From Bacteroidota bacterium (GTDB lineage: Bacteria; Bacteroidota; Bacteroidia; Flavobacteriales_D; Crocinitomicaceae): DNA of 64,000 bases. The notes under the pieces were generated by a model. The model saw only the letters and a program-made list of their open reading frames with translations. It was not told the DNA's origin and made no database searches. The translations under genes and the position numbers were made by a program. The stretch is from NCBI GenBank assembly GCA_006226425.1, contig SBGX01000029.1, forward strand, positions 1 through 64,000. The letters are read 5' to 3'. This document shows, piece by piece, positions 1 through 64,000 of this stretch (the stretch's first letter is position 1; every line of letters starts with the position of its first letter).

Positions 1-15
1 ATTAATTTAATTTGT

Positions 16-537
16 TTAAGCTCTCTCTTCGAGTGCTTTGATGAGGCCAGCCAAAGTGCTGCCTCCACTGTTAAGTGACGATACAACGTTCTTAGCAGGG
101 CTTTGAAGCAATCCGATGATATCTCCAAGCAATTCTTCCTTGCTCTTCAGATTCGTCAGCGTGTCAATTTGGTTATCTCCAACATAAATTGCCTCGTCGA
201 TGAATGCTCCTTTCAGGATCGGCTTATCGCTTTTCTTGCGAAAGTCTTTGATAAGCTTAGCCGGGGCATTACCTACGGTAGCAAACATGATGGAAGTAGG
301 CCCGGATAAAACGGCAGTCAATTCACTGTAGTCTTTTCCATCAACACGTTCCATTGCTTTTTCTAACAAAGTGTTCTTAACGACTTTCAGTTTAATGTCA
401 GCCTGAAAACACTTTCTACGCAACTGATTAACTGTTTCTACACTCAGTTCAGCTGTGTCTGCCAGATAAAACACGTTAGCTTCTGAAAGCTCTGCAGCCA
501 GATCGTCAATGTATTTAGCTTTTTCTTCTTTTGTCAT
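16..537 (-). CDS. rplJ: 50S ribosomal protein L10
   Basis: L10 forms the base of the ribosomal stalk and binds L7/L12 dimers and 23S rRNA. The 173-residue product has the family layout: an N-terminal globular RNA-binding part (start MTKEEKAKYIDDLAAEL, then LRRKCFQADIKLKVVKNTLL) and a C-terminal helix for L7/L12 binding. Length is normal (E. coli about 165). The ATG at 537 lies 13 bases after the rplA stop, so it is co-transcribed in the rplK-rplA-rplJ run. The next gene expected, rplL, would lie beyond the left edge. In other bacteria L10 represses this operon by binding a leader; I see no clear leader structure in this short gap. Confidence 0.97.
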   Translation of the reverse strand: MTKEEKAKYIDDLAAELSEANVFYLADTAELSVETVNQLRRKCFQADIKLKVVKNTLLEKAMERVDGKDYSELTAVLSGPTSIMFATVGNAPAKLIKDFRKKSDKPILKGAFIDEAIYVGDNQIDTLTNLKSKEELLGDIIGLLQSPAKNVVSSLNSGGSTLAGLIKALEERA

Positions 538-550
538 AATCGTACGTGTT

Positions 551-1246
551 TTAAGCTACCACTGATTTGGCATCGATTTGAATACTTGGGCTCATGGTCG
601 AACTCAGGTAAATACTTCTCATGTATGTTCCCTTTGCCGACGATGGTTTCATCTTGTTCAAAGTTGAAATCAATTCCATGGCATTCTCTCTCAATTTCTG
701 ACCATCAAAGCTGGCCTTTCCAATTGAAGTGTGAATATTCCCGAATTTATCTACTTTGAAGTCGATTTTACCGGCTTTTACCTCCTCAACCGCTTTCGCC
801 ACGTCCATTGTTACGGTACCGGTTTTAGGGTTTGGCATCAGACCTCTTGGTCCCAATACTCGACCCAATGCACCAACTTTACCCATAACAGATGGCATTG
901 TGATGATTACGTCAATGTCCGTCCAACCACCTTTAATTTTGGTGATGTAGTCGTCCAGTCCAACATGATCTGCACCAGCAGCTTTTGCTTCAGCTTCCTT
1001 GTCAGGAGTACAAAGTACAAGTACTTTCACATCCTTTCCGGTTCCGTGAGGCAGAGCCACCGTTCCGCGAATCATTTGATTGGCTTTTCGAGGATCAACT
1101 CCCAATCGAACACTAATATCAACGGAAGCATCGAATTTAGTCGTAGTGATATCCTTCACTAAATCACATGCCTCAACCAAGGTGTAAGCTTTGTTCGAAT
1201 CATATTTCGCCAAAACTTCTTTTCTCTTCTTAGATACTCTTCCCAT
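551..1246 (-). CDS. rplA: 50S ribosomal protein L1
   Basis: L1 binds 23S rRNA at the L1 stalk and takes part in release of deacylated tRNA from the E site. The 231-residue protein is full length (family about 230) and carries the conserved stretch [19 protein letters not shown] in its second half. Its ATG at 1246 lies 11 bases after the rplK stop and its stop is 13 bases before rplJ, placing it in the middle of the ribosomal protein run. Overlapping opposite-strand frames of up to 143 codons are shadows. Confidence 0.97.
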
Positions 1247-1257
1247 GATTTCTACAG

Positions 1258-1704
1258 TTATTTAGCCTTTGGTGCTTCACCACCTTTGACGTTAACACCC
1301 ATACTTCTTGCCGTACCAGCTACCATAGACATTGCTGAATCAACTGTAAAACAGTTAAGATCCGGCAATTTGTCCTCGGCAATGGTTCTGATTTGATCCC
1401 AGGAAATAGTTCCTACTTTCAATTTGTTTGGAGTAGGCGAACCTGACTTCAACTTAATTGATTCTTTGATCTGAACCGCCGCTGGAGGCGTTTTGATAAC
1501 AAAGTCGAAAGATTTGTCACTGTAAACAGTGATAACACATGGCAGAACCTTTCCTGCTTTATCCTGCGTACGAGCATTGAACTGCTTGCAGAACTCCATG
1601 ATGTTGACCCCTTTTGCACCGAGTGCTGGACCAACTGGAGGAGCTGGATTGGCTGCGCCACCTTTGATCTGTAATTTGATCAATCCTGCTACTTCTTTAG
1701 CCAT
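1258..1704 (-). CDS. rplK: 50S ribosomal protein L11
   Basis: L11 binds the GTPase-associated centre of 23S rRNA and contacts elongation and release factors. The 148-residue product shows the N-terminal domain signature [20 protein letters not shown] (the proline-rich lid near residues 15-34) and the C-terminal rRNA-binding domain. It lies downstream of nusG after an 80-base gap and directly upstream of rplA, the usual bacterial order. The gap (1705-1785) contains no terminator, so read-through from nusG is likely. Confidence 0.97.
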
Positions 1705-1785
1705 TTATTTATAGTTTATGTAGTCAAACATGAGCATCGATGGGAAGCTTTAATCATCTTACTCACTCCTACGGTTAATACAACT

Positions 1786-2337
1786 TTAAACTTCCTTCTC
1801 TACTTGCATATAACTCAATTCAAGCAAATTCTTCCGTCCGAAGATTTTTACCATTACCTTGAGTTTTTTCTTCTCTTCATTGATTTCATCGATCACACCA
1901 CTAAAGTTGTTGAATGGTCCGTCGATTACCTTCACTGGCTCTCCGATGACAAATGGAATTTTCATTTCTTCCTCGGTTTCCAGCAATTCGTCTACTTTAC
2001 CTAAAATTCGATTGACTTCTGAAGTCCTCATTGGAACCGGATCACCTCCCTTTTCAGCTCCAAGGAATCCAATGACATTGGGAATTCCTTTGATCACGTG
2101 AGGAACCTCACCAACCAGGGCTGCTTCAATCAAAACATATCCTGGCAAATAAGATTTCTCTTTGCTGATTTTCTTTCCATTTCGGATCTGAAATACTTTC
2201 TCTGTTGGAATCAGTACCTGCTCCACATAATCATTAAGCTTATGACGAGAAATCTCCAGTTCCAGATACTCCTTCACCTTTTTTTCCTTCCCACTTACGG
2301 CACGAATAACGTACCATCTCTTTTTGATCTCTGCCAT
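1786..2337 (-). CDS. nusG: Transcription termination/antitermination protein NusG
   Basis: NusG binds RNA polymerase and couples elongation to ribosomes or Rho. At 183 residues it has the standard two domains: the NGN domain from residue 7 (RWYVIRAVSGKEKKVKEYLE) and a C-terminal KOW domain (about residues 130-165, VIDGPFNNFSGVIDEI) ending in a FGRKNLLELSY segment. The ATG at 2337 is four bases after the secE stop. The secE-nusG-rplK-rplA-rplJ order is near universal in bacteria and supports the call. Confidence 0.97.
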   Translation of the reverse strand: MAEIKKRWYVIRAVSGKEKKVKEYLELEISRHKLNDYVEQVLIPTEKVFQIRNGKKISKEKSYLPGYVLIEAALVGEVPHVIKGIPNVIGFLGAEKGGDPVPMRTSEVNRILGKVDELLETEEEMKIPFVIGEPVKVIDGPFNNFSGVIDEINEEKKKLKVMVKIFGRKNLLELSYMQVEKEV

Positions 2338-2341
2338 TTTC

Positions 2342-2566
2342 TTAATTAAAAATTTGATATACGAAGCCTAAGACACCTTTCCAAATGGATTTTTCCTCAC
2401 CGGAAATTCCAAATGCGAAATCCATCAAAAAGATGAGGGCAGTAAAAATAACGGTAGCAACTACCACAATGATGGTGTTGCTCTGTAATTCTTTCCAGGT
2501 TGGCCATGTGACGCGGTGAACAAGTTCTGTTACCGTTTCACTTATATAATCTTTAATTTTTGACAC
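2342..2566 (-). CDS. secE: Preprotein translocase subunit SecE (GTG start)
   Basis: SecE is the small membrane subunit that clamps SecY in the general secretion channel. The 74-residue protein has the short, single-helix form typical of most bacteria: an amphipathic N-terminal part with the conserved VTWPTWKEL, then one membrane helix (about residues 30-52, NTIIVVVATVIFTALIFLMD). The start is a GTG at 2564-2566; there is no in-frame ATG nearby that keeps the conserved N-terminus. It sits between tRNA-Trp and nusG, its usual position. Confidence 0.95.
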   Translation of the reverse strand: MSKIKDYISETVTELVHRVTWPTWKELQSNTIIVVVATVIFTALIFLMDFAFGISGEEKSIWKGVLGFVYQIFN

Positions 2567-2582
2567 CTCTTATTTTCTTTTG

Positions 2583-2655
2583 CACGGGCGGTAGGATTCG
2601 AACCCACGACCAATGGTTTTGGAGACCACTACTCTACCAGCTGAGCTACACCCGT
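2583..2655 (-). tRNA. tRNA-Trp (anticodon CCA)
   Basis: A 73-base cloverleaf on the minus strand: acceptor ACGGGTG pairs with CGCCCGT (one T-G pair), the D-arm contains AGCTCAGCTGG, the anticodon loop is CTCCAAA, and the T-loop reads GTTCGAATC. The anticodon CCA reads UGG. CCA is not encoded. It lies between tuf and secE, a common Bacteroidota arrangement. Confidence 0.96.
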
Positions 2656-2657
2656 AT

Positions 2658-2683
2658 AAAAAGGGGAGTTAAACTCCCCTTTT
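2658..2683 (-). terminator. Hairpin terminator after tuf
   Basis: A 10-bp perfect stem AAAAGGGGAG/CTCCCCTTTT with a five-base loop lies 18 bases after the tuf stop. On the minus strand it ends in TTTTTATA. It can end tuf transcripts, with partial read-through supplying tRNA-Trp, secE and nusG. The stem is symmetric, but no gene points at it from the other side. Confidence 0.8.
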
Positions 2684-2701
2684 CTACGTTTATGTAATCG
2701 A

Positions 2702-3889
2702 TTAAGAAATGATTTCAGTAACCTGACCAGCTCCTACTGTTCTACCTCCTTCACGGATGGCAAAACGAAGTCCTTTGTCCATTGCTACTGGTACGATCAA
2801 CTTAACCGTAATTGTAACGTTATCTCCTGGCATTACCATTTCACGACCGTCAGTCAAGAAAATCTCTCCAGTTACATCCGTTGTACGGAAGTAGAACTGT
2901 GGACGGTATTTGTTGTGGAATGGAGTGTGACGTCCACCTTCTTCTTTTTTCAAAACGTAAATCTCAGCTTTGAATTCAGTATGTGGAGTTGTAGAACCTG
3001 GCTTACAGATAACCATACCTCTTCTGATGTCAGATTTTTCAATACCTCTCAACAACAGACCTACGTTATCTCCAGCTTCACCTTTGTCAAGGATCTTACG
3101 GAACATTTCTACCCCTGTAACTGTAGATTCCAATTTCTCATCACCCATTCCCAGGATCTCAACAGGATCACCAGAGTTGATGATACCAGTCTCGATACGT
3201 CCTGTAGCTACTGTACCACGACCTGTAATCGTAAATACGTCTTCTACTGGCATCAAGAAAGGCTTGTCAACTTCACGTGGAGGAAGTTCAATGTAAGTAT
3301 CAACAGCTTCCATCAATTCGTTCACTGTTTGCACCCACTTATCTTCACCGTTCAAAGCACCCAAAGCAGAACCTTGGATAACAGGTGTGTTATCTCCATC
3401 GTAATCGTAGAAAGAAAGCAATTCTCTGATTTCCATTTCTACCAACTCAAGCAATTCTGGATCGTCTACCATGTCCACTTTGTTCATGAAAACAACCATT
3501 CTAGGAACACCTACCTGACGTCCCAAAAGGATGTGCTCACGAGTCTGTGGCATCGGTCCATCTGTTGCAGCAACCACCAAGATCGCTCCGTCCATCTGTG
3601 CAGCTCCGGTAACCATGTTCTTTACATAGTCGGCGTGACCTGGACAGTCAACGTGTGCGTAGTGACGGTTAGCCGTCGAATACTCGATGTGTGATGTGTT
3701 AATTGTAATACCACGCTCTTTTTCTTCCGGTGCGTTATCGATGGAAGAGAAATCACGTGTTTCAGCCAAACCTTGCGATGAAAGAACGCTAGAAATAGCG
3801 GCAGTCAAGGTGGTCTTACCGTGGTCAACGTGACCAATTGTTCCGATGTTTACGTGTGGTTTGGAACGATCAAAATTTTCCTTAGCCAT
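2702..3889 (-). CDS. tuf: Translation elongation factor EF-Tu
   Basis: EF-Tu is the GTPase that brings aminoacyl-tRNA to the ribosome. The 395-residue product is full length with all guanine-nucleotide motifs: GHVDHGKTT (residues 19-27, P-loop), DCPGHADY (about 80), NKVD (about 135), and the switch I segment [12 protein letters not shown]. Domains II and III follow ([13 protein letters not shown]). The gene follows four tRNA genes and precedes tRNA-Trp-secE. Long opposite-strand frames here, up to 259 codons, are shadows of its biased codon use. Confidence 0.98.
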
Positions 3890-3978
3890 TTTTGTATTTG
3901 TTACTTAGTTATTAATAAATTGCCTAACCCTTAATATATACAAAATTCCATCCGTACATTCGGATGAAAAGTCGCATG

Positions 3979-4050
3979 AGCCAATGACGAGATTTGAACT
4001 CGTGACCTCTTCCTTACCAAGGAAGCGCTCTACCCCTGAGCTACACCGGC
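3979..4050 (-). tRNA. tRNA-Thr (anticodon GGT)
   Basis: A 72-base cloverleaf: acceptor GCCGGTG pairs with CATTGGC (two G-T pairs), the D-arm is GCTCAGGGG, the anticodon stem is CTTCC/GGAAG around TTGGTAA, and the T-loop is GTTCAAATC. The anticodon GGT reads ACC/ACU. Discriminator T; CCA is not encoded. It is the last of four clustered tRNAs before tuf. Confidence 0.95.
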
Positions 4051-4069
4051 AATGTCCCTTAAAATTTTG

Positions 4070-4142
4070 AGCGGGAGACGAGATTCGAACTCGCGACCCT
4101 CAGCTTGGAAGGCTGACGCTCTACCAACTGAGCTACTCCCGC
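4070..4142 (-). tRNA. tRNA-Gly (anticodon TCC)
   Basis: A 73-base cloverleaf: acceptor GCGGGAG/CTCCCGC is perfect, the anticodon stem TCAGC/GCTGA closes the loop CTTCCAA, and the T-loop is GTTCGAATC. The anticodon TCC reads GGA/GGG. CCA is not encoded. It lies 19 bases from tRNA-Thr(GGT) in the same transcript. Confidence 0.96.
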
Positions 4143-4167
4143 TTAATATTGTTTGTTTCAATGCTTG

Positions 4168-4249
4168 TGGGAGTGGATGGACTCGAACCAACGATACCTT
4201 ACGGTGACAGATTTACAGTCTGCTGCAATAGCCACTATGCGACACTCCC
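4168..4249 (-). tRNA. tRNA-Tyr (anticodon GTA)
   Basis: An 82-base class II tRNA with a long variable arm: acceptor GGGAGTG/CACTCCC, anticodon loop CTGTAAA giving GTA, variable arm around CACCGTAAGGTATC, T-loop GTTCGAGTC, discriminator A. CCA is not encoded. Confidence 0.95.
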
Positions 4250-4259
4250 TTTCCCTATG

Positions 4260-4333
4260 AGCCGGTGGAGGGATTCGAACCCCCGACCAGCTGATTACAA
4301 ATCAGCTGCTCTGGCCAACTGAGCTACACCGGC
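4260..4333 (-). tRNA. tRNA-Thr (anticodon TGT)
   Basis: A 74-base cloverleaf: acceptor GCCGGTG/CACCGGC is perfect, the anticodon stem GCTGA/TCAGC closes TTTGTAA, and the T-loop is GTTCGAATC. The anticodon TGT reads ACA/ACG. It is the first gene of the tRNA-tuf operon. Together with the GGT isoacceptor the operon supplies two of the threonine tRNAs. Confidence 0.96.
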
Positions 4334-4394
4334 ACATTGAAAAAAAACTATTTAAAGAACGTTTTGTTTAAAAATTGTTTCCCTTTTGGGACTG

Positions 4395-4424
4395 CAAATG
4401 TATGAATAAAATTTGTTGTGACAA
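4395..4424 (-). promoter_or_regulatory. Promoter of the tRNA-tuf-secE-nusG-rpl operon
   Basis: On the minus strand TTG (4422-4424) is separated by exactly 19 bases from TACATTTG (4395-4402). This matches the Bacteroidota primary sigma consensus (TTG/TTTG then TAnnTTTG). It lies about 60 bases upstream of tRNA-Thr(TGT), with no other gene between. The same spacing recurs at rpsU and the OmpA-like gene. Confidence 0.75.
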
Positions 4425-4443
4425 GCTTTTTATAAAAAAAAAG

Positions 4444-4475
4444 CAAAAAAAATAGGGGTGCTCGACAACACCCCT
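4444..4475 (-). terminator. Rho-independent terminator after hpf
   Basis: A 7-bp stem AGGGGTG/CACCCCT with an eight-base loop is followed on the minus strand by ATTTTTTTTGC. It lies about 20 bases after the hpf stop and separates the xerC-hpf unit from the tRNA-tuf promoter. Confidence 0.85.
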
Positions 4476-4495
4476 GCAAATCAATGCATTTTAAT

Positions 4496-4792
4496 TTAAT
4501 TAACCAGATGTCTTTTTTGTTTTTCTACCTGTTTTCTTAAGGCTTCAACGGAAAGAGCGATCGCTTCTTCAAAGGATTTACATTGTTTTTTTGCGAATAA
4601 TTCTTTTCCGGGAACCAATAATTTTACTTCACTAACTTTATTTTCCCGATCACTTGATTTGTCAAGCCTGAGATAAACCTCTCCGGCTACTATATGGTCA
4701 AAGAACAATTCCAGTTTACTGACTTTTTCATTGACGTATTGAATTAACTTTTTGTCTGCCGTGAAATGAACAGAGTGAACTTTGATATCCAT
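4496..4792 (-). CDS. hpf: Ribosome hibernation promoting factor, short form
   Basis: Members of the HPF/RaiA (sigma-54 modulation protein) family bind the 30S decoding centre in stationary phase and shut down or dimerise ribosomes. The 98-residue product covers only the N-terminal beta-alpha domain (VHFTADKKLIQYVNEKVSKL, then EVYLRLDK and EVKLLVPGKELFAKK); it lacks the C-terminal dimerisation domain of long HPF. It starts five bases after the xerC-like stop and is followed by a terminator. Whether it acts like HPF or YfiA cannot be told from sequence. Confidence 0.9.
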   Translation of the reverse strand: MDIKVHSVHFTADKKLIQYVNEKVSKLELFFDHIVAGEVYLRLDKSSDRENKVSEVKLLVPGKELFAKKQCKSFEEAIALSVEALRKQVEKQKRHLVN

Positions 4793-4797
4793 AGCTA

Positions 4798-5673
4798 TTA
4801 GTTTTTTTTGCTCCCCCTGGGGTGAGCTGATGAATAAATATTTGTTAATTCTGCGAACGAGTTGTGTGTGTAAACCTGAGTGGCCGCCAAACTGGCATGC
4901 CCTAACAAATCCTTTAAGCTTTCCAGTCCTGCACCATTGTTTAGCAGGTGTGTGGCAAAGGTATGTCGTAGCACATGCGGACTATTCACATCCAAACTCG
5001 CAGCTAAGCCAAGGTAATGATTAATTTTTCTATATACAAATTTCGGATACAGTTTTTTACCGTTGTCTAGAACGAATAAATAAGAATGTCCGGGATCTAG
5101 TCTTCTGCGCTGCTGCTCGTAGTTGCTAATGTCTTTCCGAAGTTCTTCCGAAATAGGAATCAGGCGTTCCTTTTTCCGCTTTCCAATAACCTTGATGTGT
5201 CGATCATAAATTTGATCTTCGCTTAGTTCAATGAGTTCACTTAATCGAATTCCTGTTTGATAAAATGTTTCAAAAATCAGACGGTCTCTGAGTCCTGAAA
5301 AGGTGTTTGGAAAAATTAGTTCCAGTTTTTCCGGTAGCACTTCACTTTCCTTGGCGAATACAGGGAGTTTTTTGTCTTGTCGTGGTCCACGAATTCGTTT
5401 GAGTGGATTGTGGTCGATGAGTTGATTCTTCATAGACCAGGTAAAAAATGCTCGAAGTGCAGCGAGCTTTCGGTTGATGGTTCGGTTGCTGTTTTGTTCA
5501 CTCAGTTCTACAATCCACGATCTAATTAGTTGGTGATTAACTTCCTTTAAATCGGAGGGAGTTTGAACTTCTGCAAAATCCAGGAACTGCTCAATATCCC
5601 CCACATAGGCTGTGTGCGTGTGCTGAGAGAAACGCTTTTCGCTGTGGAGGTACTGGCTAAATTTTGCAAGCAT
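4798..5673 (-). CDS. xerC: Tyrosine recombinase, XerC/XerD family
   Basis: A 291-residue tyrosine site-specific recombinase, the size of chromosomal XerC/XerD, which resolve chromosome dimers at dif. The N-terminal SAM-like core-binding domain spans about residues 1-85. The catalytic set is complete: R143 (QTGIRLSEL), a lysine in the KVIGKRKKER hairpin, H233 and R236 (HVLRHTFATH), H259 (LLGHASL) and nucleophile Y268 (TQVYTHNS). It overlaps no mobile genes and lies between rpsU and hpf, a conserved housekeeping setting in Bacteroidota. C versus D cannot be decided by eye. The rpsU terminator lies just before its start, so it needs its own promoter or read-through. Confidence 0.88.
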   Translation of the reverse strand: MLAKFSQYLHSEKRFSQHTHTAYVGDIEQFLDFAEVQTPSDLKEVNHQLIRSWIVELSEQNSNRTINRKLAALRAFFTWSMKNQLIDHNPLKRIRGPRQDKKLPVFAKESEVLPEKLELIFPNTFSGLRDRLIFETFYQTGIRLSELIELSEDQIYDRHIKVIGKRKKERLIPISEELRKDISNYEQQRRRLDPGHSYLFVLDNGKKLYPKFVYRKINHYLGLAASLDVNSPHVLRHTFATHLLNNGAGLESLKDLLGHASLAATQVYTHNSFAELTNIYSSAHPRGSKKN

Positions 5674-5700
5674 AAAAAAAGGAGTCTATTTAGACTCCTT
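5674..5700 (-). terminator. Terminator between rpsU and xerC
   Basis: Stem AAGGAGTCT/AGACTCCTT with a four-base loop, followed on the minus strand by TTTTTTTATG. The T-run ends at the start codon of the xerC-like gene, so the hairpin could also affect its translation. Confidence 0.8.
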
Positions 5701-5736
5701 ATACGTAAATTTCGAAAAAAGTTTTCAGCGAATGGA

Positions 5737-5928
5737 TTATAGTTCCAAAGACTCCATTCTTTGACGATACGCTGCGCGAATCTTTCCTTGTCTGTTTTTA
5801 ACAGATGGTTTTACGAATTCTTTGCGGCTACGCAATTGTTTCATGACATTTGTTTTGTCAAATTTCTTCTTGTATTTCTTCAGCGCTCTCTCGATGTTTT
5901 CGCCTTCTTTTACTGGAACTATTAGCAT
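5737..5928 (-). CDS. rpsU: 30S ribosomal protein S21
   Basis: S21 is a small basic protein of the 30S platform, near the anti-Shine-Dalgarno end of 16S rRNA. The 63-residue product has the family start MLIVPVKEGENIERALKKYKK and the lysine/arginine-rich tail. In Bacteroidota S21 is part of the pocket that sequesters the 16S 3' tail, which fits the weak Shine-Dalgarno use seen here. It has its own promoter (5963-5994) and terminator (5674-5700), so it is probably a single-gene transcript. Confidence 0.96.
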   Translation of the reverse strand: MLIVPVKEGENIERALKKYKKKFDKTNVMKQLRSRKEFVKPSVKNRQGKIRAAYRQRMESLEL

Positions 5929-5962
5929 ATCTCGAATAATTATTTTTTACTTAATTGGGCTG

Positions 5963-5994
5963 CAAATTTAAGCTAAAATTTTAAACAAACAAAA
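5963..5994 (-). promoter_or_regulatory. Promoter of rpsU
   Basis: TTTTG (5990-5994) is followed after exactly 19 bases by TAAATTTG (5963-5970) on the minus strand, a full match to the Bacteroidota consensus. The predicted RNA start is about 30 bases before the rpsU ATG. Confidence 0.75.
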
Positions 5995-6011
5995 TTATGT
6001 TGAAAAAAGCA

Positions 6012-6539
6012 TCAATAGTTTACAATTGCCTGAATGGAAGGACTATACGGAGCTAGTTTCTCTTGCCCCTGAAGAAAATCCAGTTGAACAAGGAAGTCAA
6101 AGCCTGCTATTTCACCACCAGATTGTTTAATGAGCTGGGCCGCCGCCGCTGCAGATCCTCCCGTCGCTAGCAAATCATCATGGATCAGAACTCGATCACC
6201 TGCTCCGATAGCATCTGTGTGCATCTCAATGGTGGAGGTTCCGTATTCAAGGTCGTACTCTAGTGAGCTTTTGTTATAGGGAAGTTTTCCTTGTTTGCGA
6301 ATAAGGATGAATGGAATCCCCAAACGAATTGCTAGCGGATAACCAAAAAGAAAACCGCGACTTTCAATTCCAGCGATCTTATCGATTCCTTTGTTTCGAT
6401 ACTTTTCTTCCAGTGCCACAAGAATTTCTTCTGATAACTGTGGGTTCATCATGATCGGGGTAATGTCTTTGAACAAAATTCCTGGTTTTGGAAAATCAGG
6501 TACGTCCCGAATGGCCTGCATTACTTTTTCTACTAGCAT
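6012..6539 (-). CDS. apt: Adenine phosphoribosyltransferase
   Basis: Apt converts adenine and PRPP to AMP in purine salvage. The 175-residue product has the normal length and motifs: FPKPGILFKDITP near the N-terminus, GIESRGFLFG (about residues 58-67), and the PRPP-binding motif VLIHDDLLATGGSAAAA (about 126-142). It begins nine bases after the HhH gene's stop, so the two are probably co-transcribed. Confidence 0.96.
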   Translation of the reverse strand: MLVEKVMQAIRDVPDFPKPGILFKDITPIMMNPQLSEEILVALEEKYRNKGIDKIAGIESRGFLFGYPLAIRLGIPFILIRKQGKLPYNKSSLEYDLEYGTSTIEMHTDAIGAGDRVLIHDDLLATGGSAAAAAQLIKQSGGEIAGFDFLVQLDFLQGQEKLAPYSPSIQAIVNY

Positions 6540-6548
6540 ATCAGCGGA

Positions 6549-7427
6549 TTAAAGTGATAAATAAGGTTTTAATTTTTGAAAAATTTCGGGAGTCATCAAT
6601 TTTGACTCTCTGATCTCTTCGATCGATTGGAACTTTCCCCCACGTTGATTTCGCATTTTGAGGATAGAATTGGCTAAGTTCCAGTCGATGTAAGGGTGTT
6701 GTTTAAGTTGTTCCAGCTCTACTTGATTTAGTTGGATTTGTTTTAGTCCTGAAGACTTGATTTCAATGTACTTCTCAATTTGATCGAGTTTTTCCTGGTC
6801 AAATTTCCAGACTTCCAGTAATTGTTTTTTGTCATGGTAGCCTCCCAGTTGCTCCCTTCTTTTCAGAATTTGTTTGGCGAAAAATGGTCCGATTCCTCGA
6901 ATGCTAGTCAGATCTTCTTCATTGGCTGTATTTAGATCAATCAGTGTGCTGTTCTCATAAGTACGACTTTTCTCTACAGGCTCTGTCAAGCTGATTTTAC
7001 GTTCTGGATAGCTTATGGAGTCTTTAATGAGCTCAAAAAGTTCATCGGAGATCACGAATACTTTGCGGAGGTCTTCGTGCGAATAAAAGCCCCCTTTTCC
7101 AAAGCGAATAATTACGTCAGCTTGCTTTTGACTCAAGCCGAGCTTCATCCAGTCCGATGGAGCATAGTTGTTCGGATCGAAACGTCTTTCAGGTCGCGTG
7201 AATCGTTTTGCTTTCTTGGAACTCTTACGAAAGGTTTTTTGCTTACGGGCTTTTTTAAAGCCAATTGTAGCGGTCTGAATTTGTGTTTTTTCCGTCCGAC
7301 TGAATTCAATGTCTTTCGGTTTTTGAAAGAGAAAAATAAGCCTCGGGATAAAAACGGTTACGAAGAGGAAAGCAATGAACCAGGACATGGCACGTCTGGA
7401 TCGCTTTGAAAATTCTTCCGCTTTCAT
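6549..7427 (-). CDS. Membrane-anchored helix-hairpin-helix (ComEA-like) protein
   Basis: A 292-residue protein with one N-terminal membrane helix (about residues 14-33, MSWFIAFLFVTVFIPRLIFL), a very basic stretch (KKARKQKTFRKSSKKAKR), and at least two helix-hairpin-helix motifs (LNTANEEDLTSIRGIGPFFA, then DWNLANSILKMRNQRGG with IEEIRESKLM). ComEA proteins bind DNA at the cell surface during uptake; the HhH repeats point to DNA binding, but the orientation and length differ from classical ComEA, so a role in competence is only a possibility. It is followed closely by apt. Confidence 0.75.
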   Translation of the reverse strand: MKAEEFSKRSRRAMSWFIAFLFVTVFIPRLIFLFQKPKDIEFSRTEKTQIQTATIGFKKARKQKTFRKSSKKAKRFTRPERRFDPNNYAPSDWMKLGLSQKQADVIIRFGKGGFYSHEDLRKVFVISDELFELIKDSISYPERKISLTEPVEKSRTYENSTLIDLNTANEEDLTSIRGIGPFFAKQILKRREQLGGYHDKKQLLEVWKFDQEKLDQIEKYIEIKSSGLKQIQLNQVELEQLKQHPYIDWNLANSILKMRNQRGGKFQSIEEIRESKLMTPEIFQKLKPYLSL

Positions 7428-7460
7428 GAAAACAAGTATTGCTCGGTGTTCCCTGTAGGA

Positions 7461-7604
7461 CTATCGAGGTACGTCATCATTTTCGGAGTATGAATCCGGT
7501 TCTGGCTTTGGTTTGGAAGTTAGAACCCGGTAAAAAAAGTAACCTGTTACCACTACAAACGTCGCCTGTGTAATGACCATTGTTATAACTGCTCCTGAAC
7601 TCAT
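7461..7604 (-). CDS. Small single-helix companion of the NSS transporter (MetS-like)
   Basis: A 47-residue ORF begins with ATG at 7604, inside the stop of the upstream transporter gene (ATGA overlap), the usual sign of translational coupling. It has one hydrophobic helix (MSSGAVITMVITQATFVVVT...YFFYRV) followed by an acidic, proline-rich tail (KPKPEPDSYSENDD). In Corynebacterium the NSS transporter MetP needs a small subunit, MetS, and a family of methionine/alanine importer small subunits is known; this protein fits that size, topology and position. The assignment rests on context and topology, not on a residue match I could verify. Confidence 0.7.
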   Translation of the reverse strand: MSSGAVITMVITQATFVVVTGYFFYRVLTSKPKPEPDSYSENDDVPR

Positions 7605-9379
7605 GCTAATCTCCCTTCTTTTGTTCGTTTACGATATGCTACATATACAAAGTAGGCAATTAAAAGCCATAATCCAAGGAGGAAAAACCTACTGATGTTC
7701 TTATATAGCTGGGTTTCTTTTTCAGCTGCTATTTTCGAAGCTCTAAATTGTGGATCATCGAGTAGCTGTTTCAACTCCCGTTGCTTTTTAACAAGTAACA
7801 GGGTAGACATTGACAATGTTTTATTTGCGTCTAATTTTTCTTCCGTATAGCTCAAATCCAGATAAGCAACTTCAAAATCCTTCTTATTCTCAAGTTGCTT
7901 TGATTGGCTATCCATCGTTTTTTGAATCGCCTGATCGTTTTCGTATAGCGCGATTTTCTCGTTGGACCCTTTGTGCTTCAGTGTTTCCCAAATACCAGGT
8001 AAGCTTCCGTAAAGCACCCATCCCAGGATAACTGGGGTTACGAATTTAATGATGTACTTAAAGATAATTGGGACTTTAATGTCAGCTCCATAAGTAATTT
8101 CATTCCATCCCTTGTCCATGCCAAAAATCCATGCGAAAAGGATGATTTCTACAAAGGCAAAGACAACGAGGGAGACGGTTCCTGCCCAGTAATCATATTC
8201 GTCAAAGACTCCGTTGGAAAAGAATAGTACGGTAGGTAAGCCGGTTAAGAAAACAACGGCTCCAAACATCCAGGCAGCACTTTTTTGTTTCCAGTTAAAT
8301 TCGTCCTGTAGGAATCCCATGACAGGGGTTCCCATAGCCAGGGAAGAAGTAACTCCAGCAAAGAACAAGAGACCAAACCAGGCAACACCTGAAATCATTC
8401 CTAAAACACCGCCCCATTGTTCAAAGAGATAGGGGAGGGTTTTGAAACCAAGTCCCAGTCCGCCACCTTCACTGAGTAGTTCTTTCAATCCGTCTACTCC
8501 AAAATAACCGATAGCAATCGGGATGATGACAGACGATCCCAAAACAACTTCTACGAAGCCGTTCATCCATCCTGCGGACATGGCATTCAATGCGACATCC
8601 TCTTTCTTTTTCACATAAGAGGCGTAACATTGGATCGATCCCATTCCGATGGACAGGGTAAAGAAAATTTGTCCGGCCGCCGCAAGCCATACCTTAGGCT
8701 CCCAAATTGAATCGAATTTTGGAGACCAGAGAAAATCAAGTCCCTTCAGTCCGTCCAGAATGGCTCCTTGATGTCCTGCTTCAATAGTAATGGCTTTGTA
8801 TGCCAGGAAAGCTCCGAAAATTAAAAGGAGGGGAACACCAATTTTCGCTGCTTTTTCAACTCCGCCACTTAATCCGCGTGACAAGATCCATGTATTAAGA
8901 ATCAAACAAAGGACCCAGAAAATGATAGGTTCAGCATTGTTTAGAGAAACATACTGATTGAAAAATCCAGCTACCTGCGCCTGGGTTTGTCCGCCAAAAG
9001 TATCTATGATCGAATGGTAAACGTAGGATAATGTCCATGACTCCAGGTAACAGTAATATGCTGCAACCGCGATGTTGGTGAAGATTCCAAACACTCCGAT
9101 GTATTTCCAAAATTTCCGACGATCCATGGAGTCCAGGATGAATGGAGTGGAGTGATTCCCTGATTTTCCCCCGAAACGTCCAACAGACCATTCCACAAAT
9201 AGCAAGGGGATTCCCATGACCAGGAAACAAACCAAATAGGGGATGATAAAAGCTCCTCCACCGTTCTCAACAGCCTGGACCGGGAATCTTAAAAAGTTTC
9301 CAAGTCCAACAGCATTTCCAGCCATTGCTAAAATCAAACCTACCCGGGAGCCCCACCCGGATCCAGAATTTTTGGACAT
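7601..9379 (-). CDS. Sodium-dependent transporter, neurotransmitter:sodium symporter (SNF) family
   Basis: A 592-residue LeuT-fold importer that uses Na+ to take up an amino acid or related substrate. The family hallmark in helix 1 is present (AGNAVGLGNFLRFP, about residues 20-33), followed by about eleven further hydrophobic segments. It has a polar region of about 100 residues (about 465-565, ending in KNISRF) before a last helix, longer than in LeuT. The substrate cannot be read from sequence. The small gene overlapping its stop supports a two-component MetPS-like transporter. Confidence 0.88.
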   Translation of the reverse strand: MSKNSGSGWGSRVGLILAMAGNAVGLGNFLRFPVQAVENGGGAFIIPYLVCFLVMGIPLLFVEWSVGRFGGKSGNHSTPFILDSMDRRKFWKYIGVFGIFTNIAVAAYYCYLESWTLSYVYHSIIDTFGGQTQAQVAGFFNQYVSLNNAEPIIFWVLCLILNTWILSRGLSGGVEKAAKIGVPLLLIFGAFLAYKAITIEAGHQGAILDGLKGLDFLWSPKFDSIWEPKVWLAAAGQIFFTLSIGMGSIQCYASYVKKKEDVALNAMSAGWMNGFVEVVLGSSVIIPIAIGYFGVDGLKELLSEGGGLGLGFKTLPYLFEQWGGVLGMISGVAWFGLLFFAGVTSSLAMGTPVMGFLQDEFNWKQKSAAWMFGAVVFLTGLPTVLFFSNGVFDEYDYWAGTVSLVVFAFVEIILFAWIFGMDKGWNEITYGADIKVPIIFKYIIKFVTPVILGWVLYGSLPGIWETLKHKGSNEKIALYENDQAIQKTMDSQSKQLENKKDFEVAYLDLSYTEEKLDANKTLSMSTLLLVKKQRELKQLLDDPQFRASKIAAEKETQLYKNISRFFLLGLWLLIAYFVYVAYRKRTKEGRLA

Positions 9380-9445
9380 AATTTATCGAAATTTTGGACT
9401 AAAGATAAACAAATTTTTAAATCGAATAGGTGATTGAACTCCCTG

Positions 9446-10333
9446 CTATTCGGGCATCAATTCTAAAAACTCGGCGATTGATTTGGGTCTGTACCCCAAA
9501 CGTGTGATGGCCTTGTCTAAAATAAAACCTGTTTTGGGTGGCCTTTTGGCTGCTTGCTTGAGTTCTTCTGATCTTACCGGACTAATCAGGCTTCGGTCGA
9601 GTTGATAGTAATCGGCGATTTGATAAGCGAATTCCAGCATTGAAACAAAATCCTTTCCGCTTAGGTGGAAAATCCCTCGTTCACTCAGTGAACAAATTTG
9701 CAGGCATCCCCAGGCAAGGTCGTCCGCCCAGGTGGGCATTCGAAACTGATCATTGACTACGCGTATGTGTTCTCCCTGTTCCAATGATTTTTTAACCCAA
9801 AGAACCATGTTAGAGCGCGATAATCCGGAAGCGGTTCCAATCACAATGATGGTTCGTACAATCGACCAGTTGCTGTAATCCGAATTGATTAAAAGTTGTT
9901 CTGATTCGGCCTTTGATCGGGCATAAGTACTCAAGGGATTCACAGGAGCATCTTCATCGTAAGGTCCATCCTCTCCATCAAAAACGAAATCGGTTGAAAG
10001 CAATTGGAAATGGGCCTGATAGCGCATCGATGCATCAAATAGATTCTTGCTCCCTTCGACATTGATTCGCCGACATTCTTCCGGATGCAATTCGCAATAA
10101 TCTACGTTTGTAATTGCCGCCGTATGGATCACATGACTGGGATACCACGACTGGAATAAATGATTTACCGCCAGTTTATTGGCGATATCAAGTTCTACAT
10201 AGCGATCTGAGGGGCAGTCGGGGTTTCTGTTTTCTCCCCTTGAGCAGGCGATAAAGTCATAACCATAACGAATGCACAGTTTTACCAGTTTCTGTCCCAG
10301 TAGTCCATTCGAGCCTGTGATCAGTAATTTCAT
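9446..10333 (-). CDS. RmlD-like NAD(P)-dependent sugar reductase
   Basis: A 295-residue extended SDR of the dTDP-4-dehydrorhamnose reductase type. The N-terminal Rossmann motif is TGSNGLLGQKL (residues 6-16), the serine/threonine is in LLSTDFVFDG (111-120), and the catalytic pair is Y137 and K141 (YARSK). RmlD carries out the last step of dTDP-L-rhamnose synthesis. The rmlACB cluster at 38.9-41.3 kb has no rmlD, so this gene may supply it. Other possibilities are a methionine adenosyltransferase-beta-like or another 4-keto-sugar reductase. Its start is one base after the stop of the K+ channel gene. Confidence 0.75.
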   Translation of the reverse strand: MKLLITGSNGLLGQKLVKLCIRYGYDFIACSRGENRNPDCPSDRYVELDIANKLAVNHLFQSWYPSHVIHTAAITNVDYCELHPEECRRINVEGSKNLFDASMRYQAHFQLLSTDFVFDGEDGPYDEDAPVNPLSTYARSKAESEQLLINSDYSNWSIVRTIIVIGTASGLSRSNMVLWVKKSLEQGEHIRVVNDQFRMPTWADDLAWGCLQICSLSERGIFHLSGKDFVSMLEFAYQIADYYQLDRSLISPVRSEELKQAAKRPPKTGFILDKAITRLGYRPKSIAEFLELMPE

Positions 10334-10334
10334 G

Positions 10335-11363
10335 TCAATGTCTCAGATGGAAGATTTTGGTGAAATTAGAAATCTGATGAGGTGTTCCCAAAACGAATAA
10401 TTTCGAGTTTTCGACAACAGTAGTTTCTGGATCTGGATTGATCAGGTAATTTCCTTGTGGGTCTTTGTATCCAATGATTGCTACTCCTGAAAGTCGTTCC
10501 GAATCGAGTTGTCGGATTGTTTTGTTTCTAAATTCGGGAGGAAGTTCATTAAAGGCGATAGATTCGATGTTGACGACTTCTTTTCCCTGAGCTTTAATAC
10601 TCTCCATAAATTCCATGACGTCCGGGCTTGATACAAGTGAAGCCATGTGTGAACCTCCAATGACTCCAGGCATGATTACGTGGTTAGCTCCGGCGCGTTT
10701 TAGTTTTGAAACAGCCTGGTGACTGGCAGCTCTGGAAATAATGAAAATATCTTTTCTAAGTTCTTTGGCTGTTAAGACCACATAAAGATTGTCCGAATCT
10801 TTGGGGAGACAAGTGATCAATGCTCTGGCATCTCCGATTTTGGCTCGTTCAATCGTTTCATCTTCTCCGGCGTCTCCTTCCAGAAGAACAATATTTTTGG
10901 ATGCTATTGAGCCAACTCGCTCAATGAGTTCGACATCCTGTTCAATAATAGTAACAGGGATGTTTTGCGACAAAAGGTCCTCGGCAACTTGCTTTCCAAC
11001 CCTTCCATAACCACATATGATCACGTGATTTTTCATTTGACTAAGTCGTTTTCCAAGCCTAAATTCTGCCAAAAAGAGGCGATATTCACCTGCTGCAATG
11101 AATTTTGAAATGGAGGTAATTGCATAGGCAAATGTACCAAAACTCAGGAAGATGAGGAACATGGTAAAAATACGACCATTGTCGGACATGGGATTGACCT
11201 CCATAAAGCCAACAGTACTGGTTGTGATCACACTCATGTACAATGAGTCGAGAAAGGACCAGCCTTCGATAATCATATATCCAAGAGTTCCAATACTCAA
11301 GCCAATGGCGATGAGACTCAGGAAGTAGAGGATTCTATTTAAAAACCGATAGTCCTTGAACAT
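10335..11363 (-). CDS. Potassium channel with RCK (TrkA-N/TrkA-C) domain
   Basis: A 342-residue two-helix channel: TM1 (about 11-33), pore loop and TM2 (about 62-85), then a RCK domain starting with the Rossmann motif HVIICGYGRVGKQVAEDL (113-130) and a TrkA-C domain at the C-terminus. RCK channels gate K+ flow in response to ligands. The selectivity filter reads TTSTVGFMEV (48-57): the usual TVGYG or TVGFG glycine is a methionine (M54). It lies two bases after the PspC-like gene stop and is part of a four-gene run ending in the RmlD-like gene. Confidence 0.85.
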   Translation of the reverse strand: MFKDYRFLNRILYFLSLIAIGLSIGTLGYMIIEGWSFLDSLYMSVITTSTVGFMEVNPMSDNGRIFTMFLIFLSFGTFAYAITSISKFIAAGEYRLFLAEFRLGKRLSQMKNHVIICGYGRVGKQVAEDLLSQNIPVTIIEQDVELIERVGSIASKNIVLLEGDAGEDETIERAKIGDARALITCLPKDSDNLYVVLTAKELRKDIFIISRAASHQAVSKLKRAGANHVIMPGVIGGSHMASLVSSPDVMEFMESIKAQGKEVVNIESIAFNELPPEFRNKTIRQLDSERLSGVAIIGYKDPQGNYLINPDPETTVVENSKLFVLGTPHQISNFTKIFHLRH

Positions 11364-11365
11364 AA

Positions 11366-11602
11366 TTAGAGTTCCCAGATGGAAGTGCGTCTTTTGCGCT
11401 GAAATTTAAAAAAATGTTTGTGTTCCAATATCCAGGCCATGACCAGGTAGAGCAATAGAGGCGATCCAAAAGTGAGAAAAGAAGCATAAATGAAACCGAG
11501 CTTGACCTTGGATGAGCTGATCCCGAGTTTGCGGGCCCACCAGGTACAAACACCATAGGATCTCATTTCAAAGAAAAAAACAATTTTTTGAATATTCCTC
11601 AT
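11366..11602 (-). CDS. PspC-like small membrane protein
   Basis: A 78-residue protein with the PspC domain layout: a short N-terminal amphipathic part (FFEMRSYGVCTWWARKLGIS) followed by a hydrophobic helix (about 40-60, FLTFGSPLLLYLVMAWIL) and a basic tail. PspC proteins are inner-membrane parts of the phage-shock response in enterobacteria; stand-alone copies in Bacteroidota have no settled role. Its ATG overlaps the stop of the DUF2851 gene by four bases, so translation is probably coupled. Confidence 0.7.
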   Translation of the reverse strand: MRNIQKIVFFFEMRSYGVCTWWARKLGISSSKVKLGFIYASFLTFGSPLLLYLVMAWILEHKHFFKFQRKRRTSIWEL

Positions 11603-12789
11603 GGCCTGAGTATTTGATTGCCAATCTTACATGAAAGGCACTTCTTCTTCTGACAAAATTCGTTTTTTAATTCCAGAAAACCTTGAGTTTCGAAAGAAGT
11701 TTTGATTTCGAAGTCGAATTGTTGCCAAAAACGAATAATGTGATTTTGTTCGGGGGCAGATTGTTGCAATAGTTTGAGCGCTTGTTCATTGAGTTGTGGC
11801 TTACCAGTATTTTTTCCGAGCCACCAGAGGTAGGGGGCGATGGTGTTAATAATGAGATGCTGGCTCAGGTAGCGACTTTTTAGTTGATTGTAGAAGTGTA
11901 GAAAAAGTGTTTCCGAAAAAAGTGTTTCCCTTTCAAAAAAATGGGGGATGGTACAAAATTCAGCGAACTGGAGTACCCGTTGGTGTGCAGCGCTAACTGG
12001 TCTGAGACCTTTATACTTCCAGCTGCTCAGTTCCATTTCATCAAGTTGGTATTTGTGACGAAGGTGTTTCCAGGTACTCTCATATGGTTTTAGTTCTGGG
12101 TATCTGTCAGTTTGGAAGAAACCTGCGACTCCCAGGTAGAGACTTTTCGCTTCATCCAATTGGAGTCTCCACGCTCGGGTCAGGGGAATCTTATTGCTTA
12201 GTTCCAGGAATGGGAGCTCATTGATGCGTTGTCCAAAGGAGGAGGCGTATGATTGATAAAGGATGTGTAAATGGTCACCGTGGCATAACTCGTATTGGCT
12301 GTTTAAGAAGTGTGCTTTTCGTTCCAGTCGTTTGATCGCCATCTTTTCGATTTGATCCATGATGTGCACAGGTTGCACTGAGTTGATGAAGCGTTCACAA
12401 GGAATGTGAATGCCCGTTGGGTCTAATCGCCTGAAATGCTTATGGTGAACTGGATCAATGTACTTTTTAATTTCGAGACAGGGGATGGCTTGTCCTTTGA
12501 TATAGACCTCCTGATCATGCTCGTATACGACATGTAAAATAGTATTTTGATAACCTGGGTCGTGTTGGTGTCCGTGTCGGTACCAATCGGAAGATCGAAT
12601 GTGTAATTCTATATTTCCGGCCAGGTTGACCTGATCAATTGCAATTCTTCCGTCGAAGAAATCCGGGCCTGATCCTGTGTTTAGCAGACCTGTCCGATGG
12701 ACACTTAATGCCCTTTGGTCGGTTAGTTTAAGTTCATGAAAGGGTAGACGCTTTTGCTCCCAAAGATAGTGTAGGTAGGTTTCTTGCAT
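11599..12789 (-). CDS. DUF2851 family protein
   Basis: A 396-residue soluble protein of the Bacteroidota/Chlorobi family DUF2851, whose function is unknown. Recognisable features are the N-terminal YLHYLWEQKRLPF, the conserved TGLLNTGSGPDFFDGRI, a histidine-rich stretch DWYRHGHQHDPGYQNTILHV (about 90-109) and a cysteine cluster at the C-terminus (FCQKKKCLSCKIG) that could bind a metal. It heads the run DUF2851-pspC-K+ channel-RmlD-like. An inverted repeat lies just before its start (12794-12820). Confidence 0.82.
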   Translation of the reverse strand: MQETYLHYLWEQKRLPFHELKLTDQRALSVHRTGLLNTGSGPDFFDGRIAIDQVNLAGNIELHIRSSDWYRHGHQHDPGYQNTILHVVYEHDQEVYIKGQAIPCLEIKKYIDPVHHKHFRRLDPTGIHIPCERFINSVQPVHIMDQIEKMAIKRLERKAHFLNSQYELCHGDHLHILYQSYASSFGQRINELPFLELSNKIPLTRAWRLQLDEAKSLYLGVAGFFQTDRYPELKPYESTWKHLRHKYQLDEMELSSWKYKGLRPVSAAHQRVLQFAEFCTIPHFFERETLFSETLFLHFYNQLKSRYLSQHLIINTIAPYLWWLGKNTGKPQLNEQALKLLQQSAPEQNHIIRFWQQFDFEIKTSFETQGFLELKNEFCQKKKCLSCKIGNQILRP

Positions 12790-12793
12790 GGTT

Positions 12794-12820
12794 TTCGTAT
12801 CTCTTTATTAAAGATACGAA
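12794..12820. promoter_or_regulatory. Inverted repeat over a -7-like box before DUF2851
   Basis: TTCGTATC (12794-12801) and GATACGAA (12813-12820) form an 8-bp inverted repeat with an 11-base spacer, five bases before the DUF2851 ATG. On the minus strand TATCTTTA (12809-12816), one mismatch from TAnnTTTG, overlaps it. It may be an operator or a weak stem after serS; there is no T-run. Confidence 0.35.
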
Positions 12821-12842
12821 TTTCCCTTTTGTTTTTCAAGTC

Positions 12843-14114
12843 CTAATCAATCACCTCGAACCCGGTATAAGGAATCAGCGCTTCGGGAATAAGTATGCCC
12901 TTTTCACTTTGGTTATTTTCTAACAAAGCGGCTACGATTCTGGGTAATGCCAGCGCAGAACCATTTAAAGTATGACATAATTCATTCTTTTTCTCAGCTG
13001 TTTTATAACGGAGTTTCAGTCTGGTAGATTGGAAGGTATCGAATCTGGATACGGAACTAACTTCCAGCCATTTTTCCTGTGCTGCAGAATAAACTTCAAA
13101 ATCATAAGTCATGGCAGCAGCAAAGCCTGTATCTCCTCCACAAAGTCGGAGAATTCGGTAGTGAAGTCCTAGTTTTTCAAGGAGTCCTTTGACATGATCT
13201 ACCATTTCGTCGAGGGCACGAGCGGTGTTTTTGGGGTGTTCGATTCGAACAATTTCTACTTTATCAAATTGATGTAGTCGATTAAGTCCACGAACATCTT
13301 TTCCATAGGATCCGGCCTCTCTTCTAAAACACGGGGTATAACCACATAACTTATGGGAGAAATCCTCTTGTGGGATCAATGTATTCCGAAACAAATTGGT
13401 TAAAGGAACCTCTGCTGTTGGAATGAGGTAAAGATCATCTTCACCAATGTAATACATTTGCCCCTCTTTATCCGGAAGTTGTCCTGTTCCGAAACCACTG
13501 GCTTCATTTACGACCAATGGGGGAATGTGTTCCTGATAACCAGCTTTGACTGCTTCATCCAGGAAGAATGAAATAAGGGCTCGTTGCAATCGGGCGCCTT
13601 TGCCTTTGTAAACGGGGAACCCTGCTCCGGTAACTTTGACACCGAGCTCGAAATCAATCAGATCATATTTGCTGGCAATCTCCCAGTGAGGCAACGCCTT
13701 TCCGTCAAACTGAACGGCCTCTCCTTGTTCTTCGACAATTTCATTATCAACTTCACTCTTTCCAGGCTTGACCAGTTCATTTGGTACATTCGGCAACTGA
13801 TACATGAGTTCATTGATCTCCTGTTCCAGGGCTTGAACCTGTTCCTTCAGTTTGTTTTCATCATCTTTCAGGCTTCCGGTCTGTGCCTTGGCCTGTTCGG
13901 CTTCATCCTTTTTTCCCTGCCGAAACAATTCACCAATCGATTTGGAAATTCGGTTCATTTCAGCGGCAACATCTTCCAGGGCACCCTTTTGTTTGCGCCA
14001 CTCCTGATCTTTGGTCAGGATTAGATCAATTAATTCGCTAGCCTCAAAGTGTCTTTTTTTGAGCCCTTCGATAACCTCTTCTTTATTGTTTCTTATGCGC
14101 TGAATTTCCAGCAT
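12843..14114 (-). CDS. serS: Seryl-tRNA synthetase
   Basis: Class II synthetase that charges tRNA-Ser (and the selenocysteine tRNA where present). The 423-residue protein is full length: an N-terminal antiparallel coiled coil (about 25-105, rich in K/E/Q) that grips the tRNA long arm, then the catalytic core with motif 2 (PCFRREAGSYGKDVRGL, about 262-278) and motif 3 (NGSALALPRIVAALLEN). It lies between rpmA and the DUF2851 gene with the rpmA terminator upstream. Confidence 0.97.
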   Translation of the reverse strand: MLEIQRIRNNKEEVIEGLKKRHFEASELIDLILTKDQEWRKQKGALEDVAAEMNRISKSIGELFRQGKKDEAEQAKAQTGSLKDDENKLKEQVQALEQEINELMYQLPNVPNELVKPGKSEVDNEIVEEQGEAVQFDGKALPHWEIASKYDLIDFELGVKVTGAGFPVYKGKGARLQRALISFFLDEAVKAGYQEHIPPLVVNEASGFGTGQLPDKEGQMYYIGEDDLYLIPTAEVPLTNLFRNTLIPQEDFSHKLCGYTPCFRREAGSYGKDVRGLNRLHQFDKVEIVRIEHPKNTARALDEMVDHVKGLLEKLGLHYRILRLCGGDTGFAAAMTYDFEVYSAAQEKWLEVSSVSRFDTFQSTRLKLRYKTAEKKNELCHTLNGSALALPRIVAALLENNQSEKGILIPEALIPYTGFEVID

Positions 14115-14154
14115 GATGTCTAGTTTTTGAATTGAATGATAAACAAACTATCAT

Positions 14155-14191
14155 AAAAAAAGCGAGTTCAGCAACTGCTGGAACCCGCTTT
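14155..14191 (-). terminator. Terminator after rpmA
   Basis: An imperfect stem (AAAGCG paired with CGCTTT, then GTTC/GAAC and CAGC/GCTG) is followed on the minus strand by CTTTTTTTATG. It lies about 20 bases after the rpmA stop and closes the rplU-rpmA unit before serS. Confidence 0.8.
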
Positions 14192-14210
14192 AAACAAGTT
14201 TTATAGCTTC

Positions 14211-14480
14211 TTAAGCCTCAGCAGTTTCAAATGGAACTACCGAAACATACGAGCGATTTTCTTTTTTCTTACGGAATTCAACGATTCCATCAGTCAAAGC
14301 GTAAAGTGTATGGTCTTTCCCAATTCCAACATTTTGACCTGGGTGATGTTTTGTTCCTCTTTGACGGACAATGATGTTACCGGCAATGGCTGCCTGTCCT
14401 CCAAAGATTTTAACACCTAGGCGTTTACTTTCTGATTCACGACCGTTTTTCGAACTACCGACTCCTTTCTTATGTGCCAT
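14211..14480 (-). CDS. rpmA: 50S ribosomal protein L27
   Basis: L27 reaches toward the peptidyl transferase centre with its N-terminal arm. The 89-residue product starts [20 protein letters not shown] and contains the conserved [20 protein letters not shown]. There is no N-terminal extension of the kind cleaved in Firmicutes. It follows rplU after 42 bases, as in most bacteria; the gap holds a small GCCTG-TTAG-CAGGC hairpin (14499-14512). Confidence 0.97.
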
Positions 14481-14522
14481 TGTATTAAAATTTTGACCGC
14501 CTGTTAGCAGGCAGTTGGTTAC

Positions 14523-14834
14523 CTATGCTTTAATGTCTGAAATAGTAATTGCAGTAAAATATTGGCGATGACCATTCTTCTTGGCATATCCTTTTCTGCG
14601 TTTCTTTCTGAAAACAATCACTTTGTCTCCTTTAAGGTGTTCATTCACCTCAGCCGTTACTTTGGCTCCTTTTATAGCCGGGGCGCCAATCTTGACTTTT
14701 CCACCGTTGTCAACAAGCAATACCTGATCGAAATCGATTTTCTGACCAACTTCAGCTTCCAGACGGTGTACAAAAATCTTTTGGTCTTTTTGCACTTTGA
14801 ACTGCTGCCCTGCTATCTCTACAATTGCGTACAT
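14523..14834 (-). CDS. rplU: 50S ribosomal protein L21
   Basis: L21 binds 23S rRNA in the large subunit. The 103-residue product has the family start [18 protein letters not shown] and the basic C-terminal block [17 protein letters not shown]. It is the first gene of the rplU-rpmA unit, preceded by a TATCTTTG box (14877-14884). Confidence 0.97.
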
Positions 14835-14876
14835 AGCTTACTATTTATTAATATAAATTACGATATAATCGAGCGG

Positions 14877-14884
14877 CAAAGATA
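14877..14884 (-). promoter_or_regulatory. -7 box of rplU-rpmA
   Basis: TATCTTTG on the minus strand, 42 bases before the rplU ATG, fits TAnnTTTG. The nearest TTTTG upstream is at a spacing of 15 bases rather than 19, so the -33 element is uncertain. Confidence 0.5.
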
Positions 14885-14929
14885 GTGTTTTTTTTAATGC
14901 AAAATAAGTTTTAAACAAAATAGTGTGCA

Positions 14930-15856
14930 CTAGGCACTTCTTTTTTGGTATTTCGCAACGAGCTTTTGAAGATAATTTGCGACAAATACACCAATCAAAA
15001 CGACGAGCATGGAGATGACTTGAAGGAGGTTTAACTCTTCTCCGTAGAGTGTTCCAAGGATAACCGCTACAATCGGAATCAGATAAGTAACACTACTTGC
15101 AAAGAGGGTGGAGGAAATGGCGATGACACGGTTGAAAATGACGAGTGCAATAGCTGTTCCGACAATACTCAGAGTCAATATGTAACCAAGCCCTTTCCAG
15201 GCATGCTCGGATTGTTCAAATACAGCAGGAGTCTTAAAAAGAAAGCAGGCGATCAGGCCTGGGACCAAAAGCAGACCAAATGAAAGGGAAGTGATTTGCA
15301 TTGAAGATAAATGTCCCAGTCGGTGCTTGATGACATTTAATGAAATACCATAACAACAGGTGGCGGCAATGACCGCAAGAACATGTGGAAAGGAGGCTCC
15401 TCCAGTCAGACTGTTTCCTGCTTTCATCAAGAGGACAATTCCGCCAAAAGCAATTCCGATTCCAGTCACTTGAATGAGGGTCATACGCTGTTTAAAGAAA
15501 AAACTACCGATTAACAAGGCAAATACAGGTGTAAAACTATTCAACATCCCAGCATAACCACTAGACAAACTTGTTTCGGCATAGGTGAATAAGAAGGCAG
15601 GGATGAAATTTCCAAAGACTCCTACAGCTCCCAAAAAGAGAAAGTCTTTTTTCTGCTTTATTTTTCGAATAGAGACAATGCTCACCGGAATTAATACCAG
15701 TGATGCGATGAGCATTCGCAAAGAAGCGACCTGTGTGTCGTTGAAAATAGTGCTTCCGTCTGAAGTGTACATGGCAAGCTTCATCAGGATAAAAGAACTT
15801 CCCCAAATTCCCGCCAATAAAAAAAGCAACAGGATCGCTGCCGTGTTTTTGCTCAT
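14930..15856 (-). CDS. EamA/DMT-family transporter
   Basis: A 308-residue drug/metabolite transporter superfamily protein with about ten hydrophobic segments arranged as two EamA repeats (first around residues 8-140, second from about 155). The first repeat has the typical LLFLLAGIWGSSFILMKLAM; the second ends in IPIVAVILGTLYGEELNLLQ. Such proteins export or exchange metabolites such as amino acids; the substrate is unknown. A TATCTTTG box lies four bases before the ATG. Confidence 0.88.
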   Translation of the reverse strand: MSKNTAAILLLFLLAGIWGSSFILMKLAMYTSDGSTIFNDTQVASLRMLIASLVLIPVSIVSIRKIKQKKDFLFLGAVGVFGNFIPAFLFTYAETSLSSGYAGMLNSFTPVFALLIGSFFFKQRMTLIQVTGIGIAFGGIVLLMKAGNSLTGGASFPHVLAVIAATCCYGISLNVIKHRLGHLSSMQITSLSFGLLLVPGLIACFLFKTPAVFEQSEHAWKGLGYILTLSIVGTAIALVIFNRVIAISSTLFASSVTYLIPIVAVILGTLYGEELNLLQVISMLVVLIGVFVANYLQKLVAKYQKRSA

Positions 15857-15860
15857 GTCG

Positions 15861-15893
15861 CAAAGATAGCCTTATTCACGATTGAACGCGCAA
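15861..15893 (-). promoter_or_regulatory. Promoter of the EamA transporter, very close to the ATG
   Basis: TATCTTTG (15861-15868) lies only four bases before the ATG on the minus strand, with TTG (15891-15893) 22 bases upstream of it. Transcription would start at or a few bases inside the start codon, implying an mRNA with almost no leader. Confidence 0.5.
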
Positions 15894-15981
15894 TAAAATT
15901 AAAGCCTGAACCGATCAGTGATTAACAAAAAAATAACAGAATATCTGGGTGTAATAGATTGTTACATAGTCATTTGTCTTT

Positions 15982-15998
15982 TTGGCACAACTTTTGGA
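15982..15998 (+). promoter_or_regulatory. Possible sigma-54-type promoter
   Basis: TTGGCACAACTTTTGGA matches the -24 half of the RpoN consensus (TTGGCAC) exactly and the -12 half with one mismatch (TTGG for TTGC), with the required ten bases between the GG and the second half. It lies 37 bases upstream of the TonB-like gene. No TAnnTTTG box was seen for that gene. A chance match is possible. Confidence 0.35.
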
Positions 15999-16034
15999 TT
16001 TCCAAGTTCATTATATTAATTAAAATGAATAATT

Positions 16035-16754
16035 ATGATCGCAAAAAAAAATCCGAGGTATGACCTCGAAAGAAAACGGCTCGTCTTTTTTCAAACGGGC
16101 TTGCTAATCGCAGGAGCTTTTACATTAGCAGCTTTTGCATGGAGAACGCCTATGTCCAAAGAAGTTCAGTCGGCTAAAGTCACAAAGGATTTCATTCCTA
16201 TTTATGAATTGAGTGAAAAACCAGAGAAAGTCCTTGAGAAGAAGTCAAAGACTAGCGCGAGCAATGATCAAAAGAAACAGGAAGAGTTGGATTCTCAATC
16301 TCAGGTGAATGAATTGACGCAGCAAAAAAAGAATGAACAGTCTTCAAAACAAAAATCGAATGTTGGCGTTGTCACTCGCTTAAGAACAGGATCAAAAAAC
16401 TTGTTGTCTATGGTGGGGCAGCCCAACTTGAAACCGGATAGCATTCATGATTTCGTGGATCGTTCACCTCAATTTCAGGGCGGTTTTGAAGCCTGGGTAG
16501 ATTTTTACAAGAAAAACCTGAGGTATCCTGAGGCGGCAATTGTGAATGGGGAACAAGGAAAAGTGTATGTCTCATTCGTCATTGAAAAAGATGGCGATGT
16601 GAGTCATGTGAAACTGGAACGAGGAGTAAGTGAGGATCTGAACAGGGAAGCCTTAAGATTGGTTTCTTCGATGCCTGATTGGTTGCCAGGTGAATTTAAG
16701 GGAAAACGGGTCAGAACGAGAATGAGATTACCGGTGAATTTTAAACTCGATTAG
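16035..16754 (+). CDS. TonB-like energy-transducer protein
   Basis: A 239-residue protein with one N-terminal membrane helix (about 19-37, FFQTGLLIAGAFTLAAFAW), a polar linker rich in K, Q, E and S (about 55-115), and a C-terminal TonB domain (about 150-239) containing YPEAAIVNGEQGKVYVSFVI and ending in RMRLPVNF. TonB couples the proton motive force to outer-membrane receptors. The linker lacks the proline/lysine repeats of classical TonB, a frequent variation in Bacteroidota. No exbB/exbD is adjacent. Confidence 0.8.
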   Translation: MIAKKNPRYDLERKRLVFFQTGLLIAGAFTLAAFAWRTPMSKEVQSAKVTKDFIPIYELSEKPEKVLEKKSKTSASNDQKKQEELDSQSQVNELTQQKKNEQSSKQKSNVGVVTRLRTGSKNLLSMVGQPNLKPDSIHDFVDRSPQFQGGFEAWVDFYKKNLRYPEAAIVNGEQGKVYVSFVIEKDGDVSHVKLERGVSEDLNREALRLVSSMPDWLPGEFKGKRVRTRMRLPVNFKLD

Positions 16755-16773
16755 AAGTCAAAACAGAAAGAAG

Positions 16774-16807
16774 AAAAGTGGAATTGAGTGTTCAGTTCCA
16801 CTTTTTT
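16774..16807 (+). terminator. Terminator after the TonB-like gene
   Basis: Stem AAGTGGAA/TTCCACTT with a 12-base loop followed by TTTT, ending 28 bases before the next ATG. The sugar transferase gene therefore needs its own promoter, and TACCTTTG follows at 16820. Confidence 0.8.
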
Positions 16808-16819
16808 GTTGGAAAGAAG

Positions 16820-16827
16820 TACCTTTG
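16820..16827 (+). promoter_or_regulatory. -7 box seven bases before the sugar transferase ATG
   Basis: TACCTTTG ends seven bases before the ATG and lies directly behind the preceding terminator. No TTTG occurs at 19 bases upstream. The predicted RNA start coincides with the start codon. Confidence 0.5.
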
Positions 16828-16834
16828 ACAAGTC

Positions 16835-17428
16835 ATGGCAAAGCGAATATTTGATATTGTGGTTTCTTCAATCATTCTGTTGTGTTTCCTTCCATTTGGG
16901 ATTCTCATTGCCTTGATGATTTTACTGGAAAGTAGGGGAGGGATTTTTTACGTGCAGGAGCGGATAGGACTTCATGGAGTGCCTTTTGGTTTGTTTAAAT
17001 TCCGGACGATGCGAAAAAATGCAGATCGGGAAGGTAAACTGACGGTAGGCATGAAAGATTCCAGGATTACGAAAGTTGGATATTTTTTACGCCGGTTTAA
17101 ACTGGACGAATTCCCTCAGTTTCTGAATGTTCTTCTGGGAGATATGAGTATTGTGGGGCCGAGGCCTGAGGTGGAGGAATATGTGAAACTCTATACGGAA
17201 GAACAAAGAAGAGTGTTGGATGTGAGGCCTGGAATCACGGATTATGCCTCGCTGGAATACTTTGACGAAAATGCTCTTTTGGGAAAATCTGATAATCCGC
17301 AGCGAACGTATATCGAAGAGATCATGCCAAAGAAGATTGCACTAAATCAGCGATATATAGATCGATCGGGTTTAAGGGAAGATGTTAAACTTCTCTTTTT
17401 AACAGCAAAAAAAATGATTGGGGCTTAG
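16835..17428 (+). CDS. Initiating sugar-phosphate transferase (PglC/WcaJ family)
   Basis: A 197-residue monotopic phosphoglycosyl transferase of the small, PglC-like form, with only the catalytic domain. It moves a sugar-phosphate from a UDP-sugar to undecaprenyl phosphate, the first step of polysaccharide or glycan assembly at the inner membrane. Seen: an N-terminal re-entrant helix (about 9-31), FKFRTMRKNAD (55-64), the catalytic pair D91-E92 (LDEFPQ) and IVGPRPEV (107-113). It could start the repeat unit made by the locus at 42-61 kb, which has no gene of this family. Its stop overlaps the next, convergent gene's stop (TTAG). Confidence 0.9.
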   Translation: MAKRIFDIVVSSIILLCFLPFGILIALMILLESRGGIFYVQERIGLHGVPFGLFKFRTMRKNADREGKLTVGMKDSRITKVGYFLRRFKLDEFPQFLNVLLGDMSIVGPRPEVEEYVKLYTEEQRRVLDVRPGITDYASLEYFDENALLGKSDNPQRTYIEEIMPKKIALNQRYIDRSGLREDVKLLFLTAKKMIGA

Positions 17429-17760
17429 TATTTGCGTACCCGAAAACGTTTGATTTGACCCTGAATCTCAATGAAAAGGAAGTAGTCGCCAATCGGATCG
17501 TCGACCAGGCTGATTATTTGGGTTTTTCCCTTTCCTTCCTGGCAAATTTTGCCTTGCATGGATACCAATTGATAGGAGGTGATGTGTTCACCGCCTCGGA
17601 CGAATAAGATTTCACTTGTTGGGTTTGGGAATACCAGAATTTCTTCAAGTTTTTTCGAAATAGAATCCGACTCTAGAGCCGCCTGTCCTAAGGTACTTAA
17701 GGAAGCGGAGATAAATAAAACAATCAAAACACCTCTCATCATCACACAGTTTATCGTCAT
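17425..17760 (-). CDS. Exported mini-protein consisting almost only of a T9SS type A sorting domain
   Basis: A 111-residue protein with a signal peptide (the likely true start is M7 or M8: MRGVLIVLFISASLSTLGQA) and, after only about 15 residues, a C-terminal type IX secretion sorting domain: VFPNPTSEILFVRGG, then SYQLVSMQGKICQEG and the final block FIEIQGQIKRFRVRKY. Such domains direct cargo through the T9SS, then are removed as it is anchored. There is almost no passenger. It may be a degraded cargo gene, or a small protein that uses the beta-sandwich itself. The six genes at 21-27 kb encode the matching machine. Confidence 0.7.
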   Translation of the reverse strand: MTINCVMMRGVLIVLFISASLSTLGQAALESDSISKKLEEILVFPNPTSEILFVRGGEHITSYQLVSMQGKICQEGKGKTQIISLVDDPIGDYFLFIEIQGQIKRFRVRKY

Positions 17761-17793
17761 AACAGGAAGAAGTCAACTTTGTTACAGAAAGAT

Positions 17794-17801
17794 TAAATTT
17801 G
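17794..17801 (+). promoter_or_regulatory. -7 box of the alkyltransferase-like gene
   Basis: TAAATTTG lies 16 bases before the ATG at 17818. No TTG at the 19-base spacing was seen. Confidence 0.4.
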
Positions 17802-17817
17802 AAGAAAATGAAGAGAA

Positions 17818-18183
17818 ATGACTGATCAGGCAAGTCGTAAGTTGTATGAGCGACACAAGGATTTTTTTGAATCTGTATATATGGTAGTGCGGGAAATTCC
17901 CGAGGGAAGAGTCACTAGTTATGGCGCGATTGCATCATATCTCGGAGCCAAAAGATCGGCACGCATGGTTGGTTGGGCGATGAATGCCTCTTACAAGTCT
18001 CCAGGAGTTCCGGCTCATCGGGTGGTAAACCGGGAAGGTTTACTAAGTGGAAAACATCATTTCGCAGACGCAGATCAAATGGAGAATCTTCTAAAAAGAG
18101 AAGGAGTAGAGGTTAGGAATGATCGCGTAGTAGATTTTAAATTAAAATTCTGGGACCCATCCAGAGAACTGGAGGTTTATTGA
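17818..18183 (+). CDS. Alkyltransferase-like (ATL) protein, MGMT family without the acceptor cysteine
   Basis: A 121-residue protein of the 6-O-methylguanine-DNA methyltransferase C-terminal fold. It has the DNA-binding region IPEGRVTSYGAIASYLGA with the recognition helix (ARMVGWAMNA), but the active-site PCHRV is VPAHRVV, so the alkyl-accepting cysteine is alanine. ATL proteins bind O6-alkylguanine and hand it to nucleotide excision repair rather than repair it directly. The first ATG of the frame, 17818, keeps the domain intact. Its last seven bases overlap the convergent lipoprotein gene. Confidence 0.85.
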   Translation: MTDQASRKLYERHKDFFESVYMVVREIPEGRVTSYGAIASYLGAKRSARMVGWAMNASYKSPGVPAHRVVNREGLLSGKHHFADADQMENLLKREGVEVRNDRVVDFKLKFWDPSRELEVY

Positions 18184-18434
18184 CCCCACAATTCTTTCAT
18201 GAACAAATCTTCGTTTCCGGAGATTTTTGCCTGAATCTGAATTTCTTTTTCTAACTCACTCAGCAGATTTCGGATATCCGAATCTCCTGACTCATTCATG
18301 ACCGCCATTAATTCTTGATGCTTATGTTTCAATTCCATGGCCTTCGACATGCGTTCAGCATATTCGGACTGGCAGGATTGAAGCCCTCCAAGGGATAGCA
18401 TTAGTAGTGTAGCAAGTATGTATGTTAGTTTCAT
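18177..18434 (-). CDS. Small predicted lipoprotein
   Basis: An 85-residue protein of unknown function starting at the ATG 18434 (MKLTYILATLLMLSLGG...). The signal peptide ends in LQSC, a lipobox-like site typical of Bacteroidota lipoproteins, followed by a short, mostly helical, charged region (YAERMSKAMELKHKHQEL). A longer frame begins at 18503 but lacks a sensible N-terminus. I recognise no domain. It is convergent with the ATL gene. Confidence 0.6.
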   Translation of the reverse strand: MKLTYILATLLMLSLGGLQSCQSEYAERMSKAMELKHKHQELMAVMNESGDSDIRNLLSELEKEIQIQAKISGNEDLFMKELWGQ

Positions 18435-18629
18435 ATTGCAAAGAAACGGCAGGATTGAACTAAAACCAATTTTTTTGTTTTTTGTCAGCTCCGATTTGTT
18501 CATTCATTCCCCAGAAATATTCGACGGGCTGAATCAAAGCCTTTGAAAATGGTGTCTGGAGGCCAATTTTCCAATAAAAGGACATAAAAATGCCACTTTA
18601 AATTCGGGGGATTCTAAATTTCAAATGGC

Positions 18630-18637
18630 TATTTTTG
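18630..18637 (+). promoter_or_regulatory. -7 box four bases before the SDR gene ATG
   Basis: TATTTTTG ends four bases before the ATG at 18642 in the 207-base divergent region after the lipoprotein gene. No -33 TTTG at 19 bases was seen. It suggests a leaderless transcript. Confidence 0.45.
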
Positions 18638-18641
18638 CAGA

Positions 18642-19655
18642 ATGATTTTGGTAACAGGTGCATCTGGTGTTTTGGGCAGCAATTTGCTTTTTGAGTTGAG
18701 CTCCCGTGAAAAGAAGATTAGAGCAATGTACCGGGATCAGAAACGGGTGGAAAAAGTGCGGCAACTATTTGACTTGTTGTCACATGATAAGGAGGAGGCG
18801 GAAAAAAGATGGTCTGGAATTGAGTGGTTTTCTGGAGATATTTTGGATGTTATTGCTTTAAAGGAAGCAATGAAGGGGGTGGATGAGGTCTTTCATTGTG
18901 CGGCCATGGTGTCCTATCGAAGAAGAGATTTTATTCGAATGATGCAGGTCAATGGAGCTGGTACGGCAAACGTGGTAAACATGGCTTTGGAAGAAGGTGT
19001 AAAGCGTTTTTGTCATGTATCCTCTACCGCTGCTGTGGGAAAAGAAAAGCATGGCACTATATATAAGGTGTCGGAAACGAATAAATGGACGCAGGATAAA
19101 AACACTTCCGGATACGCCATTTCGAAGCACACCGCCGAAAAGGAGGTTTGGAGAGCGATGGAAGAGGGCTTGGATGCAGTCATTATAAATCCGAGCGTGA
19201 TTCTTGGTCCTGGAAATTGGGAGGATAGTTCCCTGACAATTTTGGGTTCGGTAGAAAAAGGCATGTTGTTTTATACCGAGGGGAGCAATGCCTTTGTTGA
19301 TGTGCGTGAAGTTGTTCGATCAGCAATCTTTTTGATGGAATCAGGGATAAAGGGACAGCGTTATTTGTGTACGGGAACCAATATTCCCTTTCGGGAGTTA
19401 TTCAAAAGGATCGCACAGGAGTTGGGGAAGAAAGAACCGAAATTTCGGGCGGGTAGGCTGGCTTGTGAATTGGCCTGGAGGCTAGATTCATTGAAGGCTG
19501 TTTTTACGGGGCATCATGTGTTAACCAAAGAATCGGTCCATAGTGCACAATCGAAGGTGGAATATGATAGCTCAAAACTCTCAAAACTTTTGGAGCCGAC
19601 CTACCCGGATTTAATAGAGACGATTCGGTATGCTGTAAAGAACCGGTTGAACTAA
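18642..19655 (+). CDS. NAD-dependent epimerase/dehydratase (extended SDR)
   Basis: A 337-residue extended short-chain dehydrogenase. Rossmann motif TGASGVLGSNLL (5-16), HCAAMVSYRRRDF (85-97), and the catalytic Y158/K162 in YAISKHTAE. The combination resembles the 3-beta-hydroxysteroid/dihydroflavonol reductase-like group (VNGAGTANVVNMAL) rather than nucleotide-sugar epimerases. The substrate is unknown. It stands alone between two divergent or unrelated genes. Confidence 0.8.
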   Translation: MILVTGASGVLGSNLLFELSSREKKIRAMYRDQKRVEKVRQLFDLLSHDKEEAEKRWSGIEWFSGDILDVIALKEAMKGVDEVFHCAAMVSYRRRDFIRMMQVNGAGTANVVNMALEEGVKRFCHVSSTAAVGKEKHGTIYKVSETNKWTQDKNTSGYAISKHTAEKEVWRAMEEGLDAVIINPSVILGPGNWEDSSLTILGSVEKGMLFYTEGSNAFVDVREVVRSAIFLMESGIKGQRYLCTGTNIPFRELFKRIAQELGKKEPKFRAGRLACELAWRLDSLKAVFTGHHVLTKESVHSAQSKVEYDSSKLSKLLEPTYPDLIETIRYAVKNRLN

Positions 19656-19718
19656 GTTTTCAACGTTGCTATATGAATTCTTTTTCAACCTCGGAATAAT
19701 GAGGGGCTTTCTGAAGTT

Positions 19719-19726
19719 TACTTTTG
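19719..19726 (+). promoter_or_regulatory. Possible -7 box of the arginase-fold gene
   Basis: TACTTTTG, 55 bases before the ATG at 19782, fits TAnnTTTG. I could not find a matching -33 element, so this is tentative. Confidence 0.35.
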
Positions 19727-19781
19727 TATGATTATACTTGGTTTGTAACAAACTGGATACAAAACCTCAGAACCCTTTTCG

Positions 19782-20930
19782 ATGAAAGATATCTCAATCT
19801 ATTTTCGCCCGCTGGAGGAGCGGGGCGCTTTTGAAGAACAATCACTAGGCTCAAGATTCCAAAAACATTCGGAAAAGGGGTTCCCGGAGCTAAGTACCGG
19901 AATAGCTATTTTTTCATGCCCAGAATTTCGCCGTTCTGAATTTCATGTATCTAAGGATGAAGGGCATTGGAGGAAACGTTTGTATGAACTTAAGTTTGGA
20001 GGAGATTGGAGCTTTTCCTGTTTTGATTTGGGGGAGGTGATTCCAGGGGATACGATTGAGAACACCTATTTTGCGATTAGTCAGATTATCACGGAGTTAG
20101 TAAAGAATCAGATTGTGCCGGTCCTTATAGGCGGAAGTCAGGATCTAACCTATGCCATGTATCAGGGGTATCAGCAACTCGAACAATTGTTGAATCTGAC
20201 GGTGATTGATAAGAGTTTTGATCTTGGGGAACCGGATGAGGAGGTGAAGGCAGATGCTTTTATCAGTAAAATTTTAATGTCTCGTCCGTGTTACCTGTTC
20301 AATTGTGCCAACATAGGGGTTCAGCAGCCCTATGTGCGGAAAGATGACATTGATCTTTTTGAGAAGCTATTTTTTGATGTATGTCGTCTGGGAGAGTTTA
20401 ACGCTGATTTTAAAAGAGCAGAACCACTGTTAAGAAATACTGACCTAATGAGTATCGATATGGATGCAGTTAGAAGATCCGATTATCAGGGGTTGTCAAA
20501 CACTCCCAATGGTTTTTACGCGGATCAGATTTGTCAGATCATGAAGTATGCCGGTATCAGTGATAAATTGTCTTCCATTGGCTTCTTCAATGTGGCGCAC
20601 AGAGCAGAGGCGGGGGTAGAGGATGCGTTGTTGGCAGAGATGCTGTGGTACTTTATGGATGGTTATGCTCAACGAAAAGGAGATTTCCCAGTTGGGAGCA
20701 AAAAAGATTACCAACGCTTCATTGTTCATTTAGAAGGGCAGGAAGAAGATTTAGTCTTCTACAAAAGTCCCAGGTCGGATCGTTGGTGGATGGAGGTGCC
20801 ATACCCACCGGTGAAAGGGAATCAGTATGAACGGCAACATATAGTTCCTTGTAATCAAGAAGATTACGAACAGGCTATGAAAAACGAAATGCCGGACCTT
20901 TGGTGGAAGACCTATCAGAAACTACATTAA
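19782..20930 (+). CDS. Arginase/formiminoglutamase-fold protein with altered metal site
   Basis: A 382-residue member of the arginase-agmatinase-formiminoglutamase superfamily, recognisable from IGGSQDLTYAMYQGY (117-130) and the SxDxD signature MSIDMDAVRRSD (223-234). The six Mn ligands of active members are two His and four Asp. Here the GGxH histidine is Q120, and the DxHxD motif reads DKSFD (D143, S145, D147), so both histidines are gone while all four aspartates (143, 147, 226, 228) remain. It may bind a different metal or no longer catalyse urea-type hydrolysis. I believe related Bacteroidota proteins share this, but could not check. Confidence 0.75.
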   Translation: MKDISIYFRPLEERGAFEEQSLGSRFQKHSEKGFPELSTGIAIFSCPEFRRSEFHVSKDEGHWRKRLYELKFGGDWSFSCFDLGEVIPGDTIENTYFAISQIITELVKNQIVPVLIGGSQDLTYAMYQGYQQLEQLLNLTVIDKSFDLGEPDEEVKADAFISKILMSRPCYLFNCANIGVQQPYVRKDDIDLFEKLFFDVCRLGEFNADFKRAEPLLRNTDLMSIDMDAVRRSDYQGLSNTPNGFYADQICQIMKYAGISDKLSSIGFFNVAHRAEAGVEDALLAEMLWYFMDGYAQRKGDFPVGSKKDYQRFIVHLEGQEEDLVFYKSPRSDRWWMEVPYPPVKGNQYERQHIVPCNQEDYEQAMKNEMPDLWWKTYQKLH

Positions 20931-21042
20931 TCGCGTGGTTCAATTTCGTCGGATAGACAGTTATAAAGAGACTTTCAAGACTTGCAAAAAAATTGAAAAA
21001 TAATTGGCGTATTAATAAAATTGATTATTTTAGTGCCCAATT

Positions 21043-21065
21043 GTCAGGGGAAAATACGTCCTGAC
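21043..21065 (+). promoter_or_regulatory. Leader hairpin before the T9SS operon
   Basis: GTCAGG (21043-21048) pairs with CCTGAC (21060-21065) across an 11-base loop, 26 bases before the porP ATG. There is no T-run, so it is not a terminator. It could affect translation or stability of the porP-gld transcript. Confidence 0.3.
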
Positions 21066-21091
21066 GATGGCTAAGTATATGTAAACCAGCA

Positions 21092-22042
21092 ATGTTTATG
21101 AAAAAAAACATTTTGACTCTTTCAGCTTTTGTTGCTTTGTCCGGAGCATGTTTGTTCGGGCAGCAGGATAAGTTGTTAACTCATTTTATTTACGATAAAA
21201 TGACAATTAACCCGGCTTCAACAGGACTGTCGAAAGGAATTTCGGCGACATCGGTCTATCGAAACCAGTGGGATAAGATTAATGGAGCTCCAAACTCCGT
21301 CCTTCTAAATGTGGAAGGGAGTGTTCCTATGGTTCCGGGAGGACTTGGGATGTCGTTCTATCACGATGCAATTGGTAAAATGCGTCAGAATAGTTTGTTG
21401 ATTAACTATAGTTTTCCTTACAGAATCCAGGGGCTTGGAACAATTGCGGCCGGAATTGGTGTGGGAATGGTGAATATCGGCTTCGATCCGAAGTGGATTC
21501 CGCCAGTAACGCTGAATGACCCGTTGTTGCCAGGAGTGAATGGTGGTACAAATTTTGATGTCAACTTTGGTGTGATGTTGAAAGGAGACCAGAATTATTA
21601 CTTCGGGGTTTCGATGGCTCACCTGACAAAGGCAGCGATTAAAAATGTGAATTATTCGAATGCGAGAAACCTGTTTATCATGGCGGGATATACACATGCT
21701 GTTACGGCGCCTACGGCGAACGGTTTGCCAGGGAAGCGAATCGATGCTCAGATGGTTGCACGAACGGAATTTGTTAAGTTTTCTACCGAATTGAATGTGC
21801 GTTACTTGCATGATAAAGATTTGTTTTACGGAGGTTTAACTTACCGGATTACAGATGGTATTGGCTTGATGGGAGGATTTAATCCGCCTCAGATTCCAAA
21901 CTTTACGGTAGGTTATTCCTATGATTTGACCTTGAACGGATTGAGAGACATCTCAAATGGTTCTCACGAATTCTTACTAAAATACGTGTACTTCTTACCT
22001 CCGCCACCTGTGCAGAAGTCTAAGCACCCAAGATGGTTGTAA
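21092..22042 (+). CDS. porP: PorP/SprF family type IX secretion membrane protein
   Basis: A 316-residue outer-membrane beta-barrel of the PorP/SprF family. The signal peptide (probably from M3, MKKNILTLSAFVALSGACLFG) is followed by the family start QDKLLTHFIYDKMTINPAST and the typical SVYRNQWDKINGAPNS. PorP-type proteins act with the T9SS outer-membrane ring (GldK/N) and, in gliding flavobacteria, SprF helps export the SprB adhesin. It lies directly upstream of gldK, the arrangement known for porPKLMN. I cannot separate PorP from SprF. Confidence 0.9.
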   Translation: MFMKKNILTLSAFVALSGACLFGQQDKLLTHFIYDKMTINPASTGLSKGISATSVYRNQWDKINGAPNSVLLNVEGSVPMVPGGLGMSFYHDAIGKMRQNSLLINYSFPYRIQGLGTIAAGIGVGMVNIGFDPKWIPPVTLNDPLLPGVNGGTNFDVNFGVMLKGDQNYYFGVSMAHLTKAAIKNVNYSNARNLFIMAGYTHAVTAPTANGLPGKRIDAQMVARTEFVKFSTELNVRYLHDKDLFYGGLTYRITDGIGLMGGFNPPQIPNFTVGYSYDLTLNGLRDISNGSHEFLLKYVYFLPPPPVQKSKHPRWL

Positions 22043-22151
22043 GAGAAGTTAGAAAAAAAATGTAACCTTTTAAGGTGAATCTCCGTTATACCGAAGAAGT
22101 TGATCCTGTAGAATGTTAAAATTGGTATCCGGAGACTTAAAATAAGGAAGA

Positions 22152-23705
22152 ATGAGAAAATTATTTTTTGTAGGTCTTATTGCTGTGATGGTCGCTTCGT
22201 GTAAGTCGCGATCTGGGAATCTGACAGGAGTGTTGGGTAGACCGGTGTATCAGCCTGAAATTCCGATGGGAATGATCTATATACCTTCGGGCTCTTACTC
22301 GATGGGACAGAATGATCAGGATGTTCCCTTCTTGCATCAGTCGCGTTCAAAAACAGTTTCTGTTCAGGCTTTTTACATGGACCAAACAGAGATTACCAAT
22401 AACGAATACAGACAGTTCGTTTATTGGGTGCGTGATTCGATCGCAAGGGAAAAGATTTATATCGGACTATCAGAAGATGAAGATGCAGCCGAATACATCA
22501 ATTATCAGGATCGTTATTTCAATGAGGGATCATTGGAATTTGAAGACTTTGATCCGTCTAACCGGGATGAAAACCGGGAGATGTTCGCATTGAACTGGGA
22601 TCGTGTCTTTGATTATGAAGATAAGCGAAACGAGGAAATCATGCCATTGTTGGCGGATATGTACTATCCTCAGCCTGAGCGATTCTACAAGAGACGTGAA
22701 ATTGATACACGAAAGTTGAACTTCAAATATTTCTGGATTGATTTGCGTGAAGCAGCCAGAAGAGGCCGTATTGATATCGTTCCGAATGGTTACAATAACC
22801 AGGGAGATTTGATTTCAAATAACCACCGTCAGTTGAATACGCCACCACATCCGTTCACAGAAGAACCGCAAGGGATGGACTTGGATATGGGGGTATTCAA
22901 TAAGAAGGGACAGAACAACGCAATCAGAGGACATGAGAACCGTCAACGATTCATTATTGATGAGCAAATCAATGTGTATCCTGATACATTGTGTTGGGTG
23001 AGAGACTTTACTTACTCATTCCACGATCCAATGACAAACATGTATTTCTGGCATCCTGGGTATGACAATTACCCAATTGTAGGGATTACATGGGTTCAGG
23101 CGAAAGCATTCAGTATCTGGAGAACGCAATTATTGAACTCATGGCTTCAGGCAATGGGAGAGTTGTATGTGAACGACTTCCGTTTGCCAACAGAGTCTGA
23201 GTGGGAGCGTGGAGCCAGAGGTGATTTGGCGCAGTCAGCATACCCATGGGGAGGACCTTACATTCGAAACGAAGCAGGATGTTTCCTGGGTAACTTTAAG
23301 CCAATGCGTGGACGTTACTTTGAAGATGGAGGTTTCCACACGGTGAAAGCATTCTCTTACAACCCGAATGGATGGGGATTGTATTGTATGGCTGGAAACG
23401 TTGCCGAATGGTGTGAAACAGCTTACGATGAGTCAATGTATGAATTTTCAAATGACCTGAATACGGAATACCGCTATGATGCGATGGACTGGGATCCACC
23501 ATCAATGAAGCGTAAAGTGTTGCGTGGAGGATCATGGAAAGATATCGGATATTACCTGCAAAATGGTACACGTAACTACGAGTATCAGGATACGGCCAAG
23601 TCATACATCGGATTCCGAAACGTAATGACACACATCGGTCGAGGTGGAAAGAATTTCTCAGCGGAAGGAAGTGAAGATATAGAAAGTGATATCGAGCTGC
23701 GTTAA
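22152..23705 (+). CDS. gldK: T9SS outer-membrane ring lipoprotein GldK (PorK)
   Basis: A 517-residue lipoprotein (MRKLFFVGLIAVMVASC, lipid-modified C17) with a formylglycine-generating-enzyme/sulfatase-modifying-factor fold: YIPSGSYSMGQNDQD near residue 40, FYMDQTEITNNEYRQF (about 74), FRLPTESEWERGARG (about 345), and the C-terminal MAGNVAEWCETAYDES and GFRNVMTHIG. GldK and GldN form the periplasmic ring linked to the outer membrane in the type IX secretion system. It is the first gld gene of the operon and follows porP by 109 bases. Confidence 0.95.
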   Translation: MRKLFFVGLIAVMVASCKSRSGNLTGVLGRPVYQPEIPMGMIYIPSGSYSMGQNDQDVPFLHQSRSKTVSVQAFYMDQTEITNNEYRQFVYWVRDSIAREKIYIGLSEDEDAAEYINYQDRYFNEGSLEFEDFDPSNRDENREMFALNWDRVFDYEDKRNEEIMPLLADMYYPQPERFYKRREIDTRKLNFKYFWIDLREAARRGRIDIVPNGYNNQGDLISNNHRQLNTPPHPFTEEPQGMDLDMGVFNKKGQNNAIRGHENRQRFIIDEQINVYPDTLCWVRDFTYSFHDPMTNMYFWHPGYDNYPIVGITWVQAKAFSIWRTQLLNSWLQAMGELYVNDFRLPTESEWERGARGDLAQSAYPWGGPYIRNEAGCFLGNFKPMRGRYFEDGGFHTVKAFSYNPNGWGLYCMAGNVAEWCETAYDESMYEFSNDLNTEYRYDAMDWDPPSMKRKVLRGGSWKDIGYYLQNGTRNYEYQDTAKSYIGFRNVMTHIGRGGKNFSAEGSEDIESDIELR

Positions 23706-23770
23706 ACTGTGGAATACATAAATACAAATCAATAACAATTTATTTTTAATCTTTTTAAAAATCAGAAACT

Positions 23771-24577
23771 ATGAAACCAGGAAGTAAAGGATGGAAAAAA
23801 TTTATGGCGAAGCTGTACGGGTTCGGTGCAGCAATTGTAATCGTTGGAGCCTTATTTAAGATTCAGCACTGGCCAGGAGCAGGACCGATGCTTATTGTTG
23901 GTCTTAGTACAGAGGCGGTCATCTTCATTTTCTCGGCATTTGAACCGATCCACGAAGATCCAAATTGGGAATTGGTGTATCCGGAATTAGGTTTGGGACA
24001 CAGTGAAGAATTAGATCACGATGCAATTAGTACTTCGCGTAATAAAGGAGAAGGAATAACAGATCAATTGGATAAAATGCTTGAAGAAGCTAAGATTGAT
24101 GGTGAATTACTTGAACGATTGGGTAGCGGAATGCGCGCATTAGGAGATAATGCAGCTCAATTGCAAGAAGTTACTACAGCAGCAGCAGCGACAGATTCTT
24201 ATGTAACAAGCTTGCAAGCGGCTTCTGATAAAGTATCTTCATTGAGTGATGCTTACGAGCGTGCTTCATTGTCAATTGCAGGAATGACTTCAGATGCTTC
24301 TGAAGGAGAGTCTTTCGGAGAGCAAATGCAAAAAGTTTCCAAGAATTTGGCTGCATTGAACAATGTATATGAATTGCAATTGAAAGGATCTTCAGCTCAC
24401 CTTGAAGCAACAGAAAGATTCCAGTCTCAGGTAACTACCATGATGGAGAACCTGGCAGATTCAGTAGAAGATACGAAAATGTACAAAGAAAACATGGCCA
24501 TGCTGTCTAAGAACTTGACAGATCTGAACAATGTTTATGGTAACATGCTTCGTGCGATGACGATTTCCAGAGATTAA
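23771..24577 (+). CDS. gldL: T9SS inner-membrane motor protein GldL (PorL)
   Basis: A 268-residue protein with two N-terminal membrane helices (LYGFGAAIVIVGALFKIQHW, about 15-34, and MLIVGLSTEAVIFIFSAF, about 40-57) and a long cytoplasmic helical region. GldL forms a pentamer around a GldM dimer and is the proton-driven motor powering the T9SS and gliding. Later residues are rich in Ala/Ser/Gln and Glu, with a coiled-coil tendency and two similar segments (KNLAALNNVYELQLKG, then KNLTDLNNVYGNMLRA). It precedes gldM by 60 bases. Confidence 0.95.
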   Translation: MKPGSKGWKKFMAKLYGFGAAIVIVGALFKIQHWPGAGPMLIVGLSTEAVIFIFSAFEPIHEDPNWELVYPELGLGHSEELDHDAISTSRNKGEGITDQLDKMLEEAKIDGELLERLGSGMRALGDNAAQLQEVTTAAAATDSYVTSLQAASDKVSSLSDAYERASLSIAGMTSDASEGESFGEQMQKVSKNLAALNNVYELQLKGSSAHLEATERFQSQVTTMMENLADSVEDTKMYKENMAMLSKNLTDLNNVYGNMLRAMTISRD

Positions 24578-24637
24578 TTCTGAATAGAAAGTTAGAATTA
24601 TAGGAAATTGAATATTAACCAGAAAAAATTGTAAGTC

Positions 24638-26389
24638 ATGGCAGGAGGAAAAGAAACCCCCAGACAGAAGATGATCGGTATGATGTACCTGGTACTGACC
24701 GCACTTCTGGCATTGAACGTATCGAAATCTATTCTGGACGCATTCGTAGCGATTGAGGAAAACACTCAGAAAGCGAATGTTGCCCAGTATGAGCGAGGAA
24801 AGGGCTTCATTGGAGAAGTTCGGTCCGAACTATCAAGTACCCCGAATAACGCTGAAAATAAGGCGAAGAGAGCTAAGTTGGAAGCGGTATTAAAGCAAAT
24901 GGATGAAGTAGATAAGATCACCGCAGTGATGATTCAGGAAATTGACAAGATTAAATTGGATATTCTTGAAAAAAGTGGTGAGGCAGTCAAAGAGTATAAG
25001 GAAAAAAGCGAGGAACATGTTCTTTGGAAGCCTTATAAGAAAGAAGAGTCTTGTTTACCAATTCGAATGAATCTGATGGCAGTTCAGGCAAAGGACCAGT
25101 ATGATGTGCCAATGCACGAAATCATCGGTGAAGATATCAAGAGTCCAAATGGATCAGGAAAGAAGCTATGGGCTGACTTCCTGAAGTACCGGGATGATAT
25201 GGTGAAAACACTTGGAACATATAAGTTTGGAGAGAAAACCTTCACATTTAAGCCAAGTGCACCAATTAATCAGTTTGAATCCAATGCAGATTTGGTTCAG
25301 AAAGTGAAAAAAATGGTTGAGTCAAACAAAACAGCAAACCTGAAAGAGGATCAGAATGTTTTGGCTGACATCTACATTAACCTGACAAAACCAGAGCGTT
25401 TGAAAGTACACGACCTGGAAGGAGTTCACTGGATTGGAGCTACATTTGACCACGCACCGTTGGTTGCTGCTGTTGCCTCATTGTCCTCTATGGAGCAGGA
25501 TGTCCTGTCAGCTAGAGCAATGGCTCTGGCCCACTTGAAAGGGAAGGTATCGACTGGTGAGTACTCGTTTAACAAGATCATGCCATTGGCTTATGGTCCA
25601 CTGATTGCTAACTCTGGTGAAGAGGTAGAGGTTCAAGTAATGATGGCCGCTTTTGACTCGGATAACCAACCTTCAGTAACTTACGGAGGAAATAAAGTTC
25701 CAGATGTAAAAGATGGTTATGGTACCGTGAAGGCGAAGGTAGCGGGATCTGGTGAAATGGTGATGTCTGGTACGGTAGCGATCAGAAACAAATCAGGTGT
25801 GGAGAAGAAAGAAAACTGGACACACACGATTAAGATCATGAAGCCAGAAGGAACTGTGTCTCTTCCTGAAATGAACATGATGTATCGTGGTTATGACAAC
25901 AAAGTGGAAGGTGTTGCTTCCGGGTATGACCAAACAGTATTGACAGGTAGTAACGTTTCTCTGACGAAATCAGGTAAAGGTTACATTGGAAAACCTGGAA
26001 AAGGAAAGACTTGTACAGTTACCATTTCAGGTAAAAATACAGTAACGAATAAAACGGTGAGTTTGGGTGTATTCACATTCCGTGTTTCTAACCTGCCACC
26101 AGCGAAAATTTACTTCGGTAATGCCAGTGATGGTTCTAAAGGAAGTAAGTTTGAAACGAAACTTTTCACAAAGTACCCACCAGAGATTCCGTTAAATGTG
26201 AGTTTCCAAACCTTGAGTTGGGAAATGAGCTTCATGGGTCGTTCTGTGAAAGGTGTTGGATCCAGATTGGATGCCAAGGCACAAGCACTGTTGAAGCAGG
26301 CGAAGCCAGGTTCTGACGTTTCTTTCATCGTCAAATACAAAGGACCTGACAACGTTCAGCGTACAGGAGTGTGTGTCGTGAAGCTTTAA
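24638..26389 (+). CDS. gldM: T9SS periplasmic shaft protein GldM (PorM)
   Basis: A 583-residue protein: one N-terminal membrane helix (MIGMMYLVLTALLALNVSKS, about 11-30) that enters the GldL ring, a helical D1 domain (about 35-220), and three beta domains (D2-D4) to the C-terminus. It carries motor torque across the periplasm to the GldK/GldN ring. It is somewhat longer than the roughly 515 residues I recall for model GldM proteins; the extra length seems to lie in D1 and the C-terminal domain, which carries a GVFTFRVSNLPPAKIYFGNA segment. It lies between gldL and gldN. Confidence 0.95.
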   Translation: MAGGKETPRQKMIGMMYLVLTALLALNVSKSILDAFVAIEENTQKANVAQYERGKGFIGEVRSELSSTPNNAENKAKRAKLEAVLKQMDEVDKITAVMIQEIDKIKLDILEKSGEAVKEYKEKSEEHVLWKPYKKEESCLPIRMNLMAVQAKDQYDVPMHEIIGEDIKSPNGSGKKLWADFLKYRDDMVKTLGTYKFGEKTFTFKPSAPINQFESNADLVQKVKKMVESNKTANLKEDQNVLADIYINLTKPERLKVHDLEGVHWIGATFDHAPLVAAVASLSSMEQDVLSARAMALAHLKGKVSTGEYSFNKIMPLAYGPLIANSGEEVEVQVMMAAFDSDNQPSVTYGGNKVPDVKDGYGTVKAKVAGSGEMVMSGTVAIRNKSGVEKKENWTHTIKIMKPEGTVSLPEMNMMYRGYDNKVEGVASGYDQTVLTGSNVSLTKSGKGYIGKPGKGKTCTVTISGKNTVTNKTVSLGVFTFRVSNLPPAKIYFGNASDGSKGSKFETKLFTKYPPEIPLNVSFQTLSWEMSFMGRSVKGVGSRLDAKAQALLKQAKPGSDVSFIVKYKGPDNVQRTGVCVVKL

Positions 26390-26413
26390 GCTGTAGAAAA
26401 AAAGAACAACAAT

Positions 26414-27415
26414 ATGAAAAATGTAATTGTTAGTGCGGTTTTGATGGTTGCCAGTTCGATGAGCTTCGCTCAGGAAGTGAACGGTGGACCGATCAATGTT
26501 CCTTCGGAGAACATCATTGACGGTGTTTACATCAAGGAGCATATTCCAACAAAGCGACTGATTCCTTATGAGTATGTAAGGGAAGCAGATGTGATTTGGA
26601 GTAAGCGGGTGTGGAGAACAATTGACATGCGAGAAAAGATCAACCATCCGATTTATCTTCCTTTGGATGATTTCTCTGGAGCTGGTTCTTGGGTGCGTCA
26701 TGCAGAAAGATGGTCGCTTTGGACGGTTATCAGAACACATGTATTGAATGGTGACCTTCGGATTTTTGACCCGGAGAACCCGTATGCATTAGGGACCTTT
26801 GATGGTGATCAGTTTAAATACCCAGTTGTACCAGAACCAGGAAAGAACTATTACACGGACTCGTTGTTCCGGGATCAGTCTTTCCGATTATTGGGTAGAT
26901 TGGGACCTCAGAGTACTATTCCTTTAACAGATATCAATGGAGATGATTCCATGAGATTGATGCCTGATGGAGTAACGATGGAGATTGTTTATCCTCCGCG
27001 TGATACCTTCTGGTATAAGTCTAAGGACATCGTTCAGTATCGATTGAAAGAGGATTGGTTCTTTGATAAGGAACGTTCTCAGTTGGATGTTAGAATCCTT
27101 GGAATTTGTCCGGTAGTTTACAAGCAGGATGATTCAGGAAACATCAGTGGACTGTTGGAACTGTTCTGGTTGTACTTCCCGCACTGTCGATTTGTGTTTA
27201 ACAATTACTTTGTTTACAATACAGACAATGATGCGCAATGGATGAGTTTTGATGACTTGTTCTGGAAAAGGCGATTCAGTAGTACGATCTATAAACAGAG
27301 TAATGTTTTTGATCGGAAGATTGAGTCGTACAGGACGGGAGTCGATGCACTCATGGAATCGCAAAAAATTACAGAAGAGATCAGAAACATCGAACATGAT
27401 GTCTGGCACTTCTAA
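26414..27415 (+). CDS. gldN: T9SS ring protein GldN (PorN)
   Basis: A 333-residue periplasmic protein with a signal peptide (MKNVIVSAVLMVASSMSFAQ) and the family motifs VREADVIWSKRVWRTIDMRE (about 55-74), PLDDFSGAG and YRLKEDWFFDKERSQLDVRI (its first 20 residues, about 215-234). GldN binds GldK to form the outer-membrane-linked ring of the T9SS. It is the last gene of the porP-gldKLMN operon, 24 bases after gldM, and a strong terminator follows at 27435-27468. Confidence 0.95.
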   Translation: MKNVIVSAVLMVASSMSFAQEVNGGPINVPSENIIDGVYIKEHIPTKRLIPYEYVREADVIWSKRVWRTIDMREKINHPIYLPLDDFSGAGSWVRHAERWSLWTVIRTHVLNGDLRIFDPENPYALGTFDGDQFKYPVVPEPGKNYYTDSLFRDQSFRLLGRLGPQSTIPLTDINGDDSMRLMPDGVTMEIVYPPRDTFWYKSKDIVQYRLKEDWFFDKERSQLDVRILGICPVVYKQDDSGNISGLLELFWLYFPHCRFVFNNYFVYNTDNDAQWMSFDDLFWKRRFSSTIYKQSNVFDRKIESYRTGVDALMESQKITEEIRNIEHDVWHF

Positions 27416-27434
27416 AAAGGTTTCATAATAGAGA

Positions 27435-27468
27435 ACCGCTCGTCAGCTATGACGGGCGGTTTTTTTTT
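27435..27468 (+). terminator. Terminator of the T9SS operon
   Basis: An 11-bp stem ACCGCTCGTCA/TGACGGGCGGT (one T-G pair) with a four-base loop GCTA followed by eight Ts, 20 bases after the gldN stop. Confidence 0.92.
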
Positions 27469-27490
27469 GCATGATCTCAAATTTTAATCC

Positions 27491-27498
27491 TTACTTTG
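27491..27498 (+). promoter_or_regulatory. -7-like box before the ABC-F gene
   Basis: TTACTTTG, one mismatch from TAnnTTTG, ends four bases before the ATG at 27503, directly behind the gldN terminator. It suggests a leaderless transcript. Confidence 0.35.
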
Positions 27499-27502
27499 TA
27501 CT

Positions 27503-29467
27503 ATGATCAACTTGGAGCAGGTTGCTGTTTTTTTTCCGCAGGGATACCTTTTTAAGGATATTAGTGCCCAGATTGTGAAAGGAGACAAGATCGGTCTGGC
27601 AGGAAAAAACGGCGCCGGGAAGTCAACCTTATTGAAATTGATAGCTGGTCGGGAGCAAGCTTCGGAAGGAAAAGTTCACAAGCAAAAGGGAATTCAGGTC
27701 GGTTTCCTAACACAGGATATTGTACTGGATAGTTCCCAGAGAGTCTTCAACTACCTTTTTCATTCGAATGAACAATTGAATCATCAGCGGACAAGAATTG
27801 ATGAGATCAACGAAGAATTGGTTTCGCGGACGGATTATGAATCGGAAGCCTATCTGGCACTGTTGGATGAGCTGAATGAGGTGAATGATCAGTTTGCTTT
27901 GAATGAAGGATTTCTATGGGAAGAGAAGATCAGTGAAACGCTGAAGGGATTGGGCTTTGAGGCCGCTGAACTTGATCGTCCGCTAAACGAATTCTCCGGA
28001 GGTTGGAAGATGAGAGCGGAATTGGCTCGTATTCTGGTCAACAATCCGGATGTGATCTTATTGGATGAGCCAACCAATCACCTGGACATTGTTTCCATTG
28101 CCTGGTTGGAGAGTTATCTGCAAAAGTTTTCCGGCGCGGTCATCGTCATTTCCCACGATCGTTTATTTTTAGACAACGTAACCCGAAGAACACTGGAGAT
28201 CAGTCAGGGAAAGCTCAATGATTATCCCTATTCGTACTCGAAGTACAAGATCAAGCGGGAAGAAGAACAGGAGCGTCTTGTATCGGCCAAGAAACAGCAA
28301 GACAAAGAAGTGAAACATACCCAGGAGTTGATTGACAAATTCCGGGCGAAGAAGAATAAGGCAGCATTTGCGCAAAGTCTGATCAAAAAGTTGGAAAGGA
28401 CTGAGTTCATCGAGTTGGAAGGTGATCAAACTTCCTCCATGCGGATCCGTTTTCCACTGAGTGTGCAACCCGGGAAATGGGTGCTTGAGTTGGAAGATGT
28501 TGGTAAAAGCTTTGGAGATAAAAAACTATTTGGCGGAATTAATATCACCGTTGGAAGGGGTGAGAAGATTGCTTTGCTGGGACCGAACGGAGTAGGTAAG
28601 TCCACTTTTTTGAAGCGAATTATGGGGACCTTGGAAGGGGATGGAGAGGTTCATTACGGGCATAATGTTGGGATCAGTTATTTTGCACAGGATCAGGCGG
28701 AGAGTTTGGACCGGGAAAGAACAGTACTGGAAACAGTGGATGAAATAGCGGTTGGAGAGATTCGGAAAGATCTCAGAAAAGTGCTGGGGGCATTCCTGTT
28801 TTCCGGAGAGGATGTGGACAAGAAAGTAAGTGTGCTTTCCGGAGGAGAGCGAACGCGTCTGGCCTTATGCCAGTTGTTGTTGAGTCCAAGTAATTTCCTG
28901 ATTCTTGATGAACCCACGAACCACTTGGACATCCAGAGCAAAGAAGTATTGAAACAGGCACTAAAGCACTATGAAGGGACATTTATTATCGTTTCTCACG
29001 ACCGGGAGTTTTTGGAGGGCCTGACCAATCGGATTTGGGATATTCAGAATCAGGGATTGAAAATCTACCATGATGGTGTTCAGGATTATCTGAAACACAA
29101 ATTATCCTCAGTGAGCCCACAGAAATCTAGCAGCTCTGGAAAGAAAGCGGCTGTGGAGCAAGAAGCTCAAAAAGGAAAGCAAAAAACTTCGGAGCCGGTC
29201 TTAAGCTATGAGGAGCAAAAGCAGTTGAAACGTGAGAAAAATCAATTGCAAAATCGGGTCCAGAAATTGGAGAAAAAGATTGATGAGCTGGAGACACAAC
29301 TCTCCGATTTGGAAAAGCGATTATCTGGTTTAACCTACACGGAAGAGGAAGGCGAATCGGAGAACGCAAAGCTACTTAACGAGTACGAGGCTAAAAAGGC
29401 AAGTTTGGATCAGGTGATGAAGGAATGGGAGGAACAATCGGTTCTTCTGGATGAAATGAATGAATAA
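27503..29467 (+). CDS. ABC-F family ATPase
   Basis: A 654-residue protein with two ABC ATPase domains and no membrane segments, the ABC-F class that binds ribosomes (translation factor or antibiotic protection). Domain 1 has Walker A GKNGAGKST (about 35), the signature LNEFSGGWKMR and Walker B VILLDEPTNHLD. A charged linker (about 245-300) contains the P-site-tRNA-contacting region. Domain 2 has GPNGVGKST, VLSGGERTRLAL and FLILDEPTNHLD. A C-terminal Lys/Glu-rich coiled coil (about 540-654) resembles Uup-type members. Which subfamily it belongs to cannot be settled here. Confidence 0.93.
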   Translation: MINLEQVAVFFPQGYLFKDISAQIVKGDKIGLAGKNGAGKSTLLKLIAGREQASEGKVHKQKGIQVGFLTQDIVLDSSQRVFNYLFHSNEQLNHQRTRIDEINEELVSRTDYESEAYLALLDELNEVNDQFALNEGFLWEEKISETLKGLGFEAAELDRPLNEFSGGWKMRAELARILVNNPDVILLDEPTNHLDIVSIAWLESYLQKFSGAVIVISHDRLFLDNVTRRTLEISQGKLNDYPYSYSKYKIKREEEQERLVSAKKQQDKEVKHTQELIDKFRAKKNKAAFAQSLIKKLERTEFIELEGDQTSSMRIRFPLSVQPGKWVLELEDVGKSFGDKKLFGGINITVGRGEKIALLGPNGVGKSTFLKRIMGTLEGDGEVHYGHNVGISYFAQDQAESLDRERTVLETVDEIAVGEIRKDLRKVLGAFLFSGEDVDKKVSVLSGGERTRLALCQLLLSPSNFLILDEPTNHLDIQSKEVLKQALKHYEGTFIIVSHDREFLEGLTNRIWDIQNQGLKIYHDGVQDYLKHKLSSVSPQKSSSSGKKAAVEQEAQKGKQKTSEPVLSYEEQKQLKREKNQLQNRVQKLEKKIDELETQLSDLEKRLSGLTYTEEEGESENAKLLNEYEAKKASLDQVMKEWEEQSVLLDEMNE

Positions 29468-30282
29468 TGAAAGATTATAGAGAACTCTCTTCAGGAATAC
29501 TGCACAAGATGCTTGTTGAACAGGGGGAACCTATTCAATATTACCTGAACCTGGAAGACAAAGTGGAAATGAATCCATTGATCGGAAAGGAAATCTATTT
29601 ACGTTGGGAAGGAATCATTGAGTGTATTTCCTGTCAGAAGGTCACCAAAAAGTCATTTGGCCAGGGATTTTGTTATAAGTGCTTTACAAGTGCTCCAGAG
29701 TCGGCTGAATGTATTGTGCGCCCAGAGCTTTGCCGGGCTCATCTCGGGGAGGGAAGAGACCCCGAATGGGAAGAAAGAAATCACAATCAACCTCACGTCG
29801 TTTATCTGGCTGTGAGCAGTGCCGTCAAAGTTGGGGTGACCCGGGCAACGCAAATTCCGACCAGATGGATCGATCAGGGAGCATCGGCGGCAATCAAACT
29901 GGCCGAGGTACCGAATCGTTATGAGGCAGGGGTGCTGGAAGTCGAGTTGAAACAGCATTTTACAGATAAGACGCATTGGCAAAAAATGCTCCGGAATGAA
30001 GTCGATGAATCAGTGGATCTGGAGGAGGAGAAATGGTCTTTGGAGGAAGTCTTACCGGGAGATATGCTCGAATATTTTTCGGAAGATGATGAGATTTTTG
30101 AATTTCATTATCCCGTATTGGATTATCCTGATAAAGTCCGAAGTCTTAATTTTGAAAAGACCGATTTGATCGAAGGCCGTTTACTTGGAATCAAGGGGCA
30201 GTATTTGTTGTTTGAGGGGGGAGCGGTGATTAATTTGCGCAAATTTACCGGCTACCGGGTAAGTATTGGTGTCCTTGATTGA
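29467..30282 (+). CDS. DUF2797 family protein with a zinc-ribbon-like Cys4 motif
   Basis: A 271-residue protein of unknown function. Its start codon overlaps the ABC-F stop by one base (TAATG), so expression is coupled. It has CISCQKVTKKSFGQGFCYKC (two CxxC pairs, about residues 57-76) that could bind zinc, followed by a HVVYLAVSSAVKVGVTRAT segment (about 115) that resembles the start of a GIY-YIG-type fold, with QIPTRWIDQGA. The coupling suggests, without proving, a joint role with the ABC-F ATPase. Belongs to DUF2797 by overall pattern. Confidence 0.75.
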   Translation: MKDYRELSSGILHKMLVEQGEPIQYYLNLEDKVEMNPLIGKEIYLRWEGIIECISCQKVTKKSFGQGFCYKCFTSAPESAECIVRPELCRAHLGEGRDPEWEERNHNQPHVVYLAVSSAVKVGVTRATQIPTRWIDQGASAAIKLAEVPNRYEAGVLEVELKQHFTDKTHWQKMLRNEVDESVDLEEEKWSLEEVLPGDMLEYFSEDDEIFEFHYPVLDYPDKVRSLNFEKTDLIEGRLLGIKGQYLLFEGGAVINLRKFTGYRVSIGVLD

Positions 30283-30313
30283 ACCGAATTAAGAGAGCAA
30301 TGTACGGAGAGGT

Positions 30314-30898
30314 ATGAAACAGTTACTTCTTCTGATACTCTTTATAAGCACTTTTTCATTTGGGCAGGAAGTGTTGATTTACGGCAGACAAATTGATTTC
30401 CCCTGTGTTGATTCGGTTCTACATGTCCGTAACTCAGAAAGCATTCCACGGAATTTGAATGATTATGACTTGCTGATGATCTTTTCGACGGCAAATAGTC
30501 GGCTGAAGGAAGGAGAGGAGGTAGCCATTCAGCATTACCTGGAGCAAGGGGGAAGGTTGTATCTCGGTGCAGATAACTGGCCGTTGGTAGAAGAATGTAA
30601 TCAGTTGATGAATCGCTTTTACAGACAGGAGTGTTACGGAAATTTTGACGAAGATAAATTGGAAGAACAGGTACTCACCGAGAATAGCTTGAAGCGCCTG
30701 GATAGTCGTACCACAGTTTCGTTTCCGATGCACCAGGATTTGAGAGTCGAGGCATGGTCCAATGACAATCCGATGGTGCTTTCTGGAAAAATAGGTCAGG
30801 GTAAAATTGTACTGGACGGAGGATATTCCCGCTTTTATGATGCCTGTGACAACAAAGAGGTTTTATTGGATATAATCAATCTTTTACTCTCAGAATAG
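30314..30898 (+). CDS. Exported protein with an amidotransferase/ThuA-like fold (function unknown)
   Basis: A 194-residue protein with a signal peptide (MKQLLLLILFISTFSFG, cut before QEVL). The mature part resembles the class I glutamine-amidotransferase-like fold seen in DUF4350 and ThuA proteins: YDLLMIFSTANSRLKEGEEV, then HYLEQGGRLYLGADNW and the late strand GKIGQGKIVLDGGYSRF. I see no catalytic cysteine in the expected elbow, so a carbohydrate- or ligand-binding role is as likely as enzymatic. Located 31 bases after the DUF2797 gene, probably co-transcribed. Confidence 0.6.
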   Translation: MKQLLLLILFISTFSFGQEVLIYGRQIDFPCVDSVLHVRNSESIPRNLNDYDLLMIFSTANSRLKEGEEVAIQHYLEQGGRLYLGADNWPLVEECNQLMNRFYRQECYGNFDEDKLEEQVLTENSLKRLDSRTTVSFPMHQDLRVEAWSNDNPMVLSGKIGQGKIVLDGGYSRFYDACDNKEVLLDIINLLLSE

Positions 30899-30946
30899 GA
30901 AAAGGTGTCTTCAGAGCAAAAAAATCGCTTAGAGAGGCTTATTTAA

Positions 30947-31771
30947 TCAAATAAAAGACTTTTCCTTAAGGAAAGCTTCCATCTGTTGCTGTAGTTGACG
31001 TGCTGCGTCTCCCGCTTTTTCTGCAAAATCAGCTCCAGCGGATGCATAAATGATGCCCCGGGAGGAATTCACAAGCATGCCGCAATCTTTATTAAAAGCC
31101 TGTTCCGCTACTTCCTGAAGATCTCCACCTTGTGCACCGACGCCAGGGATGAGTAGAAAATGTTCCGGAACGAGGTCACGGATATGTCCCAAATCTTTTG
31201 GTCGGGTGGCACCGGTGACAAACATTAGGTTATCTGCAGTACCCCACTCCATACACTTATCCAGAACCTTCTCGAAGAGCGGTTTTTGTTCCTTTTCCAA
31301 TTGAGAAAACTGAAAATCGTTAGCTCCCTTGTTGGAGGTCAGGGCGAGGATAATAGCCCACTTTCCTTCAAACTCCAAAAATGGACGGACACTGTCTTCT
31401 CCCATGTATGGCGCTACAGTAACGCTATCAAAATGTAGCTGCTCGAAAAAAGTTTTTGCGTAGTACCTGGAAGTATTGCCAATGTCTCCCCGCTTACCGT
31501 CTGCTATCGTAAAATGACTTTTCGGAATGTAGTCAATTGTTTTTTGCAGGGCTTTCCAGCCATCGATTCCATAGCACTCATAAAAAGCGATGTTTGGTTT
31601 GTACGCAACACAATAATCCTTCGTCGCATCAATGATCTGTCGATTAAACTCGAAGATCGGGTCATTAGAGTTTAACAAGTGCGGTGGCAGCTTGTCGAGA
31701 TCCGGGTCCAGGCCAACACAGAGAAAGCTTCTTTTTTCCTTAATGGAATTAACGAGTTCAGATCTGTTCAT
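30947..31771 (-). CDS. pyrF: Orotidine 5'-phosphate decarboxylase (type 2)
   Basis: PyrF makes UMP from OMP, the last step of pyrimidine synthesis. The 274-residue product is the longer type 2 form: FLCVGLDPDLDKLPPHL near the N-terminus, catalytic FTIADGKRGDIGNTSRYYAK (Lys/Asp network, about 87-106), TVAPYMGEDSVRP, and the phosphate-binding end IPGVGAQGGDLQE. Its ATG overlaps the last base of the DUF4249 stop, so it is translated with the TonB receptor unit upstream, an unusual partner for a pyrimidine gene. Confidence 0.95.
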   Translation of the reverse strand: MNRSELVNSIKEKRSFLCVGLDPDLDKLPPHLLNSNDPIFEFNRQIIDATKDYCVAYKPNIAFYECYGIDGWKALQKTIDYIPKSHFTIADGKRGDIGNTSRYYAKTFFEQLHFDSVTVAPYMGEDSVRPFLEFEGKWAIILALTSNKGANDFQFSQLEKEQKPLFEKVLDKCMEWGTADNLMFVTGATRPKDLGHIRDLVPEHFLLIPGVGAQGGDLQEVAEQAFNKDCGMLVNSSRGIIYASAGADFAEKAGDAARQLQQQMEAFLKEKSFI

Positions 31772-32565
31772 TAGGGAACGATTATGGTCTTATGTTGAAT
31801 AGTTTGGGCGGAAAAATAACCTAGTGCATCCAGGCCGAAGTTGGATTCAGGATTCGCCGGAGTAGCTCCCCCGGTTCCACCAGTATTAGCCTCTAGCGTA
31901 AAAAAGTATTTGTGGACCGCTCCATCGATACAAAGCAAATTTAATCCCAGTGTGTCACCCGACTCATACTCTCCACCAAATACTGGTTCAAGTACCTGTA
32001 CTCCATCGGCAAACTGATCATCCTGGAGATAGATTCCAGGCACATTATCTCCGTTTTTGAACAGGTCAAAGCGATAATAGTTATTGATTCCTGCCGGGTC
32101 TGTTCGTACGGCGATGGGGAAATACACCGGGTCGGGCCCGAAAGCAAAATTTTCCATGATAATGGTATCCAGGGGAACTTGCTGGGGCATTCGGCTACTT
32201 GCCTGATAGGTTTTTCCGTCAACGGTGACCTTCAGGGTATAGGTTCTGTTTTCCACGCCCGGAAAATTTGATGTCTGATAAATTCCCGGAGCTGTCATGG
32301 TCAGTGCTTCACTATTTCCCTGGTCATCTTCAATGGATACCTGGGCGTTACTAACTGCCGGATAAGAGGTGTTTTCATCAAAATTTAATGTCCAGCGTAC
32401 CATGATCGTATTCACGAGTGAATCCTTGTTGATGGCTCCTTCAATGACAATTTTTGGATTTTCTTCATTGAGGTCAAGGTCAATTACCTTTTCACAGGAA
32501 GTGATAAATGTTCCTAGTACAATAAGGACCAGGAACAAGCTGTTTTTAGCAAATTGATCTGACAT
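31771..32565 (-). CDS. DUF4249 outer-membrane lipoprotein
   Basis: A 264-residue lipoprotein (signal FLVLIVLGTFITSC, then EKVIDLDLNE) of the DUF4249 family, which in Bacteroidota is found beside TonB-dependent receptors and is thought to act as a surface partner of the receptor. It has a mainly beta content (NPKIVIEGAINKDSLVNTIM, then ENRTYTLKVTVDGKTYQAS). It begins two bases after the receptor's stop and its own stop overlaps pyrF. The ligand is unknown. Confidence 0.85.
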   Translation of the reverse strand: MSDQFAKNSLFLVLIVLGTFITSCEKVIDLDLNEENPKIVIEGAINKDSLVNTIMVRWTLNFDENTSYPAVSNAQVSIEDDQGNSEALTMTAPGIYQTSNFPGVENRTYTLKVTVDGKTYQASSRMPQQVPLDTIIMENFAFGPDPVYFPIAVRTDPAGINNYYRFDLFKNGDNVPGIYLQDDQFADGVQVLEPVFGGEYESGDTLGLNLLCIDGAVHKYFFTLEANTGGTGGATPANPESNFGLDALGYFSAQTIQHKTIIVP

Positions 32566-32567
32566 GA

Positions 32568-34895
32568 CTACTTGAATTTAAAGTTATACGTAATGGCCGG
32601 AATCCAGCGAAAAAGGCTAATCTGAACGGCTTCTGTAATTGTTGGGTCATTTTCATTTTCCCGGAAAGTAATGGTGTAGGCATTTTGTCGACCATAAGCA
32701 TTGTACAATGAGAAATTCCAGCTACTCTCAAACTTCTCTGTATTCTTGCGTTTCCAGGTAAGTCCCAGGTCAAGTCGGTGATAGTCAGGCATTCTCGAGG
32801 CATTCCGTTCTGTGAAAGAAAATTGGGTTTGGCCATTTACTTCGTATTTTCCAGAAGGGAAGGTAACCGCATTTCCGGTGTAATAAACAAAAAGGAAAGA
32901 GGCAGAGAGCTTTTCATTGAAATCGTAAATTCCAACGATGGAGATATCATGCGTTCGATCCTGACGAGCATTGTACCACTCATTGTTATTAATTCCATCT
33001 ATTTGACGTTCGGTTTTGGACAGCGTATATCCAACCCATCCACTGAATTTTCCTTTTTTCTTTCGAAGCAAAAGTTCGACCCCATAGGCACGACCGATTC
33101 CATAGAGGAGCTCTCCTTCCAATTTGTCATTGGCATTTGTGTTGGCCCCGTTTCGGTAATCAATTTGGTTTTGAAGGCTTTTGTAGTACACTTCACTGGA
33201 GAACTCATACATACCTTCTTTGATGTTTTTGAACCATCCTACTGCCACCTGATCTGCGATTTCCGGTTTCGTATTCAGGCTGGTCGCCAACCAAACATCT
33301 GTTGGAGAGGAGGAGGTGGAGTTCGAAACTACGTGAATGTTCTGGACATTTCTGGAGAAGGCTGCCTTGACCGAACCTGTTTGCGAATAGGCGTAACTAA
33401 ATGAGACTCGCGGCTCGACATAAAAGTAGTTTTTGAAAATACTGTTCTTCTTGTACACGCTTGTATCCGAAACGTTTCCGTCCAGATCGTAGGAATAGGT
33501 GTTGGAACCGTTTCCAATGAGAGAAAAGCCACTTCCCCGAAGGCCATAATTAATTTTGAATTTTTCACTGGCCGTATATTCGTTCGTAATAAAAACTGCG
33601 CTTTCGAGCGATTGATCTGGCTTCAATTCTGTGATATTCAATCCAGCATCCGAGTTCGCAACGATTTGTCCCGGAGTAATGGTGTGGTGGATTAGGTTTG
33701 CACCGAATTTGATTCTGTTTTTTGTATTGGCAAAGTACTGGAACTCTTGCTTCAGGTTGAAGTCCTGAACTTTTGAAAGAACATCGAAATCCACATTTCC
33801 ACTCTGGATGGAAATTTTATAATCGTAGGAACTAAAAATAAAGGAGGTGTTGGAAAATAACTTACTGTTCACAATGTGATTCCAGCGCACCGTACCCGTC
33901 GCATTTCCCCAATCGATTCCGAAAGTACTTCCAACTCCCAATTTGTCCCGACCGAAGTAACCGGAAAGAAACAAGCGGTCTTTTTTCCCGATGCGATAGT
34001 TTAGCTTGGTGTTAAGGTCGTAAAAGTAAAGTGTGTTATCCTTAAAATCTTTTGTGGCTTTCAGAAAGACATCGGCATAAGTTCTTCGTGCCGTAATGAG
34101 AAAGGAGGATTTTTCCTTGACGAGTGGGCCTTCGATGTTCAATCTGGACGAGATCAGTCCGAGTCCCCCTCCAACATTAAAACGTTTGTTGTTTCCTTCA
34201 TTCATCTTGATATCTAACACAGAAGAAAGACGCCCACCAAAGTTGGCTGGTTGATTCCCTTTATAGAGTACGGCATCCTTGATTGCGTCCGAGTTAAATG
34301 TAGAGAAGAAACCGAGCAGGTGAGAAGCATTATAGACCGGAGCTTCATCCAGGAGAATCAGGTTTTGATCGGAGCCTCCACCACGTACAAAGTATCCGGA
34401 GTTTCCTTCACCAGCACTTTTTACTCCCGGGATCAATTGCATGGTTTTAATGATATCTTTTTCACCGAAGAGGACGGGAATTTTAGCTAATTCTTTCGGA
34501 TTCAATCGCGTGACTCCCATCAGGGGATCTTTCACCAAATTTTCTCCTTTGTTTCCCTGTACTTCTACCTCTTTGAGTTCCTGCATCTTTCCCTGAAGAC
34601 TTAATTGGAAATCAATGTTTAGGTCTTCCTTCAGATTGATCGTTCTGGATTTGGGAAGATAGCCAAAGGCACTGATGATGAGTTCATAGTTTCCATCCGG
34701 AAGGGTCAATGAGTAGAAACCGTATTCGTTTGTTCTGGCTCCCAGGTTTTGACCTTTCACCCGGACGGTGGCGGAAATGAGTTCTTCTCCTTTTAGACTG
34801 TCCTTGACATATCCGCTGATGGTGTGTTGTTGTGCATCCACCCAATTCGGGATGGAGATGATTAGCAACAAAGCGAATAAGAGTGCTTTTTTCAT
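32568..34895 (-). CDS. TonB-dependent receptor with carboxypeptidase-regulatory-like N-terminal domain
   Basis: A 775-residue outer-membrane receptor. After the signal peptide (MKKALLFALLLIISIPNWVDA) comes a carboxypeptidase D regulatory-like domain (about 23-105, HTISGYVKDSLKGEELISAT), the plug (about 130-230, with IQLIPGVKS-like QLIPGVKSAGEG and FVRGGGSDQNLILLDEAPVY), and a 22-strand-type barrel ending in a C-terminal aromatic (YNFKFK). It imports an unknown ligand using TonB energy. It pairs with the DUF4249 lipoprotein; this pair type is common in Bacteroidota and distinct from SusCD. Confidence 0.92.
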   Translation of the reverse strand: MKKALLFALLLIISIPNWVDAQQHTISGYVKDSLKGEELISATVRVKGQNLGARTNEYGFYSLTLPDGNYELIISAFGYLPKSRTINLKEDLNIDFQLSLQGKMQELKEVEVQGNKGENLVKDPLMGVTRLNPKELAKIPVLFGEKDIIKTMQLIPGVKSAGEGNSGYFVRGGGSDQNLILLDEAPVYNASHLLGFFSTFNSDAIKDAVLYKGNQPANFGGRLSSVLDIKMNEGNNKRFNVGGGLGLISSRLNIEGPLVKEKSSFLITARRTYADVFLKATKDFKDNTLYFYDLNTKLNYRIGKKDRLFLSGYFGRDKLGVGSTFGIDWGNATGTVRWNHIVNSKLFSNTSFIFSSYDYKISIQSGNVDFDVLSKVQDFNLKQEFQYFANTKNRIKFGANLIHHTITPGQIVANSDAGLNITELKPDQSLESAVFITNEYTASEKFKINYGLRGSGFSLIGNGSNTYSYDLDGNVSDTSVYKKNSIFKNYFYVEPRVSFSYAYSQTGSVKAAFSRNVQNIHVVSNSTSSSPTDVWLATSLNTKPEIADQVAVGWFKNIKEGMYEFSSEVYYKSLQNQIDYRNGANTNANDKLEGELLYGIGRAYGVELLLRKKKGKFSGWVGYTLSKTERQIDGINNNEWYNARQDRTHDISIVGIYDFNEKLSASFLFVYYTGNAVTFPSGKYEVNGQTQFSFTERNASRMPDYHRLDLGLTWKRKNTEKFESSWNFSLYNAYGRQNAYTITFRENENDPTITEAVQISLFRWIPAITYNFKFK

Positions 34896-35003
34896 GTTGA
34901 GTGCTTATTTCAGCGTAAAATTGTGTATCCTAAAAAGACAAACAGTGTTAAAAATTGTTCAGATGCAGGGACTTTTTATGAATGGTTTATTTCGCTGATG
35001 AGC

Positions 35004-36089
35004 TTAGACCTGCTGTTCCTGCCCCTTCATTTTTTCTGCATTCTCGGCCATTTTTAGAGCATCAATCATCTCCTGAATATCACCGTTCATAAAGGAACTT
35101 AAGTTGTACATGGTCTTATTGATCCGGTGATCGGTAATTCGTCCCTGGGGATAATTGTAGGTTCTGATCTTTGCTGACCGGTCTCCTGTCGATACCAGCG
35201 TTTTTCGTTGAGCGGCTCGTTCTTCGTGCAAACGATCCAATTCCATTTGGTAAAGTCTTGATCGCAGCACGGAAATGGCTTTTTCCAGGTTTTTATGCTG
35301 AGACCGTCCGTCCTGACATTCAACGACCAGTCCAGTCGGGATGTGGGTCAATCGGATGGCAGATTCCGTTTTGTTAATGTGCTGTCCACCGGCACCTGAT
35401 GCCCGGAAAGTATCTTTTCGAACATCATTCATGTCCAGTTCAAAATCTACTTCTTCCGCTTCTGGTAGTACCGCGATGGTAATGGCTGAAGTATGCACAC
35501 GACCCTGAGATTCCGTTTCCGGGACTCGTTGTACCCGATGAACTCCGGATTCAAATTTGAGCATTCCATAAATACCTTCGCCCTCTATCTCAATGGAGAT
35601 TTCTTTATACCCTTTCGTTCCTCCTTCCTGGCTATTAATGATTTCGTATTTCCAGCCTTTTTCCTTGAAGTAGAGCGTGTACATCCGGAAACAATCTTCC
35701 ACGAAAATACAGGCTTCATCTCCTCCCGTTCCCGCGCGGAATTCCATGATGGCATTTTTATCGTCTTCAGGATCTTTGGGAATCAACAATACTTTGATTT
35801 CCTCTTCGAGTTCGGGACGCTGTTTTTCAAGTTCTTCGATTTCTGCTTTGGCCAGTTCGCGCATTTCCGGGTCACTTTCCTCAGACAGGAGTTCTTTCGA
35901 ACTTTTAAGATTGTCCAACACGTTTTTGTAGGCTTTATAAACCTGAACAATCTCTTCCAGGTCTCGGTATTCCTTATTCAATTTAACGTATCGGGGCATA
36001 TCGGAAATGATATCCGGGTCAACGATAAGCTTTCCGACTTCCTGGAAACGGTAGTTGATAGCTTCAAGCTTGGAAAGTAAATCCTGCAT
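35004..36089 (-). CDS. prfA: Peptide chain release factor 1
   Basis: RF1 releases the peptide at UAA and UAG. The 361-residue product is full length and contains the GGQ loop (RASGAGGQHINKTESAIR, about 228-245) and the stop-codon recognition region with the RF1-type tripeptide PET (VPETESQGRVHTSA, about 188). A DUF/coiled-coil N-terminal domain spans about residues 1-110. It starts 12 bases after the AIR-synthase-like gene's stop and is likely co-transcribed with it. Confidence 0.97.
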   Translation of the reverse strand: MQDLLSKLEAINYRFQEVGKLIVDPDIISDMPRYVKLNKEYRDLEEIVQVYKAYKNVLDNLKSSKELLSEESDPEMRELAKAEIEELEKQRPELEEEIKVLLIPKDPEDDKNAIMEFRAGTGGDEACIFVEDCFRMYTLYFKEKGWKYEIINSQEGGTKGYKEISIEIEGEGIYGMLKFESGVHRVQRVPETESQGRVHTSAITIAVLPEAEEVDFELDMNDVRKDTFRASGAGGQHINKTESAIRLTHIPTGLVVECQDGRSQHKNLEKAISVLRSRLYQMELDRLHEERAAQRKTLVSTGDRSAKIRTYNYPQGRITDHRINKTMYNLSSFMNGDIQEMIDALKMAENAEKMKGQEQQV

Positions 36090-36100
36090 GTAAAATCAAT

Positions 36101-37267
36101 TTAATATTCGAAGGATCCGTGCTCTGAGCGGATGGTTAAACATTTTTTATCACTGGCTTCAACTCTTCCGACCACCTGGGCATCTACCTGAAATGATCTG
36201 GAAATATCGATGATGGATTGCGCCAAATGCTCAGGAACATATAGCTCCATGCGATGGCCCATATTGAATACTTTGTACATTTCTTTCCAGTCTGTTCCTG
36301 ATTCTTTCTGAATTAATTCAAACAAAGGAGGTATGGGAAACAGATTGTCCTTCACAATATGAAGTTGGTCGATGAAGTGTAGGATTTTGGTTTGTGCTCC
36401 TCCACTACAATGGACCATGCCATGAATCTCTGAACGGTGTTTGTCCAGGATTTGTTTGATGATCGGAGCATAGGTTCGTGTGGGTGAAAGAACGAGTTTT
36501 CCGGCGTTGACCGGGGCGTTTTCGATGGGGTCAAGTAGATTTTTGCTTCCGGAGTAGCATAGCTCTCTGGGGAGCATCGGATCGAAGGTTTCCGGATACT
36601 TCTGTGAAACGCTTTGATTGAAGACATCATGTCTGGCAGATGTAAGTCCATTACTTCCCATGCCACCATTGTATTCTGTTTCATAGCTGGCCTGACCATA
36701 AGAGGCCAACCCGACAATCACATCGCCTGTCTGAATATTGGCATTGGAAATCACATCTGAACGTTTCATGCGACAAACGACTGTGGAATCGACGATGATG
36801 GTTCGTACAAGATCTCCTACGTCCGCTGTTTCACCTCCAGTGGATTGAATACCTATCCCAAGAGATCGAAGTTCTTCCAACAGTGATTCAGTTCCTTCGA
36901 TAAGTGCGGTAATGACTTCTCCCGGGATGAGATTTTTATTTCGCCCGATGGTCGAAGAAAGAAGAATGTTATTCGTGGCACCGACGCAAAGTAAGTCGTC
37001 GATATTCATGATCAGAGCATCCTGAGCAATTCCTTTCCAGACAGAAATGTCACCAGTTTCTTTCCAATATGCGTAAGCGAGGGAGGATTTGGTGCCGGCT
37101 CCGTCGGCATGCATGACAATGCAGTACTCGGGGTCATTTCCCAGGTAGTCAGGTACTATTTTACAAAAGGCCTGGGGGAATAGTCCTTTATCAACCTTTC
37201 GAATGGCTTGATGAACATCTTCTTTTCCGGCTGATACTCCGCGAAGCTTATACCTGGTATCCGACAT
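36101..37267 (-). CDS. purM: Phosphoribosylformylglycinamidine cyclo-ligase (AIR synthase) PurM-type
   Basis: PurM-fold ATP-dependent enzyme of purine synthesis that closes FGAM to AIR. The 388-residue product is longer than the roughly 345 of E. coli PurM, a form common in Bacteroidota. Motifs: VMHADGAGTKSSLAYAYW (about 51-68), QDALIMNIDDLLCVGATN (about 83-100), TGGETADVGDLVRT and VGLASYGQASYETEYNGG. The enzyme class is clear; calling it PurM rather than a related PurM-superfamily enzyme relies on the DDLLCVGA motif. Followed closely by prfA. Confidence 0.85.
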   Translation of the reverse strand: MSDTRYKLRGVSAGKEDVHQAIRKVDKGLFPQAFCKIVPDYLGNDPEYCIVMHADGAGTKSSLAYAYWKETGDISVWKGIAQDALIMNIDDLLCVGATNNILLSSTIGRNKNLIPGEVITALIEGTESLLEELRSLGIGIQSTGGETADVGDLVRTIIVDSTVVCRMKRSDVISNANIQTGDVIVGLASYGQASYETEYNGGMGSNGLTSARHDVFNQSVSQKYPETFDPMLPRELCYSGSKNLLDPIENAPVNAGKLVLSPTRTYAPIIKQILDKHRSEIHGMVHCSGGAQTKILHFIDQLHIVKDNLFPIPPLFELIQKESGTDWKEMYKVFNMGHRMELYVPEHLAQSIIDISRSFQVDAQVVGRVEASDKKCLTIRSEHGSFEY

Positions 37268-37284
37268 TGTTTGCGTTTTGTTTG

Positions 37285-37314
37285 CAAAGGTATCAAAAAT
37301 CGATCGATCGAAAA
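37285..37314 (-). promoter_or_regulatory. Promoter of purM-prfA
   Basis: TACCTTTG (37285-37292) lies 17 bases before the purM ATG. At a 19-base spacing upstream the -33 position reads TTT (37312-37314). The same TTT-19-TACCTTTG pattern precedes wza. Confidence 0.5.
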
Positions 37315-37320
37315 GCTGTA

Positions 37321-37354
37321 AAACAAAAAAGAGGTTACCGAAGTAACCTCTTTT
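37321..37354 (-). terminator. Terminator of the OmpA-like gene
   Basis: A perfect 12-bp stem AAAAGAGGTTAC/GTAACCTCTTTT with a four-base loop, followed on the minus strand by TTTTTTGTTT. It lies just before the purM promoter and 29 bases after the OmpA stop. Confidence 0.9.
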
Positions 37355-37382
37355 CCATAATTTAAGTAAATCAGTCTATTTT

Positions 37383-38750
37383 TTACTTTTCAAAGTGAAT
37401 GATGAACTCAACTCGTCTGTTTTCAGCACGACCTCTTGACGTTTTGTTAGAGGCTTTAGGTTGAGTTTGACCAAACCCTTGAGCTTTCATTCTGTCTGCA
37501 GCAACACCTTTGCTCATCAGGTAAGTTTGTACCGCTTGAGCTCTTTCTTTTGAAAGTGTCATGTTGTTGTCTGCGTTACCAACGTTGTCAGTATGACCGT
37601 TGATGTCCAAGTAATAAGTTGGGTTCGCGTTCATCACGTCTGCTACCTGATTCAAAATCGAGTAAGATTTTTTCAAGATAGTAGATTTACCGCTTACGAA
37701 CTGAACACCTTTCATCGCTTTAGACATCAAAGTTTTCACTTCATTCTTCACTTCTGGACATCCACCAGTTGATTGAACACCTGGAAGTGTAGGACATTTA
37801 TCGATGAAGTCATAAACTCCGTCATTGTCTTTATCTGGACATCCGTTAGCAGAAGCTGTTCCTGGGATTGTAGGACAGAAATCATTCACATCCAATACTC
37901 CATCACCGTCCATATCAACAACTTTCTCAACAGTTACTGTACGACCTTTAGTATCAACAGTAGCGTCTTCAGCTGTACCTGGCTCTTGATCCAAGTAGTT
38001 AGGAACACCATCCTTATCGTCATCCATCATGTCTTTCTCAGCTTTGTCAATTCGAGCTTTCAAAGCTTCCAAAGCAGCAGCGTTTCCGCTTTCAGATGGA
38101 GTCCAATCAGCGTGCTCAGCAGCAGCACCAAGGTAGTAAGATACACCAAGAGCTAATCCTCCAGTATACCCATCAACACCTGTAGCAGGAGCGTTAGCAA
38201 ATGCACGTCTTTGAATCATATCAACATACCAGTCTCCCATTGCATACATAGAAAGATCTCCTTGTGCAGTAAGAGCCAATTGTGGAGAAACTTTATACAT
38301 CAATGTAGCACCTCCTTTGAAGTTCAACATGTTATCAAAGTTTCCGTTTCCAATCATTTGAGAAAATCCAGGACCTCCCCATCCGATGACAGTGAATTTC
38401 TTCATTTTATCCCAGTCATGAGAGTGCAGCAAGTTCCCCCAATGAACAACAGTATAGAAATGCTCACCAATCAGATTGGTAGAAAATTCGCGGTAAGAAA
38501 GCACGTCTTTTCTGTTTGTAATTCTACTGTAGTCTACAGCAAATTTAAAACCTAACTTATTGTTGATCATGTAACGAACACCCAGATCAAAATAAGGAAA
38601 GTTAAAACTAGTTTCAAACTTCGGACGAACTGGCTCAAAAGTTTTGGACATACCAAAGCCAAAATCAATTGAGAGTTTGTTGAAGTCGTTTGATTGAGCC
38701 ATAGTCAAAGTGCTAACGGCCAAACCTCCAATTAATAAAATCTTTTTCAT
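37383..38750 (-). CDS. OmpA family outer-membrane protein with TSP3 repeats
   Basis: A 455-residue protein from the ATG at 38750 (a GTG two codons earlier opens a longer frame). Signal peptide MKKILLIGGLAVSTLTMA; an N-terminal beta-barrel domain (about 20-220); calcium-binding thrombospondin type 3-like repeats (DDDKDGVPNYLD, DMDGDGVLDVNDFCP, DKDNDGVYDFIDKCP, about 245-310); and a C-terminal OmpA domain that holds peptidoglycan (LDINGHTDNVGNADNNMTLS, SRGRAENRRVEFII). It links the outer membrane to the cell wall. It has a well-matched promoter (38777-38806) and its own terminator, so is probably an abundant, single-gene transcript. Confidence 0.93.
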   Translation of the reverse strand: MKKILLIGGLAVSTLTMAQSNDFNKLSIDFGFGMSKTFEPVRPKFETSFNFPYFDLGVRYMINNKLGFKFAVDYSRITNRKDVLSYREFSTNLIGEHFYTVVHWGNLLHSHDWDKMKKFTVIGWGGPGFSQMIGNGNFDNMLNFKGGATLMYKVSPQLALTAQGDLSMYAMGDWYVDMIQRRAFANAPATGVDGYTGGLALGVSYYLGAAAEHADWTPSESGNAAALEALKARIDKAEKDMMDDDKDGVPNYLDQEPGTAEDATVDTKGRTVTVEKVVDMDGDGVLDVNDFCPTIPGTASANGCPDKDNDGVYDFIDKCPTLPGVQSTGGCPEVKNEVKTLMSKAMKGVQFVSGKSTILKKSYSILNQVADVMNANPTYYLDINGHTDNVGNADNNMTLSKERAQAVQTYLMSKGVAADRMKAQGFGQTQPKASNKTSRGRAENRRVEFIIHFEK

Positions 38751-38776
38751 ATTCACTATTTCTTAAATTATTGGGG

Positions 38777-38806
38777 CAAATTTAGACAAATATATTTAAT
38801 GCACAA
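38777..38806 (-). promoter_or_regulatory. Promoter of the OmpA-like gene
   Basis: TTG (38804-38806), 19 bases, then TAAATTTG (38777-38784) on the minus strand, 26 bases before the ATG. A second box, TATATTTG, lies just upstream within the spacer. One of the clearest consensus promoters in the window. Confidence 0.75.
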
Positions 38807-38855
38807 TTTTTTTTTAAAAATTTTTTGTTCAAAATTCGGGTACTTCAAAATTAAT

Positions 38856-38863
38856 TACTTTTG
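38856..38863 (+). promoter_or_regulatory. -7 box six bases before the rmlA ATG
   Basis: TACTTTTG ends six bases before the rmlA ATG at 38870, so the RNA should start at or next to the start codon. The preceding TTTTTTG (ending 38827) is 28 bases upstream, too far for the 19-base spacing. Confidence 0.5.
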
Positions 38864-38869
38864 CCTTAT

Positions 38870-39742
38870 ATGAAAGGTATAATACTGGCTGGCGGGTCCG
38901 GCACGCGTCTTTATCCTATTACGAAGGGTGTTTCCAAGCAACTATTACCCATTTACGATAAACCAATGGTTTATTACCCGCTTTCGGTACTTATGTTAGC
39001 AGGGATCAGGGAAATTTTGATCATTTCAACTCCGGAAGATCTTCCAAATTTTGAGAAACTTCTTGGTGACGGGAGTTCTTGGGGGCTCCAACTTAGCTAT
39101 ATAGAACAGCCTAGTCCGGATGGATTGGCCCAGGCTTTTTTGTTGGGAGAGGAATTTATCGGAAAGAGTCCGGTTTGTTTGGTGCTTGGAGACAATATCT
39201 TTTATGGTGGTGGATTGAGTGCCTTATTAAAACGAGCAGTTGGGAATGCCGCTTCGGGTGTCTCTACCATCTTTGGCTATGCCGTTTCAGACCCTGAGCG
39301 CTATGGAGTTGCTGAGTTTGATGAGGAGGGAAAAGTTATTTCGATCGAGGAGAAGCCAGAGCACCCAAAATCCAACTACGCAGTGGTAGGCCTCTATTTT
39401 TATACCAATGAAGTAGTTCAGATTGCCAAGGAGATCAAACCTTCGCATCGGGGAGAGTTGGAAATTACTTCTGTCAATGAGGCATTTCTCAATCGAGGGA
39501 ATCTGCATGTCGAGCTCATGGGACGCGGTTTTGCCTGGTTGGATACCGGAACACACGAATCATTGATTGACGCAGGGACTTTCATTCAGACGATCGAAAG
39601 TCGGCAGGGACTGAAGGTGGCCTGCCTGGAAGAGATCGCTTATGAAATGGGATACATTGATAAAGATCAACTGGCACGTTTGGCAGAACCCCTTCGAAAA
39701 TCCAGTTATGGCCAATACTTAATGCGCCTTTTAAATAAGTAA
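38870..39742 (+). CDS. rmlA: Glucose-1-phosphate thymidylyltransferase
   Basis: RmlA makes dTDP-glucose from glucose-1-phosphate and dTTP, the first step of dTDP-L-rhamnose and other dTDP-sugars. The 290-residue product starts [18 protein letters not shown] with the nucleotidyltransferase signature and continues [24 protein letters not shown] nine bases earlier extends the frame, but it lies inside the -7 box, so the ATG at 38870 is the likely start. First gene of rmlA-rmlC-rmlB. Confidence 0.96.
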
Positions 39743-39748
39743 GCCGGA

Positions 39749-40297
39749 ATGCAGTTTATTAAAACCCCCATTCAAGATTTAGTCATTATTGAGCCACGTG
39801 TTTTTGGAGACCGACGAGGTTATTTCATGGAGTCCTTTAAAAAGGATGAATTCGAGAAGCACGTAACAGCAGTAGAATTTGTACAGGATAATGAATCATT
39901 GTCGTCCAGAGGGGTTCTTAGGGGCTTGCACTTTCAGGTACCTCCTTATACACAATCAAAACTCGTTCGGGTGATCGAGGGAGAAGTACTCGATGTGGCG
40001 GTGGACTTACGAAAGAACTCCAAAACTTACGGGCAGTATTATTCGATTTTGTTAAGCGGAGAGAATAAAAGACAGTTGTTTGTCCCCCAGGGGTTTGCTC
40101 ATGGTTTTGTCGTACTAAGTGAGCAGGCCATCTTCTCATATAAGGTCGATGCTCCTTACGCACCTGAACATGAATCGGGAATTAGATGGGATGATCCCGA
40201 ATTGAATATAGACTGGAAACTGGAGGCTTCTGAAGTACTCTTATCGGAGAAAGATCAGGAACTTCCGGGAATTAAAAATTTTCAAAGTCCTTTTTAG
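39749..40297 (+). CDS. rmlC: dTDP-4-dehydrorhamnose 3,5-epimerase
   Basis: RmlC converts dTDP-4-keto-6-deoxyglucose to dTDP-4-keto-rhamnose. The 182-residue cupin has the active-site block RGVLRGLHFQVPPYTQSKLV (about 55-74, with catalytic His) and FVPQGFAHGFVVLSEQA. It starts six bases after rmlA and stops exactly at the base before the rmlB ATG. Confidence 0.96.
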   Translation: MQFIKTPIQDLVIIEPRVFGDRRGYFMESFKKDEFEKHVTAVEFVQDNESLSSRGVLRGLHFQVPPYTQSKLVRVIEGEVLDVAVDLRKNSKTYGQYYSILLSGENKRQLFVPQGFAHGFVVLSEQAIFSYKVDAPYAPEHESGIRWDDPELNIDWKLEASEVLLSEKDQELPGIKNFQSPF

Positions 40298-41311
40298 ATG
40301 AAATACATTTTGGTAACTGGCGGAGCTGGTTTTATCGGGTCGAATTTTGTGCCGCACTTCCTGGAGGCACATCCGTCTTATGGAGTCGTCAATCTGGATA
40401 AGTTGACTTATGCCGGAGATTTAACGAATCTGAAAGAAGTTGAAGGAAATGAGCAATATGAATTTGTTCAGGGAGACATCTGTGATCGTAAACTGGTGGA
40501 ATCCTTATTTGAACGTTATCAGTTTCAGGGAGTGATTCATTTTGCGGCCGAATCTCACGTGGATAATTCTATTTCTGGTCCAGAGGAGTTCATTCGGACC
40601 AATGTACACGGTTCCTTTACTTTATTAGACGTAGCCAGAAATCATTGGATGGACGGGCCTTTTAAGATGAAATCTGAATTTGAGGCAGCCCGTTTTCTAC
40701 ATGTTTCCACAGATGAAGTGTATGGTACCTTGGGTAAGGAGGGTTTATTTACAGAAACAACACCTTATGCTCCGAATAGCCCATACAGTGCCTCCAAGGC
40801 AAGTAGTGACTTGATTGTGAGAAGTTATTTCCACACCTACGGAATGCCGGTAGTCACAACAAATTGTTCGAATAACTACGGACCAAAGCAACATGACGAG
40901 AAACTGATTCCGACGATTATCAGAAAATGTCGCGCAGAGGAAGCGATCCCGGTGTATGGGGATGGTCAGAATGTTCGGGACTGGTTGTACGTTCTTGATC
41001 ACTGCAAGGGGATTGATCTGGCATTTCATACAGGAAAAGTGGGAGAGACCTATAATATTGGGGGAAGGAATGAGCGGACGAACATTTACATCGTAGAGAA
41101 GATTTGCGAGATTCTGGATGAGTTGAGTCCCAGATCATCCGGAAGGAAGTATGCTGAATTAATTAGTTTTGTTCAGGATCGCCCCGGACATGATAAGCGC
41201 TATGCCATAGATGCGAGTAAGATTGAAGGTGAATTGGGATGGAAAGCGGATGAGCACTTTGAGAGTGGAATCCTGAAAACGGTGGATTGGTATTTGAAAA
41301 ATCGGACGTAG
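40298..41311 (+). CDS. rmlB: dTDP-glucose 4,6-dehydratase
   Basis: RmlB makes dTDP-4-keto-6-deoxyglucose. The 337-residue extended SDR has the Rossmann motif TGGAGFIGSNFVPHFL (residues 6-21), HFAAESHVDNSI (about 80), HVSTDEVYGTLG with the catalytic Thr-Asp-Glu, and YSASKASSD (Tyr/Lys), plus NCSNNYGPKQHDEKLIP. It begins at the base after the rmlC stop. The cluster lacks rmlD; the RmlD-like gene at 9.4 kb may complete the pathway. Confidence 0.96.
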   Translation: MKYILVTGGAGFIGSNFVPHFLEAHPSYGVVNLDKLTYAGDLTNLKEVEGNEQYEFVQGDICDRKLVESLFERYQFQGVIHFAAESHVDNSISGPEEFIRTNVHGSFTLLDVARNHWMDGPFKMKSEFEAARFLHVSTDEVYGTLGKEGLFTETTPYAPNSPYSASKASSDLIVRSYFHTYGMPVVTTNCSNNYGPKQHDEKLIPTIIRKCRAEEAIPVYGDGQNVRDWLYVLDHCKGIDLAFHTGKVGETYNIGGRNERTNIYIVEKICEILDELSPRSSGRKYAELISFVQDRPGHDKRYAIDASKIEGELGWKADEHFESGILKTVDWYLKNRT

Positions 41312-41327
41312 AGTCGTTCAATAATCA

Positions 41328-41359
41328 TTAAAAAAGGGGGCTTTCGCCCCCTTTTTTAA
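41328..41359. terminator. Bidirectional terminator between rmlB and the PGI/PMI gene
   Basis: Stem TTAAAAAAGGGGGC paired with GCCCCCTTTTTTAA around a four-base loop TTTC. It has T-runs on both strands and lies between convergent genes, so it can serve rmlB (plus) and the phosphoglucose/phosphomannose isomerase gene (minus). Confidence 0.92.
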
Positions 41360-41376
41360 TATGTAAAGAATTCCAA

Positions 41377-42363
41377 TTAGAATTTAGCTAGTTCACCTTT
41401 TAAGTGGTCAATGACCCGGATTTCGATCACATCTGCGCCATTGATATCTGTCAGATAGAAAGATGCCCAGTCAAGAATATGAATCAGGTAAATACTCTCT
41501 TCCACACAATTGTTCCCAACAGCATTTAACTGGTACGTATGCGGAGTACGTTGAGAGATCACCTCATGATTAATTTCCATTCTTCGACGATTCCGTGGAT
41601 GCATGTCGCTTGTATACATGAAGAGCGCCGCATAACGATTGTCACCTCCACCCCATCCAACGAGTTCGTTGTGATTCATTTCAGGAATCGGGTTACATGC
41701 ACAAAGTATTTTACTATTCTCATTGAACTGCTGACGTGCGCGGATTGCGATTGGTTCATACTTGGTTTCCGTATAAATCATCGGGAATTTTCCGTGCATG
41801 AACTCGGCCAGTTTTCTTCCTTCTTGCTGAATTTCACCAATCTTAGCTCTCAAAAGTTCACCTGAACCGGCCATCTGATCCAAAATTCGACCATTGATGA
41901 AACCGTGTTGTACCAGGATATTTCCGATTTGAACCATTGAATAGGCCAATGCTGTTCTAGGCGGATTCCCTCCCGGAACCACAACACAATCATAGTTGTG
42001 CTCATCGCAGAAAGCTTTTAATTTCCCTCCAGAAGAAATACAAACAATGTGTGCTCCTTTTGATCTGGCAGCTTCGATGCTGATTAAAGTTTCTTCTGTA
42101 TTTCCTGAGTAAGATGAACCAATTACCAGCGTGTTTTCATTGACAAAATTGGGGATCGTGTAATCCTGCACTACGATGAAGGGAAGTTTGATTTCATCTT
42201 CAATCCATTTAGCAACCAACTTTCCTCCAAAGCCGGAACCACCCATTCCACAAAATACGATGTTATGAATCTCCTTCGTAGGCTTTTGGAAGGTAGAGTT
42301 TTTTGCTATTTCTAATGCTTCATCAATATTTGCTGGAAAGTCAGCAATTAGTTTTTCCATCAT
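41377..42363 (-). CDS. Bifunctional phosphoglucose/phosphomannose isomerase
   Basis: A 328-residue SIS-domain isomerase of the Pgi/Pmi type, interconverting glucose-6-P, fructose-6-P and mannose-6-P. Motifs: VFCGMGGSGFGGKLVAKWI (about 32-50), ENTLVIGSSYSGNTEETLIS (about 73-92), and PEMNHNELVGWGG (about 228) with the conserved histidine. Mannose-6-P is the precursor of the GDP-mannose used by gmd and fcl in the adjoining operon, so its position fits. Start M1 or M2 at 42360. It has its own -7 box and lies 61 bases downstream of wecG with no terminator between. Confidence 0.88.
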   Translation of the reverse strand: MMEKLIADFPANIDEALEIAKNSTFQKPTKEIHNIVFCGMGGSGFGGKLVAKWIEDEIKLPFIVVQDYTIPNFVNENTLVIGSSYSGNTEETLISIEAARSKGAHIVCISSGGKLKAFCDEHNYDCVVVPGGNPPRTALAYSMVQIGNILVQHGFINGRILDQMAGSGELLRAKIGEIQQEGRKLAEFMHGKFPMIYTETKYEPIAIRARQQFNENSKILCACNPIPEMNHNELVGWGGGDNRYAALFMYTSDMHPRNRRRMEINHEVISQRTPHTYQLNAVGNNCVEESIYLIHILDWASFYLTDINGADVIEIRVIDHLKGELAKF

Positions 42364-42393
42364 GGTTTTCTCAATTTTGTTTTAAGCGAAACA

Positions 42394-42401
42394 CAAATTT
42401 A
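42394..42401 (-). promoter_or_regulatory. -7 box of the PGI/PMI gene
   Basis: TAAATTTG on the minus strand, 30 bases before the ATG at 42363. No TTG at the 19-base position, so the promoter may be weak; the gene could also be read through from the polysaccharide operon. Confidence 0.45.
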
Positions 42402-42424
42402 CATTTTTTTTTGATAGATCGGAA

Positions 42425-43189
42425 TCACTTTTGTCTCCCGAAGATCTTTCGCAAATAAGCCCCCGCAAAAAGCAAGAGGAACTTACTGTTTGTGTAAAAA
42501 TATCTTTTGAACAAGCGTTTTGGTTCCTGGGCAAATCGATACAGCCATTCAAGGCTTGCCTTTTGCATCCAACGAGGAGCTCTCTTTTGTTCTCCAATCA
42601 AAACAGGAAGTGCCCCTCCGATTCCGAGCATACACGCCTGAATCTTTCCTTTTTGACGGGCCATCCATTTTTCCTGTTTTGGACATCCCAAAATAACAAA
42701 GACCAATTGGGCCGCTGTCTGATTGATTCTGTCAACAATCTCTTTTTCTTCTTCTTCGCTCAAAGCTCTGAATGGTGGGCTGTAGTAGTTGACATTTTGA
42801 AGTTTCGGATAATTTTCCTTGAGGTAATCGGCTGTTCGGTCAAGCGTTTCCTCTTGCCCTCCAAAGAAAAAGACCGACAAATTTCGTTGTTCCGCTTCCT
42901 GGAGCAGACTGGGGAGTAAATCCATTCCCGCAACACGGTCCTGTTGTTGTCCATACAAAAAACGAACCGCCTTGGCCAGCGGCATCCCATCCGGAGTGAT
43001 TAGATCAGCACCGTTTACGCAACGGGCAAATTCCGGATCATCGTAGGCTTCAATGCACATGTGCACATTGGCGACGCAGACGTAGGAAGAAATTCTTTCC
43101 GTTCCCAGGCGAAGTGCTTCATCGACAAAATCCTGATAGGCACCAGTGTCCAGCTCCAGACTAATTACTTTCTTTTGCTTTCTTTCCAA
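42425..43189 (-). CDS. WecG/TagA/CpsF family glycosyltransferase
   Basis: A GT26 enzyme (UDP-ManNAcA/ManNAc transferase type) that adds a sugar to a lipid-linked intermediate. The core starts near VISLELDTGAYQDFVDEA and contains VANVHMCIEAYDDPEF, CVNGADLITPDGMPLAKAVR with the conserved catalytic Asp, and VFVILGCPKQEKWMARQ. The TTG at 43189 (nine bases downstream of the previous stop) is my choice of start, giving 254 residues; an ATG at 43321 would overlap the previous gene by 125 bases with no matching N-terminal homology. It is the last gene of the operon. Confidence 0.82.
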   Translation of the reverse strand: MERKQKKVISLELDTGAYQDFVDEALRLGTERISSYVCVANVHMCIEAYDDPEFARCVNGADLITPDGMPLAKAVRFLYGQQQDRVAGMDLLPSLLQEAEQRNLSVFFFGGQEETLDRTADYLKENYPKLQNVNYYSPPFRALSEEEEKEIVDRINQTAAQLVFVILGCPKQEKWMARQKGKIQACMLGIGGALPVLIGEQKRAPRWMQKASLEWLYRFAQEPKRLFKRYFYTNSKFLLLFAGAYLRKIFGRQK

Positions 43190-43196
43190 GGCCCGG

Positions 43197-43997
43197 TTAT
43201 TTTTTCGGATAGTATTCGTAGAAATCCTTTTTCGGGAAAATGGTGCACTTCCCATTGACGGTCGCATCAATAATTCGTCGCCCGTTTTTTTTGTAGTGAT
43301 CCCGAGCAATGGCGTATCCAATCTCAGACTTATCCAAATCTGGAAGTTTCCACTTCATTCCTTTCGGGAAATAATTCGGGTCGAAGTGACTTTCATCTTT
43401 TTCGTAGGTTCTCACCTCAATTTTATTGGCCACTCCCTTCTCCTTAAAACTATGGTCCATCCCAATGATGATGACTTCTTCAAAGCCCAGATGGTAAGCT
43501 AGTTGTAAACAGGCGAAGGTGACGGTTCCTCCAAAATGAGTGGGTTGGGTCAAATCTTCCTGAAAGAAAGGATTGAAAGCAAATGATTCTTTCAGGTAAT
43601 GACATTGATCGATTCGCTTATGGAGTCTCCAGTTGACAAATTTATCTTCCAGGGGTAAGTTGTTAAAATCATCGGCAAACTGCCCCAGCACCAGGTCTTC
43701 TACGCAAACAAAGTAATTTGGAATGAATCCGATTTTCTCAAAATAAATGTAGAAACGGTTCATACACATCGTGAATTCGTCTTTCAGTACAGATAGGTCC
43801 ATGTCTTTGATGCTCGGACCGTTGGCAATCAAAAACAAACGTTCCCCGCGATGGCGATCTTTGATGCTTCGAAGGTATTCCTGATTTTTTTTGCCTGCTT
43901 CGGAGTTATTCCAAAGCGCCAGGAAGCGACGTTCGATCAACCTTCGTTTGATGGCCGGGATGACCCGGGTGGGATGGAATCGTTTGATATCTACCAT
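43197..43997 (-). CDS. DUF115/MptE-like protein (copy 1)
   Basis: A 266-residue protein with the GNGPS-type nucleotide-binding loop (RLFLIANGPSIKDMDLSVLK, about 53-72) of the DUF115/MAF_flag10 and GT42-like group, and late motifs GTVTFACLQLAYHLGFEEVI (about 168-187), IGMDHSFKEKG and WKLPDLDKSEIGYA. DUF115 proteins include archaeal MptE and flagellar Maf proteins; the group also resembles CMP-sialic-acid transferases of GT42. It has a clear paralogue at 46273-47079. Inside a polysaccharide operon with a CMP-sugar-type gene it may be a glycosyltransferase, but this is inference. Its stop is followed 8 bases later by wecG. Confidence 0.7.
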   Translation of the reverse strand: MVDIKRFHPTRVIPAIKRRLIERRFLALWNNSEAGKKNQEYLRSIKDRHRGERLFLIANGPSIKDMDLSVLKDEFTMCMNRFYIYFEKIGFIPNYFVCVEDLVLGQFADDFNNLPLEDKFVNWRLHKRIDQCHYLKESFAFNPFFQEDLTQPTHFGGTVTFACLQLAYHLGFEEVIIIGMDHSFKEKGVANKIEVRTYEKDESHFDPNYFPKGMKWKLPDLDKSEIGYAIARDHYKKNGRRIIDATVNGKCTIFPKKDFYEYYPKK

Positions 43998-43999
43998 TT

Positions 44000-45295
44000 C
44001 TAATTTGTCTTTATGAGTTCTTCATCCGTTTCGTCCAATGCCAGTACAAACAAAAATAGGCTCAACATGAGTGGCATGGCATTTAGGTAGTAAAAACTGA
44101 TGAAGGATTCTGTTATTGAGATTAAAATGATGTACAAAAATAAGGCATAAAAAGTTAATGCATGACGTTTGTTCAGGTTCCAGATTTTTCTCAATTTCCC
44201 AGCGATCTGACCAAAAATGATCAAGATGACCGAAAGCCCCAGGTATCCAATGTCAAAGATCATGGACAGGATGGAGTTGTGAGGGTGTACATTGTCGGAT
44301 ACATTGTAAGAAATAAACAGAAAGGCCCATTTCAAACTAGCACCGGAGCTAACATGTCCCTCAAATCCATGCCCGATCAAGTGGAACAACTTGAAGTTCA
44401 TGAATTCCTGAAAAGCGAAAATCCAGATAAAAACCCGCCCGTTTAGTGTAAACAGGTCGGTGGAATTTCTTGAGAACTGTGCAAAGAACTCCACTTCTGC
44501 AAGTAAAGGAAGGACAAAAGCCGTAAAGAGTGGGATAACGACAAAGAGGATCGGACTAATAGTAAGCACCCAGCGAAAATTGAGCATTCTGGTTCCGACA
44601 CAGGCACTCAGGATGAGTATGGGATACAAAACAGCACTACGGGAGTCAGTTAATAGGATACTGATGATGATGACCAGAAAGAGAACAATATTGAAACCGG
44701 TCCACTTTTTCTGAAATACATTGTCAATAAGGACGAAGGAGAGTACTGCACCCAGAATAACGGCATAACCGTTGATCCCAATACTAAAGAGGAAGTTGAC
44801 CCGCTCCACCGAGTATCCCAGGGCTTGCAAAATAACGGCATTACCGATAAAAATTTCTCCTTCGGATCGGGCCTGAGAAGTGATCCCCAACAACCAAAAC
44901 AGGTAGTTGATCCCAATATAAAAAACAAAAGGATTGATGATATAATTCCGAAAGCCGTCAATGAACTTGAGGCGATTGTCAATGCAGTGGTTCAGGATTT
45001 CGGAGATATAGACCAGCAAAAAGAGGGAAAAACAGCTAAAATTCAAGAGTCTGATCCAGGAAAATTCGTAGGCCCGAAGCAAACTCATAAAAATGAGGAA
45101 CATGTAGAGCAGTACAAAAATGACTCTCTTTCGGGTGTTTCCCTGAAATAGCCTGAAATTTCCGGAAGCTGCCCCAATGATAAAAAGCAAGAGAAACAGA
45201 AAAGCAAAGACGAAATTAAGCAGCGGTATTCCAACCGTATTGGGGAGATTTAAGAGCCCCAAAAAGAAAAATATGGAATAGAGATTAATGTTCAT
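44000..45295 (-). CDS. O-antigen polymerase/ligase-like membrane protein (Wzy)
   Basis: A 431-residue polytopic protein with about ten to twelve hydrophobic segments and the Wzy_C/O-antigen-ligase loop: LIGHGFEGHVSSGASLKWAF followed by DNVHPHNSILSMIFDIGYLG (about 330-350), with the histidine-rich HPHNS motif typical of this family. Wzy polymerises repeat units at the periplasmic face. It is flanked by the Wzx gene two genes upstream and the DUF115 copy 1, which starts two bases after its stop. Confidence 0.85.
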   Translation of the reverse strand: MNINLYSIFFFLGLLNLPNTVGIPLLNFVFAFLFLLLFIIGAASGNFRLFQGNTRKRVIFVLLYMFLIFMSLLRAYEFSWIRLLNFSCFSLFLLVYISEILNHCIDNRLKFIDGFRNYIINPFVFYIGINYLFWLLGITSQARSEGEIFIGNAVILQALGYSVERVNFLFSIGINGYAVILGAVLSFVLIDNVFQKKWTGFNIVLFLVIIISILLTDSRSAVLYPILILSACVGTRMLNFRWVLTISPILFVVIPLFTAFVLPLLAEVEFFAQFSRNSTDLFTLNGRVFIWIFAFQEFMNFKLFHLIGHGFEGHVSSGASLKWAFLFISYNVSDNVHPHNSILSMIFDIGYLGLSVILIIFGQIAGKLRKIWNLNKRHALTFYALFLYIILISITESFISFYYLNAMPLMLSLFLFVLALDETDEELIKTN

Positions 45296-45302
45296 GATCT
45301 GC

Positions 45303-46280
45303 CTAGAGCTTCATCAGGATGGCCTTGAACTCTTCCGAGTCATCATAGGGCTCTGCGGCATTTGTTCCGTCGTTAAAGTCGAGGCCTTCCAGCGTTAAGT
45401 CTTCCAGTTTTTCAACTGGGATCAACTTGCTATAATGTTTAAAGTACCTACTAAGATACGTATTGTCCCGAACAATGATGTGCTTATTCAGTTGAAGTGC
45501 TCTTCCGAAAAATCCAGATGGACGTTCATTGGTGTAAAAACAGTAGATGATCTTGCTGTTCTTCATTAGGTAGAACAATTCGTTATTCGTTACATAGCGA
45601 CGAATACTATGGACGTTCTCCATTTGCATGAGTTCATCATAATCTCCCTGTTGCATCAGGCCCGACATCAGGAAGTTATACTCATGGTGTTTTCTGATGT
45701 AATTCAAGAACTCGGTACGAGAGCGTTTTTCATCAAACTCTCCGGCAAAAAGGACTGCATTCTCAATTCCAAAAGGTGCTTCCTTCAATTCTTCTGGAAT
45801 TTCTTCTTCAAAGTTGAGCAAAGCCAAATCCCACAATTGAATATCGTAGATGAAACCGTAAACGAATTTGGACATGAAGGCCTGTTCTTCTGTGTTTTTG
45901 TGGATGGAATAGACGCGTGTGGAAGAAAGATTCTTAACACTCCAAAAAAGAATGCGTTTGAATAAGCCCTTAACATATACGACTTTTCCTCGTTTCGTAA
46001 AAAACGTAACGAATGTTCGATGATTACAAAGGTATTCTGTTCGTACACTCAAGGCAATGGCCTTGGCTCCCCAAAGACTCCGGAGAATCATGAATGGGGC
46101 CAGCATCAAGTCCCTGGAGTCAATGTCCATGAACACGATTGATTTCTTACTAAACAGGATCTTTAGCTTTTGGCCAAAAGATTTGATGTTTTCAGCTTTC
46201 CGTATTTTGTTGACCAGTCTGTAGTAGTCATCGTGATGGCAGACGCGGTTGGCGGAAAAGCAATATAATGTCTTATCCAT
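45303..46280 (-). CDS. Putative GT-B type glycosyltransferase
   Basis: A 325-residue protein without a clear family motif. It has an N-terminal Rossmann-like half (IVFMDIDSRDLMLAPFMILR) and a C-terminal half with GENAVLFAGEFDEKR-like strand spacing (FGIENAVLFAGEFDEKRSR), FLMSGLMQQGDYDEL, then LMKNSKIIYCFYTNERPSG and GRALQLNKHIIVRDN, which resembles the nucleotide-binding end of GT-B glycosyltransferases. No E-x7-E motif is certain. Its position between the DUF115 copies and Wzy suits a repeat-unit transferase. Its ATG overlaps the DUF115 copy 2 stop by eight bases. Confidence 0.55.
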   Translation of the reverse strand: MDKTLYCFSANRVCHHDDYYRLVNKIRKAENIKSFGQKLKILFSKKSIVFMDIDSRDLMLAPFMILRSLWGAKAIALSVRTEYLCNHRTFVTFFTKRGKVVYVKGLFKRILFWSVKNLSSTRVYSIHKNTEEQAFMSKFVYGFIYDIQLWDLALLNFEEEIPEELKEAPFGIENAVLFAGEFDEKRSRTEFLNYIRKHHEYNFLMSGLMQQGDYDELMQMENVHSIRRYVTNNELFYLMKNSKIIYCFYTNERPSGFFGRALQLNKHIIVRDNTYLSRYFKHYSKLIPVEKLEDLTLEGLDFNDGTNAAEPYDDSEEFKAILMKL

Positions 46281-47079
46281 TTAAAAAGTCATTCAGTTGA
46301 ATTCGTTCGTAAATTTCAAGTTTTCCTCCTTCGGTGGCATTGTAGATTTTTCTTCCGTGAGCTTTGTAAAACTCATCTGCCATTTTATAATGGATTTCCG
46401 ATCCAAGTAGATCAGGCAATTGCCATTCGGCACCTCCACTAAAATAGTCTTTGGAAAAGTGATTCGGATCAGTTTCACCCGACTTGACCTTCATGTTCGG
46501 AGATCCTTTGGTGACAAAGTTGTGATCACAACCCACAAGCGCTACTTCAGAGAATCCCAGGTGGAAGGCAATCTGCATGGCGGCATAAGTTACCGTATAT
46601 CCCTGGCAAACAGCTCCTCTGATATCTCCGGCAAATTTTAGCTGGAAAGGAAGGGAGTAGATGAAATTAACGTTAGGTCGTTTATTTAGGTGGTGTGCAG
46701 AGGCACTGTCCAAAATCAACTCAATATCTGTCTGATTATAGAAATCTTTATTCTGCTCGATCACCAGTTTGTTGATTGCGACGATCATACTTGGACGAAA
46801 TTCTGTCCGATCGAACAAAAGGTTGATCTTGTTCAGGCCGATCGTGAAAACTCCCTTTTCCTTCAGCAATTCAAAATCAACATTGTTCAAACTTGGTCCG
46901 TTACACAGGATCACTGCTTTTTTTCCGTGTTGTGAATTTCCCAAATCCGTAAAGCGTTTTTTACTCTGTCTGGCTTTTGAACTCAAATCCCATTTCAAAC
47001 GATTTTTGACAAAACCGAGAGACATGCGGTAAATGCCTAACTTCAACTGGGGATTTAACTGTTTGATATAGTTATCCAT
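46273..47079 (-). CDS. DUF115/MptE-like protein (copy 2)
   Basis: A 268-residue paralogue of the gene at 43197-43997. It shares the AVILCNGPSLNNVDFELLK loop (about 54-72), GYTVTYAAMQIAFHLGFSEV, VGCDHNFVTKG, HFSKDYFSGGAEWQLPDLLG and the end GRKIYNATEGGKLEI. The two copies are aligned over their whole length, differing mostly in the middle third. See copy 1 for the functional options. The ATG at 47079 lies 13 bases after the Wzx stop. Confidence 0.7.
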   Translation of the reverse strand: MDNYIKQLNPQLKLGIYRMSLGFVKNRLKWDLSSKARQSKKRFTDLGNSQHGKKAVILCNGPSLNNVDFELLKEKGVFTIGLNKINLLFDRTEFRPSMIVAINKLVIEQNKDFYNQTDIELILDSASAHHLNKRPNVNFIYSLPFQLKFAGDIRGAVCQGYTVTYAAMQIAFHLGFSEVALVGCDHNFVTKGSPNMKVKSGETDPNHFSKDYFSGGAEWQLPDLLGSEIHYKMADEFYKAHGRKIYNATEGGKLEIYERIQLNDFLNG

Positions 47080-47092
47080 AACGCTCTATTGT

Positions 47093-48523
47093 TTATCCGA
47101 AAAAAAGTGCAAATATAGCATAAATCAAGAAAACGAGCATGACTGGCAGCGAGGTCTTTTTCTCGAATTGAAAGAATGTCATGTTCACAAACTTCAGGGA
47201 GTGACTCGTGGAATACCAACTATAAAAGAAGAGGTAACCAACTAACATTCCGAGAGGAATAGCATAGAGTTCGATGTACGGGAAAAGGAAGAAGGCGACC
47301 AGGGCAAAAATAACCGCATTGATCGTATCCGCGATGTGTGAAATGATATCGTTTGATGTTTGGTAAATTTGAACGTGCATAGCTCCATAGCGATGTGCAT
47401 AAAAGGCAAAGGCCATCATTAACCAAAGAAGCGTTGAAACCGGTTTTACGTCACTGTCAATGTATTCGAGGAAAGGTCCGAAACACAATCCGGCCATGAT
47501 CACGGAGAATACAAAGAAGATGTGGCTTTTGCGCATACCGTCCTGAGCGAGTTCGATAAGACGCTTTTGATTTCCTTCCGCATTCAGTTTGGCCAGGATC
47601 GGAATTTTACTGTAAAAGGGTGCGTTGGCTACGTTCTTGATTTCATTCAAAATACGCATGGTTACCATGTAAGAGGCCGCCGAAGCATGGCTTCCCACTT
47701 GCGCATAAAGGATTCCAGTTAAGTTCGTAAGCCCAGTGGCCACCAGCCCTGAAACACCTGATCTCCATGCCGGTTTCCAAATCTCTTTCAAAAAGGCCTT
47801 GTCCAGGGGATGATTTTTGATCGTTCTCAGTTTCTTCTCCCGAATATTTCGGGCGAGAATATAGTTTCGAGTTACGGTTGCGACATATCCGGCACTCACG
47901 ACAATGGTCAATCCAAAGATGGATGGTGAAATCATGAGTACTCCGAAGAAACCGAAAATGACAAACAATTTGAAAATGGCTTCAACCCTTTTGACAAGTG
48001 CCACTTCATTTAATCCTTCCAGATAGTTGTAGTACGTTTTCCCATAAAAGTCGAGGCTGGTAGCCACAGAAAGTACGATCCAACTAGTCCAGAGAGAGTC
48101 GGCATGTTCGTAACCTCTCAAGAGTTCCTTTAAACCAAAATACCCTCCGATTAACATTCCGATGAGGACCAGGAAAGACAGGGTGATGTATATTTTGGTC
48201 ATGTGGGAATATAGTTTTCCGATCAGTTCCCAATTGGTTTTTCCGTCGGTCTTTTCACCGTTCTTAATGACTCCGATGGTTTTTGCACCTCCATTGGCAA
48301 AGGAGAAGAAGCGAACAAAGGCATTTCGGAAGCCCAGATCTGCCAAACCACTCATGGATAAGATCGCGACAAAGGCGTACCAAATCACAATTTCCTGCTC
48401 GTTAAAGCGGGTCAGAATCAGTGGGGTGACCAACACCAGACTGGCCGACTTCGTACCATAACTCATCCAGGTCATGATAGTCGGCGAATTCCAGATGCGA
48501 TGTAATGTGGCCTTAACGTTCAT
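47093..48523 (-). CDS. Polysaccharide repeat-unit flippase (Wzx-like)
   Basis: A 476-residue MOP-superfamily exporter with about twelve to fourteen membrane helices, starting MNVKATLHRIWNSPTIMTWM and showing SKNPF-type bundle spacing. Wzx flips the lipid-linked oligosaccharide to the periplasmic face. Typical patterns: LADLGFRNAFVRFFSFANGG (about 57-76) and KPAWRSGVSGLVATGLTNLT (about 250-270). Its start overlaps the stop of the glycosidase-like gene by 11 bases, a sign of coupling. Confidence 0.85.
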   Translation of the reverse strand: MNVKATLHRIWNSPTIMTWMSYGTKSASLVLVTPLILTRFNEQEIVIWYAFVAILSMSGLADLGFRNAFVRFFSFANGGAKTIGVIKNGEKTDGKTNWELIGKLYSHMTKIYITLSFLVLIGMLIGGYFGLKELLRGYEHADSLWTSWIVLSVATSLDFYGKTYYNYLEGLNEVALVKRVEAIFKLFVIFGFFGVLMISPSIFGLTIVVSAGYVATVTRNYILARNIREKKLRTIKNHPLDKAFLKEIWKPAWRSGVSGLVATGLTNLTGILYAQVGSHASAASYMVTMRILNEIKNVANAPFYSKIPILAKLNAEGNQKRLIELAQDGMRKSHIFFVFSVIMAGLCFGPFLEYIDSDVKPVSTLLWLMMAFAFYAHRYGAMHVQIYQTSNDIISHIADTINAVIFALVAFFLFPYIELYAIPLGMLVGYLFFYSWYSTSHSLKFVNMTFFQFEKKTSLPVMLVFLIYAIFALFFG

Positions 48524-49559
48524 GTTTCAGTTGCTCAAATTTTTGATAATCGATGTAGAATCTATTGGTGCTTCCTTTGACATAAACATCCCATGGAATG
48601 AGGACGTCCCGTTTGTGTTCCATGCCGTATTTCATCAGGATGCGGTGATACTTTTCTTGTTGGGAATTACTTCCGAAAAGTTGCGTCTTCCCCAGGCTGT
48701 CTGCCGTATGATAAAGTTCGTTCAATTTTTTCTCTTCGATCAAATGTTCATTCAGTTCGGCAATTCCGCCATCAAACACCTGATGGTGTTCCTTCCATTG
48801 ACCATTGTAATTGTTGGTCAAAAATTTGGCCTTTGGGAATTCCTTGAGCAATGTTTGTTTCCAGTTTGCTAAAAAATCAATTACTGCTCGTTCCTGAAAG
48901 GCTTCGTAACTCTTACGAAATTCCAACAAATAGGTTTCTGTCTTCTCTGGATTTGCTTTCAGTACTTTTTTAGCCAGCGTCATAATGCCATCTTCTGAGT
49001 CTGAAAATGATGAGTCAAAACGAAGAAAGTCACTGATACAATGGTGGCAAAAACAACCGATTCCTTGATCTAATTTGAGTCGGATATTGAAATCCGGGTC
49101 ATCAACCATGATACCATAGGCTCCTTTGCGCAGTAATTCTTTTCCCCGGTTCAGGAAAGTGCTCTGGAAATCTGGATTGTTCACACAACCCCAGTAGGGT
49201 GTTTTGATCTTCCATTTTCGCATCCAGGGGGCTACATAAAGCTCCTGTTCAAGTGTGCGCATCCTCCCTTTTTGGGTGGTGTATTCAGCCGAGTCAGGAA
49301 CCATGGGGTTCATGGTCAGGCTGTATGGAATTCCGCGTTTTCGATAAAGTTCCAGGACTTTGTCATCAGTGGTGTAAGTCCAGTCAATGCGTTTGGGATG
49401 GAATTTTTCAATGGCCTCCACGGTACTGACTTTATCCTGTGAATGCCGGGGATGAAACCACCTTGAACTAAGGACAAAACCAGCCTCTTCCTGGGCAAAA
49501 CTCCAGGACAGGAGGATATAAATTCCTGCAAAAAGGGAACTGACGACGCGGGGAACCAT
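48513..49559 (-). CDS. Secreted glycosidase-like protein (family not identified)
   Basis: A 348-residue protein with a signal peptide (VVSSLFAGIYILLSWSFAQ). The mature part has features of TIM-barrel glycoside-hydrolase-like proteins: RIDWTYTTDDKVLELYRKRG with repeated strand-helix spacing, an acidic IMVDDPDFNIRLKLD (about 160-175, candidate catalytic acidic residues), and a CFCHHC cysteine/histidine patch that recalls metal-binding sites in beta-galactosidase-type enzymes. I cannot assign a family. A secreted enzyme inside a wzx/wzy operon suggests trimming or length control of the polysaccharide, which is inference. Confidence 0.55.
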   Translation of the reverse strand: MVPRVVSSLFAGIYILLSWSFAQEEAGFVLSSRWFHPRHSQDKVSTVEAIEKFHPKRIDWTYTTDDKVLELYRKRGIPYSLTMNPMVPDSAEYTTQKGRMRTLEQELYVAPWMRKWKIKTPYWGCVNNPDFQSTFLNRGKELLRKGAYGIMVDDPDFNIRLKLDQGIGCFCHHCISDFLRFDSSFSDSEDGIMTLAKKVLKANPEKTETYLLEFRKSYEAFQERAVIDFLANWKQTLLKEFPKAKFLTNNYNGQWKEHHQVFDGGIAELNEHLIEEKKLNELYHTADSLGKTQLFGSNSQQEKYHRILMKYGMEHKRDVLIPWDVYVKGSTNRFYIDYQKFEQLKHER

Positions 49560-49564
49560 GCGAC

Positions 49565-50506
49565 TTATCGGCCTAAAAGTTCCAATAAGTTTTTGACGGC
49601 GAACAATCCCTGACGCTGTACGCTTTCGTATGTTCTGGAACCAATATGTGGGGTGATCAGTACGTTTTCCCGATCTTTTAGCGGGTAGTTTTCAGGCATC
49701 GGCTCGATATCGAGTACATCTGCCAGGTACCCTCCGATGATTTCACGATCCATTCCATCATTCAGGGCCTTCAAATCAACCAATTTTCCCCGGGCAGTGT
49801 TCACCAGAATCACTCCTTTTTTCAAGTGATTTTCTACCAGATTCGTGTTAATCAGATCTTCTGTTTCAGGGGTGTGTGGCACGTGCAGGGTGATGATGTC
49901 TGCCTGTTTGGCAAGATCTTCCATGCTGTCCACCGTTTGGATATAATCGTTTTCACGGATGAAGTCAGCGCTAACAAATTTGTCGAATGCCACTACATTT
50001 AAGCCAAAGCCATGGGCTCTTTTGGCCACTTCCTTTCCAATGGCACCCAAACCAACAATTCCCATGGTTTTGCCGTGAATTTCTGTGCTGACGTGTCTTT
50101 TCCAGCCTCCGGCACGGGTAATGTTGTATTCCAGGTGAATATTCTTCACGAAGCTTAAAATCAGGGCGAAAACGTGCTCTGCCACTGATACTTGATTGAC
50201 TCCAGGACAATTAGTCACCGGGATTTCCAGTGCCCTGGCTGCTTCCAGGTCAATTTTATCCAGCCCAACTCCGTATTTAGAGATATATTTCAGCTTCCCT
50301 GCCTTTCCAATTTTTAGGATTTCCTCTGTGTATTCATCATCTCCGCAAATCACGGCGTCGTAATTGGCAATCACAGGTCTTAGTTCGTCATCTGTTAAGG
50401 GACCACGCATGCGGTCAATTTCAAATCCCTGTTCATTCAACAGTTCCTGATGTGCACCCGGTGCGTCTTGAAAAGAGGTAGATGTCAATAAAAGTTTGAT
50501 GCTCAT
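49565..50506 (-). CDS. D-2-hydroxyacid dehydrogenase (SerA-like)
   Basis: A 313-residue NAD-dependent D-isomer-specific 2-hydroxyacid dehydrogenase. The NAD motif is GIVGLGAIGKEVAKRAHGFG (about 147-166), the substrate-binding arginine lies in LVNTARGKLVDLKAL (about 228), and the catalytic His is in LITPHIGSRTYESV. Family members include phosphoglycerate and glyoxylate reductases. In this operon it could reduce or oxidise a 2-keto/2-hydroxy sugar acid. Starts two bases after the HAD gene stop. Confidence 0.85.
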   Translation of the reverse strand: MSIKLLLTSTSFQDAPGAHQELLNEQGFEIDRMRGPLTDDELRPVIANYDAVICGDDEYTEEILKIGKAGKLKYISKYGVGLDKIDLEAARALEIPVTNCPGVNQVSVAEHVFALILSFVKNIHLEYNITRAGGWKRHVSTEIHGKTMGIVGLGAIGKEVAKRAHGFGLNVVAFDKFVSADFIRENDYIQTVDSMEDLAKQADIITLHVPHTPETEDLINTNLVENHLKKGVILVNTARGKLVDLKALNDGMDREIIGGYLADVLDIEPMPENYPLKDRENVLITPHIGSRTYESVQRQGLFAVKNLLELLGR

Positions 50507-50508
50507 AA

Positions 50509-51153
50509 TTACATTTTTTGAAGTACTTCTTCCAATTGGCTCATGTCTTGAATTCGGGGTCCGTCAAAATCTTCGAAGAGTACTTTGTTATCTTCTGTTT
50601 CTCTTAATATGTAATGCAACTTGGAGTGCTGAGCTGCTTCATAGTCAGCCAGAGCATCCCCAATAAAAACGGTTTCTTCTCTGTTGAGTCCTTCCTGTCC
50701 GATGATGTGTTCCGTCCAGTGTGGTTTCTTATTCGGTGATCCGAATGCTTCTTTGAAGTATCCCGCCCAATTCCGTCGTTCAAGAATGATTTTGATTTCG
50801 TCGGTTGGTGTTCCGGTGATGATCCAGCAATTGTATTTGGAAGAATCGTTTCGGAGGAATTCTTCAGCTCCTTTGACTTCATCTGCCTCCACAACACCTT
50901 TCAGTACGAGATCCGAAAATTTATTCGCCCATTCCTGAACACCTTGTTCGTCCAGCTCTTCGTTCAACCAGTTTTTGTGGTAGAGCTTCACCTTTTCGAA
51001 GCGACTAACTCCTCCGTTTGCAAGGTGATGGGCCACGACTTTGTCCGATATCTCTTTTCCAAATGGAAGGTATAATTGTCGGAAAGCTTCTGTTTTAACA
51101 TTGACCGATTCGGCCAGTACTCCATCAAAGTCGAAAAATATATTTTTAATCAT
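50509..51153 (-). CDS. HAD-superfamily phosphatase
   Basis: A 214-residue HAD hydrolase of the phosphoglycolate-phosphatase-like class. Motif I is FDFDGVLAESVNVKTEAFRQ (Asp nucleophile, about residues 7-9), motif II Thr in CWIITGTPTDEIK (about 109), and motif III/IV VFIGDALADYEAAQ (Asp-Ala-Asp). The cap is helical. In the ulosonic-acid-like module it could remove a phosphate from a sugar-acid phosphate. It starts nine bases after the lactonase stop. Confidence 0.85.
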   Translation of the reverse strand: MIKNIFFDFDGVLAESVNVKTEAFRQLYLPFGKEISDKVVAHHLANGGVSRFEKVKLYHKNWLNEELDEQGVQEWANKFSDLVLKGVVEADEVKGAEEFLRNDSSKYNCWIITGTPTDEIKIILERRNWAGYFKEAFGSPNKKPHWTEHIIGQEGLNREETVFIGDALADYEAAQHSKLHYILRETEDNKVLFEDFDGPRIQDMSQLEEVLQKM

Positions 51154-51162
51154 GATAGTCTG

Positions 51163-51861
51163 TTAATTGTAGTAAATCCAGGTTTTAGGAGAAAGCCCCT
51201 CCAAAGCTGTTTCAATTGGATATTCCGTCGGTTTTTCCAGGATTTCCTGCATGATTTTCACTTTGTTTGGTCCATTCAACAAAATAAAACACTCTGTCGC
51301 CTGTTGTAACACCGGAAAACTTAAGGTCATCCGACTGGTGTTCAGGGAAGGGATTTGATTGATAAATGCCGATTGGTCTTTGACCTCCAGTCCTTTTGAT
51401 CCGGGGAAAAGGGAAGCGGTATGACCATCTTCACCCATTCCAAGTAATACCAAATCAAAAACAGGAATGTTCCCTTCATGTGGAACCTGCTGGAGTTTTT
51501 GTCGGTAGTTGTCAAGTGATGCTTCACCTCCCAACTCGTCATCATACATTTGATGGAAGTTTGCCGGCAGTTTCTGAAGATATTTCATGGCATTCCCGAA
51601 ATTACTTTCGGAGGAATCAGTTGGAACCATTCGTTCGTCTACCCAGAAGAAATGCACGTTTTTCCAGTCTTCATCCTGCAAATATGCTTCTTCAATCAGG
51701 GCTTCAAAAAGTACTTTGGGGGTATTTCCTCCCGAAATGGCCAGGAAACAACTTCCTTTTTCTTCCAATGCTTCTTCAATGCTGGCACTGATCATAGCAC
51801 AAGAGAGACTGATCCATTCTTCTTTCCCTGACGCAGCTATGAAATTTCCGAGGTTTCTCAA
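51163..51861 (-). CDS. 6-phosphogluconolactonase-type (Pgl/NagB fold) enzyme
   Basis: A protein of about 232 residues with the Pgl/DevB motifs: CFLAISGGNTPKVLFEALIE, VHFFWVDERMVPTDSSESNF, VLLGMGEDGHTASLFPGSKG (catalytic Glu/His). The TTG at 51861, two bases after the upstream stop, is my choice; a GTG at 51900 would overlap the upstream gene by 37 bases. Pgl hydrolyses 6-phosphogluconolactone in the pentose phosphate pathway, where it usually lies with zwf and gnd. Here it is alone among sugar-acid genes, so another lactone substrate is possible. Confidence 0.85.
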   Translation of the reverse strand: MRNLGNFIAASGKEEWISLSCAMISASIEEALEEKGSCFLAISGGNTPKVLFEALIEEAYLQDEDWKNVHFFWVDERMVPTDSSESNFGNAMKYLQKLPANFHQMYDDELGGEASLDNYRQKLQQVPHEGNIPVFDLVLLGMGEDGHTASLFPGSKGLEVKDQSAFINQIPSLNTSRMTLSFPVLQQATECFILLNGPNKVKIMQEILEKPTEYPIETALEGLSPKTWIYYN

Positions 51862-51863
51862 AC

Positions 51864-52748
51864 CTATTTGTCTTTTTTGTTGTAAACCGCCTTGATACAC
51901 TCCAAAAGTCCCTGTCCCATATCGATGTGTGGGTTAGCAACCATTTTTTTACTCAATGTCGGAGAGTAGGAGTAAGGGGTAAAGTGGTAGTGGTTATTGT
52001 AGTGATTGTTTTGATAAGTGATCTCCAATTTGTTCCCCAGAATCTCATTGATCACATTGAACAATTCGGATCGTTTCATTTTCTCAATACCGGTAAAAAT
52101 GACGTGCTCATTAATGTAGTTGTCGTTTTCAAGAACATCCACAGAAAGTTTTGCCGCGTCGGAAGCATGGATATACTCCCGGATCTCATTTCCGTCTCCA
52201 CCATGTTCGATTTTTCCCGTTTTGATTGCCTTCTCAATCAGGTTGTAGATATAATTATTGTCGTATTCCATTTCTGAATAAACAGAACCGTATCTCAAAA
52301 TGGTAAAATTCAAATCATACTTGACCGCGTATTCCTCCACAATCTTTTCCGAGGTGAGCTTACTGATTCCATAAAAGGAACCTTTGTCACTCATCGCATA
52401 GGCGCTACTGGCATAAATGAATCGTTTGACTTTGGATTTTACACAGGCATTCAGAATATTGATGTTCCCGAGTACGTTCAATTCCATGGTCCGATACGGA
52501 TCCAGTACTGCTTTATCGAGATTCGCAAACCCTGCCAGGTTGTAGATATAATCGAAAGCACCCTCTGAAATTTGTTTGGCGATCAAATCTCTGTCCGAGA
52601 TGTCCGTTTTCTCGAAGCGCATCGCTTCATGCTGAAACCCAGGTTCATTCAGGTCAAAAACACTTACCTGAAATCCACGCCGAAGCAATTCTTTGCTCAG
52701 GTACAATCCCAAAAATCCACTTCCACCAAAGACTGCTACTTTCATCAT
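51864..52748 (-). CDS. NAD-dependent epimerase/dehydratase (nucleotide-sugar type SDR)
   Basis: A 294-residue extended SDR with Rossmann motif VFGGSGFLGLYLSKELL (about 6-22), the N-A-G motif YNLAGFANLDKAV, the serine in IYASSAYAMSDKGSF (about 115-129), and catalytic Tyr/Lys in YGISKLTSEKI. Later SVYSEMEYDNNYIYNLI aligns with epimerase substrate-binding segments. The substrate is unknown, probably a nucleotide-activated or free sugar. Its start overlaps the last base of the aldolase stop (TAATG), so translation is coupled. Confidence 0.82.
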   Translation of the reverse strand: MMKVAVFGGSGFLGLYLSKELLRRGFQVSVFDLNEPGFQHEAMRFEKTDISDRDLIAKQISEGAFDYIYNLAGFANLDKAVLDPYRTMELNVLGNINILNACVKSKVKRFIYASSAYAMSDKGSFYGISKLTSEKIVEEYAVKYDLNFTILRYGSVYSEMEYDNNYIYNLIEKAIKTGKIEHGGDGNEIREYIHASDAAKLSVDVLENDNYINEHVIFTGIEKMKRSELFNVINEILGNKLEITYQNNHYNNHYHFTPYSYSPTLSKKMVANPHIDMGQGLLECIKAVYNKKDK

Positions 52749-53533
52749 TATTTAATGGCTTTTTTCAACAATTCCATTTCATCCCGGGCTTTATCACCAA
52801 GGAAGAAGAAGTCAATACTCATAGCCAACAAGCTATATCCCACATTGATTTTTTCCAATGTTTTGACATGGTCTGAATGAATCACATGGAAACCGAGTGG
52901 CTTTTTCATGCGCAAGGTTGTTTCTTCCACTTTTTTCAGGGCCTCAACCACATCTGGGTGCTCATAATTTCCGGGCATTCCCATAGAAGCTGAAAGGTCG
53001 TAAGGACCTACCATGATTCCATCTACTCCCTCCACACTCAAAATTTCTTCGATATTGTGAACGGAGTCAATGTGTTCGATTTGAACGATCATGACACATT
53101 CGTCTCTCAACCAATCCTGATATTCCTGAAACCCGATCCCGTAATTTTGGGCCCGGTTCAGTCCAACACCACGTTTTCCTGTAGGAGGATATTTGACAAA
53201 GTCCACGGCCTGTTTTGCCTCTGCTGCATTTCGAACAGTAGGAACAATGATTCCGTCGGCACCTGCATCGAGCATTCGCTTGATGATGACTTCTTCATTT
53301 TTACTCACCCGGGCGAGGGCTTTCATCCCTTTTCCCTGAATGAGTGCCATCATGTTCATGGCCTGAGAAATGTCTATGGCCGCGTGCTCCAGGTCCAGTG
53401 TCAACCATTCGAAGCCGGCAGTGGCCATGATCTCAACGACCGATTGATGCGGAATTGTCAACCACGAACCAATGGTCAGTTCATTCGCTTGTAACTTTTT
53501 CTTTAGAGACCAATCTGGTGTTATCGTTTTCAA
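52748..53533 (-). CDS. HpcH/HpaI-family class II pyruvate aldolase (TTG start)
   Basis: A 261-residue aldolase of the HpaI/GarL family, which reversibly joins pyruvate to an aldehyde to give a 2-keto-3-deoxy (hydroxy) acid. Motifs: GFEWLTLDLEHAAIDISQ (catalytic His about residue 50), LDAGADGIIVPTVRNA (about 93-108), metal-binding EHIDSVHNIEEIL (Glu about 152) and DGIMVGPYDLSASMGMPG (Asp about 178). It starts at TTG (53531-53533); no ATG upstream keeps the family N-terminus. It lies within the cytidylyltransferase cluster, where it could make an ulosonic acid. Confidence 0.85.
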   Translation of the reverse strand: MKTITPDWSLKKKLQANELTIGSWLTIPHQSVVEIMATAGFEWLTLDLEHAAIDISQAMNMMALIQGKGMKALARVSKNEEVIIKRMLDAGADGIIVPTVRNAAEAKQAVDFVKYPPTGKRGVGLNRAQNYGIGFQEYQDWLRDECVMIVQIEHIDSVHNIEEILSVEGVDGIMVGPYDLSASMGMPGNYEHPDVVEALKKVEETTLRMKKPLGFHVIHSDHVKTLEKINVGYSLLAMSIDFFFLGDKARDEMELLKKAIK

Positions 53534-53545
53534 TACAGTATGGTT

Positions 53546-54361
53546 TTAGTTCAATTCTTTCAGTGCAAATTTTTCAAATGCAGGATCTTTATAGGCGATC
53601 AGGTTCCCCCATGCTTTAGGATCCAGGTCACATGGATAGACATGTGCCCCTCTGAACTTGTGGTTTCCTCCGTATTTAACGATAGGTTCCCACTCACATA
53701 CCAATACTTTGTATCCGAACGACTGAAGATAATCGATCATGTCTTTCACGGTGTAACCCATTTTTTGAGTTTTACCGTCTTCGTATTCACAAATGATCAT
53801 TTCTACCGAATCGTATTTTTTCAGGTCAATTCCTTGCAATACGAAAAGGTCGAATCCTTCGGCATCGATTTTCAGGAATTTGATTGGTTTGATGTTGTGT
53901 TCCTCGATCACATTGTTCAGGGTGTCTACCTTAACCACGTGTGATACTTCGTGCGTATCGTGGAAGTTCAACAAACTGGAAATTCCAGTAGACTCTTCGG
54001 AAACGTAGAAGTTTAATTCCCCCGGTTTTTCCGCCACAGCAAAATCGAACAAGGTGAAATTCTCATTGCTTGGAATATTCTTCATTACGATCTCATGATT
54101 GCTCTTATCTGGCTCAAAACCAAATACTTTCCATCCGTTTTCGAGGAAAGGAATACTCGATTCTCCGTAGTGAACACCTACATCGACCATGATACCGGTA
54201 CTTTTGGTTCTACGATAAAATTCGATGATCAGGAACAGTTCATCCACGCGTCCCATCATCTTTTTCTTCAATCTGAAGAACATTTGAGGACCGATTAATT
54301 TTTTGAATGTCCGAGATCCAACGATGTATCTGACGAATTTGCTATTTAACAATGTTTTCAT
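53546..54361 (-). CDS. FkbM family methyltransferase
   Basis: A 271-residue S-adenosylmethionine-dependent methyltransferase of the FkbM family; in polysaccharide loci these usually methylate sugar hydroxyls. SAM-binding motif GIMVDVGVHYGESSIPFLEN (about 57-76), then FGFEPDKSNHEIV, and the post-motif FLKIDAEGFDLFVLQGID (about 167-184). The TTG at 54367 would add two residues; the ATG at 54361 is preferred. It lies between the YhcH-like gene and the aldolase. Confidence 0.85.
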   Translation of the reverse strand: MKTLLNSKFVRYIVGSRTFKKLIGPQMFFRLKKKMMGRVDELFLIIEFYRRTKSTGIMVDVGVHYGESSIPFLENGWKVFGFEPDKSNHEIVMKNIPSNENFTLFDFAVAEKPGELNFYVSEESTGISSLLNFHDTHEVSHVVKVDTLNNVIEEHNIKPIKFLKIDAEGFDLFVLQGIDLKKYDSVEMIICEYEDGKTQKMGYTVKDMIDYLQSFGYKVLVCEWEPIVKYGGNHKFRGAHVYPCDLDPKAWGNLIAYKDPAFEKFALKELN

Positions 54362-54400
54362 AATCAATTTATTGTTTCTGTTGGTATTTAGTACCTGCTC

Positions 54401-54865
54401 TTATCGAAACAGGTCGATGTTAACTTTAATTACTATTTTCTTAAGGTGCTCTGGTCCGTTCCCAATCTGAAATTGCGGATGATGCGGATCTTCCGGAAAG
54501 AATACCGCCATGTACTCCGGCTTCAGAATCAGCTCACAGTAAGGGTCGTTGTTTACGTCATAGAATTCGCAATCACTTTCCTCGTCGTATGGCTTTTTGG
54601 TTTTGACATCTTCGGTTCCGTACATCTTGATCAACTCGTGTCCGGCCAGTAGAATTTGAATATCTACTTCCTTACGGTGCGTTTCAATGATATCAGCTTC
54701 CTCTTTTGTGTCGTATTCCATGACCTTGAAGTAGAAACCTTTGTCGTCATAACGATAGATACCATTTGCCGTATTCTGGTTGTAATCTTTCAGTGTTTGA
54801 AAAACTTCTTCAAAGACAGGTCCCTTGAAATAAGTGCGCCAATTGTCTATTCTATCGTAGATCAT
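54401..54865 (-). CDS. YhcH/YjgK/YiaL cupin protein (NanQ-like)
   Basis: A 154-residue DUF386 beta-barrel protein. Members include E. coli YhcH/NanQ, linked to sialic acid anomers, and YiaL. Motifs: NGIYRYDDKGFYFKVMEYDT (about 35-54), EVDIQILLAGHELIKMYGTE (about 67-86), and metal-binding EYMAVFFPEDPHHPQFQIGN with histidines (about 117-136). Its start overlaps the cytidylyltransferase stop by 14 bases, which ties the two functionally. A role in handling the anomer of a keto sugar acid is an inference. Confidence 0.85.
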   Translation of the reverse strand: MIYDRIDNWRTYFKGPVFEEVFQTLKDYNQNTANGIYRYDDKGFYFKVMEYDTKEEADIIETHRKEVDIQILLAGHELIKMYGTEDVKTKKPYDEESDCEFYDVNNDPYCELILKPEYMAVFFPEDPHHPQFQIGNGPEHLKKIVIKVNIDLFR

Positions 54866-55535
54866 GTCTTACTTTATAAAGGGTTTCCGCCAGAATGAAA
54901 TCTTCCGGCTCGTCAATATCCTGTGCTTCGATCTTATTCATTGGAAACATCATGGGGTTCATTCCAATTCGTTTGTTTCCGGCTTTTTCAAAAGAATCTT
55001 TTGTAAAAATGAAAAAGTTCGAGTTTTCTTCGAAAACGGGAGGTAAGTCCTGCGTTCTAATCAGTTCTTCCGGATTGTGATTCACCGGTTTCCCATCTTC
55101 CCAGTATAGTCGTGTTTGCATCCGAGTTACCGAAAAGACTGAGTCGTACTGATCTCCGGCATCCAAAAATGCTTTGATCGCGTTATCCAGAGTTTCCACT
55201 TTGAGTAGTGGATTGGTGCTGTGCGTTTGGATGTAAATATCTGCATTCACCTGACTCATATCATAGGCAATGACATCGTTCATAGGCACGAAGTCACCAC
55301 AGATTTCTTGCGGACGATCGACGATGATCACGGAAGGGAAGTTTGCATTGGCATCTTCCTTGATCTTTTCACTATCCGTATTGATCACGATGTCGGTGAT
55401 GTATTTCGACTTTAGCAGTTCTGAAATAATGGCATGATACAGCGGTTTCCCGTCAAAAGATCTTAGGTTTTTATTCGGAACTCTTTCCGAATTCCCTTTC
55501 ATGGGAACCATGATCGCTATTTTTTTACCACTCAT
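54852..55535 (-). CDS. Acylneuraminate-type cytidylyltransferase
   Basis: A 227-residue nucleotidyltransferase of the CMP-NeuAc/KDO synthetase family, which activates keto-sugar acids as CMP-sugars. Motifs: the CTP-binding KGNSERVPNKNLRSFDGKPL (about 14-33), ITDIVINTDSEKI (about 47-59), IYIQTHSTNPLLK (about 94-106) and a C-terminal EAQDIDEPEDFILAE that matches the D-I-D-x-P-x-D end of NeuA. Full length for a single-domain form. The operon has no NeuB- or KdsA-like synthase; an HpaI-type aldolase is present instead. Confidence 0.85.
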   Translation of the reverse strand: MSGKKIAIMVPMKGNSERVPNKNLRSFDGKPLYHAIISELLKSKYITDIVINTDSEKIKEDANANFPSVIIVDRPQEICGDFVPMNDVIAYDMSQVNADIYIQTHSTNPLLKVETLDNAIKAFLDAGDQYDSVFSVTRMQTRLYWEDGKPVNHNPEELIRTQDLPPVFEENSNFFIFTKDSFEKAGNKRIGMNPMMFPMNKIEAQDIDEPEDFILAETLYKVRHDLR

Positions 55536-55543
55536 GATGCTCT

Positions 55544-56611
55544 TTAAGAATTGATTTTTACATTCACCTCAGAGAGGTACCATTCGTACATCTTACGTAC
55601 TCCTTCTTGCAGCTCAATTTTGTGTTTCCACCCCAGTGAGTTGAGTTTTGAAACATCTGTCAATTTGCGCATCGTTCCATCCGGTTTGGAAGTATTAAAG
55701 ACCAGGTCACCATCATATCCAACCGTTTCTTTGATCATTTCGGCCAGTTCCCCGATCGAAATATCCACTCCGGTTCCGATGTTAATGTGCGTATTTCTGA
55801 TTTCCGGATTCGAACTGTCATACGTATCCTTAAAATCACGTTGTTCCATGATAAAGACGCAGGCATCAGCCATATCTTCGGACCACAGGAATTCTCTTTT
55901 TGGTTTCCCTGACCCCCAAATTTCCACACTGGAAGAGGAGACGTTAAATCGTTTCAAGAATTCAGTAGCTTCTTCCATGGACGTCATTTTAAGATCATCT
56001 AGGACTTCATCATTCTTTCCTTCTTTCAGAAGTTTTGCCAAATGTATTTTTCGGATCAATGCCGGCAATACATGTGATTTCTCCAGGTCAAAGTTATCGT
56101 TTGGTCCGTAGAGGTTTGTTGGCATGACTGAGATGAAATTGGTCCCATACTGAAGGTTGTAACTTTCACACAATTTGATCCCGGCAATTTTAGCGATTGC
56201 GTATGGTTCATTCGTGTATTCCAACTCATCTGTCAGTAAATAGGTCTCTTTCAGCGGTTGTGGGGCGTTCTTCGGGTAAATACAAGTACTTCCCAGGAAC
56301 AGCAATTTCTTGACACCGTGTACATAACTTTGATGTACCACATTGTTCTGAATCATCAGGTTATCATAAATGAATTCAGCCCGATAGGTGTTATTGGCTA
56401 CAATTCCTCCCACTTTGGCCGCTGCCAGAAAAACATATTCTGGTTTTTCCTGCGCGAAAAAGGCTTCCACGGCTGTCGGGTCACACAGATTCACTTCTGC
56501 GTGGGTCCGATAGACAATGTTCGTGTACCCTTTGGCTTGCAGGTTTTTCAGGATTGCACTTCCTACCAGTCCACGATGACCTGCAATGTATATTTTGGCG
56601 TCTTTTTTCAT
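55544..56611 (-). CDS. fcl: GDP-L-fucose synthase
   Basis: Epimerase-reductase that turns GDP-4-keto-6-deoxymannose into GDP-L-fucose. The 355-residue product has the Rossmann motif [18 protein letters not shown] (about 8-25), [17 protein letters not shown] (Ser about 107), [12 protein letters not shown] (Tyr/Lys about 137/141) and [13 protein letters not shown]. It carries an extra segment of about 35-40 residues (about 190-230, [20 protein letters not shown]) compared with the roughly 320-residue E. coli enzyme. Downstream of gmd by 18 bases. Confidence 0.95.
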
Positions 56612-56629
56612 GTATGGTTGCTGTTCAGA

Positions 56630-57745
56630 TTATTCGAACTGGTTCGTAATGACGTAACCACCATCTTTCAAATAGACTCCTTTTTTCATCAGTTTCAGGT
56701 CGCTGGACATCATATCGCTAACCAGTTCTTCCAAACTATATTCAGGAACCCATCCTAACTTCTCTTTTGCCTTGGTTGCATCTCCAATCAACAGGTCAAC
56801 TTCTGTCGGACGGAAATAACGCTTATCAACGGCAAGAATCTCTTTTCCGATCTCTATTTGGTAATCAGGGTTGTTACAAGCTTTGACGTAAGCTTTTTCA
56901 TTTTCTCCTTCTCCTCTGAAATCCAACTCAATTCCTACTTCGTTGAAAGCCATTCTTACGAAATCACGTACTGGAGTTGTTTTTCCTGTTGCGATCACCC
57001 AATCTTCTGGCTCATCTGCCTGAAGAATCATCCACATCATACGAACGTAATCTTTGGCATGTCCCCAGTCACGTTGTGCATCCAGGTTCCCCAGGTAAAA
57101 TTTATCTTGCAATCCCAATGCAATTTTAGCAACTGCACGAGTAATTTTTCGAGTTACGAAAGTTTCCCCACGAATCGGAGACTCATGGTTAAACAGAATT
57201 CCGTTACAAGCAAACATACCGTATGCTTCCCGGTAGTTCACGGTGATCCAGTAGGCATACATTTTGGCGACGGCGTATGGACTACGTGGATAAAATGGAG
57301 TCGTTTCCGATTGTGGAACTGCCTGCACCAAACCATAAAGTTCAGAGGTGGAAGCCTGATAGATTTTTGTTTTCTTTTCCAATCCCAGGATTCGAAGTGC
57401 TTCCAAAAGACGCAACGTTCCGATTCCGTCCGCATTTGCAGTGTACTCGGGAGTTTCAAAAGAAACTTTTACATGGCTCATAGCCGCCAGGTTGTAGATT
57501 TCATCTGGTTGTACTTCCTGGATAATTCGGATCAGGTTCGTACTATCTGTCATATCTCCATAGTGCAGAATGAAGTTTTGATTGTCGATGTGCGGATCCT
57601 GATACAGGTGATCAATACGCTCCGTATTAAAAAGTGAAGCTCTTCGCTTGACTCCGTGAACGATGTATCCTTTCTTCAGAAGAAATTCACTCAAATAGGC
57701 TCCATCCTGACCTGTTACACCAGTAATTAATGCTACTTTACTCAT
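56630..57745 (-). CDS. gmd: GDP-mannose 4,6-dehydratase
   Basis: Gmd makes GDP-4-keto-6-deoxymannose, feeding fcl. The 371-residue product has [20 protein letters not shown] (residues 5-24), [20 protein letters not shown] (about 85-104), [20 protein letters not shown] (catalytic Thr/Ser and Glu, about 130-149), and [15 protein letters not shown] (Tyr/Lys). It lies between wzz and fcl; together they give GDP-fucose for the polysaccharide. Confidence 0.97.
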
Positions 57746-57757
57746 AAGTATTCCTGT

Positions 57758-58828
57758 TTATGCATGGGACGGTTCTTCCAAACTTTCCCTGATATATTTA
57801 ATCGTTAATAAAATTGCTAAGATAAGAATTCCTCCTAAAAAGCCTCCAATAATAACGCCGTGGAGCTTTCGAAGCTTTTTCTCTTCCAAAGGATATCGAG
57901 GTCGTTCGATCACCTGGATCAGAGGTGTTTTGTTTAGGAGGTTCACCCGGGCCATTTCCAGATTCTTCACCAGTTCGGTCAGAATGCTTGTATTGGCCTG
58001 AACATCCACTTGTTTTTGGACTGCCGGAACCCGTTGGGTCATGTAAGCCGGATTCAATCCGTAAATCTGCTCATTTGCAGAAGCAAGCCCTGCGATGGCA
58101 TTGTAAAGCTCAGCCCGAACGGAGTCCGTTTGTCGTTTCAGGACATCGTAGTTCACCTTGGCTTTGGCTGTCTTTGTTTGAATGTAGAAATCGGAGGCTT
58201 CATCAATCAACACACCCGGAAACGTTTTGGCAAAGTAATGACTGGGTGATTCAATCTTGATGTTGATGATGTTGACCTTATTGCTCGTGAGTTTGATCTC
58301 CATCAAATTCTTGGTGAGATCCCGATAAATTTCCCGAAGGACACTATCCTGATGATAGGTAAACTTACTTCTTGGTTGTCCCACCGGATAACTGATATTT
58401 TTCAGATGCGGTTTATCCTCCCATTGAAGTTTGAGTTCTCTGATTTCAATGAGGTAATCGGCGAAGGTGATTTTTTTGTGCGGAACTCGCTTCAATAAAG
58501 ACTTTTCCACGAGCGGTTTTGATTCTAGCAAAGCAATGAAGTTGTCTCCTTCAAAGATGCTTTCACCGCTTGCCGCACCACCCAGACCAAAAGAACTGGC
58601 CAAGCCAGAAAGTCCTCCTGCCATGGAAGAAATGCTATTTGAATCCAGCACAAATGAGAGCTTGGCTTCGTAAGTAGGTTTTTTTAGTATGGAAATGACC
58701 AGACCAACAGCTCCACCACCGAAACCGAAAATACAAATGATCACCCAGCGGGCCAGAAAGTACTTCCAGAGATCAGCGATCATCTGGATGTTATCCTTCA
58801 TGCTTTTTTTCTTTTTCTTCTCTTCCAT
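57758..58828 (-). CDS. Wzz-type chain-length determinant / polysaccharide co-polymerase
   Basis: A 356-residue inner-membrane protein with two helices (about 27-49, RWVIICIFGFGGGAVGLVIS, and about 325-345, VIIGGFLGGILILAILLTIK) around a periplasmic helical domain. It sets polymer length with Wzy. The C-terminal segment has the family IQVIERPRYPLEEKKLRKLH with a proline before TM2. There is no cytoplasmic tyrosine-kinase domain, and no stand-alone kinase or phosphatase nearby. It is directly downstream of wza and upstream of gmd. Confidence 0.88.
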   Translation of the reverse strand: MEEKKKKKSMKDNIQMIADLWKYFLARWVIICIFGFGGGAVGLVISILKKPTYEAKLSFVLDSNSISSMAGGLSGLASSFGLGGAASGESIFEGDNFIALLESKPLVEKSLLKRVPHKKITFADYLIEIRELKLQWEDKPHLKNISYPVGQPRSKFTYHQDSVLREIYRDLTKNLMEIKLTSNKVNIINIKIESPSHYFAKTFPGVLIDEASDFYIQTKTAKAKVNYDVLKRQTDSVRAELYNAIAGLASANEQIYGLNPAYMTQRVPAVQKQVDVQANTSILTELVKNLEMARVNLLNKTPLIQVIERPRYPLEEKKLRKLHGVIIGGFLGGILILAILLTIKYIRESLEEPSHA

Positions 58829-58830
58829 GT

Positions 58831-61203
58831 CTATTTTGTGAATAGAGAGATTATAGACACGGTCATCCCGGTCAAACTACCTACAACTCCCGTCATACCA
58901 ACCAATTCAGCTGTTGAGAAACCTTGTTTGATTTCCAGATCTTTTTTCGGAACGACAATTTCTGATCCCAATTTGATTCTGGGGTGTACTTTGAACAAAA
59001 CAAAGTTTCTGGTTGTTTTGGCAATTCCATTGGAATAGACAACATACACTCGTCTTTTGTTGGCCAAATCTCCATATCCACCGACAGATCGAACGTAGTA
59101 ACGCAGTCTTCGTCCCTGTTTGTATGGGATTTCAGAATTGAGGCGAACGTTTCCGAAAACCTTCACAGTTTCGTTGATTTTAGGAATAATGATTTCATCT
59201 CCGTATTGAAGTGTGATGTTCTTCTTCGAGTTCGGATTTCGAAGGATTTTTTTGTATTCGATCGGAATTGAAAGTTCAATTTTTTCCACGGTTTCTGTTC
59301 CAACGCGATCCGTTCGACGAATAATTTTCAATCCTTCCGGGTTGGCATCAGCGGTCAAGCCACCAGATCGAATAATTACATCGAGTACTTTTTCCTTTTT
59401 GTTGGCCAAAACATACTTCCCAGGATAAAAGGCAGCTCCACGAACCGTCACAACATTCAGACGCTCGTATATGGGCATTTTTCGAATTTGGATAACATCG
59501 TAAGGCATTAGGGGGATGTTCTGAGAAAGATCCCGAACCCCGTCATTTAATCTGATTGTGATAATTTGGGAAGTTTCGATGTTGTCAAATACGACCGAAT
59601 CTTTTTTCACAATTCGCGAAATCTCTACAATGCTAGATGCTGCCTCAGTCAATCCTCCTGCCTGAAGCATCAGATCAAAAAGAGAGATATTCTCCACGAA
59701 AGTATATCGTCCCGGACGACGAATCTCTCCACCGATACTTACTGTAAAGTCTTCTTTAAAGTCGAATACAGAAGAGATCACGAGTTCATCTTCTCGCTGA
59801 AGTGTCAGGTTGTGATTTGCATCTCCGGAAAACACTTTTCGAATATCAATCGTGATAATTTCTTTGGTTAAATCTTCCCGTAATCTAAACAATTGGGCAG
59901 AACTTCGATAGGCGTCTTCCTGTAGACCATCAGCACCATCAATCAGATCTTTGATCGTCATTCCTTCTACCAACTCATAGCTGTCTGGTCTGAAAACTGC
60001 ACCTTTAACAGAGACTCTGTTCTCAAAACGGTCCAGAATGATTCCTACGCGGAACAAATCTCCATTTTTGGGTTTATAGTTTTTGTAATCCTCCTCTCGA
60101 AGGTCAGAAATCCGCAGTTCTTTTTCTGTGTTTTGAGTCAATTTGATGTTAGCCTTGTATGCTGCTTCGTCAAAACCACCACAGTAAAACAACAGGTCGT
60201 CAAAGGTTTCTCCTTCCAACAATTCATATAAACCACTTCGCTTGACCTTTCCAACGATTTTTACTCGTCTCTGATAAAGTGGAATTCTGATGAGGTCATT
60301 ATCGAGTAGGTTAATATTCCCACTTTGATCTCCCTTGGTTAGATAAGCGTATAAATCCACCGTTTTGATCACTTTATTGTCACGAAGGATTTCAATGGCC
60401 CGGTAACTTCCGTTATCATCCGGTCCGCCTGCCTTGTGTAATGCTCCAAAAAGAGTCGTTAAAGAGGAAATGGGGTAGTTCCCTGGTTTCCGGCTCCCGA
60501 TGATCGTAACGTTAATTGTTCTTACAGAAGTAATATTGATCGAAATATCGGATTGTCCCCCCAGCGTTTTGAAGATGCGCTGGAGTGATTTTTTGATGAG
60601 GCTTTTGGCTGCGGAAAAGGTTAGTCCACCTACTTTCAACTGACCAACGGAAGGTAATCTGATTCTTCCTTCACGATCGACCGTACAACTTGTTGCATAT
60701 TCTTGTAATCCGAATACGACTACGCTCATAGCGTCGCCGGGGCCTAAAACGTAGTTGGGTGGCGGAGCGAGGTTTAGGTTCGGATCAAAAGACAGGTTGG
60801 GGTTACTGAAGATTTCAGAACCAAAAATCTGTTCATTGAACTTCTTGGCGGATATCCCAGATCGTTTGTCCACTTCAATGGGCTTTTCTGAAATCTTTGT
60901 ACCGATTTCAACATTCGTTTCGGAAAAATCGGCTGACTTGTTCTCTAAACGTGACTTCAGAATAGAGAAATCACCAGGAGGCATTCCATTACTGATCGCC
61001 ATAGCTTCCAACTCTTCCATAGAGATGCTTTGACGCTTCATTTCATCCTTGATTTTATTGACTTCGGCTTCGGTCAGGCTTTGAACTTTAATGTTCTTGA
61101 TTTTATCAGGGCTGATAAGGCTTTGAGATCTCAGTACTGAGAAGCTAAAAAAAGCGCATACTAATAGCAGTAAGCGCAAGTCCAATAGCAATAATCTTAT
61201 CAT
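58831..61203 (-). CDS. Outer-membrane polysaccharide export protein (Wza-like, multiple SLBB domains)
   Basis: A 790-residue exporter, much longer than E. coli Wza (about 380). After a signal peptide (LLLLDLRLLLLVCAFFSFSV) come a helical region, a Poly_export domain (NYVLGPGDAMSVVVFGLQEY, about 150-170; then VDREGRIRLPSVGQLKV), and about five or six SLBB-type beta-grasp repeats (ITIIGSRKPGNYP-like starts such as VTIIGSRKPGNYPI, VKIVGKVKRSGLYEL and VTVRGAAFYPGKYVL), ending in a short hydrophobic helix (about 770-787). The ATG at 61203 is preferred over a TTG at 61233 that lies in the -7 box. First gene of the operon. Confidence 0.88.
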   Translation of the reverse strand: MIRLLLLDLRLLLLVCAFFSFSVLRSQSLISPDKIKNIKVQSLTEAEVNKIKDEMKRQSISMEELEAMAISNGMPPGDFSILKSRLENKSADFSETNVEIGTKISEKPIEVDKRSGISAKKFNEQIFGSEIFSNPNLSFDPNLNLAPPPNYVLGPGDAMSVVVFGLQEYATSCTVDREGRIRLPSVGQLKVGGLTFSAAKSLIKKSLQRIFKTLGGQSDISINITSVRTINVTIIGSRKPGNYPISSLTTLFGALHKAGGPDDNGSYRAIEILRDNKVIKTVDLYAYLTKGDQSGNINLLDNDLIRIPLYQRRVKIVGKVKRSGLYELLEGETFDDLLFYCGGFDEAAYKANIKLTQNTEKELRISDLREEDYKNYKPKNGDLFRVGIILDRFENRVSVKGAVFRPDSYELVEGMTIKDLIDGADGLQEDAYRSSAQLFRLREDLTKEIITIDIRKVFSGDANHNLTLQREDELVISSVFDFKEDFTVSIGGEIRRPGRYTFVENISLFDLMLQAGGLTEAASSIVEISRIVKKDSVVFDNIETSQIITIRLNDGVRDLSQNIPLMPYDVIQIRKMPIYERLNVVTVRGAAFYPGKYVLANKKEKVLDVIIRSGGLTADANPEGLKIIRRTDRVGTETVEKIELSIPIEYKKILRNPNSKKNITLQYGDEIIIPKINETVKVFGNVRLNSEIPYKQGRRLRYYVRSVGGYGDLANKRRVYVVYSNGIAKTTRNFVLFKVHPRIKLGSEIVVPKKDLEIKQGFSTAELVGMTGVVGSLTGMTVSIISLFTK

Positions 61204-61230
61204 TTTTGGTGTCGGTATAATTTCGATCGG

Positions 61231-61260
61231 CAAAGGTAATTAAATTTTAGTAATCGTAAA
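61231..61260 (-). promoter_or_regulatory. Promoter of the polysaccharide operon
   Basis: TACCTTTG (61231-61238) with TTT at the -33 position after 19 bases (61258-61260), 27 bases before the wza ATG. The -33 is weak, as at purM. It is the only promoter-like site I found for the roughly 19-kb operon running down to wecG. Confidence 0.5.
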
Positions 61261-61312
61261 ATTTATGAAAGTATTTACTCACATACATAGACCGATGAAA
61301 AAGCATTTACCC

Positions 61313-61756
61313 CTAAATCATATTGGAATTAAAATATTTTGGGTCCTCACTGACTTCCTTTTCTACCCATTCAGGACATTCAAAATCCTCGTCTTCGCTC
61401 TTCAATTCGATTTCGGCAAGAAGCAATGCAGGAAAGGGTTCAGTGAAATCATCCACCTCCCAAATATGTAACCCAAATTTTACTTTGTAACGATTTTTGA
61501 CAATTTTCTTTGGGCAGAATAAACGGAGGAGTTCTTCTGCCTCCTGAACCGGGATTTCATACTCAAATTCAGCCCGGGTGATGCCTGTATTGCTCCCCTT
61601 GATGGTTAAATAGGCCTTTTCCCCCTTGAGCCGAACCCTGCTTACTAGCTGATCACTTTTGCTCAAATAGCCCTGCACGATTCGCTGCGGTGCTGGCTTT
61701 TCGATAGCGTTCCATTTTTCCCGATTCACTAAAAATTTGCGTTCGATCTCTACCAT
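61313..61756 (-). CDS. CYTH domain protein
   Basis: A 147-residue protein with the CYTH signature start MVEIERKFLVN and further conserved charged strands (VSRVRLKGEKAYLTIKG and AEFEYEIPVQEAEELLRLF, then KNRYKVKF, WEVDDFTEP and LLLAEIELKSEDE). CYTH enzymes hydrolyse triphosphates (inorganic triphosphatase, thiamine triphosphatase, class IV adenylate cyclase) using metal ions; the single-domain form here matches bacterial triphosphatases. The exact substrate is unknown. It is divergent from the FemAB-like gene. Confidence 0.9.
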   Translation of the reverse strand: MVEIERKFLVNREKWNAIEKPAPQRIVQGYLSKSDQLVSRVRLKGEKAYLTIKGSNTGITRAEFEYEIPVQEAEELLRLFCPKKIVKNRYKVKFGLHIWEVDDFTEPFPALLLAEIELKSEDEDFECPEWVEKEVSEDPKYFNSNMI

Positions 61757-61782
61757 ATCCTTCTTTAGAACTTAGGATTCAT

Positions 61783-61790
61783 TAATTTTG
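61783..61790 (+). promoter_or_regulatory. -7 box five bases before the FemAB-like gene ATG
   Basis: TAATTTTG ends five bases before the ATG at 61796, in the 39-base divergent gap after the CYTH gene start. No -33 TTTG was seen. Confidence 0.45.
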
Positions 61791-61795
61791 AAACG

Positions 61796-62680
61796 ATGAA
61801 GTTTATTCAAAGTTATGAATTAAATCGGGAGCGTTGGGATGGGCTGGTGAATGTTCACGGCCATTTACGACAATCTTCCTGGTTTATGGACATCTGCGCA
61901 AAAAAATGGTGTGCTTTGGTAAACGAAGATTATTCAAAGGGGCTGGCCCTGGCTTATAATGAAGTGTTGGGTAAGAAAATATTATACCCGGCGATCTATA
62001 CGCGAAGCAATGAACCTATGGGGTTCGATATTGGTGATCTCGAAGCTTTATTGGACTTGTTGAGAAAGGAATTTCACATTGCATCTTTTCAAACGGAAGT
62101 GACCTTAGAGTCATTGGGTACGGGTGTAGAAAGGGGAGCCAAAAACTTCCAGGTGACAGATCAAATTGATTTGAACCAACAGGCTAAACGGAGTTTAAAG
62201 AAGGCCGAGAAGAACGGAATTGAAGTGAAGAAAGTAGCTTGGAAACAAGGTTTTCATTTAATAGGAGAGGAGCTGGGGTCAAAGGTGACCGAACTAAACG
62301 AGGAAAATCTAGAAAGGATGCAACTGCTGCTATCAGAATTAGAGCAGAGAGAAATACTGATGTGTCAGGGAATTTTTCAGGAAGCAGAACTTCGAGGTGT
62401 GATGTATTATATAGAGTACAAAAACAAACGACTTTATCTGAAAGGGGCATGTCAAAAGGCTGTCAGGGATGTTGGTGGAATGTATCTGGCCATGGAAAGG
62501 GCGATTGGGGAAAGTTTGGAAAATGGAAGGTACTTTGATTTTGGAGGTTCGAATCTCGATGGAATTAGTCGCTTTTTTAAATCATTTGGTGCCACCGACC
62601 GAAATTATCATGTTTACGAATGGAATCGTGCTCCAAAATGGTTCAATTTACTACGTGATTTCAACAAAAGGAGAGCTTAA
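61796..62680 (+). CDS. FemAB/GNAT-like acyltransferase-fold protein
   Basis: A 294-residue protein resembling the FemX/FemAB and GNAT-like family: N-terminal LRQSSWFMDICAKKWCAL, a run RSLKKAEKNGIEVKKV (about 130-146) with the positively charged stretch common in Fem-like proteins, GVMYYIEYKNKRLYLKGACQ (about 202-221), and the family end YFDFGGSNLDGISRFFKSFG (about 247-266). FemAB proteins add aminoacyl groups to peptidoglycan; related ones in polysaccharide loci acylate sugars or add amino acids. It lies between the CYTH gene and the dehydratase gene. Confidence 0.65.
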   Translation: MKFIQSYELNRERWDGLVNVHGHLRQSSWFMDICAKKWCALVNEDYSKGLALAYNEVLGKKILYPAIYTRSNEPMGFDIGDLEALLDLLRKEFHIASFQTEVTLESLGTGVERGAKNFQVTDQIDLNQQAKRSLKKAEKNGIEVKKVAWKQGFHLIGEELGSKVTELNEENLERMQLLLSELEQREILMCQGIFQEAELRGVMYYIEYKNKRLYLKGACQKAVRDVGGMYLAMERAIGESLENGRYFDFGGSNLDGISRFFKSFGATDRNYHVYEWNRAPKWFNLLRDFNKRRA

Positions 62681-62692
62681 ATTCTGGACAGA

Positions 62693-64000
62693 ATGTTATT
62701 TTTGTTCATGCTTCGTCTGAAAAGTACAACTCCGAGATGGGTCATTGTTTTGGGTGACTTGTTCATTGCACTCTTTTCATTGGGTCTGTCCTATCTAATC
62801 CGATTTGACCTGGAAGCTGACACGAAACTCATTCAAAAAGAATGGGAAATTCTGTCTCAATCGATCCTGATTTATTTTCTCGTTAAGTTTTTGGTCTTTT
62901 ATCTTTTCAGGATTCACAAAGGAATAATTAGGCATACTTCATCAGAGGATATTCGGAGAATATTTTTAGCCAGTTTGAGTTGTTCGCTGGTTTTTGTAGT
63001 GCTCGGAGTTGTGAGGTGGAAGTTTTGGGATGGATACTTTTTGTTTCCGAATTCGGTCCTGATCATGGAATTTCTGATCTCCTTCTTCACCCTGCTAAGT
63101 TTTCGCTTTGCGATCAAGTACATGTACCTGGAATCCAAGAAGGAAAGTCAACAGGAAAAGAAGAACATATTGATTTACGGAGCGGGGGTTTCCGGACTGG
63201 TCACCAAACGAACAATTGAAAAAGATGTTCGCACGGGGTATCAGTTAATTGCTTTTGTAGATGATAACCGGAAGTTGAACGGGTCAAGAATTGAAGGGAT
63301 TCAGATTTATCATACATCCCGTCTGTTGGAATTGATTCGGCAAAAGGATATTGAGCTTCTGATCATGGCGATTCAGGAACCGCAGGAGCAACATAAAAAA
63401 CAAATTCTGGAAATTTGCCTGGAGGCGGGAGTCGAAGTCAGACAGGTGCCTAGCCCTAAAAGTTGGATCAATGGGGAATTTACGACCAAACAGATTTCCA
63501 AACTACAGATTGAAGACTTGCTAGGAAGAAATCCGATTCAGTTGAATGCGGATCAAATTCGACAGGAACTAAAAGGACAGGTCGTTTTGGTGACTGGGGC
63601 ATCCGGTTCTATTGGTTCAGGTCTTGTGAAGGAAATAGCCAATTATCAACCAGGAAAACTGGTATTGTTGGATCAGGCCGAATCCCCAATCTATGAATTG
63701 GAATACATGCTTCGAAATGATTTTCCAACATTGGATTACGAAGTGGTCATTGGCGATATTCGTGTGAAGAAAAGAATGAAGCGCTTGTTTGATGCTTATG
63801 GTCCAAAGTATGTCTTTCATGCGGCAGCCTATAAGCATGTTCCGTTGATGGAAGACAATCCTTCGGAAGCCGTAAATACGAACGTCCGGGGAACCGTTAA
63901 TCTGGTTGACCTGTCGCTAGAGTATGAAGTAGAAAAATTTGTGATGATATCGACCGACAAGGCCGTGAATCCAACCAATGTCATGGGGGCTTCCAAGCGA
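62693..64000 (+). CDS. UDP-sugar 4,6-dehydratase, PglF/WbpM/CapD type (3' end outside window)
   Basis: A 436-codon open frame, without a stop up to the right edge, from the ATG at 62693. It has an N-terminal membrane part of four helices (first WVIVLGDLFIALFSLGLSYL, about 16-35), a CoA-binding-like Rossmann segment (NILIYGAGVSGLVTKRTIEK, about 159-178), and the SDR domain starting VVLVTGASGSIGSGLVKEIA (about 298-317), then FHAAAYKHVPLMEDNPSEAV and MISTDKAVNPTNVMGASKR. This type makes UDP-4-keto-6-deoxy-GlcNAc for bacillosamine, QuiNAc or FucNAc-type sugars. It starts 12 bases after the FemAB-like stop, so likely the same transcript. Confidence 0.9.
   Translation, partial: MLFLFMLRLKSTTPRWVIVLGDLFIALFSLGLSYLIRFDLEADTKLIQKEWEILSQSILIYFLVKFLVFYLFRIHKGIIRHTSSEDIRRIFLASLSCSLVFVVLGVVRWKFWDGYFLFPNSVLIMEFLISFFTLLSFRFAIKYMYLESKKESQQEKKNILIYGAGVSGLVTKRTIEKDVRTGYQLIAFVDDNRKLNGSRIEGIQIYHTSRLLELIRQKDIELLIMAIQEPQEQHKKQILEICLEAGVEVRQVPSPKSWINGEFTTKQISKLQIEDLLGRNPIQLNADQIRQELKGQVVLVTGASGSIGSGLVKEIANYQPGKLVLLDQAESPIYELEYMLRNDFPTLDYEVVIGDIRVKKRMKRLFDAYGPKYVFHAAAYKHVPLMEDNPSEAVNTNVRGTVNLVDLSLEYEVEKFVMISTDKAVNPTNVMGASKR

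Follow-up and report, generated by a model that had tools for sequence, protein, structure and literature searches.

A conserved aldolase-cytidylyltransferase gene pair and a possible NeuB-independent route to CMP-ulosonates in a polysaccharide locus of Crocinitomicaceae

An HpcH/HpaI aldolase and a cytidylyltransferase form a strongly supported conserved gene pair, which recurs in many bacterial groups. In the window, a stretch of 64,000 nucleotides from a member of the Crocinitomicaceae, the pair probably belongs to a NeuB-independent, aldolase-based CMP-ulosonate route for surface polysaccharide, which would follow the logic of the KDO pathway with another carbon-joining enzyme. To our knowledge, every known CMP-ulosonate pathway begins with a synthase that depends on PEP, and microbes that produce sialic-acid-like sugars are usually recognised by the gene of this synthase. 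If HpaI is able to replace the synthase, a search for that gene overlooks a class of acidic sugars on the surfaces of Bacteroidota, Campylobacterota, Deferribacterota and others. In addition, a new aldolase-cytidylyltransferase pair would serve in making unusual CMP-sugars.

Gene content of the locus

Eight ORFs were located on the minus strand at 49565-55535, where the preliminary description had placed them, and all eight of its family calls were borne out by Pfam matches above cut-off. They encode a PseF-like cytidylyltransferase of the CMP-P subfamily (54852..55535; CTP_transf_3, E=9.6e-29), a YhcH/YjgK/YiaL family protein (54401..54865; DUF386, PF04074), an FkbM methyltransferase (53546..54367; Methyltransf_21, PF05050, TIGR01444), an HpcH/HpaI class II pyruvate aldolase with a TTG start (52748..53533; HpcH_HpaI, PF03328, E=9.4e-36) and an extended SDR of 294 aa resembling sugar-nucleotide epimerases (51864..52748; Epimerase, PF01370). 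Then follow a 6-phosphogluconolactonase-like protein (51163..51900; Glucosamine_iso), a HAD phosphatase (50509..51153; HAD_2, PF13419) and a D-2-hydroxyacid dehydrogenase (DHDH, 49565..50506; 2-Hacid_dh, PF02826). From the cytidylyltransferase to the DHDH, the junctions are an overlap of 14 bases, gaps of 33 and 12, overlaps of 1 and 37, and gaps of 9 and 2 bases, including the two overlaps described earlier (14 bases between YhcH and cytidylyltransferase, one base between SDR and aldolase). The gene group recurs in other genomes, so the grouping is not due to chance. The cytidylyltransferase, YhcH and HpaI all scored under NCBIfam equivalog cut-offs, thus none of them is a named orthologue.

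An Fcl-like epimerase/reductase, named by eye, and a GDP-mannose 4,6-dehydratase (55544..57745, minus strand; Pfam Epimerase and GDP_Man_Dehyd) are polysaccharide genes adjoining the run. In the same gene run, a hypothetical protein (48513..49559, minus strand), whose relatives adjoin the cluster in L031, L033 and L038, had no match in Pfam or NCBIfam and nothing credible in the PDB (best E 0.59). A Wzy-like O-antigen polymerase (44000-45295; Wzy_C), a glycosyltransferase-like gene (45303-46280) and a Wzx-like flippase (47093-48523), the latter two named by eye and without Pfam match, all on the minus strand, are a candidate polymer assembly set (44000..48523).

Two DUF115/MptE-like proteins (PF01973) are also encoded on the minus strand. 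The first (46273..47079) gave a weak WaaZ match in addition, and its AlphaFold2 model (pLDDT 91.1) has a Maf/GT42-like sialyltransferase fold, matching the Maf glycosyltransferase 5mu5 (Z 14.6, rmsd 4.9, 230 aligned) and CstII 1ro8 (Z 12.9, rmsd 3.7, 180 aligned); the HPPK fold 8sd5 tied with CstII (Z 12.8), and the sequence match to CstII was weak (E 0.009). By its predicted fold, this protein could be a CMP-ulosonate glycosyltransferase, and the second (43197..43997), which was aligned with the first, is another candidate by sequence.

The aldolase-cytidylyltransferase pair

The preliminary description had proposed a search for the same neighbourhood in other genomes, and a cytidylyltransferase was found near the aldolase in 78 of 80 loci, these being the best 80 of 88 aldolase relatives, located by their aldolase and no other gene. 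The aldolases used to build the query were themselves linked to this cytidylyltransferase, and the best relatives were kept, so the linkage holds for this aldolase subfamily only. Clustering gave 77 of the 78; the other is L065, where the contig ends within a KDO-type cytidylyltransferase that begins immediately after HpaI. Of the two loci left out, one starts at the aldolase, and the other (L082) is a real exception with no visible cytidylyltransferase within 10 kb upstream and 2 kb downstream of its aldolase.

The partner is either the PseF-like type of the window, 57 of 61 such enzymes lying within 3 kb of HpaI, or a KDO-type cytidylyltransferase, which occurred in 20 of the best 80 of 88 loci, and in 18 of these less than 100 bases from HpaI. 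A fewest-changes count on a quick tree gave 7 swaps between the types, a soft number because 34 of 79 inner branches were poorly supported. Three loci (L061, L063, L069) carry HpaI and a KDO-type enzyme without DHDH, core-type SDR, cyclase-family hydrolase (CYC) or HAD in the stretch covered, so the HpaI-cytidylyltransferase pair looks minimal.

Among 240 genomes of Crocinitomicaceae, HpaI was present at E 1e-40 in six, all of which fall among the seven with the cytidylyltransferase at E 5.5e-58 or better; at E 1e-20 the cytidylyltransferase was present in 13. HpaI homologues were found at E 1e-40 in 28 plasmid records; 27 of them (34-39% identity) had no such cytidylyltransferase on the record at E 1e-20, and the one at 43.5% identity had it adjacent. 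Between phyla, median identity was 57% for HpaI, 61% for the cytidylyltransferase and 57% for the SDR, against 35% for HAD, 31% for DHDH and 32% for YhcH; the last three are far less conserved, so different substrates or separate recruitment may be involved.

The window aldolase belongs to the HpcH/HpaI class II family by its profile and its catalytic His, Arg, Gln, Glu and Asp. D47, E49, H50, R75, Q151 and E153 are present in all 81 aligned aldolases and D179 in 80 of them, with roles that we take to be those in HpaI and GarL. The protein fell below the four equivalog cut-offs that it matched (HpaI, two glucarate-aldolase models and RhmA; scores 187.3 of 368.8, 184.5 of 393, 176.7 of 406.75 and 141.8 of 441). 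Its proposed role is C-C bond formation. A 'hydroxyketoacid aldolase' is among the HpaI relatives with solved structures.

The cytidylyltransferase had been described as acylneuraminate-type. Its CTP_transf_3 membership stood, with PF02348 above cut-off, near-invariant positions kept across 62 proteins and 44-81% identity to six aligned relatives, but it reached neither the NCBIfam PseF cut-off (99.3 of 205.7 bits, compared with 281.9 for the PseF from the Pse cluster of the same genome) nor those of the five KdsB models matched (at most 41.4 bits; cut-offs 155-281). The only KDO-type member tested, from a sister locus, passed two KDO-cytidylyltransferase subfamily models (315.5 of 255 and 272.5 of 193), which fits a 3-deoxy-ulosonate product. 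The window enzyme is proposed to activate the keto acid with CTP.

Proposed route

In the aldolase-based route, HpaI would use pyruvate in place of PEP and add it to an aldehyde that derives from a sugar and is probably phosphorylated. The phosphate would be taken off by the HAD enzyme in a KdsC-like role, and the product would close to a ring, with the help of YhcH where present. Then the PseF-like enzyme would couple the ulosonic acid to CMP, and the DUF115 enzyme of predicted sialyltransferase fold would transfer the acid into the repeat unit that the Wzx/Wzy-like genes process. The SDR, DHDH and lactonase would most likely serve to prepare the acceptor aldehyde or to modify the acid. The FkbM methyltransferase, whose gene is missing between its neighbours in L022 and L023, is proposed as an optional decoration. 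Gene content, HpaI-cytidylyltransferase conservation, catalytic residues, the NeuB assignment of the genome and the predicted transferase fold are the observations; every reaction, the step order, pyruvate as donor and a 3-deoxy acid as product are what we infer.

HAD, SDR and DHDH recur often across the loci, and lactonase and YhcH are missing from many. YhcH was present in 35 of the best 80 of 88 loci; the window protein scored below the sialic acid anomerase equivalog NF040884 (94.7 of 160 bits) and belongs to the wider YhcH/YjgK/YiaL family (TIGR00022 above cut-off). According to PMC8141875, YhcH supplies sialic acid aldolase with the open form of the sugar. By this precedent YhcH fits an aldolase/ulosonate pair, as had been suggested, but with ring opening instead of setting the anomer, and by analogy opening or closing of the keto acid ring is proposed here.

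HAD was present in 49 of the same best 80 of 88 loci and missing from all 13 loci of GmhA/AroB-like layout, so a phosphatase step is not common to every locus. A few loci of that layout have an inositol-monophosphatase-like gene. The lactonase passed the 6-phosphogluconolactonase model TIGR01198 (179.8 of 124.45). Lineages without this PGL-like protein carry CYC or neither (of the best 80 of 88 loci, 18 with PGL only, 36 with CYC only, none with both and 26 with neither), with only two PGL/CYC switches on the aldolase tree. The SDR model (AlphaFold2, pLDDT 89.5) best matched UDP-glucose 4-epimerase TM0509, and such a sugar-nucleotide-epimerase-like enzyme has no obvious place in a three-step scheme. 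DHDH was present in 65 of the best 80 of 88 loci, yet plain aldol joining, phosphatase and activation need none.

Alternative routes and known systems

The pairing, the catalytic residues and the assignment of NeuB elsewhere favour the aldolase-based model of the preliminary description, but DHDH stands with the cytidylyltransferase in three HpaI-less genomes, and there an SDR as well, which that model leaves unexplained and which makes an oxidative route a live rival, though on balance an unlikely one. The SDR would turn an aldose into a lactone by oxidation and the lactonase would open the ring; the DHDH would then oxidise C2 and the cytidylyltransferase activate the 2-ketoaldonate, leaving HpaI another job in a side chain, a second sugar or chain extension. 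DHDH-family enzymes (GhrB/TkrA) interconvert aldonates and 2-ketoaldonates. A cytidylyltransferase of the same subfamily, DHDH and a classical SDR occur without HpaI in L026 (which also carries a cyclase), L131 and L134, in genomes that gave no PF03328 match; the three HpaI-less genomes with this cytidylyltransferase and DHDH are G030, G364 and G435. The three SDRs scored best with aldose dehydrogenase (two) and glucose 1-dehydrogenase (one) models, but none reached the cut-off and other SDR models scored nearly as well. On a Thalassovita plasmid, the cytidylyltransferase adjoins a 'phosphoglycerate dehydrogenase', and genes for an SDR and an SMP-30/gluconolactonase lie about 6 kb off. However, the five DHDHs tested from HpaI-less loci form their own supported clade and the SDRs there are of another type, so these loci may hold a different pathway; a true NeuB is encoded elsewhere in G364 and G435, two of the four HpaI-less genomes, and L061, L063 and L069 pair HpaI with a KDO-type enzyme without visible DHDH.

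Both routes might also exist, a tentative reading and a somewhat improbable one, as two NeuB/KdsA-free bacterial CMP-ulosonate routes feeding a wide range of acidic sugars that have gone unrecognised. The aldol route, which record titles place in eight phyla, would consist of HpaI and an exchangeable cytidylyltransferase, and the oxidative route of an aldose dehydrogenase, lactonase, DHDH and the same cytidylyltransferase subfamily, with no aldolase. The sugars of variants with an AroB-like cyclase would perhaps be carbocyclic.

It is quite unlikely that the HpaI donor is hydroxypyruvate, formed from 3-phosphoglycerate by DHDH and HAD, in which case the product would be a 2-ulosonic acid still bearing its 3-hydroxyl. 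The DHDHs did score best with a phosphoglycerate dehydrogenase model, below cut-off (window enzyme with TIGR01327, 231.7 bits of 454), and the solved 'hydroxyketoacid aldolase' would suit such a donor; but the KDO-type enzymes in sister loci speak for 3-deoxy acids, 17 of the 65 DHDH loci show no HAD, including all 11 DHDH-bearing loci of GmhA/AroB-like layout, and the lactonase is left unexplained.

It is very improbable that the keto acid comes from a NeuB encoded elsewhere, with HpaI confined to recycling or degrading this acid, the part that NanA plays for sialic acid. A NeuB-family gene is present in this genome, as in five of ten HpaI-bearing genomes searched, and NeuB lies within the stretch covered in 9 of the 80 loci. 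But no NeuB-like ORF was seen in the ORF lists of the window, as first described, and the only true NeuB of the genome, on another contig, is the PseI of a pseudaminic acid cluster holding PseB, C, F and G beside it. No dedicated NeuB, PseI or LegI synthase was found linked to the window cytidylyltransferase, none of the 80 loci has NeuB within 3 kb of HpaI, and the other five genomes (G102, G105, G292, G555, G377) had no true NeuB. With PseI in its own cluster and these five genomes, the co-occurring NeuB named in the preliminary description as evidence against the model was not found. Finally, a catabolic aldolase gene inside the locus by chance would fit the matched equivalog models, which are catabolic, but is nearly excluded by its operon-like position with a one-base overlap and by the 78 of 80 pairings (best 80 of 88).

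The aldolase-based route resembles the KDO pathway (KdsD-KdsA-KdsC-KdsB) in its proposed condensation, HAD phosphatase and CTP_transf_3 activation. KdsA is a PEP-using enzyme of the DAHP-synthase kind; HpaI would replace it, and the window cluster adds SDR, DHDH and lactonase. With the sialic, legionaminic and pseudaminic acid pathways (NeuB/LegI/PseI and NeuA/LegF/PseF) it shares a NeuA/PseF-like cytidylyltransferase and a candidate transferase of Maf/CstII fold, whereas the cluster has no NeuB-type synthase, its cytidylyltransferase fails the PseF cut-off and the Pse cluster of the genome is separate. Family profile and catalytic residues are common to the window aldolase and catabolic HpaI, GarL and RhmA, but it misses four equivalog cut-offs, and the 27 plasmid homologues lack such a cytidylyltransferase. 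NanA belongs to another aldolase family than HpaI. It works towards cleavage, whereas the window aldolase would run in the synthesis direction. The likeness to sialic acid catabolism by NanA and YhcH (PMC8141875) is that a 2-keto sugar acid is the substrate of both an aldolase and an anomerase.

Gene content and surroundings of the cluster

The eight genes encode a cytidylyltransferase, a YhcH protein, an FkbM methyltransferase, an HpcH/HpaI pyruvate aldolase (HpaI), an SDR, a 6-phosphogluconolactonase-like protein (Pgl), a HAD protein and a D-2-hydroxyacid dehydrogenase (DHDH). They lie on the minus strand of the window from 55535 down to 49565, with junctions that overlap by 14, 1 and 37 bases or leave gaps of 33, 12, 9 and 2 bases. 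Pfam agreed with the family that the preliminary description had assigned to each of them. An NCBIfam named function model was passed by Pgl. The cytidylyltransferase matched the PseF and the KdsB models of NCBIfam below their cut-offs, the aldolase stayed below those of the HpaI, glucarate-aldolase and RhmA models, and YhcH passed the general YhcH/YjgK/YiaL family model and missed that of the sialic acid anomerase.

Upstream, Pfam identified a polysaccharide export protein, a GDP-mannose dehydratase and an epimerase that looks Fcl-like by eye; a Wzz-like protein there was recognized by eye. On the downstream side Pfam revealed two DUF115 genes and one for a Wzy_C protein, and inspection by eye a Wzx-like protein. 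The hypothetical gene at 48513-49559 had no credible match, and none in Pfam or NCBIfam; by eye the start of its product resembles a signal peptide, and its relatives adjoin the cluster in loci L031, L033 and L038.

All 81 aligned sequences keep residues D47, E49, H50, R75, Q151 and E153 of the aldolase, and 80 of them D179. These residues are taken to match the positions for catalysis and metal binding in HpaI and GarL, and the alignments agree with this. The SDR was predicted to have a structure with generic resemblance to NDP-sugar epimerases. Maf and CstII use CMP-ulosonates, and the predicted structure of the first DUF115 protein (pLDDT 91.1) resembled both the Maf glycosyltransferase 5mu5 (Z 14.6, 230 residues aligned at rmsd 4.9) and CstII 1ro8 (Z 12.9, 180 residues aligned at rmsd 3.7), the latter solved with a cytidine substrate analogue according to its entry title. 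The pterin kinase HPPK (8sd5, Z 12.8) was tied with CstII, so the DUF115 fold alone is no proof of a transferase.

Pairing of the aldolase with a cytidylyltransferase

Within the Crocinitomicaceae, 13 of 240 genomes had the cytidylyltransferase at E 1e-20, and in 7 of the 13 the match reached 5.5e-58 or better; all 6 genomes with the aldolase at 1e-40 or better belonged to these 7 (Fisher 2.8e-11, a value that ignores relatedness). The order cytidylyltransferase-aldolase-SDR-HAD-DHDH was conserved in genomes G102, G105 and G118, and up to the contig limits in G104 and G116. FkbM, YhcH and Pgl were variable, with FkbM and Pgl absent from L022 and all three from L024. In a sister genus (L024/L109) the flank of the core next to DHDH is occupied, by eye, by a large membrane protein and an FkbH-like gene, not by the usual polysaccharide genes.

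Genome contigs were then scanned with an aldolase alignment, and the best 80 of 88 relatives were taken, selected on aldolase sequence and not on neighbours; the linkage result holds for this aldolase subfamily, since the query was built from aldolases already having this neighbourhood. The 80 loci include the family-genome contigs L030, L031, L033, L085 and L109, plus L052 (genome G292) and L080 (G555). Hand-sorted by record titles, which may mislead for MAGs, they came from Bacteroidota (38), Campylobacterota (26), Deferribacterota (5), Gammaproteobacteria (3), Desulfobacterota (2), Balneolota (2), Planctomycetota (1) and Ignavibacteriota (1), with 2 unplaced. Records of the culturable Flavobacterium akiainvivens, Maribacter flavus and Winogradskyella tangerina were among the relatives that the scan gave.

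Of the neighbourhood proposed earlier as something to look for in other genomes, the aldolase-cytidylyltransferase part did recur: a cytidylyltransferase was present in 77 of these best 80 loci (57 PseF-like only as in the window, 16 KDO-type only, 4 both). L065 has a KDO-type enzyme cut by the contig end, the contig of L103 starts with the aldolase itself, and L082, with no cytidylyltransferase in the stretch examined, is the one real exception. The pairing of HpaI and cytidylyltransferase is real and widespread. DHDH was found in 65 of the 80 loci, SDR in 56, HAD in 49, a cyclase-family hydrolase (cyclase) in 36, YhcH in 35, DUF115 in 22, Pgl in 18 and NeuB in 9; DHDH and HAD were both present in 47 of the 56 loci bearing SDR. 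Against 15 loci of layout type A from Campylobacterota, Desulfobacterota and Deferribacterota, the median identity of the window's proteins was 57% for HpaI (n=15), 61% for cytidylyltransferase (n=14), 57% for SDR (n=14), 35% for HAD (n=13), 31% for DHDH (n=15) and 32% for YhcH (n=7).

Among 28 plasmid records carrying an HpaI homologue (E 1e-40), 27 with 34-39% identity had no window-type cytidylyltransferase at E 1e-20, and the remaining one (43.5%), from the alphaproteobacterium Acuticoccus, adjoins a cytidylyltransferase, a 'phosphoglycerate dehydrogenase' and HAD. Two contigs of the IMG/VR viral collection (L110 1-1745 and L111 3250-10385) carry HpaI and DHDH; L111 additionally has a cytidylyltransferase of KDO type and what by eye look like methyltransferases and two radical-SAM-like proteins. 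These may be phage-borne sugar-acid genes or misassigned contigs. Two staphylococcal phage records matched HpaI with just 29% identity over 69% of its length.

Three layouts could be distinguished. Type A consists of cytidylyltransferase, HpaI, SDR, lactonase or cyclase, HAD and DHDH, with a variant having DHDH ahead of SDR. In a Campylobacterota-rich layout HpaI lies immediately 5' of a KDO-type enzyme, and DHDH, SDR, cyclase and HAD come next in most cases; the one KDO-type member tested passes KDO-cytidylyltransferase subfamily models. The four genes that come next were not seen in L061, L063 and L069, where a distant SDR-like epimerase is present. The third layout (13 loci from Mucilaginibacter, Dyadobacter and others; L086 3824-10800, also L072, L083, L089 and L091) adds a Gfo/Idh/MocA oxidoreductase and a GmhA-like SIS protein and/or an AroB-related putative sugar phosphate cyclase, of which one member is above the TIGR04425 cut-off. 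A classical SDR occurs in most of these loci, YhcH in 10, DHDH in 11 and HAD in none, and the product could be a carbocyclic or long-chain acid.

A rapidly built aldolase tree, many of whose branch points are weak, required at minimum 7 changes of cytidylyltransferase type, 2 of lactonase type and 3 of layout; 2, 26 and 12 stateless rows, respectively, were omitted, as was L159 (Acuticoccus), whose implausibly long branch made us disregard its placement. That Pgl and cyclase exclude each other (Fisher p 4.6e-5, 49 long loci) was rejected as a sign of repeated replacement, for with just 2 switches the p value reflects lineage and is no evidence. What stays constant across the layouts is the pair of HpaI and a cytidylyltransferase.

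Possible sources of the keto acid

An oxidative route to a CMP-ulosonate, through SDR, lactonase and DHDH, is possible for the loci where cytidylyltransferase and DHDH occur with no HpaI in the stretch (L026 8705-10969; L131 9661-12009; L134 842-3235; L160 7037-8643). A classical SDR accompanies the two genes, and in part a cyclase or a more distant SMP-30 lactonase; in L026, L131 and L134 the cytidylyltransferase is of this subfamily, and the genomes of these three have no HpaI at all. Such gene sets in genomes without any PF03328 match favour this route, and genome-wide no such match was found in G030, G364, G435 and G276; true NeuB exists elsewhere in G364 and G435 and not in G030 or G276, and the setting of the G276 copy is by eye not polysaccharide. 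Plasmid stretches of Thalassovita and Gemmobacter likewise place a cytidylyltransferase beside a gene of the DHDH family, and their annotation shows no HpaI. The five DHDHs from HpaI-less loci form a separate clade, so these loci may belong to a different pathway. Two readings fit: the keto acid is reached by a second, oxidative way, or else DHDH and SDR have in both kinds of locus a common role other than the keto acid step.

A NeuB synthase, not seen in the window by the preliminary description, gave a single strong match in the rest of the genome (308 bits, contig C29), with the second cytidylyltransferase some 3 kb away. Another match (24 bits) fell within a DAHP_synth_1 gene (231 bits). 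The C29 region (L019 9503-16026), separate from the aldolase cluster, exceeded equivalog cut-offs for PseI, PseG, PseF, PseC and PseB. It also contains a formyltransferase-like gene and one for a Pse-associated methylase; PseH was not identified, so the cluster is not counted as complete. With PseI and PseF in one cluster, it is a pseudaminic-acid-type pathway having its own CMP-synthetase. Three CTP_transf_3 genes were found in this genome, on C29, in the window and on C25 (179.9 bits), the last presumably the housekeeping KdsB. Two UDP-GlcNAc-epimerase-family genes lie on other contigs. The only clear HpcH/HpaI gene is that of the window, with a marginal match on C24 (27.3 bits, cut-off 25) in a 497-residue frame.

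A NeuB encoded elsewhere occurs in part of the genomes only: among 14 bearing the cytidylyltransferase, 7 have true NeuB (E 1e-60 or better), 4 weak matches only (24-30 bits) and 3 none. True NeuB was absent from 5 of 10 aldolase-bearing genomes (G102, G105, G292, G555 and G377, 93-100% complete) and present in the other 5, and no NeuB lay within 3 kb of the aldolase in the 80 loci, the 9 loci with NeuB having it farther off. The aldolase-bearing cluster would not need NeuB. A catabolic aldolase neighbouring by chance was rejected in view of the recurrence of the pairing.

Proposed function and known pathways

The locus very probably makes some CMP-ulosonate; of the individual readings, the aldolase route is favoured, with moderate confidence. 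HpaI would supply the keto acid, the cytidylyltransferase would activate it with CMP, and YhcH, where present, would assist ring opening of the cyclising keto acid. Among the literature entries listed, covered by titles and abstract openings with subscription journals mostly outside, no HpaI-type aldolase in a CMP-sugar pathway was found. YhcH is known to provide the aldolase NanA with the ring-opened form of sialic acid (PMC8141875), a precedent that fits an aldolase acting with a cyclising keto acid in this cluster. The cluster is a variant within CMP-ulosonate biosynthesis and not a category of its own.
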